DNA of 64,000 nucleotides from Arenicola marina (lineage: Eukaryota; Annelida; Polychaeta; Arenicolidae): NCBI GenBank assembly GCA_964019135.1, contig OZ025256.1, forward strand, positions 39,962,035 through 40,026,034, given 5' to 3'. Below the pieces are notes generated by a model, which was given only the letters and a program-made list of their open reading frames with translations, was not told the DNA's origin and searched no databases. Below, in pieces: positions 1 to 64,000 of the stretch. The first letter of the stretch is position 1. Each line of letters starts with the position of its first letter. Made by a program: the position numbers and the translations under genes.

Positions 1-1636
1 CGAGAACGAGGCTATACCTGCAAGTTTGCGCGAACGGCTAGTGCGTATGATGTGTGGCCCTGGTGAGTGGCACAAGGGCCTTTCTCTCGTGCCGTCTAGG
101 GTCACTATTAAGTCTCTCAGGTCATTATTGTTCCAACTAATTAACAAATAAGACCTATTTCTGCAAATTTTAATCTTTTTCGAGCCCATTTGACAATAGC
201 CGAACGTGTAGGCCTATGCCAAACAGAACGGGTGACCCCTCCAGCTGGGGGGTATCCCCGACCAGCAGTGGGATGCTATCACTTCAACAGAGCTTATCTG
301 CTTAGTGGAAGATAGCTAAGGTCCATACGTTGATTTGTCCATTAGAAAGTTAGCGGTAAATTAAATCAAACGTTAATCGTGTTTTTATTCCAAATTTTTA
401 TTACAACGGAAATGGTTGCCGAAGGTACAATATGACGCACAGAAACGCATTGCGTAACGTTGAAGACCGCATAGCCCAGTCGGTAGAGCGTTTCCCTTTT
501 GATAGTGGGGTCGTGCGTTCAATTATCGAGGGGTGCAATTATTTCTTTCCCTGCATTTCGTGCAACAACCACATTCTCCCATAAAAGTGGTCATCATTGT
601 TTTAAGATTAGACCGATTAGTTCATGCAACGGCACAGGCACAATCAGTACGTGCATGGAGGGGGTGGGGTGAGGGGGGGGGGGGGGGTAGAAGTATTGCC
701 ACATTGGTCCTTTCATGAGATAAAATATGTCAGCATAATTCCATATACCCAGCATAATATCTCCCCGGGTAAAACACGGGGTTCAACAACGCTTGTGTGC
801 ACAAGTTTTCACGCGGTTTGATTTGGGTTTAACGGCACTTTCAGCCTGTAAGGCTATAGGCCTATCGTGCCATTTCACGTGGGTCTATCATATGAGTAGT
901 ACGCAAAGAATATCCGGGTCATAGGATTCACTCAATACTCAATAAAAAATACTCCTAATAAAAGCAAAAACAATAGTAGGTCCATAGACTAATATGTCAC
1001 AGCACAAAGATCCTAGCTGACGTAGAAAGCGAGTTAAAAAATAGAGGGGTGCTTTCATGTCAATTGGCCCTTGCTGCATGCCGCGGGAAATACCTCACTT
1101 TTTTTCAAATATACTCGCCCCAAAAGACCCTCCTTTTTCACATGTACTTGCTTCAGAACACACACACCCTTTTTATCTGCCTGAAATCGGTAATTTTATT
1201 ACTGAAATCACCCGGGAGCTATTTCGCAGCGAACCCGCAGCAGTATCTCCCGTTAGATTTCACGCGTTGGGCGAGTCACGCAGTTTGTGTTTGCAGGCAC
1301 AGCCTCGTTTTGGCGTCAATATGGCGATTCCGTGAATAAGGCGAATTAGATCGCCTGACACTGACAGTCACTCATGAGATCGCATTCTGGTAAAACCAAC
1401 TGTCTAACCGCTCATATATTACATAAATCTACTCGGATTGTTATAATTCTGATATGCGCAGAACTTCAGTGCTTAGTTGTGCACCCATGGACAGCTTTAG
1501 CCGATCTTCTGTGTGAGGCGAGTGAAGGCAAACAACCCGAAGGTAGGCTGCAAGTACATGCCGTTGATGCTACGCATTGACGTAGAGCATAAGTATGCCT
1601 GTCTCGTGGGGTCTCGATAAGATCCCGTAGTGACTG

Positions 1637-1845
1637 TACAACCCTATAACCACTTTTGGTCATGTCGGGTCAATTGGAGAAGGAAGGGAAAGTGGAGCCA
1701 TGTCCCCTGGAGTAACCCCCTACTCATTGCGAAGAAGGACGTGGGATCTTTATCGGGCGACCACAAAGACATGGCCACAGCGTTGCGCGAACCACCGATC
1801 CACGTGCCGTTAGGCTATTGGGTGGCTATAGCACTCAAGCCGGCC
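1637..1845 (-). repeat. tRNA-derived SINE family 1, degraded copy
   Basis: Similar along most of its length to the better copies at 7,938-8,192 and 59,429-59,693: the same order of CCACTTTTGGTCAT, GTGGAGCCATGTCCCC, TACTC-TTGCGAAGAAGGA, GGGATCTTTATC and CCGATCCACGTGCCGTTAGGC. The tRNA-like head (box A) is lost after the CACTCAAG segment. An old insertion in a non-coding stretch. Confidence 0.7.
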
Positions 1846-1879
1846 CCTATGCTATGAGATAACCATGCAAGTTACGCCA

Positions 1880-2165
1880 TTGTGACGTCATTTCTACACA
1901 ATATGGTAAAACTTCCGCTTTATTTTTACGTAATTCCTGCAGATAATTGTGACACTTTTATTTATTGTGACGTAATTGCTGCAGATAATGATAACACCTC
2001 TGCTAATTTGACGTATTTCTCATAGATCTTGGTCATGTTACTGTTATTCATTATGACGTCATTTCTGTACCAAATGGTAACACCAGCTACTCAGTAGTGA
2101 CGTCAGCTATGTACACAGCGGTACTAATAGTGACGCCATTGCTGTATATATTGGCAGCACAACTG
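1880..2165. repeat. Degenerate minisatellite with CRE-like TGACGTCA sites
   Basis: A motif roughly of the form GTGACGTCATTTCTGCAnATnATGGTAACAC recurs about every 40-60 bases, much diverged. Perfect or near-perfect TGACGTCA palindromes occur at about 1,884, 2,055 and 2,098, with degraded versions (TGACGTAATT, TGACGCCATT) between them. No coding potential. Confidence 0.5.
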
Positions 2166-2660
2166 CTTATAATTTAAATTATTTCAATGCATCTAAGGAG
2201 ATTATCACACATTTTGTACGCTTAGTGCCATGCACTCGTACTAACTGACTAGATAATTAGCAGTAAGGCAGTAACAACACTCAGGTTTGAGTTACGTACC
2301 TAGGACACGTATGATTGTGCCTTGCAGCCCGAAGGCAAATGTCCGCTGCCTGTCCGGAACGCACCTGTATGCACAAGATCAACGCACAAGATGAGGGAAT
2401 ATTTGTCCAAAATCTGCCTGAGCATTTGCCAAATCAATCACTGCCTTTTTATGATCGACAAATATGCATGAATATGTTGATGTTTGCGAAATTAAATATT
2501 TTATGTTATCATTATTCTAACCCACATAGTGACAACATCGACGACATCAAAATGAACTTTGAAAGGTCTGAGAGACCAAATAGCGACAGGAAAATTATAG
2601 CGCAAAATGTGTATCTTTAAATACCCTGTCGAATATTAATTAAACGGAAGCATGACTCAC

Positions 2661-3142
2661 CTAATAGTGACCGCGTGCCAGGCCGTGTTAGACATGAAGG
2701 CACCCAGTATAAGCGTAAAGAATATGGGTAGGAACAACTTGAGGGTGTCGCAGTCGGTTTGACATATCCCGCTATACGCCTGCCACGGCATGGCGGAGGA
2801 ACCGGAGGCCCCCGTGGGAGTTGTGTCTCTCAGAGACTCCGTACTCGGAGTCGGTGACGTCACACGCGCCGTGGAGGTCGATGACGTCAAGCGCGCCGTG
2901 GGAAGCGATGACGTCATGCTACTATTACTATCTAAATCTGTAAACTCGCCAGCTGATGTGTGACGCACAGATGTTTGCTGCATTAGTGCAAACAAATCTA
3001 CAATGTCGTCACTGCTGCCCAGATAGGATGACGTCATAAACTGGTTATTGCCACTGGGTCGTGACGTCATGAAAGACGGATCTTGAGTAGATGTATTTGT
3101 GAACTTTGTGTCGTACTCCACACAGGAACAATGATTATATAC
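2661..3142 (-). CDS. OATP exon 9 (end of Kazal loop, Ser/Thr-rich insert, TM10)
   Basis: Acceptor CCTTTTCCAG, donor ATTAG|GTGAGT (phase 2). It starts VYNHCSC, completing the Cys-rich loop, and ends GICQTDCDTLKLFLP then FFTLILGAFMSNTAWHAV, the tenth helix. Between CSC and GIC are about 117 residues rich in Ser and Thr (MTSS, LTSSTSTARVTSP), far longer than the short linker usual in the family. The insert is encoded around five TGACGTCA palindromes. Confidence 0.88.
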
Positions 3143-5785
3143 CTGGAAAAGGACAAACAATATATTAAACAATGAGGAATAATAAAAAGGATATACGGCA
3201 CCTGTTAGCTCATCTGGCACGCAATAAACACCGTCCGAACCGATAAGAGGGGGTCACCGTGGTTCGAACCCCACCAGTGCAATATAAACATTCCATGATT
3301 CCTTCGCAAAAAATATGGGGTTACTCTCGGATACATGGCTCCTCCCTACAATATGACGCTATAAAGGGGCAGATCCAGTGGGTTGTTGGGGGGGGGGGGG
3401 TGTGGGGGGGGGGGAGGGAGTCCGGACCCCTTTTGAGAAAGAATGCCTTTTTTCGATGCCAAATTTAGGCCATCTGACCCCCCTCCCCCCACCCCCCCCC
3501 CCCCCACAAGTTTTAAGTGGACCCCTCCCTTTTTCCCTTTTCAAATTCCTGGATCTGTCCCTGACCAGGGGCGGATATAGTATTTTGGGCCGACCGGGGG
3601 AAGTGGGCCTATATAATAGAGGGTCGGGTGAAAATAAACACAGATTTCCGGGGTGGGGGGTGCCTGGAATTTTGTCGACTTTAACATTTAACAGTCCTGC
3701 CCCCCCCCCCCCTGGATCGGCCTCTGGGTTGCATCTACAAAATGTCTACAAAATCCTCCTACCCCCCCCCCACCCCCACCCTAGATCCGCCCCTAATGAC
3801 GCCACGGCCCTCACAATGAATTCATCTGTCACGTGACTGTCGGTACATCCGGCGTAGCACGGCGAGAAATACTGGACGCCATTCGCGCCACAGACCGGTT
3901 CGTAGCTCTGGGTGGAGCATGCGCAGTGGGCGTTACAGGGGTGCGACAGGGCGGGCTCAGCCAATGGGATGTCACTGTGGAAAGGAGAGACATAATTAAA
4001 TGAGAGTAGGATTTCAATTTGTGTGAGCTTCATGATCGACACAGGCATATTTGACAAATCGACATTCGACATTGACCCAAACATTCCGACACTGAGGATC
4101 TAAAACAAGCGACACCGACACAGATTTTTTTTTTAAAACTACACTAAATGCTTCGTGAAAAATCGACATTCGGCACTGAGAAGCTTTAAACGTCCACACT
4201 GGATACTGGACCCCCCTTCCAGATTCTTAGATGTTTCTTATGATAGTGTTAAATGACCCATCTTTGCAATTCACAACTGATATTACGCGTTCGTGTTTAC
4301 TTGACGCCCACCATAGGCGTCATGTCACCCTGACCTGACCTAGTTCTGACCTGTTGCGGTATTAGTCGGTGACGACCGCTATGGGGGTCATGTCAGCTGA
4401 CCTGACCTAGTTCTGACCTGTTGTGGTATTGGACGGTGACGCCCGCCATGGCGGTCGTGTCACACCGGAACAGGAAGATGAAGGACAGCACGGCGCCGAC
4501 AGCGCACCCAGCGGCACACTGCAGAATCAAGCCCTTGACCCTGAGGCCCAGCCAGCGTGGGATCATGCCCCCCACCACCTGCCCCACGGCCGCCGCCGGC
4601 ACCACCACGCACCCTGCACCACAAGGAAAGATTAACATAACATAATACATAACATAAACATGAAACATAATATAATTCACTCAAAACAAAGCAAAAATAA
4701 TTCATGAAAAAGAATATGAGATTATTCACTAAAATGATATGGAATAATTCACTGAAGCCATGTAAAATAATTAGCTAATTCACAGTTTTCTTTAAACGAA
4801 TGCAACGCACTTATTAGTTTGGAGCAAGGATTGGAGCGTTGTCTATTACCTCTGGGTGCGAGGATATCACATAATTATATCATAAGGAGTCTGGAAGGGG
4901 GGGGGGGCGTCCGGTGTCCAGTGTCTAGTGTCGATCTTTCAAAATTCTCAGTGTCGATTTTTCACGACGGTCCGTGTCGCCTTTTGACTAAATTCAGTTC
5001 GTTTTTTTTTTTTTTAATTCAGTGTCGATGTCGCTTTTTCAGATAATCAGTGTCGGAATTTGGGGGTCAATACCGAATGTCGGTTTTTTTCAGATATGTC
5101 TGTGTCGCGTGTCTCCATTTACCCCTTCCAGACCCCTAGCATAATGCTATGCGTCGATGTCCCACCTGTTAGCATGGCGGCCTGGGCGGGCGTCACGCCG
5201 AACTGGAACTGCATTAGCTTGGGCATGAAGGTAGCAAAGGCCACGACAGTGCCAGCCTCCATGATACCTCCCAGGGTCATGAGGCCCCAGGTCGGGTTGC
5301 GCAGCAGCGACATGAAGGACCGACAGAAGCCTGCCGCCCCCTTGACCTGGACCACGGCCCCGCGGGGGTCCAGCACCCCGTCCTCGTCCTCCTTGCCCTT
5401 GTAGGCCTCAGACACGCGGTTCTGACGGTGCTTCCGCGCCTCTGAAGGTGAGTGACACCGTCAAAATGACATATAATGTTCACACCGCCAAGCCACTGAG
5501 CAATATTCATATAGATATGATGCATTATGTCCTTTAGTTTTTTGCATGGACAGAAACACAAGAAATAAAATTAAGGCGCATGTCGTGAATGACACTTTTT
5601 TACTCGCAAAAACATAAGTCTCTTATAGTCACTATATAATCAAATTGACTACGACTGCAATCTGGAATGAATGCAAAACTATATGTGATGCAACATAATA
5701 TAGTTCTAATGCGGCTACATTAAAAAGGTCATGTAATGTGTATTTCGAAACTCATCTACACGAGTGACATTCGACATGTTAATCC

Positions 5786-5823
<38 letters not shown>

Positions 5824-8800
5824 AACCATAATATAGACCGGCGGGTCCAGAAAGTTATGAAAGGGGGGGGGGGCATCATTCACTTAAGTACTATCCAGGC
5901 GCGGATCCAGACAGAAACTTGCGACCGTGGAAGAGGGGGCGGAGGGGGGGGGGCTGGTGAGGTTGTGACTGTGACACAGTGCATCCCCTTCTTCAGAGAA
6001 CGGGCCATTTCTCGCCTATTGACAAGGGGGGTGGGGGGGGGGGGGGCAACCCGCTGTGCCCCACACCCCCTGGCTCCGCCACTGAGCTATGACAACATAT
6101 AGATGCAATCAGATCATCCATATAGCACGGTACAGACAGACAACTTCACACTGAGATAATCCATGTTACAAAGCCATTGAGACTCTTTATACTGGTAACT
6201 GATAGCCGGGCGATCAATGGTTGAATGGCGATGTAGATTATAACGGAATAAAGGTGAGCTGGGGATGGCAGACTGACCTGGGAGTTCTCTCGGGAAGCAC
6301 GCCATGAAAACGACGACTGAGACTCCTGCCAGGCTGGCCGTCGCGAAGCCAATCCACCAGGCCCCCACCCAGCGGGGGTCAGCCGGCCCTATGTCTATCC
6401 TATAGGCGGGGGAGAGGGGGGTGCATGGAATAATTATCATTATAATCTATTACGTTTCCTATATCCACATATGTCAATATATTAATGAACTGCTGTATTG
6501 AACATCTTATATATTAATTAACTGGTATATCAAACATCTTATATATTAACTATCTGATATATTAAACATCTTATATATTAACTATCTGATATATTGAACA
6601 TCTTATATATTGAACATCTTATATATTAACTATTTGATATATTGAACATCTTATATATTAATTGACTGATATATGAAACATCTTATATATTAATTAACTG
6701 ATATATTAAACATCTTGCATATTAACTATCTGATATATCGAACATCTTATATATTAATTAAATGATATATTGAACATGTTATGTATAAACTATCTGATAT
6801 ATTGAACATCTTATATATTAATTAACTGATGTATTGAACATCTTATATATTAATTAACTGATATATTGAACATCTTATATATTAATTGACTGATATATTA
6901 AGCATCTTATATATTAATTGACAGATATATGGACGAACTGATATATTAACTATCTGATATATTGACAAATTGATATATTAAAGATCTGATATATGGAGAA
7001 CACTAAAACAAGTTGCGTGTGACCGCCTGACACGGATAACTGCCTCACGGCAGCGTATGCGTCATGAGTACGGCGTTGTTAACCATATGAAGTCAAGCAA
7101 CGGCCCAAGAGTACCGGCCACGTGTATATGGTTCTAAGGTTCTCATACAAACTCTACACCGGAAGTACTTACTCGTCCATGTCCACGCGCCCGACGTCCA
7201 CGTAGAGGTTGAGGAAGAGACCCCCTACGATGAACCCGACGGCAGGTCCCAGAGCCGAGAGCCCCTGCATTATGCCTGCCGACAGATACATCAGATACAA
7301 CCAACGTTAGCATGCGAAACACCATCGAATGAAACATCAACATGTCATCGCCCTGTCAAATATTGTCAAATTTAATTAAGTCAAAGAGCAACATGTCAAA
7401 CATGTTTATGTATGAAAGATCAGCATGTCTAACATGTTTATGTATGAAGGATCAGCATGTCCAACATGTTTATGTATGAAGGATCAGCATGTCTAACATG
7501 TTTGTGTATGAAGGATCAGCATGTCCAACATGTTTATGTATGAAGGATCAGCATGTCTAACATGTTTATGTATGAAGGATCAGCATGTCTAACATGTTTA
7601 TGTATGAAGGATCAGCATGTCTAACATGTTTATGTTTGAAGGATCAGCATGTCTAACATCACCATGTAAAGGATCAAAGATAATTAAGTCAAAGATCAAA
7701 TGTTAATCTCTAAGCCGAGAATAATAGGAATGGTTTGGCATTGTGACATTGTGAAACATTATCATATCAAAGATCAGCATGTCTAAATTTGTCAAACAGC
7801 ATTATATCTAACCTCTTCATGTGAAGGATCAGCATGTCTGACACTAAAACCACTATAGCATTATACCAAGTTAAATAATATTCTCCATCTCATTGGAAAT
7901 GGAGATTTTCTCGCTTCTTGCTTTCTCGACGAACATAAATTGGTTGTACATTCAGGACGCTTTAACCACTGTTGGTCATATCGCGTCAATGGGAGGAGGA
8001 AGGGAGAGTGGAGCCATGTCCCCGCGGGTAACCCCCTACTCTTTGCGAAGAAGGTCATGGGATCTTTATCTTGCGACCACACATACATGGCCACATCGGG
8101 GTGCGAACCAGCGATCCATGTGCCGTTAGGCTCTCAGGTGGCCAGAGCACTTAAGGCGAGCGCTCTAACCCACTGAACTATCGGGCCGCCCCTCGACGAA
8201 TATAGACGTTGACTTCCACGGCGCAAAGACGGGACGACGGCCTTGGCGTTGAGCTTACCGATATAGAGTGGTGTGTTCTTGGTGTCGATGTTTTCATCCA
8301 TGTAGGGGGTGCCCACCGTGTAGCAGGCGATACCCCCGAAGCTGTGCAGAATCTGACCCAGGATGAAGACGTACTTGAAGTTGGACAGCGAAGACGGCGT
8401 CTCTTCTTGTTCGCAGTAGTTGGCGGAACCTTCATATGAATTTGTTATGTTAGGACATTTCAAAATGTGAATATAATTTTTTCCCGTGCAAATTTGTGTG
8501 CAGGATAAAGATCGCAAGTATTTCCTCGCAAAGAGCAGGGTATTCCTCCCGGCGACATCACTCCTTGCCGTTGTCACGATATGACCTACAGAGGTTAAAG
8601 CGTCCTACATAAACCAAACTATTTATTTTGGTTAATGCATGCTTAGATATAGAAATAGTTATACTTGATACTTTTATGGCGTCGTGAATGAGTACTACAA
8701 ACGTGAAAGCGAATAAACTATTATTTTACGTTTGTGCATACGTGTGTATAGCAAAATCCTAACTCCACTGCAATTAACCCGGTTCATTGGGGGGCGGGCA

Positions 8801-11800
8801 AGGATATTTCTATAGTGGGAATGAGGAAAAAAAATCTCTGTGAACTGGGAATAAGATATTAGTCGACCGTCGTGATCAATGACTTTCATTAATCGGGAAC
8901 TGAGAATTTTAATACTAAAAAACCGCGAATTGGGAAATCGACAATTTCTGTCAGATATCCGCCTCTTCCATTGTATGCGGGGAGTTTTACATTTAATTCA
9001 TCGTGACCTAGGAATAAAAAATAATATTCTTCGAGAACACAACCCCCCCCCCCCCCCTCCTCAGCGCCCCCCCCCCCCCAACCCCCGCCCCGCCTTATTA
9101 GGAATCAAAGCTTGCCGGCCAAGGCTATACCTACTGTTGCCTAGACAACCGGCGACGACGCGGTTACCCAGCTCGTACGGCCCGGTGATGAGGTGGGGCA
9201 GGAACATGATGAATGACCCGAGGGCCATGACGGCCGCCATGATAGTCATCATCCGGGGCTTGTTGGCCCACGTGGCCAGGTAGCCGGCGACGATGGAGAG
9301 GAAGCCGCCGAACAGGTCGTAGGCGCTGGTTATCCACGCCACCTGGCGGCTGGGCAGGTCGAAGCGCCGCTCCAGGCTGGCGGTGTTTACATTGTTAATG
9401 CCATTGACGACGAAACCTGAAGTATATATATACAGCCAGGTGTACAACACGGGCGCAAATATGAGAAAATGTCGCTTGTGGTAAGTGCTGCAAAATGTAC
9501 ACATAGATAAAAGCAACCTGTTGCCACAACAGCTTACGTCAGCACATTATATGAAGCCCACGTGACAGCAGGTGCAAGAATTTCCATGTTCAGCGGAACC
9601 AGGGTCGTGCTGTGCCGCTTGACCGCGAACCAAGTATTGTCATTGGAATCGGCTGCAGATGGGGAGTTTATTACATCAAAGGCACTGAAGTATCCAAAGA
9701 GTATCCACCTATTGGGATGAATTCTCTCTCTTTGCGGGTTCCTCCAACCATCCCCTCCCGCGCCCTTTAATCAGCATCATACAATTTGTAGCGATCCTAA
9801 AATTATAAAAAACGGAGGTGAATCATATTACTCACAAAGAACAAAGGAATTGGTAGAGATGCACACTCTGTGGTAGCTAAGCTGCAACGATCGACGAAAA
9901 GGAATCTTATGTGCCTAAAATTAGGATTTCCATGATTCAAAGGCAACACACCACGTGTCTAATGAGTGCGGATTGCACAATGTATTCTTTTTTATTGCAT
10001 TGCATGAACGTTGTCGACACGGACGGAACGGGTGACGGCACATATGTTGCTGCGAGATCAAGGCAAATTTCCCCTTCATCACATGCCCGACAAAATCGCA
10101 TTTGTCCTGATATGTGATTCTTACATTTCTATTATTGGGTGTACATTTAGATAATTGTCCTGGTATTTTATTGTCTTTTTTTATATCCTGATATGTTGTT
10201 AGTTCGTGCATCAGCGGAGCAGTATTCGGGTACACGCACACCCAATCAGGATCAGTAGATATCGGTAGCGGTTAGCGTCCATGCACCCCCTTAACGCGAC
10301 AAGAATGTCTTGAGTAGTAGCCCGCATTCCATAACCTACCTCCTTCATCGTCTCGGGAGGTTCCTTGGCCCAATTTAGCCTGTATGTGCACAAAAGTGGC
10401 CTAAAACACCAACATTCCATTCCATTCCATAACCTACCTCATCGACCACATCAGACTTGGCGTGATCCCAACAGAGACCTCCTCTCATCTGAGCGAGTGT
10501 TCGGCGATGTGACAACTGTCGCGTTTCCACCACTTCTAGCACCATGAGTTTTTTCGTTGTTATTTCGAGTTCCTAGCAAACAACTGTTGTCGTGGGCGAC
10601 GACGCTATTCATTGGGGCGGAGATGGAAGCGGAACATAGGGGTCTGGAAGGGGTAAATGGCGACACGCTGCACAAGCCTATTTGATATTAAACATTATTC
10701 ATCCTTAAATTCTGACACTGAGGATATGAAAAAGCAATATCGACACAGATAGTCGCATTTTTGAAACAAAAACGACGCTGAATTTAGCCAAAAAGCGACA
10801 CGGAACGTCGTGAAAATCGTCATTTGACACTGAAAATTTGGAAAATGTTACATTTGGCACTGACAATTTGAAAAATGCTACATTTCACTGAGAATGTGGA
10901 AAATGCTGCATTTGACACTGCAAATTTGGAAAAATCGACGCCAGGATTCGAACCCACGACCTGTTGATCAGCAGCTCAGCCTGCTTGACAACTGAGCCAG
11001 TGTTGCTCCCTGCCAGGGTTCGAACCCACGACCTGTTGATCAGCAGCTCAGCCTGCTTGCCAACTGAGCCAGTGTGGCTCCCTGCCAGGTTGCGAACCCA
11101 CGACCTGTTGATCAGCAGCTCAGCTTGCTTGCCAACTGAGCCAGTGTGGCTCCCTGTCAGGGTGCGAACCCACGACCTGTTGATCAGCATCTCAGCCTGC
11201 TTGCCAACTGAGCCAGTGTGGCTCCCTGCCAGGATTCGAACCCACGACCTGTTGATCAGCATCTCAGCCAGCTTGCCAACGGAGCCAGTGTTGCTCCCTG
11301 CCAGGGTTCGAACCCACGACCTGTTGATCAGCAGCTCAGCCTGCTTGACAACTGAGCCAGTGTTGCTCCCTGCCAGGGTTCGAACCCACGACCTGTTGAT
11401 CAGCATCTCAGCCTGCTTGCCAACTGAGCCAGTGTGGCTCCCTGCCAGGTTGCGAACCCACGACCTGTTGATCAGCAGCTCAGCCTGCTTGCCAACTGAG
11501 CCAGTGTGGCTCCCTGCCAGGGTGCGAACCCACGACCTGTTGATCAGCATCTCAGCCTGCTTGCCAACTGAGCCAGTGTGGCTCCCTGCCAGGATTCGAA
11601 CCCACGACCTGTTGATCAGCATCTCAGCCAGCTTGCCAACGGAGCCAGGGTGGCAAATTTGACAACTGGCATTGAAGTCCAAGTCTGTTCCACGAACTCC
11701 CCTCACCGCTATCGCGCCCGCGCTACAGCGGTCTGCAGAAAAGTCCTTTATTAGTCCCATGTCAACATATGCGAAATGTTGGCCATGATGACGTCAGCTG

Positions 11801-14800
11801 CAGCCGGCTCATGGCGCTGGGCCACAGTTTCGGCTCGGGTCTTACTTACACCATGACATATTGCATCAAATAGATGACGCGGGTAAAAACACCAACTCCA
11901 GATACATGCATTATATCTCGGTCAAGCGTCCTCGAATATGTACTGCGACCTCCTCCCATCCTGATGGCCGAGTTGTTAGCGTGCTTTGTGGCCCTGGTCA
12001 ACAGCTAGGCGGTGGGCTAAAGTACACGGGGTTGTGTGGTCCACCATGATGACAGATTACGATGTGGCTATGGGTACGACTATCAGGGGTCGGGAAGGGG
12101 TAAATGACAACACGCGACACGGGCATTTTTAAAAATCGACATTTGACATTGACCATCAAATTCCGACGCTGAGGATCTGAAAAAGTGACATCGGCACATA
12201 TTTTTGAGAAAAAAAAACGACACTGAACTTAGCTAAAAAGCGACACGGGAAGTAGTGAAAAATCGGTATTCGACACTGGACACTGGACCCCCCCCCCCCA
12301 CTTCCAGACCCCTACTATCCTGCCTGTTCACCGGGAAGTGACCCTGAGCGTTGGTGACACCTTGCGAAGGAGTTGCGGGCAACGGATAGCACAAGTGCGG
12401 CTCTGTTTTAGCTATACCTGACCTGGACCGGCCTCGACCACAAGACGGTTATGGGTGCGTGGATCATGTGTTGATACTTCACCTTGCTATATACGGGTCC
12501 TATCTTACTGGATTGACACACGCTATCAGCATTATAGGCATGAGTGACAGATATTGCATTACAGCTATCAGCATTACAGGTATGAGTGACAGGTATTGCA
12601 TTACAGTTATCAGCATTACAGGTATGAATGACAGGTATTGCACTACAGGTATTTTATTACAGCTATCAGCATTACAGGTATGAGTGACAGGAATTGCATT
12701 ACAGTTATCAGCATTACAGGTATGAGTGACAGGTATTGCACTACAGGTATTGTATTACAGGTATAAGGGACAGGTATTGCATTACAGCTACCAGCATTAC
12801 AGGTATGAGTGACAGGAATTGCATTACAGCTATCAGCATTACAGGTATGAGTGACAGGTATTGCATTACAGTTATCAGCATTGCAGGTATTAGTGACAGG
12901 TATTGCACTACAGGTATTGTATTACAGCTATCAGCATTACAGGCATGAATGACAGGTATTGTATTACAGCTATCAGCATTACAGGTATGAATGACAGGTA
13001 TTGCATTACAGCTATCAGCATTACAGGTATGAGTGACAGGTATTGCATTACAGCTATCAGCATTACAGGTATGAGGGACAGGTATTGCATTACAGTTATC
13101 AGCATTACAGGAATGAGGGACAGGTATTACATTACAGCTATCAGCAGTACAGGTATAAGGGACAGGTATTGCATTACAGCTATCACCATTACAGGTATGA
13201 ATGACAGGTATTGCATTACAACTATCAGCATTACAGGTATGAATGACAGGTATTGCATTACAGCTATCAGCATTACAGGTATGAATGACAGGTATTGCAT
13301 CACAGCTATCAGCATTACAGGTATGAATGACAGGTATTGCATTACAGTTATCAGCATTACAGGTATGAGGAACAGGTATTGCACTACAGGTATTGTATTA
13401 CAGCTATGAGCATTACAGGTATGAATGACAGGTATTGCATTACAGCTATCAGCATTACAGGTATGAATGACAGGTATTGCATTACAGCTATCAGCATTAC
13501 AAGTATGAATGACAGGTATTGCATTACAGCTATCAGCATTACAGGTATGAATGACAGGTATTGCATTACAGCTATCAGCATTACAGGTATGAGTGACAGG
13601 TATTGCATTACAGCTATCAGCATTACAGGTATGAGTGACAGGTATTGCATTACAGTTATCACCATTACAGGTATGAGGAACAGGTATTGCATTACAGCTA
13701 TCAGCATTACAGGTATGAATGACAGGTATTGCATTACAGCTATCAGCATTACAGGTATGAGTGACAGGTATTGCATTACAGCTATCAGCATTACAGGTAT
13801 GAGGGACAGGTATTGCATTACAGTTATCAGCATTACAGGTATGAATGACAGGTATTGCTTTCCGGCTATCAGCATTACAGGTATGAGGGACAGGTATTGC
13901 ATTACAGTTATCAGCATTACAGGAATGAGGGAAAGGTATTACATTACAGCTATCAGCATTACAGGTATAAGGGACAGGTATTGCATTACAGCTATCAGCA
14001 TTACAGGTATTGCACTACAGGTATTGCATTACAGCTATCAGCATTACAGGTATGAATGACAGGTATTGCATTACAGCTATCAGCATTACAGGTATGAGTG
14101 ACAGGTATTGCATTACAGCTATCACCATTACAGGTATGAGTGACAGGTATTGCACTACAGGTATTGTATTACAGCTATCAGCATTACAGGTATGAATGAC
14201 AGGTATTGCATTACAGTTGTGTTACACCAGATATATCATATCTTAATTGCGAGGTGGTACATAAACGCTCTGAAGTATTTGAATTAGGTCTGTTGTACGT
14301 TTTGCTCGTCAGCATTAAGTATTGCACTCTCGCGTTGCCCAAAGACCTCATATATTTTCTTTATTTCACCAAAAGACAATTGGCAGTTTTTAACGCACGC
14401 AGTTTAGCCGACTAAGCCCCGTAGCCGGCTAAACTACGTATGTTGGGGCCGAAAACGTCCAACTGCCCAAAACGTCCTACATAACTAAGAACAAACTAAC
14501 AGTTACATTTGACGTTGCAATCCTACACAATCTGCCGATATGTACGTGAAATAGGCCACATATGTCCTACGTATCTTGCCATTATTAGTTTTCCATATTA
14601 TCTGTCAAGCCCATCGCAAGTAGTTTGGCGATATAATGTCAACGACCCTTAGCCTGGTCCACTGCGTTGCTTCTCCTTAGCTCCATATGTAACTACGGCA
14701 AAATACACATAATTAAAAAAACACGTTTCTTAGCCGATCGACATATAGATGTAAGCTTACTGTCTAGTTTCAGAATGCCTTCTGGTGGTGATGAATCGGC

Positions 14801-16775
14801 GCTTTATGCCACATTAGTGGCCACATGGACTAGACTGGTGGCTAACGAATCGCCTGGGACAAGGAAATGATCGAAACATGCGAAACCGTTCATAGACTGG
14901 GATGCCGCACATGGCATCCAAATCATCCATTATGGCCCGGAGCTTTCTTGGCCTACTTTAGCCGCCGTGTGCAAAAACGGGCTTACAACAACAATCATAT
15001 CATGGCCGAGAGTCTCACGCTGGGGTTCGTTGACCAGAAGCTCCGTACGCTTCCAACTGAGCTATATGATAGCTCCTTCAGACTGCTGAGAAGTGAAAAC
15101 TGAGGCGTTTCTGTGTATTCAACAATGACATCCCCATCACTACCCGGGCACCTACCTCGTTAGTTACACGTGGGTTGGTATCTTTACCTATACTAATTCC
15201 GACATAGCAAAGGTTATCATGACGTAAAAAGGCCAGCCATCTATCTATTAATACCACAGGGTGCTGGGCATGAACAGATGAAGAGATGCTTGTATGTGGA
15301 GAGGCGCTGTCCCTCAGCCAATGGGTCGTGAGTCGTAGGTAAGTGCCGCCTTTCAAGTCCATCTCGTAGACCCAGCGTTTGGGTGACAAAGGGACCCTAT
15401 TGTCAGACCAACCACAGTATCTGTCGTATGGATAATGTAATCTTCTAGTGTGATATATAGGTCTGAGCCACGCGTGGTCTCTTCACCAGGGGGCGCATAT
15501 AGGGGCGTCCGTATTTTTACGGATTATTACGGCTGATCATCCGGGTTCTAAAGCTGCATCACATAGTCCATAACTTGCTTTAGACAGCTATACGACTCTT
15601 TAACACAGTAAACTTGATGTCCCCGTCAGCATGGTATAAGGCTCTGGGATGGCGCGTCAACATCCATAATGATAGGTAAGAAATAACGAACAGTACAATA
15701 TAAATATAAGGGCCGCCCCGATAGCTCAGTGGCTTAGAGCGCTCGCCTTGAGCCACCTGAGAGCCTAACGGCATTTGGATCGTTGGTTCGCGCCCCGCTG
15801 TGATCATGTCTGTGTGGTCCCAGAATAAATATCCCATGTCCTTCTTTGCAAAGAGTAGGGGGTACCCCGGGGCATATGGCTCTACCCCCCCCCCCCTTTC
15901 CTTCTCCCATTAACGCGATATGACCAACATTGAATAAAGCGTCCTAAATACAAAACCAACCAACCATCCGTCTATCCAATATAGGCCTCTTTAGGGGCAC
16001 AGCTTGGGGTAAACGCCGGCGGAGGCAGGATAAAGGAGACGCGCACCACTAACATCAAGTAGACGCCTCTACTAAAAAATACTTTAATTATCACTTCCCC
16101 ATTCCTCCGTTCCCATAAAAAAGTGGCGATGAAACATTTATTTGAGAAGAAGGGGGTAAATTAATTTTAACAACGTGTTGTAGGTCCCTAGTTGTGCAAT
16201 GATGCATTCCATGAAAAAGCACGAGGACCGTTTTCACCACTGATACCCATAAAGGCAGTAAAATTGATATTACCATATTGATTTCTTGATATCAAGAATT
16301 GAATTGTTGATATCAAGAATTGAATTGTTGATATCAAGATTTGAATTGTTGATATTAAGAAATCAAGAATGATGGAATGAAGGTTAGGATGGCCTGCCAT
16401 ATTACCGGATATGTGCAATTAAGCGCGGATCATGGTTGCGATTTTTCTTCTTATTATTAGTATTGTTACTATTATGATTCGAATTCCTGAGTGGGAATGA
16501 GCCCCCCCCCCCCGTCCCTGGATCCGCCCTTAATTCTAAATAATATATGTATACTTACTTTGCACGAATGTGAACCAGCAGATGCAGACGAGTAACCACT
16601 TGGATGTATTGAACTTCTGCAGGCAGTCCGGCGAGTACTTGCCATAGCCGCACCTGAGGTTGCTGCTGTCAGGGTCTCCAGACACTGAGGACTCTGAGGA
16701 GGTGTTCGATGCGGTCGACACAGCGTCACACTCGCTTTCGCCAGGTGGCGCTTCGCACAGTGCAGACGACGCCAT
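2661..16775 (-). CDS. Organic anion transporter polypeptide (SLCO/OATP family), 3' truncated by the window
   Basis: Plasma-membrane uptake carrier for amphipathic organic anions, a twelve-helix major-facilitator relative. Nine exons (16775-16559, 9416-9168, 8429-8259, 7275-7173, 6399-6278, 5441-5166, 4613-4418, 3974-3833, 3142-2661) join in phase through GT-AG introns to 652 codons plus two bases. Support: an OATP-type N-terminus (CGYGKYSPDCLQKFN then the first helix), FVVNGINNVNTASLERRF, the family signature DPRWVGAWWIGFA, and the Cys-rich Kazal-like extracellular loop CNAHCACSTQSYEPVCG with CYAGC. ATG 16,775 has a strong context (GTCGCCATGG). The ERRFDL start and Cys-rich N-terminus recall SLCO4-type members, but the subfamily is uncertain. 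The last helices are missing because the window ends. Odd features: a Ser/Thr-rich insert of about 117 residues in the last visible exon and an intron load of minisatellites. Confidence 0.92.
3198..3280 (+). repeat. tRNA-like pseudogene or SINE head
   Basis: An 83-base stretch with a good pol III box A (TAGCTCATCTGG) and box B (GGTTCGAACCC), flanked by GCAC and GTGC ends that can pair. The central part does not give a clean anticodon arm, so I call it a tRNA-derived relic rather than a functional tRNA. Confidence 0.6.
3365..3562. mobile_element. MITE-like element, family B (GGGGCGGATCCAG ends)
   Basis: Starts AGGGGCAGATCCAG and ends CTGGATCTGTCCCT, terminal inverted repeats with one mismatch in 14. 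The interior is mostly poly-G and poly-C. No coding capacity, and no clear target-site duplication. Sits in OATP intron 8, four bases from a second copy. Confidence 0.6.
3567..3794. mobile_element. MITE-like element, family B, second copy
   Basis: Starts AGGGGCGGATATAG and ends CTAGATCCGCCCCT (one mismatch between the inverted ends). The interior carries C-rich homopolymers. Adjacent to the preceding element, separated by GACC only. Confidence 0.6.
3833..3974 (-). CDS. OATP exon 8 (Kazal-like loop)
   Basis: Acceptor CTTTCCACAG, donor CAC|GTGACA. Encodes DIPLAEPALSHPCNAHCAC then STQSYEPVCGANGVQYFSP and CYAGCTDSH: the cysteine-rich Kazal-type extracellular domain between helices 9 and 10 of OATPs. 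Phase 2 in, phase 0 out. Confidence 0.92.
4029..4225. mobile_element. MITE-like element, family A, truncated copy
   Basis: Shares the order CGACATTCGACATTGAC, CGACACTGAGGATCT, a poly-A/T tract, TCGTGAAAAATCGACATTC and a terminal CCCCCCTTCCAGA with the intact copy at 12,085-12,313. The left terminal repeat is not recognisable. In OATP intron 7. Confidence 0.55.
4319..4386 (-). repeat. Tandem copy of the OATP exon 7 3' end and donor
   Basis: The 67-68 bases at 4,387-4,452, which span the end of exon 7 and the start of its intron, recur at 4,319-4,386 with about ten changes. The shared core on the plus strand is CTGACCTGACCTAGTTCTGA then CCTGTTG(C/T)GGTATT, so the copy keeps a CAACAG|GTCAGA donor and a degraded exon end. 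Confidence 0.75.
4418..4613 (-). CDS. OATP exon 7 (TM8-9)
   Basis: Acceptor CTTGTGGTGCAG, donor AACAG|GTCAGA. Encodes GCVVVPAAAVGQVVGGMIP, a second helix GCAVGAVLSFIFLF, and the AGVTVQYHN segment that precedes the extracellular loop in OATPs. The last ~30 bases and the donor are duplicated just downstream (4,319-4,386). Confidence 0.88.
4885..5137. mobile_element. MITE-like element, family A
   Basis: Inverted relative to the 12-kb copy. Starts AGGAGTCTGGAAGGGG and ends CCCCTTCCAGACCCCT, near-perfect terminal inverted repeats. The flanks ATCATA (4,879-4,884) and AGCATA (5,138-5,143) match at five of six bases, as expected for a 6-bp target-site duplication. Non-coding. Confidence 0.7.
5166..5441 (-). 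CDS. OATP exon 6 (central loop and TM7-8)
   Basis: Acceptor CACCTTCAG, donor ACAG|GTGGGA. Encodes the charged cytoplasmic loop EARKHRQNRVSEAYKGKEDE, then SFMSLLRNPTWGLMTLGG and KLMQFQFGVTPAQAAMLTG. The donor end lies about 30 bases from a MITE-like element (4,885-5,137). Confidence 0.9.
5788..5821. repeat. (AAT)n microsatellite
   Basis: About eleven tandem AAT/TAA triplets in OATP intron 5. Confidence 0.9.
5897..6083. mobile_element. MITE-like element, family B, third copy
   Basis: Starts AGGCGCGGATCCAG and ends CTGGCTCCGCCACT, an imperfect inverted pair matching the family-B ends at 3.4-3.8 kb. The interior has several poly-G runs. Non-coding, in OATP intron 5. Confidence 0.45.
6278..6399 (-). 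CDS. OATP exon 5 (family signature)
   Basis: Acceptor CCGCCTATAG, donor CCAG|GTCAGT. Carries ADPRWVGAWWIGFA, the OATP signature at the start of the sixth helix, then SLAGVSVVVFMACFPRELP. Phase 2 in, phase 1 out. Confidence 0.92.
6475..6985. repeat. 32-bp AT-rich minisatellite
   Basis: About sixteen degenerate copies of a unit close to TGATATATTGAACATCTTAT followed by ATATTAATTAAC, with frequent shortened units. Lies in OATP intron 4, just upstream (minus sense) of exon 5. Confidence 0.9.
7173..7275 (-). CDS. OATP exon 4 (TM4 region)
   Basis: Acceptor CTGTCGGCAG, donor GACGA|GTAAGT. It encodes IMQGLSALGPAVGFIVGG and LFLNLYVDVGRVDMD, continuing LYIG from exon 3 exactly as in OATPs (YIG...LGPa-Gf..G). 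Ends in phase 2. Confidence 0.88.
7385..7690. repeat. 32-bp minisatellite, AACATGTTTATG type
   Basis: About eight well-conserved copies of a 32-base unit containing CAGCATGTCTAACATGTTTA then TGTATGAAGGAT, with degenerate units on to about 7,840. In OATP intron 3. Confidence 0.9.
7938..8192 (-). repeat. tRNA-derived SINE family 1
   Basis: Minus-strand copy of about 255 bases. Its head reads GGGGCGGCCCGATAGTTCAG, with a box-A-like tRNA start and a B-box-like GGTTCGCACCCC, followed by a tRNA-unrelated body ending in a CAACCAA-type tail. The same order is seen at 15,712 (plus), 59,429 (minus) and 1,637 (degraded). In OATP intron 3. Confidence 0.8.
8259..8429 (-). CDS. OATP exon 3 (loop and TM3/4)
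   Basis: Encodes GSANYCEQEETPSSLSN followed by FKYVFILGQILHSFGG and TVGTPYMDENIDTKNTPLYIG, the typical GQ-L-GxG...Y-D...plYiG order of OATPs. The donor is ATCG|GTAAGC. The acceptor TATGAAG has a poor pyrimidine tract, so the exact 5' edge is slightly uncertain, though the phase fits. Confidence 0.85.
8500..8622 (+). repeat. SINE family 1, 3' fragment
   Basis: Matches the last ~120 bases of the family-1 SINE: CAGGATAAAGATC, TTTCCTCGCAAAGAGCAGGG, CACGATATGACC and AAAGCGTCCTACATAAACCAA. The tRNA-like head is absent, and an extra short segment is present. Confidence 0.65.
9168..9416 (-). CDS. OATP exon 2 (TM1-TM3 region)
   Basis: The acceptor is TATATACTTCAG at 9,418-9,417 and the donor CTGG|GTAACC. 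Joining exon 1 gives ...FVQSFVVNGINNV.... It contains the conserved SLERRFDLPSRQ segment and the helices AYDLFGGFLSIVAGYLATW and MMTIMAAVMALGSFIMFLP. It starts needing two bases and ends in phase 1. Confidence 0.9.
10638..10939. mobile_element. MITE-like element, family A, 3' end lost into the tRNA-like array
   Basis: Starts AGGGGTCTGGAAGGGGTAAA and follows the family-A interior (CTGACACTGAGGATATGAAA, AAAAGCGACACGGAACGTCG). The second half is extended by three or four degenerate TTTGACACTGAAAATTTGGA repeats and runs directly into the 72-bp array without the right terminal repeat. Confidence 0.6.
10940..11650 (-). repeat. 72-bp tRNA-like satellite, ten copies in a pentameric higher-order pattern
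   Basis: Ten head-to-tail units of 72 bases, the length of a tRNA. Each reads on the minus strand GGGAGCCACACTGGCTCAGT, then a D-arm-like GGCAAGCAGGCTGAGC and a B-box-like GGGTTCGAACCC. Variant positions (AGCAGC/AGCATC, TTCG/TGCG, CAGCC/CCAGC) repeat in the order 1-2-3-4-5-1-2-3-4-5, so the array is two copies of a 360-bp pentamer. Because 72 is a multiple of three, frames stay open on both strands for over 230 codons. I do not regard these as genes. Confidence 0.9.
12085..12313. mobile_element. MITE-like element, family A, intact with target-site duplication
   Basis: A 229-bp non-coding element starting AGGGGTCGGGAAGGGG and ending CCACTTCCAGACCCCT. Exact 6-bp direct repeats ACTATC flank it at 12,079-12,084 and 12,314-12,319. 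The interior holds four or five CGACATT/CGACACT motifs. In OATP intron 1. The non-autonomous structure points to a DNA transposon of unassigned superfamily. Confidence 0.85.
12530..14218. repeat. 42-bp minisatellite (about 40 copies)
   Basis: Unit GACAGGTATTGCATTACAGC + TATCAGCATTACAGGTATGA + RT, with truncated units (CACTACAGGTATTGTATT) at intervals. Period 42 keeps all frames open on both strands, so several ORFs of 60-240 codons appear. They are repetitive, lack gene features and lie inside OATP intron 1. Confidence 0.95.
14230..15700. other. OATP intron 1, nothing recognised
   Basis: Unique-looking sequence without convincing exons, RNA genes or repeats. ORFs up to about 100 codons have no signal, family motif or splice context. 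Confidence 0.5.
15712..15966 (+). repeat. tRNA-derived SINE family 1, plus-strand copy
   Basis: Best tRNA-like head of the family: CCCGATAGCTCAGTGGCTTA (box A), GAGCGCTCGCCTTGAG, then GTTGGTTCGCGCCCCG (box B), followed by the body with CTTTGCAAAGAGTAGGGGGT and a poly-C insertion, ending in ACCAACCAACCA. Confidence 0.85.
16272..16358. repeat. 21-bp repeat TTGATATCAAGAATTGAATTG
   Basis: About four tandem copies, each with a self-complementary TTGATATCAA core. Confidence 0.8.
16559..16775 (-). CDS. OATP exon 1 (start codon, N-terminus, start of TM1)
   Basis: Begins at ATG 16,775-16,773 in the context GTCGCCATGG and ends in phase 1 at CAAA|GTAAGTAT. It encodes 72 residues: an acidic, Ser-rich cytoplasmic tail (TASNTSSESSVSGDPDSSN), then CGYGKYSPDCLQKFN and the first half of helix 1, KWLLVCICWFTFVQ. 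The frame stays open upstream to 16,907, but no better start context is seen there. Confidence 0.88.
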
Positions 16776-19700
16776 GGCGACGTCGACGACGTTAGTATAT
16801 TTTCCTTTGTGTCGGGTTTTGTTATGACTTCGTGGCGGCGTCACCCATGTCCACATATACCGTGTATTAAGTAATCCGCGGGAAATATAATCAGCGGTGA
16901 CCCTCAATTCCTAGGTGCCGGTTGCTGAGCTCACGGCTCAGATGCGTGGTTCTCCTGTCCTGGTGCTGCGAAAGCTACGTAATGCCATTTAATTCCGCGG
17001 CGACCATTCCGTCCCGAATTGGCTGCATCACACGACTCCGTGTGTGTTTGGCTGAGTAACTGACTCCCTCTAAGCGACACACGTGCTCTCATGGCCTGCC
17101 GAACGGCTGCCCACCTCCACTGATAAGAACAACCTTTGATGTCACTGGCGGGTACTGTGGGTAGATTAGGATCTCGCTCGACTCGAGCTGCGTCTCATCA
17201 CACGGTTGTCAAAGCAAGCCTGAATATGGAAAAGAAAACGTAAGCGCCGCTTTTTCTGCACATGCTAGGGATGTGGCGGTATAATGTAACATATGACACA
17301 GACCGGGGAGGGATTTCATTGTGGGACGTCATAATGGTGACTGACCGCCCCCACGGCCATTTGGGATTCACATAACTGGCCACGATCAGATTGAAATCTC
17401 AGATTGATCAACGCGCGGTCCTACCGCCCCCGTTACTTGCACCCCTCCCTCCCAGGTGCACCCCTTCCTGTCGGCTCTGGGTACCCCCCGGGGCCTATCT
17501 ACCGCCCACATAAGTCACACTCTCTGCGGGGCGTGCAGGGCCACCCCTCTCCAGCGACCAATGTGCACCACGCCCCTTCTCCTTACCCCCTCCCCCCCCA
17601 CACACTTCTTTTCGAGATAAGGGTATAGAGAAGACATTATTTGCGCGGCCTGATTATTACCAAGGCTAAATAGTTAGGTCATGTCTCCTATTGGTCACCA
17701 CGTGACGGAGACCGGCACTGGTCAGCACGGTGTCAAAAACCAGGAATGTTTATATGTTTGTTAGCCCCACCTAGTGACGGATGTGAACACATTCCTAGGG
17801 TGTAATTGCCAAGAGGCCACGTGGTCCGCTGGTCTCAAGTCATTTGACGTCACGCTTGTCTTTCCGGCTTTGGATAAATTGGCCAGGTATTTAGAAGACA
17901 TATATAGCTGTCATACATGCCTTAATTGATAAGGGATTGATAGGGATTGGCTTAGAATGAGTTGTCTTTTAATATTACGACCAATAGGGTGTGGTGGGGG
18001 AAGGATAACTCGTGGTCGTGGGCGCCCCTTCATGCCTGAGGGATCGGACATTTGTGATGAAGAAGATACCCCTATAAAGCGGAGATTTGAAAACTCAAGA
18101 CCGGGGGTGGAGGGGGGGGGGGGGGCGCTCTGAAAATGTGCGTTCTTAGAGCGGGTTATCGCACCAAAATACCCCTTCTGAGCGGATTTTGGCCGTAAAA
18201 CGTCCCTTCTGAGGGGATTTTGGCGGTGAAAAAGGGGGTACTTTACCGCGGAACCCGCCCAACCCAGCAATTTTCAATTTAACACATTGTGACCTGGGAA
18301 AAAAGACATTGATTTTTTATGATTTGGGAACACGACCCACCCCCCCAATGAAAACAAGTGTCAATACTGTCAAGACAAACTTAGCTTAATTGTGTATGGG
18401 GGACTGATGAGTGATGTCTACCTGCACTCCATGATCTGATGGTATGTACATGATACTGCAATATCCCACTAACCTGTTCTGTTTTGTACTGATTGCCCTA
18501 TCCCACAGCATGCTTTGCCCCCCCCCCCCCTCCCCTCTACCCCTCCCCTCTACGCCTCCCCTGTACTTTAGCTGTCTCTACAAAAATTTATCACTACGGC
18601 ACTAGACTTACCAGTGTGTCAGTTAAAATATATTCCTGGTAGCCGCTGGACTTTGTCACCAGATCATGCAAATGAGCACAGTGTCAGACTGTAATATCTG
18701 TATCGCTGGTCCTTGTTAGCTAGGTTTAGCGGCCATGTGAACCTGTTCTTTGAAGGTTCGTCACAGCGAAATGGTAGGAATAACTCCAGGCTTCATCTCC
18801 ATTCTCAGTCTGAGTGTTAATCCAAAAGCCTGCATATTCTCGTATATGGGTTCCACACAAAGTCAAGTCAGTCCCAAAAATGGGCCGCGAACAGAGCTGA
18901 CAGCTATGGGCCTAGGTGACACTGTATTCTGTAACAGTGTAACACTTTGACAGCTCAAATCCATCGTATTCGTGACTGCTGGTTTGTTTCCGCACTTGGA
19001 AATATGTACAAACTCATTGCTGCAGATGGATAATTCCCATAAGATCCAACAAGACACTGTGTTGGTATATTTTACACAACAAAAAGAAGCCAAAACAATC
19101 TGATTTCAAAACAGCAGCATGCGAGCGGAGCAGAGCACGTGCGTTTGTGTTCCCCAATGACGTCATTTGTTGTGAGACGATACGATCCGCACGCAGGCTG
19201 AAAATGACTGGCAAAATTTTGCGCGGGAGACATGAAATCGGCTCAGAGTATAATTTGACAGCGTCTTTGGAAAATATCATCCCTCGATAAGATGCAAACA
19301 TACTCCAGAGATTATTATAAAATAAAGTTGTTTTGGCGTGGCACAAACAGTTTAAGTCCCCAGGGGGGAGGGGTGTACGAGGATCTACGTCCGAGATGCC
19401 GTATCTTTGCATTGAAAAGGGGACACCACTCTCACATAAGAGGGAGGGGGGACGGAGGAGTGGGGAGGGGGTACCGTTTCCGGCCACCATTGACACCTTC
19501 CTGAATCCGCCAGCGTATATCTTCAGGTAAATCTAACCTGGGTTATGGGACGGCTAGGGTAGGTCTAATAAATTATCACCTGATCTGTCTGCAAACACTC
19601 CCACACACACACTCTACCCAAGGCACCTGGGTCCTACGTTAGTCGATTCGGTTCACAGCATGATCCATTATCAGTCATCTGAAAGCTCGCCGTGATATCG

Positions 19701-20150
19701 CTTGCACTTGTTGACCCTGTCGCCAAAATACTGTGTTCTCATATTATGAGCGTTGTCTATTCTCGAGTGTCATGACTCAAGCCCTCAGGAGTGAAAAATA
19801 AGGTTACCTATCTTAGTATTAATCCTTTTCTTGGGTTATGATTTGACCATTGACTATCTGCTTCTGCTTGCATATGACTGTGGGAAATACACAGCTTGGT
19901 AGTAACGTGTAGATTACGAAGAGATTTGGAAGAGATTTGTCTCCGTCGGTATGAGAGAAAATCGTTTTCGAGTTTCCGCCGGATTATTATGGAGACTGGA
20001 AGAAGCCTTTACTCGGCGTGGGAAATGTTCCTACCGGTACATGAGTCTTATCGGGATATGGGGGAATGACGGCCTTTTCGTCAGCTTGGCTCAGTCTATA
20101 TACATGATTAGCCACAAGGGGCCAAGTTTCCCCCAACATTGCCGCCCATT
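16776..20150. other. 5' flank of the OATP gene, no gene recognised
   Basis: Presumably holds the OATP promoter and 5' UTR, but I cannot point to a defined TATA box or transcription start. Contains G-rich and C-rich low-complexity patches (17,440-17,600, 18,100-18,130, 18,515-18,560) and short ORFs without recognisable domains. Confidence 0.5.
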
Positions 20151-20151
20151 T

Positions 20152-23100
20152 CGGGTCTCTGAGCCCTATAAATGACGCGGTCCTCTCGGGATCAGGGGAT
20201 AGCCGGCTGGGTCTCTGAGCCCTATAAATGACGCGGTCCTCTCGGGATCAGGGAATAGCCGGCTGGGTATCTGAGCCCTATCAATGACGCGGTCCTCTCG
20301 GGATCTGGGGATAGCCGGCTGGGTCTCTGAGCCCTATCAATGACGCGGTCCTCTCGGGATCAGGGGAGAGCCGGCGGGGTCTCTGAGCCTTATCAATGAC
20401 GCGGTCCTCTCGGGATCAGGGGATAGCCGGCTGGGTCTCTGAGCCCTATCAATGACGCGGTCCTCTCGGGATCAGGGGATAGCCGGCTGGGTCTCTGAGC
20501 CCTATCAATGACGCGGTCCTCTCGGGATCTGGGGATAGCCGGCTGGGTCTCTGAGCCCTATCAATGACGCGGTCCTCTCGGGATCAGGGGATAGCCGGTT
20601 GGGTCTCTGAGCCCTATCAATGACGCGGTCCTCTCGGGATCTGGGGATAGCCGGCTGGGTCTCTGAGCCCTATCAATGACGCGGTCCTCTCGGGATCAGG
20701 GGATAGCCGGTTGGGTCTCTGAGCCCTATCAATGACGCGGTCCTCTCGGGATCAGGGGATAGCCGGCTGGGTCTCTGAGCCCTATCAATGACGCGGTCCT
20801 CTCGGGATCTGGGGATAGCCGGCTGGGTCTCTGAGCCCTATCAATGACGCGGTCCTCTCGGGATCTGGGGATAGCCGGTTGGGTATCTGAGCCCTATCAA
20901 TGACGCGGTCCTCTCGGGATCAGGGGAGAGCCGGCGGGGTCTCTGAGCCCTATCAATGACGCGGTCCTCTCGGGATCTGGGGATAGCCGGCTGGGTCTCT
21001 GAGCCCTATCAATGACGCGGTCCTCTCGGGATCAGGGGAGAGCCGGCGGGGTCTCTGAGCCTTATCAATGACGCGGTCCTCTCGGGATCAGGGGATAGCC
21101 GGCTGGGTATCTGAGCCCTATCAATGACGCGGTCCTCTCGGGATCTGGGGATAGCCGGCTGGGTCTCTGAGCCCTATCAATGACGCGGTCCTCTCGGGAT
21201 CAGGGGAGAGCCGGCGGGGTCTCTGAGCCTTATCAATGACGCGGTCCTCTCGGGATCAGGGGATAGCCGGTTGGGTCTCTGAGCCCTATCAATGACGCGG
21301 TCCTCTCGGGATCAGGGGATAGCCGGTTGGGTCTCTGAGCCTTATCAATTACGCGGTCCTCTCGGGATCAGGGTATAGCCGGCTGGGTCTCTGAGCCCTA
21401 TCAATGACGCGGTCCTCTCGGGATCAGGGGATAGCCGGCTGGGTCTCTGAGCCCTGTCAATGACGCGGTCGTCTCGGGATCAGGGGATAGCCGGTTGGGT
21501 CTCTGAGCCCTATCAATGACGCGGTCCTCTCGGGATCAGGGGATAGCCGGCTGGGTATCTGAGCCTTATCAATGACGCGGTCCTCTCGGGATCAGGGGAT
21601 AGCCGGCTGGGTCTCTGAGCCCTATCAATGACGCGGTCCTCTCGGGATCAGGGGATAGCCGGCTGGGTATCTGAGCCCTATCAATGACGCGGTCCTCTCG
21701 GGATCAGGGGATAGCCGGCTGGGTCTCTGAGCCCTATCAATGACGCGGTCCTCTCGGGATCAGGGGATAGCCGGCTGGGTATCTGAGCCCTATCAATGAC
21801 GCGGTCCTCTCGGGATCAGGGGATAGCCGGTTGGGTCTCTGAGCCCTATCAATGACGCGGTCCTCTCGGGATCAGGGGATAGCCGGTTGGGTCTCTGAGC
21901 CTTATCAATTACGCGGTCCTCTCGGGATCAGGGTATAGCCGGCTGGGTCTCTGAGCCCTATCAATGACGCGGTCCTCTCGGGATCAGGGGATAGCCGGCT
22001 GGGTCTCTGAGCCCTGTCAATGACGCGGTCGTCTCGGGATCAGGGGATAGCCGGTTGGGTCTCTGAGCCCTATCAATGACGCGGTCCTCTCGGGATCAGG
22101 GGATAGCCGGCTGGGTATCTGAGCCTTATCAATGACGCGGTCCTCTCGGGATCAGGGGATAGCCGGCTGGGTCTCTGAGCCCTATCAATGACGCGGTCCT
22201 CTCGGGATCAGGGGATAGCCGGCTGGGTCTCTGAGCCCTATCAATGACGCGGTCCTCTCGGGATCAGGGGATAGCCGGCTGGGTATCTGAGCCCTATCAA
22301 TGACGCGGTCCTCTCGGGATCAGGATATAGCCGGCTGGGTCTCTGAGCCCTATCAATGACGCGGTCCTCTCGGGATCTGGGGATAGCCGGCTGGGTCTCT
22401 GAGCCCTATCAATGACGCGGTCGTCTCGGGATCAGGGGATAGCCGGCTGGGTCTCTGAGTCTTATCAATGACGCGGTCCTCTCGGGATCAGGGGATAGCC
22501 GGCTGGGTCTCTGAGCCCTATCAATTACGCGGTCCTCTCGGGATCAGGGGATAGCCGGCTGGGTCTCTGAGCCCTATCAATGACGCGGTCCTCTCGGGAT
22601 CAGGGGATAGCCGGCTGGGTCTCTGAGCCCTATCAATTACGCGGTCCTCTCGGGATCAGGGGATAGCCGGTTGGGTATCTGAGCCCTATCAATGACGCGG
22701 TCCTCTCGGGATCAGGATATAGCCGGCTGCGTCTCTGAGCCCTATCAATGACGCGGTCCTCTCGGGATCAGGGGATAGCCGGCTGGGTCTCTGAGCCCTA
22801 TCAATGACGCGGTCCTCTCGGGATCAGGGGATAGCCGGCTGTGTCTCTGAGCCCTATCAATGACGCGGTCCTCTCGGGATCTGGGGATAGCCGGCTGGGT
22901 CTCTGAGCCCTATCAATGACGCGGTCGTCTCGGGATCAGGGGATAGCCGGCTGTGTCTCTGAGCCCTATCAATGACGCGGTCCTCTCGGGATCAGGGGAT
23001 AGCCGGCTGGGTCTCTGAGCCCTATCAATGACGCGGTCCTCTCGGGATCAGGGGATAGCCGGCTGGGTCTCTGAGCCCTATCAATGACGCGGTCCTCTCG

Positions 23101-23457
23101 GGATCAGGGGATAGCCGGCTGTGTCTCTGAGCCCTATCAATGACGCGGTCCTCTCGGGATCTGGGGATAGCCGGCTGGGTCTCTGAGCCCTATCAATTAC
23201 GCGGTCGTCTCGGGATCAGGGGATAGCCGGCTGGGTCTCTGAGCCTTATCAATTACGCGGTCCTCTCGGGATCAGGGGATAGCCGGTTGGGTATCTGATC
23301 CTTATCAATGACGCGGTCCTCTCGGGATCAGGGGATAGCCGGTTGGGTATCTGATCCTTATCAATGACGCGGTCCTCTCGGGATCAGGATATAGCCGGCT
23401 GGGTATCTGAGCCCTATCAATGACGCGGTCCTCTCGGGATCAGGGTATAGCCGGTTT
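20152..23457. repeat. 56-bp satellite array, about 59 copies
   Basis: Unit: GGGTCTCTGAGCCCTATCAA + TGACGCGGTCCTCTCGGGAT + CAGGGGATAGCCGGCT. Copies differ at a few recurrent positions (CCCTATC/CCTTATC, CAGG/CTGG, GGCT/GGTT, GTCC/GTCG). A rare variant pair (TATCAATTACGCGG at 21,341 and 21,901; CCCTGTCAATG near 21,459 and 22,019) recurs exactly 560 bases apart, showing a ten-unit block duplication. Non-coding, since in-frame stops recur. Confidence 0.95.
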
Positions 23458-23766
23458 GGACGAGATGTTGAATGTCATTTGACAGCAATCATACTGACAC
23501 GAGAGACAACTGTTGAACTCTATCACTGGGCACTGGCATATGAGTGATTATTTTCGGAATAAATACAACTATCACATTGTTAATATCGTTAGGTAAAGAT
23601 CATAGAGGGCATTCCCGCATAGTGAAGTCTTCCATTCCTATCCGCAAGTTGAGCCATTGTTTACCCCATCCGTACGTGTAGTCATGTTCTTAACAAGCGG
23701 GAAGAAAGATATCTGGATATCTGTGGTAACTTTGCCATTTGCTTGACGTATAACCAAGCGTGGGAA

Positions 23767-23772
23767 TTTATT
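23767..23772 (-). promoter_or_regulatory. Polyadenylation signal AATAAA
   Basis: Minus-strand AATAAA about 82 bases past the stop codon at 23,854, at the right place to end the transcript of the basic-protein gene. Confidence 0.55.
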
Positions 23773-23853
23773 TGGCATGGTTGTAAATAAAATATAAGTT
23801 TTTGTATAATAATTCTTAATTAATGGCACGATGCGTGAGAGAATCGGTCTCTA

Positions 23854-24519
23854 TCATAGCGTGTCCATCGGCTCCTCAAACCGTCCAAATAGGCTGAGTA
23901 TGGGAATGTCTATTCCCTGACCAGCCACACAGCGGCGGCATGCGCAGGGCTCGGTATCCATGGGGACGGTATCCATGGGGACGGTATCACCCCCGGCCAA
24001 CACGGTGGGAGTATCCGCAGCCGGTATAGCGGGGCGGGTTCGCTTGACCGGACTGACAGTACTATCCACAGCAGGTACAGCGAGACGGGCTCGCTTGACC
24101 GGAATCACAGCGTCCGCGCCGGACTGTCTCCGGACCGACACCAGAGGGCGCTTCCTACGCCGTTGCTGTCCCGTCGCCGGTAGCTGGACCTGGATCAGGA
24201 TCTGGGAAGCCGGCTCCACACGCACGGGTGACGGGGTCTGATTGAGCCTCGAGCGCTTCACGGAGGTCCTGGCGTCCGCGTGGGCCGCATCCAGGGTGAC
24301 GTTATGATAGGTACGTGGCGGCAGTGACACCAGCTTGAGCAGGTGTGAACAGCTATGACTGGGCTTGGCCTGGACTCGAGCACTGCGCGCCGCCGACACC
24401 AGGGTCGAACTCGTAGAATCGATAACTCGCTGAGCAGCGAACATCTTCGGGACAAGTATCCTAGCGACACTGAAAAAAAGAAGTGGACAAGACGATAAAT
24501 ATATAGCGTTGTGCGCCAT
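23854..24519 (-). CDS. Hypothetical basic protein with three VKRxR motifs
   Basis: An open frame of 221 codons, or about 204 if it starts as an exon after CTTCTTTTTTTCAG near 24,469. I do not recognise the family. Visible features: three spaced motifs SVKRSRL, PVKRARL and PVKRTRP, each followed by a small-residue/Pro segment, and a basic QQRRRKRPLVSVRR stretch, which together look like nuclear localisation signals. Near the end are two VPMDT repeats, CACRRC, and a closing GRFEEPMDTL. A polyadenylation signal follows at 23,767. The ATG at 24,519 has only a moderate context, and the codons before the putative acceptor are Leu/Phe-rich because they overlap a pyrimidine tract, so the true start is uncertain. 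No neighbour suggests a function. Confidence 0.5.
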   Translation of the reverse strand: MAHNAIYLSSCPLLFFSVARILVPKMFAAQRVIDSTSSTLVSAARSARVQAKPSHSCSHLLKLVSLPPRTYHNVTLDAAHADARTSVKRSRLNQTPSPVRVEPASQILIQVQLPATGQQRRRKRPLVSVRRQSGADAVIPVKRARLAVPAVDSTVSPVKRTRPAIPAADTPTVLAGGDTVPMDTVPMDTEPCACRRCVAGQGIDIPILSLFGRFEEPMDTL

Positions 24520-26840
24520 GTAACTATTTTTATATCTTAAATAAATGCGGGGGTAATTATATTTAATTTTTATTTATATTTAATTTACATTTAAGCTTAC
24601 TTGGTTTGACATAATAAAGCAGAAATATATTTTATAATTAGTTAAGTTCTTAAATGGGTTAACATCAGGAGCGTAGGCCTATGTAGTCACCTTATGTGTA
24701 CCCGAAAAGAGTTCCAGACCAGCGTGGAAGATCAGAAGGCGTCAAAATGTTATCGTGCAAGGTTTGGAATGTACGTGTGTAAACGCCTACAGCAATGTAC
24801 ACAATGGGAAGGCATGTTACGTTGGCGCGAAGTTTCGGGATCTCCATAACAACGTCATTGTTCTAGATATGACGCGCACTCGGGACTACGTTTGTCTTGT
24901 TGGCATGGTAACGCGCATCATGGCGTTTTTACAATGAAGTTCAGAGGGTTTTTCAAATATTTTCTAGAGAAGTAATCTATCATATGCCATGAAAACAATG
25001 TTCTTTTCTCGTCTCTTTTTTTTGATCGTTGCTGTTTGTGATGTCTATAGTTGTAGCTTGAGTGAACTTCCACCGCGCGTTCGGCTTATTCCGATGGGTC
25101 CCGTTTATGACGTCATTTCTACGACACTGTTATTCTTTGTTTGACTCAAGGTTACACACCAATATAGAAACCATCCCCATGATAAGCAATGGAAAAACCC
25201 AAATTTTCAACCCCATGCCAGAGAAGAATCGGCAGCCATGTTTGACTATGTGGGCCACAGGAAATTATGGAGAAATTATCCAACTTTATTTTACAAACAA
25301 GCAGAACATAGGTTGACGTGCGATATTTTTTGCCACACCCCATATGACACCCCCCGCCCCTAGCGCAACCCGCCGAAAAGTAGAGACCCTGCGAATCAGC
25401 ATGTGGTGAGATTGACGGAACCACGCAGCTGTAACATGCGCATGCATGATTCAATACGTCACAGATTAATTGAACAGGCATTATCCTGGCCAAACATTAG
25501 TAAAAGAAACAATATATGCCAAGACAAAAATAATTAGTAACCATATAACCCTGATATACGACCATATTTTTGGCACTACTTGACACCATATACTTTTCCC
25601 AGTGGTGGGGGTGTGCCGCCAAAGCCATGGAGAGCGTGAGTGCGACATTTTTTGGTCATTGAAGGATAATTCTAGTGTTTAGTAACACGTTCATTTCAGT
25701 AATCTGTACAGTTTTCGTGCCGTATTATTATTTTCAGTTTTATTTATCCATTTTAAACACCACTGTGGCTTATGATCGTGCCTGTCCAGTATGCTCAAAA
25801 CATCATACGCAATTAAAACAAATTGCAGTATTCCTAATCGCGTATTTCTAACCATGACCATACACTAAACACTAAACATTTGCATAATTTAACTGTTGAT
25901 ATCTGTCAGCTAAAAGTCACACGCTCTTGCTTATGGCTTGGAATGGTTTGTGACCAAAGAAATAGACATAGGGGCAAAAAGCTCGTTGGTGGGCGTTTTT
26001 GAATTTTACATTTTAGTTTTCCAGGCCTACCGGTTAATATTAAATGTTAAATACCGGAGAAATTGATTCATCGCGTAGAGCCATGCGTGATGAAGGTTAC
26101 TGACATTATCTAGCTTTGCACCCATGATACCGAAGGCAAAGATGGCGCTTCTTGCTTGAGGCAATCGTTTTGCCACAACCCCTATTTAAACCCGGGACTT
26201 CAACCAGAACAAAGCTGCAAATCCATCGTCTTTTCACGGACGGGTGGCAACCATGGGTTGACCTAGTGTAGCAGAGCACGCGGTTTACCAATCTCGAGCG
26301 ACCGATTTAAAGAGCTTTCACCTCAATGTACCATATTCAGTATCGGCGTACCACATGTGTTCAATGAGGTGGATTACAACATAAATGTACCTTACGTTAG
26401 GTGTAGCATGTCATAACTGTACCAAGTCCCCTATTTGTTTCACTTCTCGTTTGTATTTACGTCGTACTTGGTCAAATAAATGAATCTTGAATCTTATGTT
26501 AGGTGTAACATATGATAACAGCTAACAGATAACAGCTGCTAAGTTAGAAGATGAAACTATGTTGGTTCTGACGCCAGCTTTATCCCAATGGAAGAGATCC
26601 ATCACATATTTATGTTTATATTCTTCTGTACTTTCTCGGTTGTCTCCTACCCCTCTGATTTCTCAAAAAAATTACATAAAATAAAATAATCGGTCGCCTC
26701 TGTTATGCCACCAGCATTGCTGCTTGCCTAACTAATCTAACAGCAATTCCAGTGAATCATTCAATGCTTCTACTTCGCAAGTCACTTTATATTACAGACT
26801 GAGTTAATTCGCTAATTGCAAACCAATTACCCAAATATGT
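24520..26840. other. Intergenic region, nothing recognised
   Basis: No supported exon or RNA gene. A stretch at about 26,440-26,500, with GTATTTACGTCGTACTTGG and AAATAAATGAATCTTGAATC, resembles the 3' tail of a LINE-type retroposon, but no coding part is present. Confidence 0.4.
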
Positions 26841-26847
26841 TCAAAGC

Positions 26848-26853
26848 TTTATT
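26848..26853 (-). promoter_or_regulatory. Candidate polyadenylation signal AATAAA
   Basis: Minus-strand AATAAA about 235 bases past the stop of the PAN/apple gene. Confidence 0.4.
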
Positions 26854-27085
26854 CCTCAAATCAAACAACAACAAAAGTTGATAGTTTTTATATCATTATC
26901 ATGTCTGCAAAGTACTTTAATTATCTTTTTTTTTTACATATTGACCAATTAATACTAGATCAACCATAAATGTGTCTTCTCGGTCGATTTCATCACAAAA
27001 GTGCGCGGAATGCGCCTTTTGGTGTTGTCGCTATTGCTAATCCGGTACATGGCTGCGGTCAGCTATTCGTGCGTTAAAGTCTCCT

Positions 27086-27351
27086 CTAACGGTCACACAC
27101 TTTGTAGTGCAACTGAGCCCTGAGGGCAGGCACAAGGGACGTTGGCTGAGTCACGTGGCTTTCGCTGCTGAAGCGGCACATGTGCCTGAAGGGGTAGAAG
27201 TCGAAGGACAAGCAGTCCGACAAGTCTAGGCACGTTGTGCGACACATCGAAAGCGTCTGCTGCTCCAAGGTGAAGTCATCGTGACCTCTAAGGATGGCGT
27301 TCATTATTGCCACCATTCGACAAGACTCCACTTGGTTTGGCGTCGGATCGT
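27086..27351 (-). CDS. PAN/apple gene exon 2
   Basis: Acceptor TTTTGTTTCATGCAAG. Encodes the Cys-rich domain and stop TAG (27,088-27,086). Six cysteines plus the final CDR fit a compact disulfide-bonded fold. Confidence 0.75.
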
Positions 27352-29018
27352 CTTGCATGAAACAAAAAAATGAAGCAGCGGATTAAATTTTGAATCTACA
27401 TTGTTGCAATTAATGTTAGAAACATATTTTACCATTAATGTTAGCAGTAAATAAATATTTACAACTGATGTCAGAAATGAATACATTTGTACAATTAAGG
27501 CAAGAAATTAATACATTTTTACAATTAATGTTAGAAATAAATAAATATTTACAAATAATGTAAGACATTTATACATTTCTACAATTAATGTTAGAAATTA
27601 ATAATAAACTGGTAGACTTCACCGTTCTGCTCCGTCGATATGTATAGATATGCCATGAGAACACACTCCTTACATTATTTACTATACTACTGACGCTATA
27701 TAATACGAGAGTAATGGGGTATGCCGATTATTTCTCGTTCTGTCGATGTACATTGTGCTTTTTCATATAAACATATCTTAGTGAAGTGGTTCCACTTATT
27801 CAAACATCTGATTAATCTAGAATATTCCTTGGCCTGATCTTTCCCTATATAGATCTACATACAGCCACCATATTCCGTAAGTATTACACATGTAAGCCAG
27901 GATAACACATGTAAGCCGGGATAACACATGTGGAGAGCAAGAAATTACAACATGTGACATTTCCATAAACCTGTCCCTGTCCCTGTCATATAGGAGTCTC
28001 GCTGTCAGATCGCCTAACACAGTCGGGTGGAGTAAAGCCCTGATACTACATACACACAGCCGCTGATGGCTGCCAGAACACCACTCTCTGCCTTCGACGC
28101 ACTCCGCTAGGACTCCAATATATATCTGTTGTCGCCTACTTCCTCAATGCATTTTCACACTCCTCGCCAGGGCGGCGCTGCGCAAATTGATGGACAAAAT
28201 GCGCCGCGCATTTCTACAAATTAGTGCCGGGACACAGGCTAAGTTTAATAACACACGGTATCAGGTGATGAAAAGAAAGAGTTCAGTCACAATTTCAACT
28301 GTTTCTGACGGATACAAGATTTTTTTTGTACTGTATTAAATACACTGAGCTCTTTTTTTTTTTTATGCTTTATAGTTGAAAATTATAATGTTGCATAAAA
28401 TTACAGCTGATTTGACCGTTTTTCAAAAATATTAAAATGTGCCCCCGCCTGACAGTAGCGGTAAAAGCAAAGCTTGCGTAGCGTAGCGAAACCATCTCCG
28501 ACACCATCCACACGCTTGACACAGTATAAAAAGGCCCCTTTTCAGACTTATGCCCCTCCTGTGGCAAAACACTGGATCCGCCACTGGTTCCACATGTTCT
28601 GCTTTACAGTCCTGACGACCAAGGAGGGAACTCCTCACGCTTACTACTAACAACTAATAACATGGACAACAGGGTAAACACACAATGCAAATCCTCACCC
28701 AGCCTTACTGGGCTTACAAGTGACTGTGACATTTATGGTCTTAGGACTGTCGCATATATCTGGGTAAGAAAACCAAGTAACGGAAGAAAATTAAAAAAAA
28801 AATTATATAATGATAATGACCTAAAGAAGGAAAGAAAGAAAAAACCAAAGACAGAAGCGAAGACAAAATGAAAAAAAGAATCAAAACGATGCAAATTGGC
28901 AGAATACTATACTAAATGACTTACCATCCTGTATAGCAGTCAGTTGGATCACTAGACATGAAGCCAACACCAGCACGAAGACACCGGGAAGACGTTGAAG
29001 CATAATGCTGGCAGCCAT
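27086..29018 (-). CDS. Small secreted PAN/apple-domain protein (two exons)
   Basis: Exon 1 is 29,018-28,925 and exon 2 is 27,351-27,086, joined in phase 1 (GATG|GTAAG to TTTCATGCAAG|AC) to give 119 residues. ATG 29,018 has an excellent context (GTCCGCCATGG). Residues 1-29 form a signal peptide: LQRLPGVFVLVLASCLVIQL. The rest carries a PAN/apple-like cysteine core, MCRTTCLDLSDCLSFDFYP then MCRFSSE, plus an early ESCRM and a terminal CDR. PAN domains bind proteins or carbohydrates outside the cell; at this size the product would be little more than one such domain. It is not part of a larger multidomain gene as far as can be seen, since start, stop and poly-A signal all fit. Confidence 0.75.
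27408..27605. repeat. About 30-bp AT-rich repeat in the PAN gene intron
   Basis: About six or seven degenerate copies of AATTAATGTTAGAAATAAAT + AAATATTTAC. Confidence 0.8.
28925..29018 (-). CDS. PAN/apple gene exon 1 (signal peptide)
   Basis: ATG 29,018-29,016 with a strong initiation context; encodes the signal peptide and ends CAGGATG|GTAAG in phase 1. The frame is open a little further upstream but without another ATG. Confidence 0.78.
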
Positions 29019-29489
29019 GGCGGACACGGCTCTACAACACGGGTAACCGGCAGTCAATGGCGTTAGTGGCGTCAATGTCGGAGGCGAGGACCCGTAGGTT
29101 GATTATATAGATAATGTAGCGATAATGACATTGACCTTAAACGTTATGGTATGATTAATATTGTGACCGCAGAAAAACGGAATTGGGGGATACTCGACGC
29201 CGTTTGGGTGAGTGCGAGTTGCGGTGCAGGGTCGTAAATTTGTAACGCCAGTAGCTGTGAAAGGAACGGTTATTGAATGAACACTTGCAGCTGGAATCGT
29301 TGCAATACAAATAGTTGCAGCACGAATAGTTGCACAAATAACAACAATAATAATAAAACGAATATTTGTGCCACTAGTATGTCTTTGTTGGAAAATTAAT
29401 AGCTGTCAAAGAAATAGTTGTAGAACAAATGGTGTTAGGACAAATCGTTGCAACACGAACGGTTGTAGGACAAATCGTTGCAACACGAA

Positions 29490-30290
29490 TGGCTGTAGGT
29501 CAACGAGACGGGGGCTGCCTGTCGTCGGCGATGGGGGCTGCCTATTGTCGGAGATGGGGGACTGTCTTTTGTCGGAGATGGGGGCTGCCCATTGTCGGCG
29601 ATGGGGGGCTGCCTATTGTCGGAGATGGGGGGCTGCCTATTGTCGGAGATGGGGGGCTGCCTGTTGTCGGTGACAGGGGGCTGCCTATTGTCGGAGATGA
29701 GGGGCTGCCTATTGTCGGAGATAGGGGGCTGCCCATTGTCGGAGATGGGGGGGCTGCCTATTGTCAGCGATGGGGGGCTGCCTATTGTCGGAGATGGGGG
29801 GCTGCCTATTGCCGGGGATGGGGGATGCCTGTTGTCGGCGATGGGGGGCGGCCTATTGTCAGAGACGGGGGGCTGCCTATTGTCGGAGATAGGATCTGCC
29901 TATTGTCGGAGATGGGGGCTGCCTATTGTCAGAGATGGGGGGCTGCCTATTGTCGGAGATGGGGGCTGGCTATTGTCGGAGATGGGGGGTTGCCTATTGT
30001 CAGAGATGGGGGCTGCCTATTGCCGGGGATGGGGGCTGCCTGTTGTCGGCGATGAGGGGTGGGGATGACTATGTTGGGGGCGGGGATGCCTATTGTCATA
30101 GATGGGGGGCTGCCTATTGTCGGAGATGGGGGGCTGCCTATTGCCGGGGATGGGGGCTGCCTATTGTCGGCGATGAGGAGTAGGGATGACTATGTTGGGG
30201 GCGGGGATGCCTATTGTCGGCGATGAGGAGTAGGGATGACTATGTTGGGGGCGGGGCTGCTTATTGTCTGAGATGCTCGGGATGGGCTGT
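29490..30290. repeat. 23-24-bp minisatellite (CTGCCTATTGTCGGAGATGG)
   Basis: About thirty copies of CTGCCTATTGTCGGAGATGG with four to six trailing G, interspersed with GATGACTATGTTGGGGGCGG units. This is the left boundary repeat of the polycystin terminal-exon triplication; shorter blocks of it sit at the unit junctions (33,165-33,450 and 36,445-36,725). Confidence 0.9.
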
Positions 30291-30419
30291 CTTGTTTTTG
30301 GGGGTGGTGGTGGGGCTGCCTATTGTTGGGGGTGGGGGTGCGGCTGTCTATTGTCGGGGGTGGGACGAATCGTTGCAACACGACAGGTTGTAGGACGGAT
30401 CGTTCCCAAATGATCGCAG

Positions 30420-30495
30420 TAGCACGTGGTTGTAGCACGTGGTTGTAGCACGTGGTTGTAGCACGTGGTTGTAGCACGTGGTTGTAGCACGGATA
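30420..30495. repeat. 13-bp VNTR with E-box CACGTG, copy in unit 1
   Basis: Five copies of GTAGCACGTGGTT plus a broken sixth. The equivalent site has three copies in unit 2 (about 33,718-33,770) and four in unit 3 (about 37,010-37,065). Each copy holds the palindrome CACGTG. Confidence 0.9.
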
Positions 30496-32223
30496 GTGAT
30501 TGTTATGTAAGGTTTATAGATGTGTGTCTCGTCCGCTGTTCGCATCATATAAACAATAACAACAATAATGATGAGACATCATTTATTGATCCGTATAATA
30601 ACACTAGCTACTAAGGTAATGCCGTCGGGGGCAGATTTAAAGCTGATTTCAGTTATTTACACCTGTAATTAGGTATGAATAATGACCTAATGCAGGAACC
30701 ACAATGGTAAGACCAACATCAGTAAACACAGGTGTCCAGCTAACTACTGGTGTGTATATAGATACATGCTGTCGTGCGTGTAATTAACGAACGTGGGTTA
30801 TGAGCAGCTGTAAAAGAGACGAAAGCCAAATATTACCGTCCTAATTTAGACTGGTCAAGTATTCTAGGAATGGCGGAAGTAAGGCAATACTGTACGCTAT
30901 GAAAATAATAATATCACAGACATTATGAAAAGGAGTGAACATCATTCCATAATTCCAGAATAGTTCGCTGGTTATTGCTTTATTATCGTTATGTTTACAT
31001 GACGAGAAAGTGCATCGCTTAGCTTTACATTTAGCCATATATCTTGACTGACAATCGCCGCATTGTTTCCAATCCCATAATTAAGCTACGTGTGATTAAA
31101 GTAATTGCAGAGACAAACATCGCACCCGGTTTTGCAGCCTGTGGTCTATTTCACGTACATAATTTGGCCGTCGACTACGCCGCTTCCTCGCCTAACATGG
31201 CCCATCATTTACATGGTAACGTTGGCTGGCTAAACTGCGTTCGTGAAATCCGCCACTGGACATGACCAAATGGCACCATGATGTAGACATACAATGATGA
31301 CCTGTATCCCCTTAACACACATGTGGAGGTGTGAACCAGGAAGCCATAGTTTGTATCCCACCGTGGCCGCTCATTGCGGTGTAATCGACTCCAATGATAG
31401 CCAAATCCCCGTGTTTTTAACTCCGGCCGATTTGATTGGTACACAGCAAAATCTGGAACTCCGGTGGCTCCCCCTAGTGAGCCATTTTTCCATTAAAGTT
31501 ACTATTTCAACAAAATGTAAACAAGCCCACATGCGGGACCGCCTGAACGAGTATTCGGAATAGTCTTATAGAATAACTACAAATTATGATCGATGTTTTT
31601 TACCAAACGTTCCCACCATGGAAAGGACGCAGTTTGAAGTCTGCCACATTACGACTGAGCTAGGCGGGGTTTCACACGAACCGTTGGTGCTGGCTTCTGA
31701 AGTTTTAAAAACCTTGCCGCCAATTTTGCGCGACCCCGCTCGTCCAATGTTTACCATTCGTTGAAATAGTAATTTTAACTGTTAAATTGGGTCATTTTCT
31801 AACAATATAACAATGTTAACGGAACATAAGCAACAAAAACCGTAGCACGGTGTCTAGGCAAAGCTATCCCAGAGTCGAGAGTTAACAGTTAACGAACGCT
31901 TCCGGTTGTAGTAACCCGGGCTATACAACCAATGGAGGCATCAACTCCATTATATGAAATCAAACCTAACTGTTACATCCCCGGCCCCATGATAAAGTCC
32001 TTTAAATTCTATGACTGACCCAATTCTGTCCCCGCACCCAGTCGATTTAAATAATGAACCAATTATCCCCGGTCCACTTATACACCAATTACATAGTACA
32101 AGCTACAGGGACCACCATTTTGCCGGATATTGAGGCTACATGTAAACACCATTAGATGAAATAATTGCGCAGTAACAACATGAAAAACCAACATCTGGAT
32201 CTCTGGGATTTCTCGGATGCCGC

Positions 32224-32528
32224 CTACAAAGCGGTGGTGGTCACCCGCGCAGGATCCAGCGTCCGTGACGTCACTTCCGGAGCATCTAATCCTGACGTGC
32301 CCGGCTGGCTCGGGTCGGACTGGTCGCCGGGTTGGGTGCGGCCCAGCCGGCGAAGGAATGGAAACTTGGTGGGAGGCAGGTCACCCTTCGTCCCCGCCTT
32401 CTTCATGGCTTGCTTGCCTTCCTCGTCCATCCCGAGAATTCGACGATACTGCTGCGAGACCAGTCGGTCCATCTCCGAGATGCGCATGCTCAGAGCGTCG
32501 CAGCTGTCTACGTAGCCATCCCCGGGCA
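32224..32528 (-). CDS. Polycystin terminal exon, copy 1 (most distal)
   Basis: Acceptor TCACTCTCTCAG, stop TAG at 32,226-32,224. Encodes [20 protein letters not shown] then [11 protein letters not shown], a short amphipathic, coiled-coil-like stretch, and a Pro/Thr-rich end ([16 protein letters not shown]). The protein is identical to copies 2 and 3. Whether the transcript ever reaches this copy is unknown. Confidence 0.7.
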
Positions 32529-32953
32529 CTGAGAGAGTGAATAAAAACGGTGATTAAAAAGTCAGTTTAACGTCTGATATTATTTTAGGTGTGTGTAGCG
32601 GCAGAACTGTAATTCTGCATATAATCATATTGATTATAATGCAATATATTCTAGTGAACACTACACGCGTATCGGCTGATTACCAAGGATATATTCTTGG
32701 GATTACCTGTACCTCGATTGCACTATGTGTATTATATATGGCCTGAACAATTGTACAACGCGAAAATAGCGGCGGGTTAAATAGATGACTGCTCAATGAC
32801 ATCCACATCCATGACATCCACATCCACATCCACCAGCAATAAGTGATATCACTATTATAATTCTAGACAGGTCAAAGCTTATATATAGCGTCTAAACTAC
32901 ACACAGCTGATGACTCCACAATCAGATAGAATTGTTATTGAGGTGTTGATTAC

Positions 32954-33053
32954 CTGTCTCCGGCTTGTGTAGCCCAAACCACTTCTTGACCTTCTGAATC
33001 AGGAACTCCATGACCTTGTACTCGTCACACTGGAGATCTGGTTTCATCCGGAT
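32954..33053 (-). CDS. Polycystin penultimate exon, copy 1
   Basis: 100 bp, acceptor CCTTTGACCTCAG, donor ACAG|GTAATC, phase 0 in and 1 out. Encodes [20 protein letters not shown] then [13 protein letters not shown], the segment that follows the last helix in polycystin-1-like proteins. Has Cys where copy 3 has Ser (QCDEY versus QSDEY). Confidence 0.72.
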
Positions 33054-35501
33054 CTGAGGTCAAAGGAGAGGGAGCGATCAGGAGAGTGCACGAGAGGGAT
33101 GATCAGAAAAGGGGGTGTGATCAGGAGAGGGGGTGATCAGGAAAGAGGTGGTCAGGAGAGAGCTGGGGCTGCCTATTGTCGGAGATGGGGGGCTGCCTAT
33201 TGTCGGGGATGGGGGGCTGCCTATTGCCGGGGATGGGGGCTGCATGTTGTCGGCGATGGGGGGCGGCCTATTGTCGGAGATGGGGGCTGCCTATTGTCAG
33301 AGATGGGGGGCTGCCTATTGTCGGAGATGGGATCTGCCTATTGTCGGAGATGGGGGCTGCCTATTGTCAGAGATGGGGGGCTGCCTATTGTCGGAGATGG
33401 GGGCTGGCTATTGTCGGAGATGGGGGCTGCCTATTGTCGGCGATGAGGAGTAGGGATGACTATGTTGGGGGTGGGGGTGAGGCTGCTATTGCTGGGGATG
33501 GGGGGGGCTGCCTATTTTGCGGGTGGTGATGGGGCTGCCTATTGTTGGGGGTGGGGGTGGGGGTGGGGCTGCTATTTCCGGGGATGGGGGGGGCTGCCAA
33601 TTTGGGGGTGGTGGTGGGGCTGCCTATTGTTGGGGGTGGGGGTGCGGCTGTCTATTGTCGGGGGTGGGACGAATCGCTGCAACACGACAGGTTGTAGGAC
33701 GGATGGTTCCCAAATGATCGCAGTAGCACGTGGTTGTAGCACGTGGTTGTAGCACGTGGTTGTAGCACGGATAGTGATTGTTATGTAAGGTTTATAGATG
33801 TGTGTCTCGTCCGCTGTTCGCATCATATAAACAATAACAACAATAATGATGAGACATCATTTATTGATCCGTATAATAACACCAGCTACTAAGGTAATGC
33901 CGTCGGGGGCAGATTTAAAGCTGATTTCAGTTATTTACACCTGTAATTAGGTATGAATAATGACCTAATGCAGGAACCACAATGGTAAGACCAACATCAG
34001 TAAACACAGGTGTCCAGCTAACTACTGGTGTGTATATGGATACATGCTGTCGTGCGTGTAATTAACGAACGTGGGTTATGAGCAGCTGTAAAAGAGACGA
34101 AAGCCAAATATTACCGTCCTAATTTAGACTGGTCAAGTATTCTAGGAATGGCGGAAGTAAGGCAATACTGTACGCTATGAAAATAATAATATCACAGACA
34201 TTATGAAAAGGAGTGAACATCATTCCATAATTCCAGAATAGTTCGCTGGTTATTGCTTTATTATCGTTATGTTTACATGACGAGAAAGTGCATCGCTTAG
34301 CTTTACATTTAGCCATATATCTTGACTGACAATCGCCGCATTGTTTCCAATCCCATAATTAAGCTACGTGTGATTAAAGTAATTGCAGAGACAAACATCG
34401 CACCCGGTTTTGCAGCCTGTGGTCTATTTCACGTACATAATTTGGCCGTCGACTACGCCGCTTCCTCGCCTAACATGGCCCATCATTTACATGGTAACGT
34501 TGGCTGGCTAAACTGCGTTCGTGAAATCCGCCACTGGACATGACCAAATGGCACCATGATGTAGACATACAATGATGACCTGTATCCCCTTAACACACAT
34601 GTGGAGGTGTGAACCAGGAAGCCATAGTTTGTATCCCACCGTGGCCGCTCATTGCGGTGTAATCGACTCCAATGATAGCCAAATCCCCGTGTTTTTAACT
34701 CCGGCCGATTTGATTGGTACACAGCAAAATCTGGAACTCCGGTGGCTCCCCCTAGTGAGCCATTTTCCCATTAAAGTTACTATTTCAACAAAATGTAAAC
34801 AAGCCCACATGCGGGACCGCCTGAACGAGTATTCGGAATAGTCTTATAGAATAACTACAAATTATGATCGATGTTTTTTACCAAACGTTCCCACCATGGA
34901 AAGGACGCAGTTTGAAGTCTGCCACATTACGACTGAGCTAGGCGGGGTTTCACACGAACCGTTGGTGCTGGCTTCTGAAGTTTTAAAAACCTTGCCGCCA
35001 ATTTTGCGCGACCCCGCTCGTCCAATGTTTACCATTCGTTGAAATAGTAATTTTAACTGTTAAATTGGGTCATTTTCTAACAATATAACAATGTTAACGG
35101 AACATAAGCAACAAAAACCGTAGCACGGTGTCTAGGCAAAGCTATCCCAGAGTCGAGAGTTAACAGTTAACGAACGCTTCCGGTTGTAGTAACCCGGGCT
35201 ATACAACCAATGGAGGCATCAACTCCATTATATGAAATCAAACCTAACTGTTACATCCCCGGCCCCATGATAAAGTCCTTTAAATTCTATGACTGACCCA
35301 ATTCTGTCCCCGCACCCAGTCGATTTAAATAATGAACCAATTATCCCCGGTCCACTTATACACCAATTACATAGTACAAGCTACAGGGACCACCATTTTG
35401 CCGGATATTGAGGCTACATGTAAACACCATTAGATGAAATAATTGCGCAGTAACAACATGAAAAACCAACATCTGGATCTCTGGGATTTCTCGGATGCCG
35501 C

Positions 35502-35806
35502 CTACAAAGCGGTGGTGGTCACCCGCGCAGGATCCAGCGTCCGTGACGTCACTTCCGGAGCATCTAATCCTGACGTGCCCGGCTGGCTCGGGTCGGACTG
35601 GTCGCCGGGTTGGGTGCGGCCCAGCCGGCGAAGGAATGGAAACTTGGTGGGAGGCAGGTCACCCTTCGTCCCCGCCTTCTTCATGGCTTGCTTGCCTTCC
35701 TCGTCCATCCCGAGAATTCGACGATACTGCTGCGAGACCAGTCGGTCCATCTCCGAGATGCGCATGCTCAGAGCGTCGCAGCTGTCTACGTAGCCATCCC
35801 CGGGCA
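35502..35806 (-). CDS. Polycystin terminal exon, copy 2
   Basis: Same sequence as copy 1, 3,278 bases away, with intact acceptor, open frame and stop. Confidence 0.72.
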
Positions 35807-36231
35807 CTGAGAGAGTGAATAAAAACGGTGATTAAAAAGTCAGTTTAACGTCTGATATTATTTTAGGTGTGTGTAGCGGCAGAACTGTAATTCTGCATAT
35901 AATCATATTGATTATAATGCAATATATTCTAGTGAACACTACACGCGTATCGGCTGATTACCAAGGATATATTCTTGGGATTACCTGTACCTCGATTGCA
36001 CTATGTGTATTATATATGGCCTGAACAATTGTACAACGCGAAAATAGCGGCGGGTTAAATAGATGACTGCTCAATGACATCCACATCCATGACATCCACA
36101 TCCACATCCACCAGCAATAAGTGATATCACTATTATAATTCTAGACAGGTCAAAGCTTATATATAGCGTCTAAACTACACACAGCTGATGACTCCACAAT
36201 CAGATAGAATTGTTATTGAGGTGTTGATTAC

Positions 36232-36331
36232 CTGTCTCCGGCTTGTGTAGCCCAAACCACTTCTTGACCTTCTGAATCAGGAACTCCATGACCTTGTACT
36301 CGTCACACTGGAGATCTGGTTTCATCCGGAT
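36232..36331 (-). CDS. Polycystin penultimate exon, copy 2
   Basis: Identical to copy 1 (QCDEY version), with intact splice signals. Confidence 0.72.
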
Positions 36332-38810
36332 CTGAGGTCAAAGGAGAGGGAGCGATCAGGAGAGTGCACGAGAGGGATGATCAGAAAAGGGGGTGTGATC
36401 AGGAGAGGGGGTGATCAGGAAAGAGGTGGTCAGGAGAGAGCTGGGGCTGCCTATTGTCGGAGATGGGGGGCTGCCTATTGTCGGGGATGGGGGGCTGCCT
36501 ATTGCCGGGGATGGGGGCTGCATGTTGTCGGCGATGGGGGGCGGCCTATTGTCGGAGATGGGGGCTGCCTATTGTCAGAGATGGGGGGCTGCCTATTGTC
36601 GGAGATGGGATCTGCCTATTGTCGGAGATGGGGGCTGCCTATTGTCAGAGATGGGGGGCTGCCTATTGTCGGAGATGGGGGCTGGCTATTGTCGGAGATG
36701 GGGGCTGCCTATTGTCGGCGATGAGGAGTAGGGATGACTATGTTGGGGGTGGGGGTGAGGCTGCTATTGCTGGGGATGGGGGGGGCTGCCTATTTTGCGG
36801 GTGGTGATGGGGCTGCCTATTGTTGGGGGTGGGGGTGGGGGTGGGGCTGCTATTTCCGGGGATGGGGGGGGCTGCCAATTTGGGGGTGGTGGTGGGGCTG
36901 CCTATTGTTGGGGGTGGGGGTGCGGCTGTCTATTGTCGGGGGTGGGACGAATCGTTGCAACACGACAGGTTGTAGGACGGATGGTTCCCAAATGATCGCA
37001 GTAGCACGTGGTTGTAGCACGTGGTTGTAGCACGTGGTTGTAGCACGTGGTTGTAGCACGGATAGTGATTGTTATGTAAGGTTTATAGATGTGTGTCTCG
37101 TCCGCTGTTCGCATCATATAAACAATAACAACAATAATGATGAGACATCATTTATTGATCCGCATAATAACACTAGCTACTAAGGTAATGCCGTCGGGGG
37201 CAGATTTAAAGTTGATTTCAGTTATTTACACCTGTAATTAGGTATGAATAATGACCTAATGCAGGAACCACAATGGTAAGACCATCATCAATAAACACAG
37301 GTGTCCAGCTAACTACTGGTGTGTATATAGATACATGCTGTCGTGCGTGTAATTAACGAACGTGGGTTATGAGCAGCTGTAAAAGAGACGAAAGCCAAAT
37401 ATTACCGTCCTAATTTAGACTGGTCAAGTATTCTAGGAATGGCGGAAGTAAGGCAATACTGTACGCTATGAAAATAATAATATCACAGACATTATGAAAA
37501 GGAGTGAACATCATTTCCATCATTTCCATCATTTCCGTTTAATTCAAGAATAGTTCGCTGGTTATTGCTTTATTACCATTATGTTTACATGACAAGAAAG
37601 TGCATCGCTTAGCTTTACATTGAGTCATATATATTGACTGACAATCGCCGCATTGTTTCCAATCCCATAATTAGGCTACGTGGGATTAAAGTGATTGCAG
37701 AGACAAACATCGCACCCGGTTTTGCAGCCTGTGGTCTATTTCACGTACATAATTTGGCCGTCTACGCCGCTTACTCGCCTAACATGGCCCATCATTTACA
37801 TGGTAACGTTGGCTGGCTAAACTGCGTTCGTGAAATCCGCCACTGGACATGACTAGATGGCACCATGATGTAGACATACAATGATAACCTGCATCCCCTT
37901 AACACACATGTGGAGGTGTGAACCAGGAAGCCATAGTTTATATCCCACCGTGGCCGCTCATTGCGGTGTAATCGACTCCAATGATAGCAAAATCCCCGTG
38001 TTTTTGACTCCGGCCCCTTTGATTGGTACACAGCAAAATCTGGAACTCCGGTGGCTCCCCCTAGTGAGCAATTTTCCCATTAAAGTTACTATTTCAACAA
38101 AATGTAAACACGCCCACGTGCGGGACCGCCTGAACGAGTATTCGGAATAGTCTTATAGAATAACTACAAATTACGATCAATGTTTTTTACCAAACGTTTC
38201 CACCATGGAAAGGACGCAGTTTGAAGTCTGCCACATCACGACTGAGCTAGGCGGGGTTTCACACGAACCGTTGGTGCTGGCTTCTGAAGTTTTAAAAACC
38301 TTGCCGCCAATTTTGCGCGACCCCGCTCGTCCAATGTTTACCATTCGTTGAAATAGTAATTTTAACTGTTAAATTGGGTCATTTTCTAACAATATAACAA
38401 TGTTAACGGAACATAAGCAACAAAAGCCGTAGCACGGTGTCTAGGCAAAGCTATCCCAGAGTCGAGAGTTAACAGTTAACGAACGCTTCCGGTTGTAGTA
38501 ACCCGGGCTATACAACCAATGGAGGCATCAACTCCATTATATGCAATCAAACCTAACTGTTACATCCCCGGCCCCATGATAAAGTCCTTTAAATTCTATG
38601 ACTGACCCAATTCTGTCCCCGCACCCAGTCGATTTAAATAATGAACCAATTATCCCCGGTCCACTTATACACCAATTACATAGTACAAGCTACAGGGACC
38701 ACCATTTTGCCGGATATTGAGGCTACATGTAAACACCATTAGATGAAATAATTGCGCAGTAACAACATGAAAAACCAACATCTGGATCTCTGGGATTTCT
38801 CGGATGCCGC

Positions 38811-39115
38811 CTACAAAGCGGTGGTGGTCACCCGCGCAGGATCCAGCGTCCGTGACGTCACTTCCGGAGCATCTAATCCTGACGTGCCCGGCTGGCTCGG
38901 GTCGGACTGGTCGCCGGGTTGGGTGCGGCCCAGCCGGCGAAGGAATGGGAACTTGGTGGGAGGCAGGTCACCCTTCGTCCCCGCCTTCTTCATGGCTTGC
39001 TTGCCTTCCTCGTCCATCCCGAGAATTCGACGATACTGCTGCGAGACCAGTCGGTCCATCTCCGAGATGCGCATGCTCAGAGCGTCGCAGCTGTCTACGT
39101 AGCCATCCCCGGGCA
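38811..39115 (-). CDS. Polycystin terminal exon, copy 3 (proximal, likely original)
   Basis: Same protein as copies 1 and 2. One base difference seen (near 38,948) is synonymous (Phe). Joins the exon at 39,636-39,537 in phase 1 to give ...[13 protein letters not shown].... Stop TAG at 38,813-38,811. Confidence 0.82.
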
Positions 39116-42100
39116 CTGAGAGAGTGAATAAAAACGGTGATTAAAAAGTCAGTTTAACGTCTGATATTATTTTAGGTGTGTGTAGCGGCAGAACTGTAAT
39201 TCTGCATATAATCATATTGATTATAATGCAATATATTCTAGTGAACACTACACGCGTATCGGCTGATTACCAAGGATATATTCTTGAGATTACCTGTACC
39301 TCGATTGCACTATGTGTATTATATATGGCCTGAACAATTGTACAACGCGAAAATAGCGGCGGGTTAAATAGATGACTGCTCAATGACATCCACATCCATG
39401 ACATCCACATCCACATCCACCAGCAATAAGTGATATCACTATTATAATTCTAGACAGGTCAAAGCTTATATATAGCGTCTAAACTACGCACAGCTGATGA
39501 CTCCACAATCAGAATTGTTATTGAGGTGTTGATTACCTGTCTCCGGCTTGTGCAGCCCGAACCACTTCTTGACCTTCTGAATCAGGAACTCCATGACCTT
39601 GTACTCGTCACTCTGGAGATCTGGTTTCATCCGGATCTGAGGTCAAAGGAGAGGGAGCGATCAGGAGAGTGCACGAGAGGGATGATCAGAAAAGGGGGTG
39701 TGATCAGGAGAGGGGGTGATCAGGAAAGAGGTGGTCAGGAGAGAGGGGGATCATGAAATCGGGTGATCAGGAGGGGGTGATTAGGAGAGGGGTGATCAGG
39801 AGAGGGGGTGATCAGGGGAGGGGGTGATCAGGAGAGGGGTGATCAGGAGAGGGGAGATCAGGAGAGGGGTAATCAAGGAGAGAGGTGATCAGGAGAGAGA
39901 GGGACCAGGAGAGGGGTGATCAGGAGAGAGGTGATCAGGAGGAGGTGATCAAGAGAGGGGTGATTAGGAGAGGGGTGATCAGGAGAGGGGGTGATCAGGA
40001 AGGGGGGATCAGGAGAGGGGTGATAAGGAGAGGGGGTGATCAGGAGAGGGGGTGATCAGGAGCGGGTGATCAGAAGGGGGTGATCAGGAGAGGGGGTAAT
40101 CAGGAGAGGGGGTAATCAGGAGAGGGGTGATCAGGAGAGGGGGTGATCAGGAGAGGGGGTGATCAGGAGGGGGTGATCAGGAGAGGGTGATCAGGAGGGG
40201 GTGATCAGGAGAGGGGGTGATCAGGAGAGGAGGTGATCAGGAGAGAGGTGATCAGAAGAGGGGTGATCAGGAAAGGGGGTGATCAAGAGAGGGGTGATCA
40301 GGAGTGGGTGATCAGGGGAGGGGGTGATCAGGAGAGGGGGTAATCAGGAGAGGGGGTAATCAGGAGAGGGGTGATCAGGAGAGGGGGTGATCAGGAGAGG
40401 GGGTGATCAGGAGAGGGGGTGATCAAGAGAGGGGTGATCAGGAGTGGGTGATCAGGGGAGGGGGTGATCAGGAGAGGGGGTAATCAGGAGAGGGGGTAAT
40501 CAGGAGAGGGGTGATCAGGAGAGGGGGTGATCAGGAGAGGGGGTGATCAGGAAATAGGGGGATCAGGAGGGGGTGATTAGGAGAGGGGTGATCAGGAGAG
40601 GGGGTGATCAGGAGAGGGGGTGATCAGGAGAGGGTGATCAGCAGAAGGGTGATCAGGAGAAAGGTGATCAGGAGAGGGGGTGATCAGGAGAGAGGGTGAT
40701 CTGGAGAGAGGGTGATCAGGAGAGGGGGTGATCAGGAGAGGGGGTGATCAGGAGGCGGTGATCAGGAGGGGGTGATCAGGAGAGGGGGTGATCAGAAGAG
40801 GGGGTGATCAGGAGGGGGTGATCAGGAGGGAGTGATCAGGAGAGGGGGTGATCAGGAGAGGAGGTGATCAGGAGAGAGGTGATCAGAAGAGGGGTGATCA
40901 GGAAAGGGGGTGATCAGGAGAGGGGGTGATCAGGAGAGGGGGTGATCAAGAGAGGGGTGATCAGGAGTGGGTGATCAGGAGAGGGGGTGATCAGGAGAGG
41001 GGGTAATCAGGAGAGGGGGTAATCAGGAGAGGGGTGATCAGGAGAGGGTGATCAGGAGAGGGGTGATCAGGAGAGGGCGTGATCAGGAGAGAGGGTGATC
41101 AGGAGGGGGTGATCAGGAGGGGGTGATCAGGAGAGAGGTTATCTAGAGAGGGGGCGATCAGAAAGGGGGTGATCAGGAGGGGGTGGTCAGGAGGGGGTGA
41201 TCAGGAGAGGGGGTGATCAGGAGGGGTGATTAGGAGAGGGGTGATCAGAAGAGGGGTGATCAGGAGAGGGGGTGATCAGGAGAGGGGGTGATAAGAAAAG
41301 GGTCGATCAGGAGAGGGTGTGATCACGAGGGAGGTGATCAGGAGAGAGGTGATCAGGCGAGTGGTGATCAGGAGAGGGGGTGATCAGGAGAGGGTGATCG
41401 GGAGAGGGGGTGATCAGGAGGGGTGATCAGGAGGGGTGATCAGGAGAGGAGTGATCAGGAGAGGGGGGACAAGAAGAGGGGGTTATCAAGAGAGGGGGTG
41501 ATCAGGAGAGGGTGATCAGGAGAGGGGGTGATCAGGAGAGGGGGTGATCAGGAGGGTGTGATCAGGAGAGGGGGTGATCAGGAGGGGTGATCTGGAGAGG
41601 GGTGATCAGGAGAAGGGTGATCAGGAGAGGGGTGATCAGGAGAGGGTGTGATCAGGAGAGGGTGATCAGGAGAGGGGGTGATCAGGAGGGGTGATCAGGA
41701 GGGGGTGATCCGGAGAGGGGGTGATCAGGAGAGGGGGTGATCAGGAGGGAGTGATCAGGAGAGGGTGATCAGGAGAGAGGTTATCTGGGGAGGGGGCGAT
41801 CAGGAGAGGGGTGATCAGGAGGGTGTGATCAGGAGGGGGTGATCAGGAGAGGGGTGATCAGAAGAGGGGTGATCAGGAGAGGGGGTGATCAGGAGAGGGG
41901 GTGATCAGGAGAGGGTGTGATCAGGAGAGGGGGTGATCAGGAAATAGGGGGATCAGGAGGGGGTGATTAGGAGAAGGGTGATCAGGAGAGGGGGTGATCA
42001 GGAGAGGGTGATCAGGAGAGGGGTGATCAGGAGAGGGGGTGATCAGGAGAGGGGGTGATCAGGAAATAGGGGGATCAGGAGGGGGTGATTAGGAGAGGGG

Positions 42101-45100
42101 TGATCAGGAGAGGAGGTGATCAGGAGAGAGGTGATCAGAAGAGGGGGTGATCAGGAGAGGGGGTGATCAGGAGAGGGTGATCAGGAGAGGGGTGATCAGA
42201 AGAGGGGTGATCAGGAGTGGGGTGATCAGGAGAGGGGGTGATCAGGAGTGGGGGTGATCAGGAGAGGGTGACCAGTAGAGGGGTGATCAGGAGAGAGGTG
42301 ATCAGAAGAGGGGGTGATCAGGAGAGGGGGTGATCAGGAGAGGGTGATCAGGAGAGGGGTGATCAGGAGAGGGGTGATCAGGAGAGGGGGTGATCAGGAG
42401 AGGGGTTGATCAGGAGAGGGTGATCAGGAGAGGGGTGATCAGGAGGGGGGTGATCACGAGGGGGTGATCACGAGGGGGTGATCAGGAGAGAGGTGATCAG
42501 GAGAAAGGCGATCAAGGAGAGAGGTGATCAGGAGAGGGGGTGATCTGGAGAGAGGGTGATCAGGAGAGGGGTTGTGAAGGAGGGGGTGATCAGGAGAGGG
42601 GGTGATCAGGAGAGGGGGTGATCAGAAGGGGTGATCAGGAGGGGGTGATCAGAAGAGGGGGTGATCAGGAGAGGAGGTGATCAGGAGAGGGAGTGATCAG
42701 GAGAGGGTGTGATCAGGAGATGGTGATCAGGAGAGGGGGTGATCAGGAGGGGTGATCAGGAGGGGGTGATCAGGAGAGGGGGTGATCAGGAGAGGGCGTG
42801 ATCAGGAGGGGGTGATCAGGAGAGAGGTTATCTGGAGAGGGGGTGATCAGGAGAGGGGGTGATCAGGAAATAGGGGGATCAGGAGGGGGTGATTAGGAGA
42901 GGGGTGATCAGGAGAGGGGTGATCAGGAGAGGGGTGATCAGGAGAGGGGTGATCAAAAGAGGGGTGATCAGGAGAGGGGGTGATCAGGAGAGGGTGATCA
43001 GGAGAGGGGTGATCAGGAGAGGGGTGATCAGGAGAGGGGGTGATCAGGAGAGGGGGTGATCAGGAAATAGGGGGATCAGGAGGGGGTGATTAGGAGAGGG
43101 GTGATCAGGAGAGGGGTGATCAGGAGAGGGGTGATCAGGAGGGGGTGATCAGGAGAGGGTGATCAGGAGAGAGGTTATCTGGGGAGGGGGCGATCAGGAG
43201 AGGGGTGATCAGGAGGGTGTGATCAGGAGGGGGTGATCAGGAGAGGGGTGATCAGAAGAGGGGTGATCAGGAGAGGGGGTGATCAGGAGAGGGGGTGATC
43301 AGGAGAGGGTGTGATCAGGAGAGGGGGTGATCAGGAAATAGGGGGATCAGGAAGGGGTGATTAGGAGAAGGGTGATCAGGAGAGGGGGTGATCAGGAGAG
43401 GGTGATCAGGAGAGGGGTGATCAGGAGAGGGGGTGATCAGGAGAGGGGGTGATCAGGAAATAGGGGGATCAGGAGGGGGTGATTAGGAGAGGGGTGATCA
43501 GGAGAGGAGGTGATCAGGAGAGAGGTGATCAGAAGAGGGGGTGATCAGGAGAGGGGGTGATCAGGAGAGGGTGATCAGGAGAGGGGTGATCAGGAGAGGG
43601 GTGATCAGGAGTGGGGTGATCAGGAGAGGGGGTGATCAGGAGAGGGGGTGATCAGGAGAGGGTGACCAGTAGAGGGGTGATCAGGAGAGAGGTGATCAGA
43701 AGAGGAGGTGATCAGGAGAGGGGGTGATCAGGAGAGGGTGACCAGGAGAGGGGTGATCAGGAGAGGGGTGATCAGGAGAGGGGGTGATCAGGAGAGGGGT
43801 TGATCAGGAGAGGGTGATCAGGAGAGGGGTGATCAGGAGGGGGGTGATCACGAGGGGGTGATCACGAGGGGGTGATCAGGAGAGAGGTGATCAGGAGAAA
43901 GGCGATCAAGGAGAGAGGTGATCAGGAGAGGGGGTGATCTGGAGAGGGGGTGATCAGAAGGGGTGATCAGGAGGGGGTGATCAGAAGAGGGGGTGATCAG
44001 GAGAGGAGGTGATCAGGAGAGGGAGTGATCAGGAGAGGGTGTGATCAGGAGATGGTGATCAGGAGAGGGGGTGATCAGGAGGGGTGATCAGGAGGGGGTG
44101 ATCAGGAGAGGGGGTGATCAGGAGAGGGCGTGATCAGGAGGGGGTGATCAGGAGAGAGGTTATCTGGAGAGGGGGTGATCAGGAGAGGGGGTGATCAGGA
44201 AATAGGGGGATCAGGAGGGGGTGATTAGGAGAGGGGTGATCAGGAGAGGGGTGATCAGGAGAGGGGTGATCAGGAGAGGGGTGATCAAAAGAGGGGTGAT
44301 CAGGAGAGGGGGTGATCAGGAGAGGGTGATCAGGAGAGGGGTGATCAGGAGAGGGGTGATCAGGAGAGGGGGTGATCAGGAGAGGGGGTGATCAGGAAAT
44401 AGTAGGATCAGGAGGGGGTGATTAGGAGAGGGGTGATCAGGAGAGGGGTGATCAGGAGAGGGGTGATCAGGAGGGAGTGATCAGGAGAGGGTGATCAGGA
44501 AAGAGGTTATCTGGGGAGGGGGCGATCAGGAGAGGGGTGATCAGGAGGGTGTGATCAGGAGGGGGTGATCAGGAGAGGGGTGATCAGAAGAGGGGTGATC
44601 AGGAGAGGGGGTGATCAGGAGAGGGGGTGATCAGGAGAGGGTGTGATCAGGAGAGGGGGTGATCAGGAAATAGGGGGATCAGGAGGGGGTGATTAGGAGA
44701 AGGGTGATCAGGAGAGGGGGTGATCAGGAGAGGGTGATCAGGAGAGGGGTGATCAGGAGAGGGGGTGATCAGGAGAGGGCGTGATCAGGAAATAGGGGGA
44801 TCAGGAGGGGGTGATTAGGAGAGGGGTGATCAGGAGAGGAGGTGATCAGGAGAGAGGTGAGCAGAAGAGGGGGTGATCAGGAGAGGGGGTGATCAGGAGA
44901 GGGTGATCAGGAGAGGGGTGATCAGGAGAGGGGTGATCAGGAGTGGGGTGATCAGGAGAGGGGACGATCAGGAGAGGGGGTGATCAGGAGAGGGTGACCA
45001 GTAGAGGGGTGATCAGGAGAGAGGTGATCAGAAGAGGGGGTGATCAGGAGAGGGGGTGATCAGGAGAGGGTGATCAGGAGAGGGGTGATCAGGAGAGGGG

Positions 45101-48100
45101 TGATCAGGAGAGGGGGTGATCAGGAGAGGGGTTGATCAGGAGAGGGTGATCAGGAGAGGGGTGATCAGGAGGGGGGTGATCACGAGGGGGTGATCACGAG
45201 GGGGTGATCAGGAGAGAGGTGATCAGGAGAAAGGCGATCAAGGAGAGAGGTGATCAGGAGAGGGGGTGATCTGGAGAGAGGGTGATCAGGAGAGGGGTTG
45301 TGAAGGAGGGGGTGATCAGGAGAGGGGGTGATCAGGAGAGGGGGTGATCAGAAGGGGTGATCAGGAGGGGGTGATCAGAAGAGGGGGTGATCAGGAGAGG
45401 AGGTGATCAGGAGAGGGAGTGATCAGGAGAGGGTGTGATCAGGAGATGGTGATCAGGAGAGGGGGTGATCAGGAGGGGTGATCAGGAGGGGGTGATCAGG
45501 AGAGGGGGTGATCAGGAGAGGGCGTGATCAGGAGGGGGTGATCAGGAGAGAGGTTATCTGGAAAGGGGGTGATCAGGAGAGGGGGTGATCAGGAAATAGG
45601 GGGATCAGGAGGGGGTGATTAGGAGAGGGGTGATCAGGAGAGGGGTGATCAGGAGAGGGGTGATCAGGAGAGGGGTGATCAAAAGAGGGGTGATCAGGAG
45701 AGGGGGTGATCAGGAGAGGGTGATCAGGAGAGGGGTGATCAGGAGAGGGGTGATCAGGAGAGGGGGTGATCAGGAGAGGGGGTGATCAGGAAATAGGGGG
45801 ATCAGGAGGGGGTGATTAGGAGAGGGGTGATCAGGAGAGGGGTGATCAGGAGAGGGGTGATCAGGAGAGAGGTGATCAGGAGAGGGGGTGATCAGGAAAT
45901 AGGGGGATTAGGAGAGGGGGTGATCAGGAAATAGGGTGATCAGGAGAGGGGGTGATCAGGAGGGAGTGATCAGGAGAGGGGTGATCAGGCGAGGGGTGAT
46001 CAGGAGAGGGGGTGATCAGGAGAGGGGGTGATCAGGAAATAGGGGGATTAGGAGAGGGGTGATCAGGAGCGGAGGGGTGATCAGGAGAGGGGGTGATCAG
46101 GAAATAGGGTGATCAGGAGAGGGGGTGATCAGGAGGGAGTGATCAGGCGAGGGGTGATCAGCAGAGGGGGTGATCAGGAGAGGGGGTGATCAGGAGAGGG
46201 GGTGATCAGGAAATAGGGTGATCAGGAGAGGGGGTGATCAGGAGGGAGTAATCAGGAGAGGGGTGATCAGGCGAGGGGTGATCAGGAGAGGTGGTGATCA
46301 GGAGAGGGGGTGATCAGGAAATAGGGGGATTAGGAGAGTGGTGATCAGGAGCGGAGGGGTGATCAGGAGATGGGGTGATCAGGAGAGGGTGATCAGGAGA
46401 GAGGTGATCAGGAGAGGGGTGATCAGGTGGGGGTGATCAGGCAGGGGTGATCAGGAGAGAGGTGATCAGGAGAGGGGCGATCAAGGAGAGAGGTGATCAG
46501 GAGAGGGGGTGATCTGGAGAGAGGGTGATCAGGAGAGGGGGTGATCAGGAGGGGGTGATCAGGAGGCGGTGATCAGGAGGGGGTGATCAGGAGAAGGGGT
46601 GATCAGGAGAGGGGGTGATCGGGAGGGGGTGATCAGGAGGGCGTGATCAGGAGAGGGGGTGATCAGGAGAGGAGGTGATCAGGAGAGAGGTGATCAGAAG
46701 AGGGGTGATCAGGAAAGGGGGTGATCAGGAGAGGGGGTAATCAGGAGAGGGGGTTATCAAGAGAGGGGTGATCAGGAGTTGGTGATCAGGAGAGGGGGTG
46801 ATCAGGAGAGGGGGTAATCAGGAGAGGGGGTAAGCAGGAGAGGAGTGATCAGGAGAGGGTGTGATCAGGAGAGGGCGTGATCAGGAGAGAGGGTGATCAA
46901 GAGAGGGTGTGATCAGGAGAGGGTGACCAGGAGAGGGGTGATCAGGAGAGAGGTGATCAGAAGAGGGGGTGATCAGGAGAGGGGGTGATCAGGAGAGGGA
47001 TGATCAGGAGAGAGGTGATCAGAAGAGGGGGTGATCAGGAGGGGGGTGATCAGGAGGGGGTGATGAGGAGGGGGTGACCAGGAGAGGGGTGATCAGGAGA
47101 GGGGGTGATCAGGAGAGGGTGTGATCAGGAGAGGGTGACCAGGAGAGGGGTGATCAGGAGAGAGGTGATCAGAAGAGGGGGTGATCAGGAGAGGGGGTGA
47201 TCAGGAGAGGGATGATCAGGAGAGAGGTGATCAGAAGAGGGGGTGATCAGGAGGGGGGTGATCAGGAGGGGGTGATGAGGAGGGGGTGATCAGGAGAGAG
47301 GTGATCAGGAGAAAGGCGATCAAGGAGAGAGGTGATCAGGAGAGGGGGTGATCTGGAGGGAGGGTGATCCGGAGAGGGGTTGTGAAGGAGGGGGTGATCA
47401 GGAGAGGGGGTGATCAGGAGAGGGGGTGATCAGGAGGGGGTGATCAGGAGGGGGTAATCAGAAGAGGGGGTGATCAGGAGAGGAGGTGATCCGGAGAGGG
47501 AGTGATCAGGAGGGAGTGATCAGGAGAGGGGTGATCAGGAGAGGGTGTGATCAGGAGATGGTGATCAGGAGAGCGGGTGATCAGGAGGGGTGATCAGGAG
47601 GGGGTGATCAGGAGAGGGGGTGATCAGGAGAGGGGGTGATCAGGTGGGGGTGATCAGGAGAGAGGTTATCTGGAGAGGGGGTGATCAGGAGAGGGGGTGA
47701 TCAGGAAATAGGGGGATCAGGAGGGGGTGATCAGGAGAGGGGTGATCAGGAGAGGGGTGATCAGAAAAGGGGTGATCAGAAGAGGGGTGATCAGGAGGGG
47801 GGGTGATCAGGAGAGGGTGATCAGGAGAGGGGTGATCAGGAGAGGGGTGATCAGGAGAGGGGGTGATCAGGAGAGGGGGTGATCAGGAAATAGGGGGATC
47901 AGGAGGGGGTGATTAGGAGAGGGGTGATCAGGGGGGGGTGATCAGGAGAGGGGTGATCAGGAGAGAGGTGATCAGGAGAGGGGGTGATCAGGAGAGGGGG
48001 TGATCAGGAGGGAGTGATCAGGAGAGGGGTGATCAGGCGAGGGGTGATCAGGAGAGGGGGTGATCAGGAGAGGGGTGATCAGGAAATAGGGGGATTAGGA

Positions 48101-51100
48101 GAGGGGTGATCAGGAGAGGAGGGGTGATCAGGAGAGGGGGTGATCAGGAGAGATTGATCAGGAGAGAGGTGATCAGGAGAGAGGTGATCAGGGGAGGGGC
48201 GATCAAGGAGAGAGGTGATCAGGAGAGGGGGTGATCTGGAGAGAGGGTGATCAGGAGAGGGGGTGATCAGTAGGGGGTGATCAGGAGGCGGTGATCAGGT
48301 GGGGGTGATCAGGAGAGGGGGTGATCAGGAGAGGGGGTGATCAGTAGGGGGTGATCAGGAGGGCGTGATCAGGAGAGGGGGTGATCAGGAGAGGAGGTGA
48401 TCAGGAGAGAGGTGATCAGAAGAGGGGTGATCAGGAAAGGGGGTGATCAGGAGAGGGGGTGATCAGGAGAGGGGGTGATCAAGAGAGGGGTGATCAGGAG
48501 TTGGTGATTAGGAGAGGGGGTGATCAGGAGAGGGGGTAATCAGGAGAGGGGGTAATCAGGAGAGGGGTGATCAGGAGAGGGTGTGATCAGGAGAGGGCGT
48601 GATCAGGAGAGAGGGTGATCAGGAGGGGGTGATCAGGAGGGGGTGATCAGGAGAGAGGTTATCTGGAGAGGGAGCGTTAAGCGGGGGGGTGATCAGGAGG
48701 GTGTGATCAGGAGGGGGTGATCAGGAAAGGGGGTGATCAGGAGGGGGTGATTAGGAGAGGGGTGATCAGAAGAGGGGTGATCAGGAGAGGGGGTGATCAG
48801 GAGAGGGGATGATAAGAAGCTGGTCGATCAGAAGTGGGTGTGATCGGGAGGGAGGTGATCAGGAGAGAGGGTGATCAGGAGAGGGGGTGATCAGGAGAGG
48901 GGGTGATCAGGAGAGGGTGATCAGGAGAGGGGGTGATCAGGAGGGGTGATCAGGAGAGGGGTGATCAGGAGAGAGGGGGATCAGGAGAAGGGTGATCAGG
49001 AGAGGGGTGATCAGGAGAGGGTGTGATCAGGAGGGGTCATCAGGAGGGGGTGATCAGGAGGGGTGATCAGGAAGGGTGATCAGAAGAGGGTGATCAGGAG
49101 AGGGTGTGATCAGGAGAGAGTGATCAGGAGAGGGGGTGATCAGAAGAGGGGGTTATCAAGAGAGGGGGTGATCAGAAGAGGGTGATCAGGAGAGGGGGTG
49201 ATCAGGAGAGGGGGTGATCAGGAAATAGGGGGATTAGGAGAGTGGTGATCAGGAGCGGAGGGGTGATCAGGAGATGGGGTGATCAGGAGAGGGTGATCAG
49301 GAGAGAGGTGATCAGGAGAGGGGTGATCAGGTGGGGGTGATCAGGCAGGGGTGATCAGGAGAGAGGTGATCAGGAGAGGGGCGATCAAGGAGAGAGGTGA
49401 TCAGGAGAGGGCGTGATCAGGAGAGAGGGTGATCAAGAGAGGGTGTGATCAGGAGAGGGTGACCAGGAGAGGGGTGATCAGGAGAGAGGTGATCAGAAGA
49501 GGGGGTGATCAGGAGAGGGGGTGATCAGGAGAGGGATGATCAGGAGAGAGGTGATCAGAAGAGGGGGTGATCAGGAGGGGGGTGATCAGGAGGGGGTGAT
49601 GAGGAGGGGGTGACCAGGAGAGGGGTGATCAGGAGAGGGGGTGATCAGGAGAGGGTGTGATCAGGAGAGGGTGACCAGGAGAGGGGTGATCAGGAGAGAG
49701 GTGATCAGAAGAGGGGGTGATCAGGAGAGGGGGTGATCAGGAGAGGGATGATCAGGAGAGAGGTGATCAGAAGAGGGGGTGATCAGGAGGGGGGTGATCA
49801 GGAGGGGGTGATGAGGAGGGGGTGATCAGGAGAGAGGTGATCAGGAGAAAGGCGATCAAGGAGAGAGGTGATCAGGAGAGGGGGTGATCTGGAGGGAGGG
49901 TGATCCGGAGAGGGGTTGTGAAGGAGGGGGTGATCAGGAGAGGGGGTGATCAGGAGAGGGGGTGATCAGGAGGGGGTGATCAGGAGGGGGTAATCAGAAG
50001 AGGGGGTGATCAGGAGAGGAGGTGATCCGGAGAGGGAGTGATCAGGAGGGAGTGATCAGGAGAGGGGTGATCAGGAGAGGGTGTGATCAGGAGATGGTGA
50101 TCAGGAGAGCGGGTGATCAGGAGGGGTGATCAGGAGGGGGTGATCAGGAGAGGGGGTGATCAGGAGAGGGGGTGATCAGGTGGGGGTGATCAGGAGAGAG
50201 GTTATCTGGAGAGGGGGTGATCAGGAGAGGGGGTGATCAGGAAATAGGGGGATCAGGAGGGGGTGATCAGGAGAGGGGTGATCAGGAGAGGGGTGATCAG
50301 AAAAGGGGTGATCAGAAGAGGGGTGATCAGGAGGGGGGGTGATCAGGAGAGGGTGATCAGGAGAGGGGTGATCAGGAGAGGGGTGATCAGGAGAGGGGGT
50401 GATCAGGAGAGGGGGTGATCAGGAAATAGGGGGATCAGGAGGGGGTGATTAGGAGAGGGGTGATCAGGGGGGGGTGATCAGGAGAGGGGTGATCAGGAGA
50501 GAGGTGATCAGGAGAGGGGGTGATCAGGAGAGGGGGTGATCAGGAGGGAGTGATCAGGAGAGGGGTGATCAGGCGAGGGGTGATCAGGAGAGGGGGTGAT
50601 CAGGAGAGGGGTGATCAGGAAATAGGGGGATTAGGAGAGGGGTGATCAGGAGAGGAGGGGTGATCAGGAGAGGGGGTGATCAGGAGAGATTGATCAGGAG
50701 AGAGGTGATCAGGAGAGAGGTGATCAGGGGAGGGGCGATCAAGGAGAGAGGTGATCAGGAGAGGGGGTGATCTGGAGAGAGGGTGATCAGGAGAGGGGGT
50801 GATCAGTAGGGGGTGATCAGGAGGCGGTGATCAGGTGGGGGTGATCAGGAGAGGGGGTGATCAGGAGAGGGGGTGATCAGTAGGGGGTGATCAGGAGGGC
50901 GTGATCAGGAGAGGGGGTGATCAGGAGAGGAGGTGATCAGGAGAGAGGTGATCAGAAGAGGGGTGATCAGGAAAGGGGGTGATCAGGAGAGGGGGTGATC
51001 AGGAGAGGGGGTGATCAAGAGAGGGGTGATCAGGAGTTGGTGATTAGGAGAGGGGGTGATCAGGAGAGGGGGTAATCAGGAGAGGGGGTAATCAGGAGAG

Positions 51101-54100
51101 GGGTGATCAGGAGAGGGTGTGATCAGGAGAGGGCGTGATCAGGAGAGAGGGTGATCAGGAGGGGGTGATCAGGAGGGGGTGATCAGGAGAGAGGTTATCT
51201 GGAGAGGGAGCGTTAAGCGGGGGGGTGATCAGGAGGGTGTGATCAGGAGGGGGTGATCAGGAAAGGGGGTGATCAGGAGGGGGTGATTAGGAGAGGGGTG
51301 ATCAGAAGAGGGGTGATCAGGAGAGGGGGTGATCAGGAGAGGGGATGATAAGAAGCTGGTCGATCAGAAGTGGGTGTGATCGGGAGGGAGGTGATCAGGA
51401 GAGAGGGTGATCAGGAGAGGGGGTGATCAGGAGAGGGGGTGATCAGGAGAGGGTGATCAGGAGAGGGGGTGATCAGGAGGGGTGATCAGGAGAGGGGTGA
51501 TCAGGAGAGAGGGGGATCAGGAGAAGGGTGATCAGGAGAGGGGTGATCAGGAGAGGGTGTGATCAGGAGGGGTCATCAGGAGGGGGTGATCAGGAGGGGT
51601 GATCAGGAAGGGTGATCAGAAGAGGGTGATCAGGAGAGGGTGTGATCAGGAGAGAGTGATCAGGAGAGGGGGTGATCAGAAGAGGGGGTTATCAAGAGAG
51701 GGGGTGATCAGAAGAGGGTGATCAGGAGAGGGGGTGATCAGGAGAGGGGGTGATCAGGAGGGGTGATCAGGAGAGGGGTGATCAGGAGAAGGGTGATCAG
51801 GAGAGGGGTGATCAGGAGAGGGTGTGATCAGGAGGGGGTGATCAGGAGAGGGTGATCAGGAGAGAGGTTATCTGGAGAGGGGGCGATCAGAAGAGGGTGA
51901 TCAGGAGAGGGGTTATCTGGAGAGGGGGTGATCAGAAGAGGGGTTATCAAGAGAGGGGGTGATCAGAAGAGGGTGATCAGGAGAGGGGGTGATCAGGAGA
52001 GGGGGTGATCAGGAGGGGTGATCAGGAGAGGGGTGATCAGGAGAGGGGGTGATCAGGAGAGGGGTGATCAGGAGAAGGGTGATCAGGAGAGGGGTGATCA
52101 GGAGAGGGTGTGATCAGGAGAGGGGGTGATCAGGAGAGGGGGTGATCAGGAGAGGGGTGATCAGGAGAAGGGTGATCAGGAGAGGGGTGATCAGGAGAGG
52201 GTGTGATCAGGAGAGGGGGTGATCAGGAGAGGGTGATCAGGAGAGGGGGTGATCAGGAGAGGGGGTGATCAGGAGAGGGTGATCAGGAGAGGGGGTGATC
52301 AGGAGGGGGTGATCAGGAGAGGGGGTGATCAGGAGAGGGGGTGATCAGGAGAGGGTGATCAGGAGAGGGGGTGATCAGGAGGGGGTGATCAGGAGAGGGG
52401 GTGATCAGGAGAGGGGTGATCAGGAGAAGGGTGATCAGGAGAGGGGTGATCAGGAGAGGGTGTGATCAGGAGAGGGGGTGATCAGGAGAGGGTGATCAGG
52501 AGAGGGGGTGATCAGGAGGGGGTGATCAGGAGAGGGGGTGATCAGGAGGGGGTGGTCAGGAGAGGGGGTGATCAGGAGAGGGGAGATCAGGAGAGGGGAG
52601 ATCAGGAGAGGGGGTGATCAGGAGAGGGGGTGAACAGGAGATGGGGTGATAAGAAGATGGTCGATCAGAAGAGGGGGTGATCAGGAGAGGGGTGATCAGG
52701 AAAGGGGGTGATCAGGACGGGGTGATCAGGAGGGGTGATCAGGAGAGGGGGGGATCAGGAGAGAGGTGATCAGGAGAGGGGATGATCAGGAGAAAGGTGA
52801 TCAGGAGAGGGGGTGAGCAGGAGAGGGGATGATCAGGAGAGGGGGATCAGGAGAGGGTGATCAGGAGAGGGGTGATCAGGAGGGGTGTGATCAGGAGGGG
52901 GTGATCAGGAGAGGGTGATCAGGAGAGAGGTTATCTGGAGAGCGGGCGATCAGGAGAGGGGTGATCAGGAGGGTGTGATCAGGAGGGGGTGATCAGGAGA
53001 GTGGGTGATCTGGAGGGTGTGATCAGGAAGGGGTGATCAGGAGAGGGGTGATCAGGAGAGGGGGTGATCAGGAGATGGGATGATAAGAAGATGGTCGATC
53101 AGAAGAGGGGGTGATCAGGAGAGGGGTGATCAGGAAAGGGGGTGATCAGGAGAGAGGGTGATCAGGCGAGTGGTGATCAGGAGAGGGGTGATCAGGAAAG
53201 GGGGTGATCAGGAGGGGGTGATCAGGAGGGGTGATCAGGAGAGGGGGTGATCAGGAGAGAGGTGATCAGGAGAGGGGTGATCAGGCGAGGGGGTGATCAG
53301 AAGAGGGGGTGATCAGGAGAGGGGTGATCAGGAAAGGGGGTGATCAGTAGGGGGTGATCAGTAGGGGTGATCAGGAGAGGGGGTGATCAGGAGAGAGGTG
53401 ATCAGGAGAGAGTTGAGCAGGAGAGGGGGTGATCAGGAGAGAGGTGATCAGGAGAGGGGGTGATCAGGAGAGAGGTGATCAGGAGAGGGGATGATGAAGA
53501 AAAGATGTGAGTCACTGAACAAGTAAAGGTGTGAGTCACTGAACAAGTAACGGTGTGAGTCACTGAACAAGTAAAGGTGTGAGTCACTGAACAAGTAAAG
53601 GTGTGAGTCACTGAACAAGTAAAGGTGTGAGTCACTGAACAAGTAAAGGTGTGAGTCACTGAACAAGTAAAGGTGTGAGTCACTGAACAAGTAAAGGTGT
53701 GAGTCACTGAACAAGTAAAGATGTGAGTCACTGAACAAGTAAAGGTGTGAGTCACTGAACAAGTAAAGGTGTGAGTCACTGAACAAGTAAAGATGTGAGT
53801 CACTGAACAAGTAAATATGTGAGTCACTGAACAAGTAAAGGTGTGAGTCACTGAACAAGTAAAGGTGTGAGTCACTGAACAAGTAAATATGTGAGTCACT
53901 GAACAAGTAAAGGTGTGAGTCACTGAACAAGTAAAGATGTGAGTCACTGAACAAGTAAAGATGTGAGTCACTGAACAAGTAAAGGTGTGAGTCATTGATT
54001 GAACCCAGGCGTGAGTAATTGTCACTGGACCAATAAACACATTATGACGCAAAGGTTCGTGGGTCACAAAACAGCTAAAGTGAAGTAGGAAAGTAAGGCA

Positions 54101-57100
54101 ACATGAATAAGCACATAATTTTTAGCAGTGAGCCACATATGTGCATCGTTGAGCAACACTGGCGTTCAAGAGTGCTTAGGGCAGCATGCTACACAAGTGC
54201 CCGTGATTATCATTGATTGAGTAATAAAGCTCTGCTTGCCGTACATCGTGGTAAGCTGTGCCGATGATGCCCAGGAACATGTTGATGGTGATGAAGTAGA
54301 CGAGGATGACGAAAGCTAAGAAGAACAGAGGCCCCAGTGTCCTGTAATGAGAGAAGACAGTGTCGCAACGTTAGGTGAACGTTAGATATTGGTAAAACAT
54401 AAAGGAATTTGGGCCACGAAGTGGTCATCAGTTAAAGTTGCATATCGAGCTTCGTGCGCGCCAACACTAAACCCGAAGACATATATATCACAAATTGGAG
54501 AAAATTCAATAGTTTCGTTTTATTAATTCAGAACCCTAATAAACATCGCCGTTTCGGCTGTGATGCGGCAAACGTGTCTATCCCGAGACACCGCGAACGC
54601 TGTCGCGGCACTGCTACTTATAACAAAGCATCGCAAAGCACACAAATTGATGACGTTTACCACTAAGTTGAAAACCTCTGGTAAATTGATATTACGGGCA
54701 AGGCTAAGAAACTCCAGTTGGCAGTCTGGTATGCGTGGAATATAGACAAAATAAATCTTGGATGATTCAAGGACTGATTATTATTTGTATTTGGACTTTT
54801 TTAGTTTTGGAGAGAAAGAGCAACTTTAAGCTTATCGAGAACCTTATGTGGCTGTATATATAGGGATCTATGGGTTCAGTAGATGTAATTTGTCATTTAA
54901 ACGATGTCTTGTGCATCGTATTAAATATCATAACGGCGTTCATATATTAACCAATCACCTGTCAGCGTTCTCCATTTCCCGGAAATCGAATCGACCAATC
55001 AGCATCGAGTACAGCGACTCCACCGTGTGCACAATGGTGAGAAAGTCGATCATTGTCTTCCCGAAGGCGAGGTAGGCGAAGGTGGAAAATGCGCCGAAGA
55101 TAATGACAAAGGTGATGCCGAAGTAGGCCAACTCTTTTCGACAGATGCGCAGTGTCTCAGCGAAGTGGTTCACGTGCTTGTTGAACCGCAGCAGTCTCAG
55201 GAACTTGATATTGGCGACGAAGACAATGGTTCCGATCAAGTAGCTGTACACCTCATCGTAGGCAGAGAACGCCATGAAGTTCGTGTATTTTTCTAGAAAT
55301 GATAAAGAGAGACATCATAATTAGCGATAAGACATACATGTTCACAAGGAATAGATATGAAGCGATCGCGGCATGCAAATATAACCTTCACAAACCAACC
55401 GATAAATAATAAACATAGAGTCCTTGCATTTTGAGAACATACATGAGCCAACTTTTTCTTTTAATTAAACGGCAGTGAAGATCCTAATATCCTAACGGTT
55501 TATTCCCGCAGATGAACATTATTTCGGTCGGATATTAGATTGGCATTTACATTCGGTCTCAAGATCTAAATTAAGTAAAAGGCAAGCCATTTTCGTGTGG
55601 ATATCATCTAACCTCAGATAAAGAGATTACGTGAAGGTCGATTGTACAACTGGATATATTGTTGGGTTAACTCTCGCACACTTGTAGACCGGAACACCAA
55701 ATTGATTGCGGGACTTTTTTTTATCCCGGAATTAGACTATAGAAGTAAAATACTAAAACAAATAAGAAACAGCAATTCTGCTGCATCATTACACGTCACA
55801 GTTACAAACGCCTTGATATAGAAACTGCTGATAATTGTTCATGTAAGGCTTTTAATTCAAGGAATATAATGATTACGTGAATGCTTCGTATGGATGTTTG
55901 TACTTATTTATGACCTCTTGGCAATAAATTATTTTATATAAAAAAAATATATATGTTGGCTCACCCGGATCTTCCGCTAGGTCCTCGAGCACCATTCTCC
56001 CGATGCCCTCACGTAGTGCAAACATGGAGATGGCGCCGATGGAGACCCCTATGATGCTGATCTCCAGGTAGTTCCAGGGGTCTGCCATGTACGCCTTGCG
56101 GTCCCGCCTGAAGGCCAGGGTCTCTCGCACCAGGAAGTAGACGATGAGACCCACGTAGACCAGCTCCGCGATGATCACCATGGTGTTCACGCCGCCCAGA
56201 CTCGTGTACAGCACGAATGACGTCACGCGAGGGAAGGGGAACACGCCGCCGATGGCCGGAAACTCGAACAGGTACTCCACCTGGCGGCGAATAAAATAAA
56301 CTGAATACAGTTAACTGCGTTTTGTGATAATCACCAGATTGTGGTAGGCGTTGGAAAACTCATTCAGATATTCAATATTAGTTTGATACCAGTCCGTTTT
56401 TCTATAATTAGAAGAATGATTGGTAAGATAATGTGGTTTGGAGTTTCAAGGAAGCAGATTTATATCAACAGAAAAAATAACACCGTCATATTTATCACTC
56501 TTAAAATGTATCCTTGGTATGGCAGGTTTATGTGTAGCGAGGTAGGGAGGTCAGTCGAGCGCATGCCTGTGCTGACCTGTGCGAAGATGCCGTATGTGGG
56601 GCTGTATGTCGTAAACTCCAGGAATACGGCTCTGGTGTAATAGTCCAGCCAGCTGTTTTCAATCAGCTGATTGATCATACTCAGGGCCTGGCCCTGGGTC
56701 GTCCCCAGGTCAGCCACGTAGCCCCCGCCGCCATAGGTACCCAGCTTCCCCCAGTACGGGATCCCGCGCAGGTCCACGAAGCTGTGGTACTTGTGGGCCT
56801 TCTCCAGGCCCGTCAGTTGCTCGGCTGTGTAGTTGGCGATCGGGTCGAGGGTCCAGTCCGTCGTGTAGTTCCGGTCCTCCTCGGTGAACAGGTTGTAGTC
56901 CTCGTTACACTCAATGACGTATTTCCGCATCATACCCACCGCGTCACATCGGTCTGAGAGCCGCGGGCAACAGAGGGTTAAAGCAGAGGAGACATTAACT
57001 TAGTTGGAGCGACGGGCAGCAAACGATTAAAGCAGAGGGTGAAGATGACATATTTTCTCAGTTGAAGCGGTGGCAGTTAAAGGGTGAACGTAGTATTACT

Positions 57101-60100
57101 ATCTGTTGGATTCTCTCGTCATACCCACTGCGTCACATCGGTCTGAGGGCGGCGGGCACAAGAGGGTTAAATAGTTGTTATATTCTCATTATCATATGTA
57201 CATATATGTCATCAGCTCATGTCCTTTTATCATTGTCGGTCAATAGCACTTGTGCTAATGTTTATTGTTGACTTTTACATACCGACGTTAAATAAAACTT
57301 GATCTTATCCTAACTTATCTTATTTTATCTTATCTTGAAGCAGAGGGTGAAGAGGAGATATTTCCCCGGTTGGAGCGGTGGCCATCAGAGGGCTAAGTTA
57401 AAGGGTAAAAGTACTATTACTATCTGTTGGAATAGCAACGGCCAGATGATTACACCGATTGGCAAAAGTGATATATTCTCACTATTACAGCGACGGGGAC
57501 ATAAATTGATTGCTGTTTGAAGGCTGCCAGGGAAGTCAAAGACAAATGTTGAGACAGCGGGCACCAGTGGGTTAAAATATGGGAAAAATTCTACTCTGTT
57601 GGAGCTGCGGGTACCAGATGGTTAATGTAAGAGAGTTAATATAAGAAATGTCTACTCCACGTCGGAGTGGCGAGCACCAGAGGGTTAAGGTATAGGGCAA
57701 TTTCTACTCTCTCTTAGGGCAGCGGGCACCAGAGGTTTAAAGTGAAGGTGAGTACACTATATATTGTTGGGTATAAATAGGAACAGATATGCGCCCATGG
57801 CGAATTGATCGGACAATTAGTAATATCACATACAACTTATTCAATTAACATTAAACAACTTTGCTTCAGACACGCTTCAAGCTTGACGCATGTCAGAGAT
57901 GGAAAGTGAGAAGATCGGGGAGGAGAGTGACCCCCGGGCTCACCTGGCTTCACCCTGAGCTGCCTCAGCCTGAGGGGTCCCACGCGGTAGTTGGAGCCGT
58001 CCCCCAAGTACGCTCTCTGCCGCTTGGTGGTCGGCGCCCCGCTGTAGTGTTTCATGAAGAAGATGGCCGGGATGGTATGGACTTTGAGCCACTGCCAGTA
58101 CGAGAAGCCGTCGTTAACTGACTTCATCATGAGGGGGGTTGAGCCGCCCGCCACCTGATCACAGATGGATTGGTTCATGCGGAAGATGAGGTCGTCCTTG
58201 CTGCCCCAGGCAATGAAGCAGATGAGGAGGAGGAAGAGGAAATAGAAGGTCGTCTCCCACAGCATGCTCCACATTCGCTTCTCGTACTCTCGTTTCTGCC
58301 GAGATTTCTCCAGAGACTTCTTGGAAGGCGGCTTGGGTCCGCTACCAGCGAGTGACATCGCCATCATATCTGCCAATATATATATAAAACCAAAGTGTTG
58401 GTTATTAGGACACGGGTGTGCTCATGAAATCTGAAACGGGCCAATTAAGGAAATGAGGTCTGTATGAAGCACCCCGCATAGGTCTGTATGAAGCACCCCA
58501 CATAGGTCTGTATGAAACACCCCACATAGGTCTGTATGAAGCACCCCACATAGGTCTGTATGAAACACCCCACATAGGTCTGTATGAAACACCCCACATA
58601 GGTCTGTATGAAACACCCCACATAGGTCTGTATGAAGCACCCCACATAGGCAGATGCCAGGGCGCGAACCCATGACGTGTGGATCTGCAGCTTAATAGTT
58701 AGTTAAAGAGGATCCCTCATCGTGAAAAAGAAACCGTTTCGGATCATGATGAAAACTGTGCATTAACCCAGGCAAAACAAGCACTGGCATTCTGTCAACA
58801 TTGTTACACAATAAAGTAATATCTGACAAACTAAATGAAAAAAGACTTGTCGCAACAAAAAACGGCATGATCTGTCATGAACATCAATGTCTCTGTCAAC
58901 ATAACCTCATTAACTCTCTCAACATAGACACCATTATCTTTGTCATCATAGACACCATTATCTTTGTCATCATAGACACCATTATCTTTGTCATCATCTT
59001 GTCATCATAGACACCATTATCTTTGTCATCATAGACACCATTATCTTTGTCATCATAGACACCACTATCTTTGTCATCATAGACACCATTATCTTTGTCA
59101 TCATAGACACCATTATCTTTGTCATCATAGACACCATTATCTTTGTCATCGTAGACACCATTATCTTGGCCATCATAGACACCATTATTTTGTCATCATG
59201 GACACCATTATCTTTGTCATCATAGACACCATTATCTTCGTCATCATAGACACCATTATCTTTGTCATCATAGACGCCATTATCTTTGCCATCATAGACA
59301 CCATAATCTTTGTCATCATAGACACCATTATCTGTCAACATAGACACCATAATCTCTGTCAACATAAACAAGAACAAGGTCAACAACAGAAACTGGCCCC
59401 TCGGGACGATGAATGAAAAGTGCCCCAGATTATGTTGGTTGGTTGTATATCCAGGACGCTTTAACCACTTTTGGTCATATCGCGTCAATGGGTAAAGGCA
59501 GGGAGAGTGGAGCCATGTCCCCGTGGGGTAACCCACTACTCTTTGCAAAGAAGGACATGGTATCTTTATCCTGCGACCACACAGACATGACTACTGCGGG
59601 GCGCGAACCACCGATCCACGTGCCGTTGGGCTCTCAGGTGGCTACAGCACTCAAGGCGAGCGCTTTACCCGACTGAGCTACCGGGCGCCCCCTCCCCCCG
59701 GCCCCCGCCCCCCCCCCCCGCAGATTAGTTGTCAGGGCCCGGATTCGACCCTCGAACACACATACTGATCTGCGGATTAGTGCTCCAACCACTACACCAG
59801 GGAGCCCCCATCTGTGGGGCAGTGGGGACCGAGACGAGAGCTCACCGATGTGGATCAGACTGTGTTCCAGCATCTCCTCGTCAGCGGCCGGCGTCGCGTT
59901 CTTTGCGGAGTCATCGTCATCGTCGTCATTTTCCAGCGTCTTGAAGAGGATCGCCATGGCGACAGCTACCATCACCACCTGAGGCGTGAAACAATGACAC
60001 CGACGTCACGACACGAAATTGACGCAATGACACGACAACGACACCGACGTTATGATACATCAATGACGCAATGACACGACATTGACACCGACATTGACAC

Positions 60101-63100
60101 CGTCACGATATCGAGGTACCTTGACTGGCTGTGTGACCAGAATGGTCAGGAAGAAGGAGGAGTCTAGAAGGGGGGCGTGGGGGAGGGTTGGGAATGGGAG
60201 AAGGGGTGGGGGTGGGTGGGAGAAGGGGGTGGGGTGTGTGGGAGAAGGGGTGGGGGGTGTTGGGGAGAAGGGGTGTGGGAGGGTGGGAGAAGGGGTGGGG
60301 TGGGTGGGAGAAGGGGTGGGGGTGGGTGGGAGAAGGGGTGGGGTGGGTGGGAGAAGGGGTGGGGTGGGTGGGAGAAGGGGGTGGGGTGGGTGGGAGAAGG
60401 GGTGGGGTGGGTGGAAGAAGGGGTGGGGTGGGTGGGAGAAGGGGTGGGGTGGGTGGGAGAAGGGGTGGGGGTGGGTAGAGGGTGTCGAGGTACCTTGACT
60501 GGCTGTATCACCAGAGTTGTCAGGAAGAGAGAGGAGCCTAGAAAGGGGGGGGGGGGGTGAGGGGGGGGTGGGGAGAAAGGGCGCGTGGGGGTGGGGAGTG
60601 TCGAGGTACCTTGACAGGCTGTGTCACCAGAATGGTCAGGAAGAGGGAGGAGTCTAGAAAGTGGGGTTGAGGGTTGGGATGGGAGAAGGGGGTGGGGTGG
60701 GTGGGAGAAGGGGTGGGGTGGGTGGGGAGAAGGGGTGGGTGTGGGTGGGAGAAGGGGTGGGGTGGGTGGGAGAAGGGGTGGGGGTGGGTGGGAGAAGGGG
60801 TGGGGTGGGTGGAAGAAGGGGTGGGGTGGGTGGAAGAAGGGGGTGGGGTGGGTGCGAGAAGGGGTGGGGTGTGTGGGAGAAGGGGTGGGGTGTGTGGGAG
60901 AAGGGGTGGGGGTGGGTGGGAGAAGGGGTGGGGTGGGTGGGAGAAGGGGTGGGGTGGGTGGGAGAAGGGGTGGGGTGGGTGGGAGAAGGGGTGGGGTGGG
61001 TGGGAGAAGGGGTGGGGGGGGTGGAAGAAGGGGTGGGGTGGGTGCGAGAAGGGGTGGGGTGGGTGGAAGAAGGGGTGGGGTGGGTGGGAGAAGGGGTGGG
61101 GTGGGTGGGAGAAGGGGTGGGGTGGGTGGGAGAAGGGGTGGGGGTGGGTAGAGGGTGTCGAGGTACCTTGACTGGCTGTATCACCAGAGTTGTCAGGAAG
61201 AGAGAGGAGCCTAGAAAGGAGGGGGGGGGTGAGGGGGGGGTGGGAGAAGGGGCGCGTGGGGGTGGGGAGTGTCGAGGTACCTTGACTGGCTGTATGACGA
61301 CGATGGACTCCAAAGTGGCTAGGAAGAGGGAGGACAGCCACTTCTCGGAGATCTCCTTGCCCCACTCCAGGCTGTAGAAGAGGACGAAGGCCGCGGAGAC
61401 GGCCGTGGTGGCCAGCGCCACGGTCCAGGCCACGTAGATCGTCCACCAGGGGAACCAATACTTCTTCTTCCACCAGCGTTTCCTCCGCTTTCGACTGGCC
61501 TGTTGGGCGGCATCGACGCGCTCCAGGTAAGCGATCAGCTCGCTTTGCTTGGTCTCATCATAGGGCTCGCCTCCGTAACCCGTGATGGCGAAGATCTCTT
61601 TGTCCTGCGCGATTTTCTGCGACCGCTCCTCCGCCAGATCGTCTTCATCCATCCAGCCCTTGGGCGCCGCCTTGCGGAAGATTGTCACGATGACGGTATT
61701 GATGGGGACGACGATGAGGGCGCTGAAGACGGACAATAGGATCGTCTGGGCGCTGAGGATGATGGGGCCGATGTGGATGGACACGTCCCCCTCCGTGGGT
61801 CCCCCCTCGTCGCGGTAGAACATGGCGTTGACGACCATGGTGCTAAAGAGCAGGGTAACGATGCATGTGAGGCGCTGGAGGCGGGTGAAGGAGCTCTTGG
61901 AGGGGCGCGCGGCCACCGACAGCCACAGGTGGTCGTCGAAGAGCTTGTGGCGCGCCTTGGTGAAGAACAGGTGGTTGAAGCTCAGGACCTCGTCCGTGTT
62001 GCCGACCGGCAGGATGCGGTCGACCTGTCCGTCATCCTCGTCCACCGCCAGCCAACGGCTGCACAGGAAGAAGTACCTGAGGTACAATGGGCACAGAAGA
62101 GACAGACATAATTAATGGGATGTTGGTGCACACAAGGGTTGAAACGAGCCAAGGAGCCTCTCGGAACGATGAAAGATGAAACCATATTAAGTGCCCGGGC
62201 CCGATTCGAAGCCAGAACCTATTGCACAAAACCAATACCACAGGGAGACCCCCCGAACGAAGGAAGAGGATTTCCCTAAATTATGGTGAACATTATCTGT
62301 ACATTCTACAAATGGGTTTCTGAATGGATAGTTACTCTTCTGATTCATATTGTCCTGGTTAGCTTCATACAGACGATTGGCATACCATTAGATACGTGAA
62401 TAATACAGAGCGAAAAGGCCCAAACAGTTAAAGTTAAAGTTGAAGCTAAAATTAAAGTTGAAGTGACAGTTGAAGTGAAATTTAAAGTGAAATTTAAGGT
62501 GAAATTTAAAGTGAAATTTAAGGTGAAATTTAAGGTGAAATTTAAAGTTAAAGTTAAAGTGAAAGTTAAAGTAAAAGTTAAATTAGCTAAAGTAAAAGTA
62601 AAAGTAAAAGTTACAGTTACAGTTACAGTTACAGTTAAAGTTAACGCGTATCGCCTGCATCGGTTCCACACCGGTGCGGCTGGCCAATGAGAGAGCCATG
62701 CTGAGCGTGCCAGGGCGGCAGGGGGAGGACCTTACTTCTTGTGGCTGGCGAGGTCCTCAATGAGCACCTTGTCCAGGTACCACCCCGCGTGGTCGCTCTT
62801 CCCCGAGTTGTCGTGCCACAGCCTCATGAAGCTCAGCGACCCCAGGGAATGCTCCGTGGACATGATGAACGTCCGGATGGAGCCCCGCGAGAAATGCTGC
62901 AACGCAACGTGATTGGACGTTTTACTGACTTGACGTCAGTTGTGTTGAATAGCGCATTGGCCTATTACGTTATAGAGTAGGGTTGGAATATGTCCATCGG
63001 TCGGACACATCATGTGGGATACACCCCCCCCCCCCTCCTGCTGCCACTTGCCCTCACCTACGCCTCCCCTCCCTCTTCACCTTCTTTTTGCCATCGTGTC

Positions 63101-63688
63101 TGCCCCCTCCGCCCCTCCACCTCCTCCACCCCCTCCACCCCCTCCACCCTCCGCCCCTCCACCCCCTCCACCCCCTCCACCCCCTCCACCCCTCCACCCT
63201 CTCCCCCTCCACCCCCTCCACCCCTCCACCCTCCCCCCTCCGCCCCTTCACCCCCTCTACCCCTCCCCCCTCCGCCCCTTCACCCCCTCTACCCCCCTCC
63301 ACCCCTTCTCACCTTTTTCTTGCCATCGTCGATGGCCCGGACCCCCATATTCACCCCGCACCCCTCCACCCCTCCTCACCTTTTTCTTGCCGTCGTCCAG
63401 GGCCCGGACCCCCGTGCCCCCCCTCCCCTCATCCCCCTCCGTCCCTCCACCCCCTCCACCCCTCCATCCTCCACCCTCCACCCCACCACCCCACCACCCC
63501 CTCCACCCCCCACTCACCTTTTTCTTGCCGTCGTCCATGGCCCGGACCCCCGTGTCGCTGCCATCGCCAGTGAGTACGAAGAAGACTTTGGACTTAGTGC
63601 CGGCGTTCTTCCTCAGACCAGTATACACCGACACCTTGTAGTGGGCCCGGTGCGCCGACAGATTGCCGATCAGGGGGGTCACTCCCCA
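38811..63688 (-). CDS. Polycystin-1-like channel with PLAT domain, C-terminal half (5' part off the window)
   Basis: Exons 63688-63518, 62896-62736, 62076-61281, 59978-59846, 58369-57944, 56953-56577, 56280-55965, 55292-54959, 54341-54245, 39636-39537 and 39115-38811 join in perfect phase into 3,216 bases, 1,071 residues plus stop. Domains in order: PLAT/LH2 (about residues 18-112; [27 protein letters not shown]), the polycystin-1-type helix block with [20 protein letters not shown], the polycystin extracellular TOP domain (about 470-700; [18 protein letters not shown], YIxDL-like [14 protein letters not shown]), S2-S4 with [10 protein letters not shown], pore [14 protein letters not shown]6 and a short C-terminal helix. 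PLAT in front of the channel places it in the PKD1 branch rather than PKD2. Such proteins act as membrane cation channel subunits, often ciliary or on sperm. The N-terminal ectodomain and GAIN/GPS part are not in the window. Alternative terminal exon pairs lie downstream. Confidence 0.92.
39537..39636 (-). CDS. Polycystin penultimate exon, copy 3 (proximal)
   Basis: Encodes [20 protein letters not shown] then [13 protein letters not shown]. It is the first acceptor downstream of the last-helix exon (54,341-54,245). Joining GTAYHD to IRMKPD gives the spacing to the EYxVMEF motif expected for polycystin-1-like channels. Differs from copies 1 and 2 by one amino acid and two silent changes. Confidence 0.83.
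39655..53496. repeat. Minisatellite of nearly 14 kb, unit TGATCAGGAGAGGGG(G)
   Basis: Roughly 850-900 degenerate copies of a 14-17-base unit, each with a palindromic TGATCA. It fills most of the polycystin intron between 54,244 and 39,637. Large-scale structure is visible. The marker ACCAGTAGAG occurs at 42,271, 43,665 and 44,997, and GTTGTGAAGGAGG at 42,571 and 45,297 (offset 2,726 both times), indicating a tripled block of about 1.39 kb whose middle copy lost 62 bases. GGAGCGTTAAGCGGG at 48,671 and 51,207, GTTGTGAAGG at 47,379 and 49,915, and GATCAAGAGAGGGTG at 46,895 and 49,431 are all exactly 2,536 apart, indicating a recent indel-free 2.5-kb duplication. No coding frame persists. Confidence 0.95.
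53505..53993. repeat. 24-bp minisatellite with an AP-1-type site per unit
   Basis: About 20 near-identical copies of GTGTGAGTCACTGAACAAGT + AAAG and a final degenerate one. Each contains TGAGTCA, the AP-1/TRE consensus. Period 24 keeps frames open (repeating VTHTFTCS on the minus strand), but this is repeat, not gene. Lies about 260 bases downstream of the polycystin last-helix exon. Confidence 0.95.
54245..54341 (-). CDS. Polycystin exon: last helix (S6)
   Basis: Acceptor CTCTCATTACAG, donor GAT|GTACGG (phase 0). Encodes [20 protein letters not shown] then [12 protein letters not shown], the S6 helix and NMFL motif of polycystins. The donor is not strong; reading through it adds 22 codons before TAA at 54,178-54,176. 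Confidence 0.85.
54959..55292 (-). CDS. Polycystin exon: S4, S5 and pore
   Basis: Acceptor ATCATTTCTAG, donor GACAG|GTGATT (phase 2). S4 [20 protein letters not shown] with positive charges, S5 [19 protein letters not shown], pore helix and filter region [20 protein letters not shown]. Confidence 0.93.
55965..56280 (-). CDS. Polycystin exon: end of TOP domain, S2 and S3
   Basis: Acceptor TTCGCCGCCAG, donor CCGG|GTGAGC (phase 1). Begins [17 protein letters not shown], the conserved EFPA(T/I)GG motif before S2, then [20 protein letters not shown] and [19 protein letters not shown]. Confidence 0.93.
56577..56953 (-). CDS. Polycystin exon: extracellular TOP domain
   Basis: Acceptor GCGGCTCTCAG, donor GCACAG|GTCAGC (phase 0). 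Encodes [53 protein letters not shown] and [20 protein letters not shown], the signature three-leaf core of polycystin TOP domains, with potential N-glycosylation sites (NYTT, NYTA). Its acceptor region is duplicated at 57,117-57,170. Confidence 0.93.
56990..57750. repeat. Degenerate intronic repeat (GCGGGCACCAGAGGGTTAA type)
   Basis: Ten or so diverged copies of TTGGAGCGGCGGGCACCAGA followed by GGGTTAAAG, spaced about 50-90 bases. The motif matches the intron side of the TOP-exon acceptor, suggesting the array grew out of that splice-site region. A LINE-tail-like stretch (TTAAATAAAACTTGATCTTA then CTTAT repeats) is embedded at about 57,285-57,340. Confidence 0.6.
57117..57170 (-). repeat. 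Duplicate of the TOP-exon acceptor region
   Basis: On the plus strand CATACCCACTGCGTCACATC + GGTCTGAGGGCGGCGGGCAC repeats the exon boundary at 56,930-56,985 (CATACCCACCGCGTCACATC + GGTCTGAGAGCCGCGGGCAA) about 190 bases away. The copy keeps CCGCCCTCAG followed by the first ~27 exon bases (RCDAVGMT on translation), so a second acceptor exists upstream of the real exon; downstream its frame soon stops. Confidence 0.75.
57944..58369 (-). CDS. Polycystin exon: linker, helix before the TOP domain, TOP start
   Basis: Acceptor ATATATTGGCAG, donor CCAG|GTGAGC (phase 1). Encodes a basic cytoplasmic linker ([20 protein letters not shown]), helix [17 protein letters not shown] and the start of the TOP domain ending [12 protein letters not shown]. 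Confidence 0.92.
58445..58650. repeat. 24-bp minisatellite (AGGTCTGTATGAAGCACCCC)
   Basis: Eight tandem copies of AGGTCTGTATGAARCACCCC + ACAT immediately upstream (minus sense) of the exon at 58,369. Followed at 58,655-58,690 by a fragment (GCCAGGGCGCGAACCCATGA) related to the 72-bp tRNA-like unit. Confidence 0.92.
58915..59360. repeat. 24-bp minisatellite (GACACCATTATCTTTGTCAT)
   Basis: About eighteen copies of GACACCATTATCTTTGTCAT + CATA, some shortened, in the same polycystin intron. Open frames through it are a consequence of the period. Confidence 0.92.
59390..59812 (-). repeat. tRNA-derived SINE family 2, split by a family-1 SINE
   Basis: Head at 59,812-59,725 on the minus strand: GGGGGCTCCCTGGTGTAGTG, then GTTGGAGCAC and a B-box-like GGGTCGAATCC. 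The body CATTCATCGTCCCGAGGGG appears at 59,420-59,390, beyond the inserted family-1 element. A second, uninterrupted copy at about 62,255-62,135 shows the same order without the gap. Confidence 0.55.
59429..59693 (-). repeat. tRNA-derived SINE family 1
   Basis: Near-complete minus-strand copy: head GGTAGCTCAGTCGGGTAAAG, box-B-like GGTTCGCGCCCCG, body with CCTTCTTTGCAAAGAGTAGT and tail AACCAACCAACATAA. Apparently nested in a family-2 SINE. Confidence 0.85.
59846..59978 (-). CDS. Polycystin exon: helix after QPVK and acidic linker
   Basis: Acceptor TTTCACGCCTCAG, donor ATCG|GTGAGC (phase 1). Encodes [20 protein letters not shown] and an acidic linker ending EHSLIHI, directly continuing IQPVK of the preceding exon as in other polycystins (QPVKv...). 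Confidence 0.9.
60100..61235 (-). repeat. Array of exon-end copies and 21-bp G/C-rich minisatellite
   Basis: The intron after the exon ending at 61,281 contains four copies of that exon's 3' end (about 61,218-61,157, 60,660-60,599, 60,541-60,481 and 60,170-60,112), with CCAGTCAAG|GTACCTCGA kept in all but the third (60,660-60,599), which reads CCTGTCAAG. Between them are blocks of a 21-bp unit GTGGGAGAAGGGGTGGGGTG + G (plus strand). Each copy has a pyrimidine tract and TCTAG before 44 bases of exon-like sequence (translating SLFLT..LV.QPVK in the parental frame) and then the donor. Spliced in from phase 0, each would meet TGA at its sixth codon. Confidence 0.9.
61281..62076 (-). CDS. Polycystin exon: end of PLAT and first helix block
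   Basis: The largest exon, 796 bp. Acceptor TGTACCTCAG, donor GTCAAG|GTACCT (phase 0). Starts [20 protein letters not shown] (end of PLAT), then [40 protein letters not shown], an acidic/basic cytoplasmic loop ([12 protein letters not shown]) and two helices ending [17 protein letters not shown], all in the order seen in polycystin-1 proteins. Confidence 0.94.
62420..62645. repeat. Low-complexity (GTTAAA)/(GTGAAATTTAAA) repeat
   Basis: A tandem run of 6- and 12-base units in the intron between the PLAT exons. Open frames of Lys/Val repeats here are artefacts of periodicity. Confidence 0.9.
62736..62896 (-). CDS. Polycystin exon: PLAT domain, second part
   Basis: Acceptor CGTTGCGTTGCAG, donor AAGAA|GTAAGG (phase 2). 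Encodes [19 protein letters not shown] then [20 protein letters not shown] and [10 protein letters not shown], the diagnostic RLWHDNSG...WYL.+v.v.D motif of PLAT domains. Confidence 0.95.
63050..63500 (-). repeat. C-rich repeat with extra copies of the PLAT exon 3' end
   Basis: CCCCTCCAC-type repeats enclose further copies of the end of the 63,688-63,518 exon: near 63,375-63,415 (GTCCGGGCCCTGGACGACGG then AAGAAAAAG|GTGAGG), near 63,310-63,350 (AAGAAAAAG|GTGAGA) and a weak one near 63,065-63,095 (GATGGCAAAAAGAAG|GTGAAG). Each retains a usable-looking donor. Confidence 0.85.
63518..63688 (-). CDS. Polycystin exon: PLAT domain, first part
   Basis: Acceptor CATATGTTTGCAG, donor AAAAAG|GTGAGT, phase 0 at both ends (57 codons). 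Encodes [20 protein letters not shown] then [19 protein letters not shown] and [17 protein letters not shown], the beta-strand start of PLAT. Preceded by at least one exon beyond the right edge. Confidence 0.93.
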
Positions 63689-64000
63689 CTGCAAACATAT
63701 GTCAAGACGCCATCAATCAATTAAATGATTAAATTAAATGATTAAATATAATTCAACAAGTAGATTGTGGTAAATGTGACTCACCAGCGTTGTATAAACA
63801 CAAAACAAGAGATATTCGACCATAGGTCGAGGACGAAAATATATAAATACATTTGAAAGCTGTATTAATGGCGACGTTACGAGTCGTCAGGGCCAATTTG
63901 GGCTAAGTGCTGCCTTCGACAGGCAGTGTGGCACTGTAGGCGGAGCTTAATTGGACATCCAGTTTGAAGCCAAGGCGCTTCTCTTGAAGCAATATTAACG
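63689..64000. other. Intron of the polycystin gene, nothing recognised
   Basis: AT-rich patches (TAAATGATTAAAT repeats near 63,720-63,750); no exon seen. The preceding exon would lie beyond the window. Confidence 0.5.

Follow-up and report, generated by a model that had tools for sequence, protein, structure and literature searches.

In amphioxus, the consulted sections of two reports (PMC3087553, PMC3902484) describe as mirages minisatellite-like arrays that repeat an exon-intron boundary in tandem within the adjoining intron, many of the copies with AG/GT. They are known there at Adh3, at the globin genes BflGb6 and BflGb9, at TnC and at PGBD5, and the same sections report that splicing is undisturbed. 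In the human gene IFI6 (6-16), a minisatellite provides several donors for splicing (Turri et al. 1995, as cited in the relevant part of PMC4526556). Two further systems are less close. Intron 21 of human PKD1 contains a polypyrimidine, G4-prone repeat, for which the part of the report consulted describes no exon-end copy (PMC11696556), and earthworm metallothionein has intron minisatellites together with duplications of the fourth exon that are absent from transcripts, arrays of exon end plus donor again not being described in the part consulted (PMC12783039).

The array treated here follows exon E8 of a gene in a 64,000-nt stretch of Arenicola marina DNA (the window). It is like the amphioxus mirages, as far as the consulted sections describe them, in that tandem boundary copies lie in the intron beside the true boundary, and unlike them in the C-rich minisatellite between copies, the TCTAG before each copy and the higher-order repeat that contains them; the host, moreover, is an annelid, as the order of its mitochondrial genes shows by following the annelid ground pattern, and the cephalochordate origin that the mirages had suggested was rejected on that evidence. 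An array of about 109 units that follows its exon in another gene, polycystin C, is a further difference from what those sections report. As in the excerpted account of IFI6, each repeat unit has a donor at an exon-intron boundary. With the metallothionein genes, in the portion described, the locus shares an annelid host, intronic minisatellites and exon duplication; the likeness to PKD1 intron 21 is that a pyrimidine-rich, G4-prone repeat lies in an intron of a polycystin-1-family gene.

The exon end and its four copies

The parent exon E8 (61281..62076, minus strand), delimited by its open reading frame and by comparison of its boundaries with a paralog, ends in ...IQPVK in phase 0. The gene that bears it is presumably a member of the polycystin-1 family. 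At the donor junction its 3' end reads ...ATACAGCCAGTCAAG|GTACCTCGAC, and the presumed authentic 5' splice site, GTACCT (61275..61280, minus strand), has a PWM score of 6.1, higher than 10 of the 23 other mapped donors. The intron that separates E8 from the next exon, E9 (59846..59978, minus strand, starting at 59978), is 1302 nt long, and a repeat was found at 64 of its 66 probes.

Four copies of the E8 end lie in this intron, each with the pyrimidine tract, TCTAG and GTACCT donor that the original prediction had assigned to it. All are 44 nt long and on the minus strand: A1 (61167..61210, with TCTAG at 61215-61211), B1 (60610..60653), A2 (60494..60537) and B2 (60120..60163), at offsets of +114, +671, +787 and +1161 from the E8 donor. 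TTCTAG stands upstream and GTACCTCGA downstream of every copy; after B2 the sequence reads GTACCTCGATATCG and then passes into other short repeats (59991-60102). The acceptor-like sites that had been foreseen are present, at coordinates displaced by 3 to 8 nt. In all four copies the exon end and GTACCTCGA both fall within the repeat, which thus spans the boundary as a mirage does. It is also tandem and placed in the adjoining intron, with the copies interspersed with a second, 21-nt unit and not strictly head to tail. Joined to E8 in phase 0, each copy gives TGA as its sixth codon, as anticipated.

The copies had been taken to be identical; instead, they form two types. A1 and A2 do not differ at any of 44 positions, B1 and B2 differ at 3, and A and B types differ at 6 or 7. 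By eye, the parental 12 nt GAG TCC ATC GTC are absent from all four. When the E8 end with the first 81 intron bases was searched against the species' own genome, A1 (E 6.2e-14), B1 (E 2.5e-33) and A2 (E 6.2e-14) were returned along with one further place, in a paralog, B2 being without a separate listing. A scan of the intron with a 38-nt donor-spanning probe recovered the four copies and none in the reversed intron. Judged from these comparisons, the copies do not arise by chance.

Alignment places them in a higher-order repeat on the minus strand, with a first unit of 671 nt (60610..61280) and a second of 490 nt (60120..60609) that aligns to it with 94% identity (430 columns) and 90% identity (361 columns) in the two longest blocks. 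Between the copies runs the 21-nt minisatellite (60195..61149, minus strand, 45 copies), C-rich in the sense direction, G-rich on the plus strand and interrupted by B1 and A2; 26 G4-type motifs occur on the plus strand between 60120 and 61281. The identity of A1 and A2, as read in one assembly, suggests recent turnover.

Arrays in the same gene and in other polycystins

Exon E6 of the same gene (63518..63688, minus strand) ends in CGGCAAGAAAAAG|GTGAG, and this end is also copied downstream, the last exon-like bases lying at 63380, 63313 and 63081 with 35/38, 34/38 and 26/38 matches. The close paralog has 10 copies of its E6 end, 5 of its E11 end and one of its E8 end, the latter reading AAC|GT (the base at -1 is changed) and standing without TCTAG. 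Across 18 polycystin loci, E8-end copies were found at 3, the window's own counted; at the other 15, where the probe lay off a clear GT donor in 8, none reached at least 29/44 matches within sequence up to 1.5 kb downstream. Conservation across related genes, which would be expected of a poison exon, was not seen in this set, given the paralog copy that has no TCTAG and the 15 loci that have no copy.

Polycystin C (L014/L031) carries two arrays of exon end plus donor, one of 54 nt in 15.8 copies and one of 49 nt in 109 copies, each after the exon that it copies; in the 54-nt array, the G at +1 is lost in 3 of 14 copies. Ahead of both lies a 41-nt array with about 238 units, which extends over at least 9774 nt and is similar to an exon end in a paralog (L033).

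Unrelated genes and the intron background

The A. marina genome (867 Mb) is crowded with tandem repeats. Within the window, a 67-nt array of 2.4 copies (4302..4463, minus strand) occurs in a gene that we take from its translations to be SLCO-like. The exon end there, with a boundary read by eye, is ...CCACAACAG|GTCAGAACTAGG, the last exon base being 4418 and that of its copy 4351. Myosin exon ends were copied at 4 of 30 loci (L044, L051, L064 and L065) and exon starts at 0 of 30, an imbalance that hints at more frequent copying of ends than of starts. By eye and unscored, a pyrimidine tract before the copies is present in L051 and L065, which also have C-rich tracts between copies, and absent in L044 and L064.

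The interiors of introns are copied as well. Of random intron probes, 220 of 596 (37%) recurred within their own intron in gene A, the gene of E8, as did 198 of 580 (34%) in its paralog, gene B, and 256 of 1320 around the myosin exons. Against this background, copying was not enriched at the sampled exon edges (54 exon ends and 52 exon starts, a small and partly post hoc sample from which E3, having no clear donor, and the E5 acceptor of gene B were excluded). For E8 of gene B the scanned region was shortened, and its copy was found by a separate comparison.

A constant repeat-free interval of about 145 nt before acceptors, which a few introns had suggested, was rejected, because at some acceptors the distance to the end of the repeats is as short as 12, 15 and 21 nt. 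In 20 introns, the first 140 nt did not differ in repeat content from the last 140 nt (P 0.86, Wilcoxon). Little repeat was present in the last 50 nt before the myosin matches, at 2 of 30 loci versus 8 of 30 after them (one-sided Fisher P 0.04).

Variation at the donor GT

In a small sample of 11 exon-end arrays, 2 of 22 donor GT columns vary where 8.6 were expected (P 0.0008 if the columns are treated as independent). The test was post hoc, the copies in it are related to one another, and for one array the donor was inferred by comparison with a paralog. The comparison with non-CpG columns, of which 167 of 501 vary, gives a Fisher P of 0.011, and that of the donor GT as pairs, 2 of 11 varying versus 14 of 27 other GT pairs, gives 0.059. 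The tests count 243 units in the 41-nt array, about 6 of them twice through the 240-base overlap of L014 and L032. A site-count probability of 0.019 was set aside, as the 10 changes that it presupposed are not borne out. Low donor variation is not predicted by simple neutrality and may be a hint that counts against pure neutrality, as may the retention of TTCTAG and GTACCT by all four copies in the window. Selection could in principle keep GT in widespread donor arrays, decoys then serving as a donor sink or reserve that tunes splicing of the upstream exon, with the acceptor-bearing copies of the window as an extreme form; we consider this unlikely.

Origin of the array and its possible roles

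The E8 array was very probably produced by a minisatellite that grew across the E8 splice site and was later duplicated as a block, its copies being neutral. One of the two readings offered originally, in which a splice site seeds a minisatellite that is neutral, fits the present evidence: like arrays occur at unrelated exons, more than a third of the intron probes in the gene and its paralog are copied in their own intron, and the exon edges sampled are not enriched. The arrays at E6, in the paralog, in polycystin C and at the SLCO-like and myosin exons share the anatomy of the E8 array, and a neutral minisatellite that incorporated a 5' splice site is the best supported reading. Decay in the single E8-end copy of the paralog and at +1 in the 54-nt array of polycystin C speaks for it, as do the amphioxus mirages, a structure of the same kind. 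We infer that a minisatellite expanded in the intron after E8, carrying along the last bases of the exon and its 5' splice site, and that repeated misalignment of the DNA, helped by the C-rich/G-rich repeat, may have generated exon-end types A and B. The block of A, minisatellite and B was later duplicated, as the alignment of the two higher-order units shows, and this gave four copies. The protein would be preserved because the first donor still joins E8 to E9, and the copies would most likely be removed with the intron. Rare use of a decoy would cause a frameshift and a stop, and use of the A1 donor alone a 38-codon insertion.

Poison exons, which act through nonsense-mediated decay (NMD), consist of an acceptor, a short out-of-frame segment and a donor and bring an early stop. 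The second original reading was that identical micro-exons of this kind form a splicing brake, regulated inclusion of the copies leading to a stop, to decay and to less channel output. The form of the sequence agrees, since all four copies combine an acceptor-like site, a frame-breaking length (44 nt is not a multiple of 3), a donor and a premature stop, and the introns that they would define (70, 513, 72, 330 and 141 nt) are possible ones. Their acceptors score 3.7 to 5.0, where authentic ones span 1.5 to 13.7 and the real E9 acceptor has 4.0, so that aberrant or regulated use is conceivable. This form and the reduced variability of donor GT columns are what speak for a brake. Against it, the copies differ from one another and the one identical pair stems from the block duplication; they arise as a repeat array of which the paralog has no intact form, its single copy being decayed; most of the 18 polycystin loci show no copy in the stretch searched; and two of the arrays at unrelated exons have, by eye, no pyrimidine tract before their copies. 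The brake is thus weakened, and we regard it as quite improbable.

It is similarly doubtful that the array supplies alternative donors, as in IFI6, where the excerpted account reports three mRNAs from repeat-unit donors (PMC4526556). No decoy acceptor would be needed, and the decoy donors, each with a PWM score of 6.1, equal the parent donor. The A1 donor would add 114 nt (61280-61167), or 38 codons, in frame and free of stops, and the reading frame stays open to 60654. However, such a length is in frame with a chance of one in three, the insert would probably land in a hydrophobic, presumed membrane segment, and the extensions to B1 (671 nt) and A2 (787 nt) are out of frame. An extension to B2 has a length that keeps the frame (1161 nt) but crosses a stop, which the extension to B1's donor already meets, so that it is not open. 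The extra donors of IFI6 are reported in mRNA in the part of that account consulted, whereas the E8 array is known from sequence, and one of its four extensions is both open and in frame.

That the copies are what is left of a once-translated coding exon end, duplicated or alternative, is disfavoured and most improbable: they give peptides in the parent frame and the differences of type A are, by eye, mostly synonymous, but constraint on the parent alone can account for these, four parental codons are missing from every copy, no further coding sequence was seen by eye beside them, and arrays of like form arise at unrelated exons.

As a single feature of the window, the E8 array thus has a modest answer: it looks like, and most likely is, ordinary repeat growth rather than a designed switch. 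The mirage structure known from lancelets, as the consulted sections present it (PMC3087553, PMC3902484), is hereby extended to an annelid, in which it is frequent and some of its arrays have many units. Such genomes offer natural tests of how the spliceosome chooses among many similar donors, and of intron growth or gain through tandem duplication. On the acceptor side, the E3 acceptor region of gene B is partly duplicated.

Copies of an exon end in the E8-E9 intron

The gene on the minus strand at the right end of the window, which from its translation we take to be a member of the polycystin-1 family, has exons with similar counterparts at 18 places in the animal's own genome. Its exon E8 (62076-61281, minus strand, phase 0) ends in ATACAGCCAGTCAAG and is followed after the junction by GTACCTCGAC; the next exon, E9, starts at 59978. 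The intervening intron of 1302 nt carries the four recurrences of the E8 end and donor that had been noted downstream of 61281, at +114, +671, +787 and +1161 (A1, B1, A2 and B2, respectively). When TCTAG is taken as the acceptor, all four of these 44-nt copies give TGA at the sixth codon, again as proposed. They had also been described as identical, which did not hold: there are two types, A1 and A2 being the same, B1 and B2 differing at 3 of 44 positions, and A and B types at 6 or 7 of 44. Reading by eye, 12 nt of the parent exon end are absent from every copy. The order A1-B1-A2-B2 reflects one duplicated block (units of 671 and 490 nt, the two longest aligned blocks of which are 94% and 90% identical), in which a 21-nt C-rich minisatellite accompanies the copies. 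On the plus strand the array is G-rich and holds 26 of the 33 plus-strand G4-type motifs of the window.

This structure is a real minisatellite of the type named mirage in amphioxus, where exon-intron boundaries are copied in tandem, here in an annelid. A literature search combining annelid, minisatellite, intron and tandem duplication found none, a broader one led to the earthworm genes named below, and we claim no novelty for annelid mirages beyond these searches. Donors of repeat units are reported to be used in splicing in IFI6 (PMC4526556), a comparison case for the window's array; tandem repeats at exon-intron boundaries can yield new introns in young human paralogs (PMC2812944); and earthworm metallothionein genes have intronic minisatellites and exon duplications missing from transcripts (PMC12783039).

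Exon-end arrays in other polycystin genes

The close paralog, gene B, lies on the same chromosome (C9:3.95 Mb; protein identity 87% over 68 residues) and has in the same intron one decayed copy, which lacks TCTAG, reads AAC/GTACCT at the donor and matches at 30 of 40 positions. Elsewhere it carries 5 exon-end copies at E11 and 10 at E6, the exon end at which the window gene has three (63081-63518, in the E6 intron). E8-type copies occur at 3 of the 18 polycystin loci, the window's own included, in a set where six loci are near-identical to one another and the probe lay off a clear GT donor in 8 of the 15 negatives.

In a third polycystin on contig C10 (arrays at L014 695-1546, 1-435 and 2174-3186, and in L031 and L032), two consecutive introns open with arrays of exon end plus donor, with units of 54 nt (15.8 copies) and 49 nt (109.4 copies). 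Upstream of both, a 41-nt unit is repeated about 238 times over at least 9774 nt, in an array that fills L032 from end to end (9001 nt, 96% match) and runs on into L014. Its unit resembles an exon end of a further paralog (GCCATGTG/GTAAG, L033), suggesting that this array too was exon-seeded. Separately, six near-identical polycystin exons, three per strand, lie at C11:28.48-28.70 Mb (L019-L024) and may represent inverted pairs that were amplified recently.

Exon-end copying in unrelated genes and its background

The same exon-end copying is seen in an SLCO-like gene of the window, at 4418/4351. Among the 30 best of 77 listed myosin-head matches, several of which share a gene, a script scan flagged six donor sides and no acceptor sides; inspection by eye accepted four (L044, L051, L064 and L065) and left L061 undecided, while L039 was rejected as intronic. 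L051 has nine units of ~36 nt, located roughly 0-400 nt downstream of the myosin match, each comprising a C-tract, CACAG, TGTCATCATCAG and GTACGTA, in which the TGTCATCATCAG segment is a 12-nt exon-end copy. Read by eye, it is an independent array of acceptor, micro-exon-like segment and donor, and the closest structural parallel to the window's copies.

Exon-end copies outnumbered exon-start copies 4/30 to 0/30 in myosin (one-sided Fisher P 0.056) and 5/24 to 2/22 in genes A (the window gene) and B (P 0.25), where gene B E8, one of the five ends counted, was taken from separate comparisons. Pooled counts were 9/54 against 2/52 (P 0.03), or 8/53 against 2/52 (P 0.049) without the window's E8 finding; the third polycystin was left out, having been found because it was striking. 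Exon starts thus seem to be spared, although the statistical support is weak. As a background, random 38-nt probes taken from the interiors of these introns had a copy in 37% (220/596) and 34% (198/580) of cases, complex probes alone in 23% (93/405 and 99/425), and probes round the myosin exons in 19% (256/1320); the copying rate of exon ends therefore roughly equals, or falls below, this intronic background. Repeat cover near the myosin matches, measured from match edges rather than mapped exon edges, was 25% over the 50 nt that follow a match and 3% over the 50 nt that precede it, and no such difference over 140 nt was seen in 20 polycystin introns (Wilcoxon P 0.86).

Neutrality and splicing potential

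The window's array is most likely neutral. Column variability among copies was compared across 11 exon-end arrays, post hoc and after the data had been seen; for these related copies, in arrays picked for containing donors, some with only 2 to 5 units and one with ~6 units counted twice, 2 of 22 donor GT columns varied, compared with an expectation of 8.6 (P 0.0008, columns treated as independent). The donor GT was the least variable of 28 neighbouring offsets, with P 0.011 against non-CpG columns and P 0.059 against other GT pairs. This low variability counts against plain neutrality, as a hint and not a result. The 54-nt array of the third polycystin, the only one with plain decay, has lost G at +1 in 3 of 14 copies.

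The alternative, that the four copies act as micro-exons forming a splicing brake, is possible in form and unsupported. With a weight matrix derived from the mapped splice sites of genes A and B (22 acceptors, 24 donors), decoy acceptors scored 3.7 to 5.0 (range of authentic acceptors 1.5 to 13.7, with a median of 6.3; true E9 acceptor 4.0) and decoy donors all 6.1, the score of the parent donor (authentic 0.2 to 11.8). Because these scores fall within the authentic range or equal the parent's, the decoy sites would be usable on sequence grounds, as would the parent donor. Plain extension of E8 to the A1 donor is in frame and open for 38 codons, an outcome that the original prediction did not name.

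Other features of the window and genome

A single exon-start copy, on the acceptor side, lies at 57142 (minus strand), where E12 sequence (CCTCAG, then ACCGATGTGA) recurs 189 nt upstream of the real start. Near 58075-58141, the paralog (L007) seems to hold an intron between E10 and E11, and the window gene has one open frame; this intron appears to have been lost or gained between the close paralogs. An interspersed SINE-like element at 59437-59686 is matched by two copies in the region of the paralog (81% and 86% similarity). A 16-nt unit repeated about 910 times forms a single array of 13.8 kb (39675-53495), and near-identical ORF sets that occur three times at about 31200-39700, at intervals of about 3.3 kb, mark a tandem segmental duplication.

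On the mitochondrial contig (C762) the genes share one strand, and frames and tRNAs give the order cox1-N-cox2-D-atp8-Y-G-cox3-Q-nad6-cob-W-atp6-R-H-nad5-F-E-P-T-nad4L-nad4-C-M-rRNAs-L-A-S-L-nad1-I-K-nad3-S-nad2. Here tRNAs are from ARAGORN (three matches dropped for gene overlap or other strand), proteins were named by eye, rRNAs were placed from gaps, and the last 442 bases are excluded. This is presumably the annelid ground pattern.
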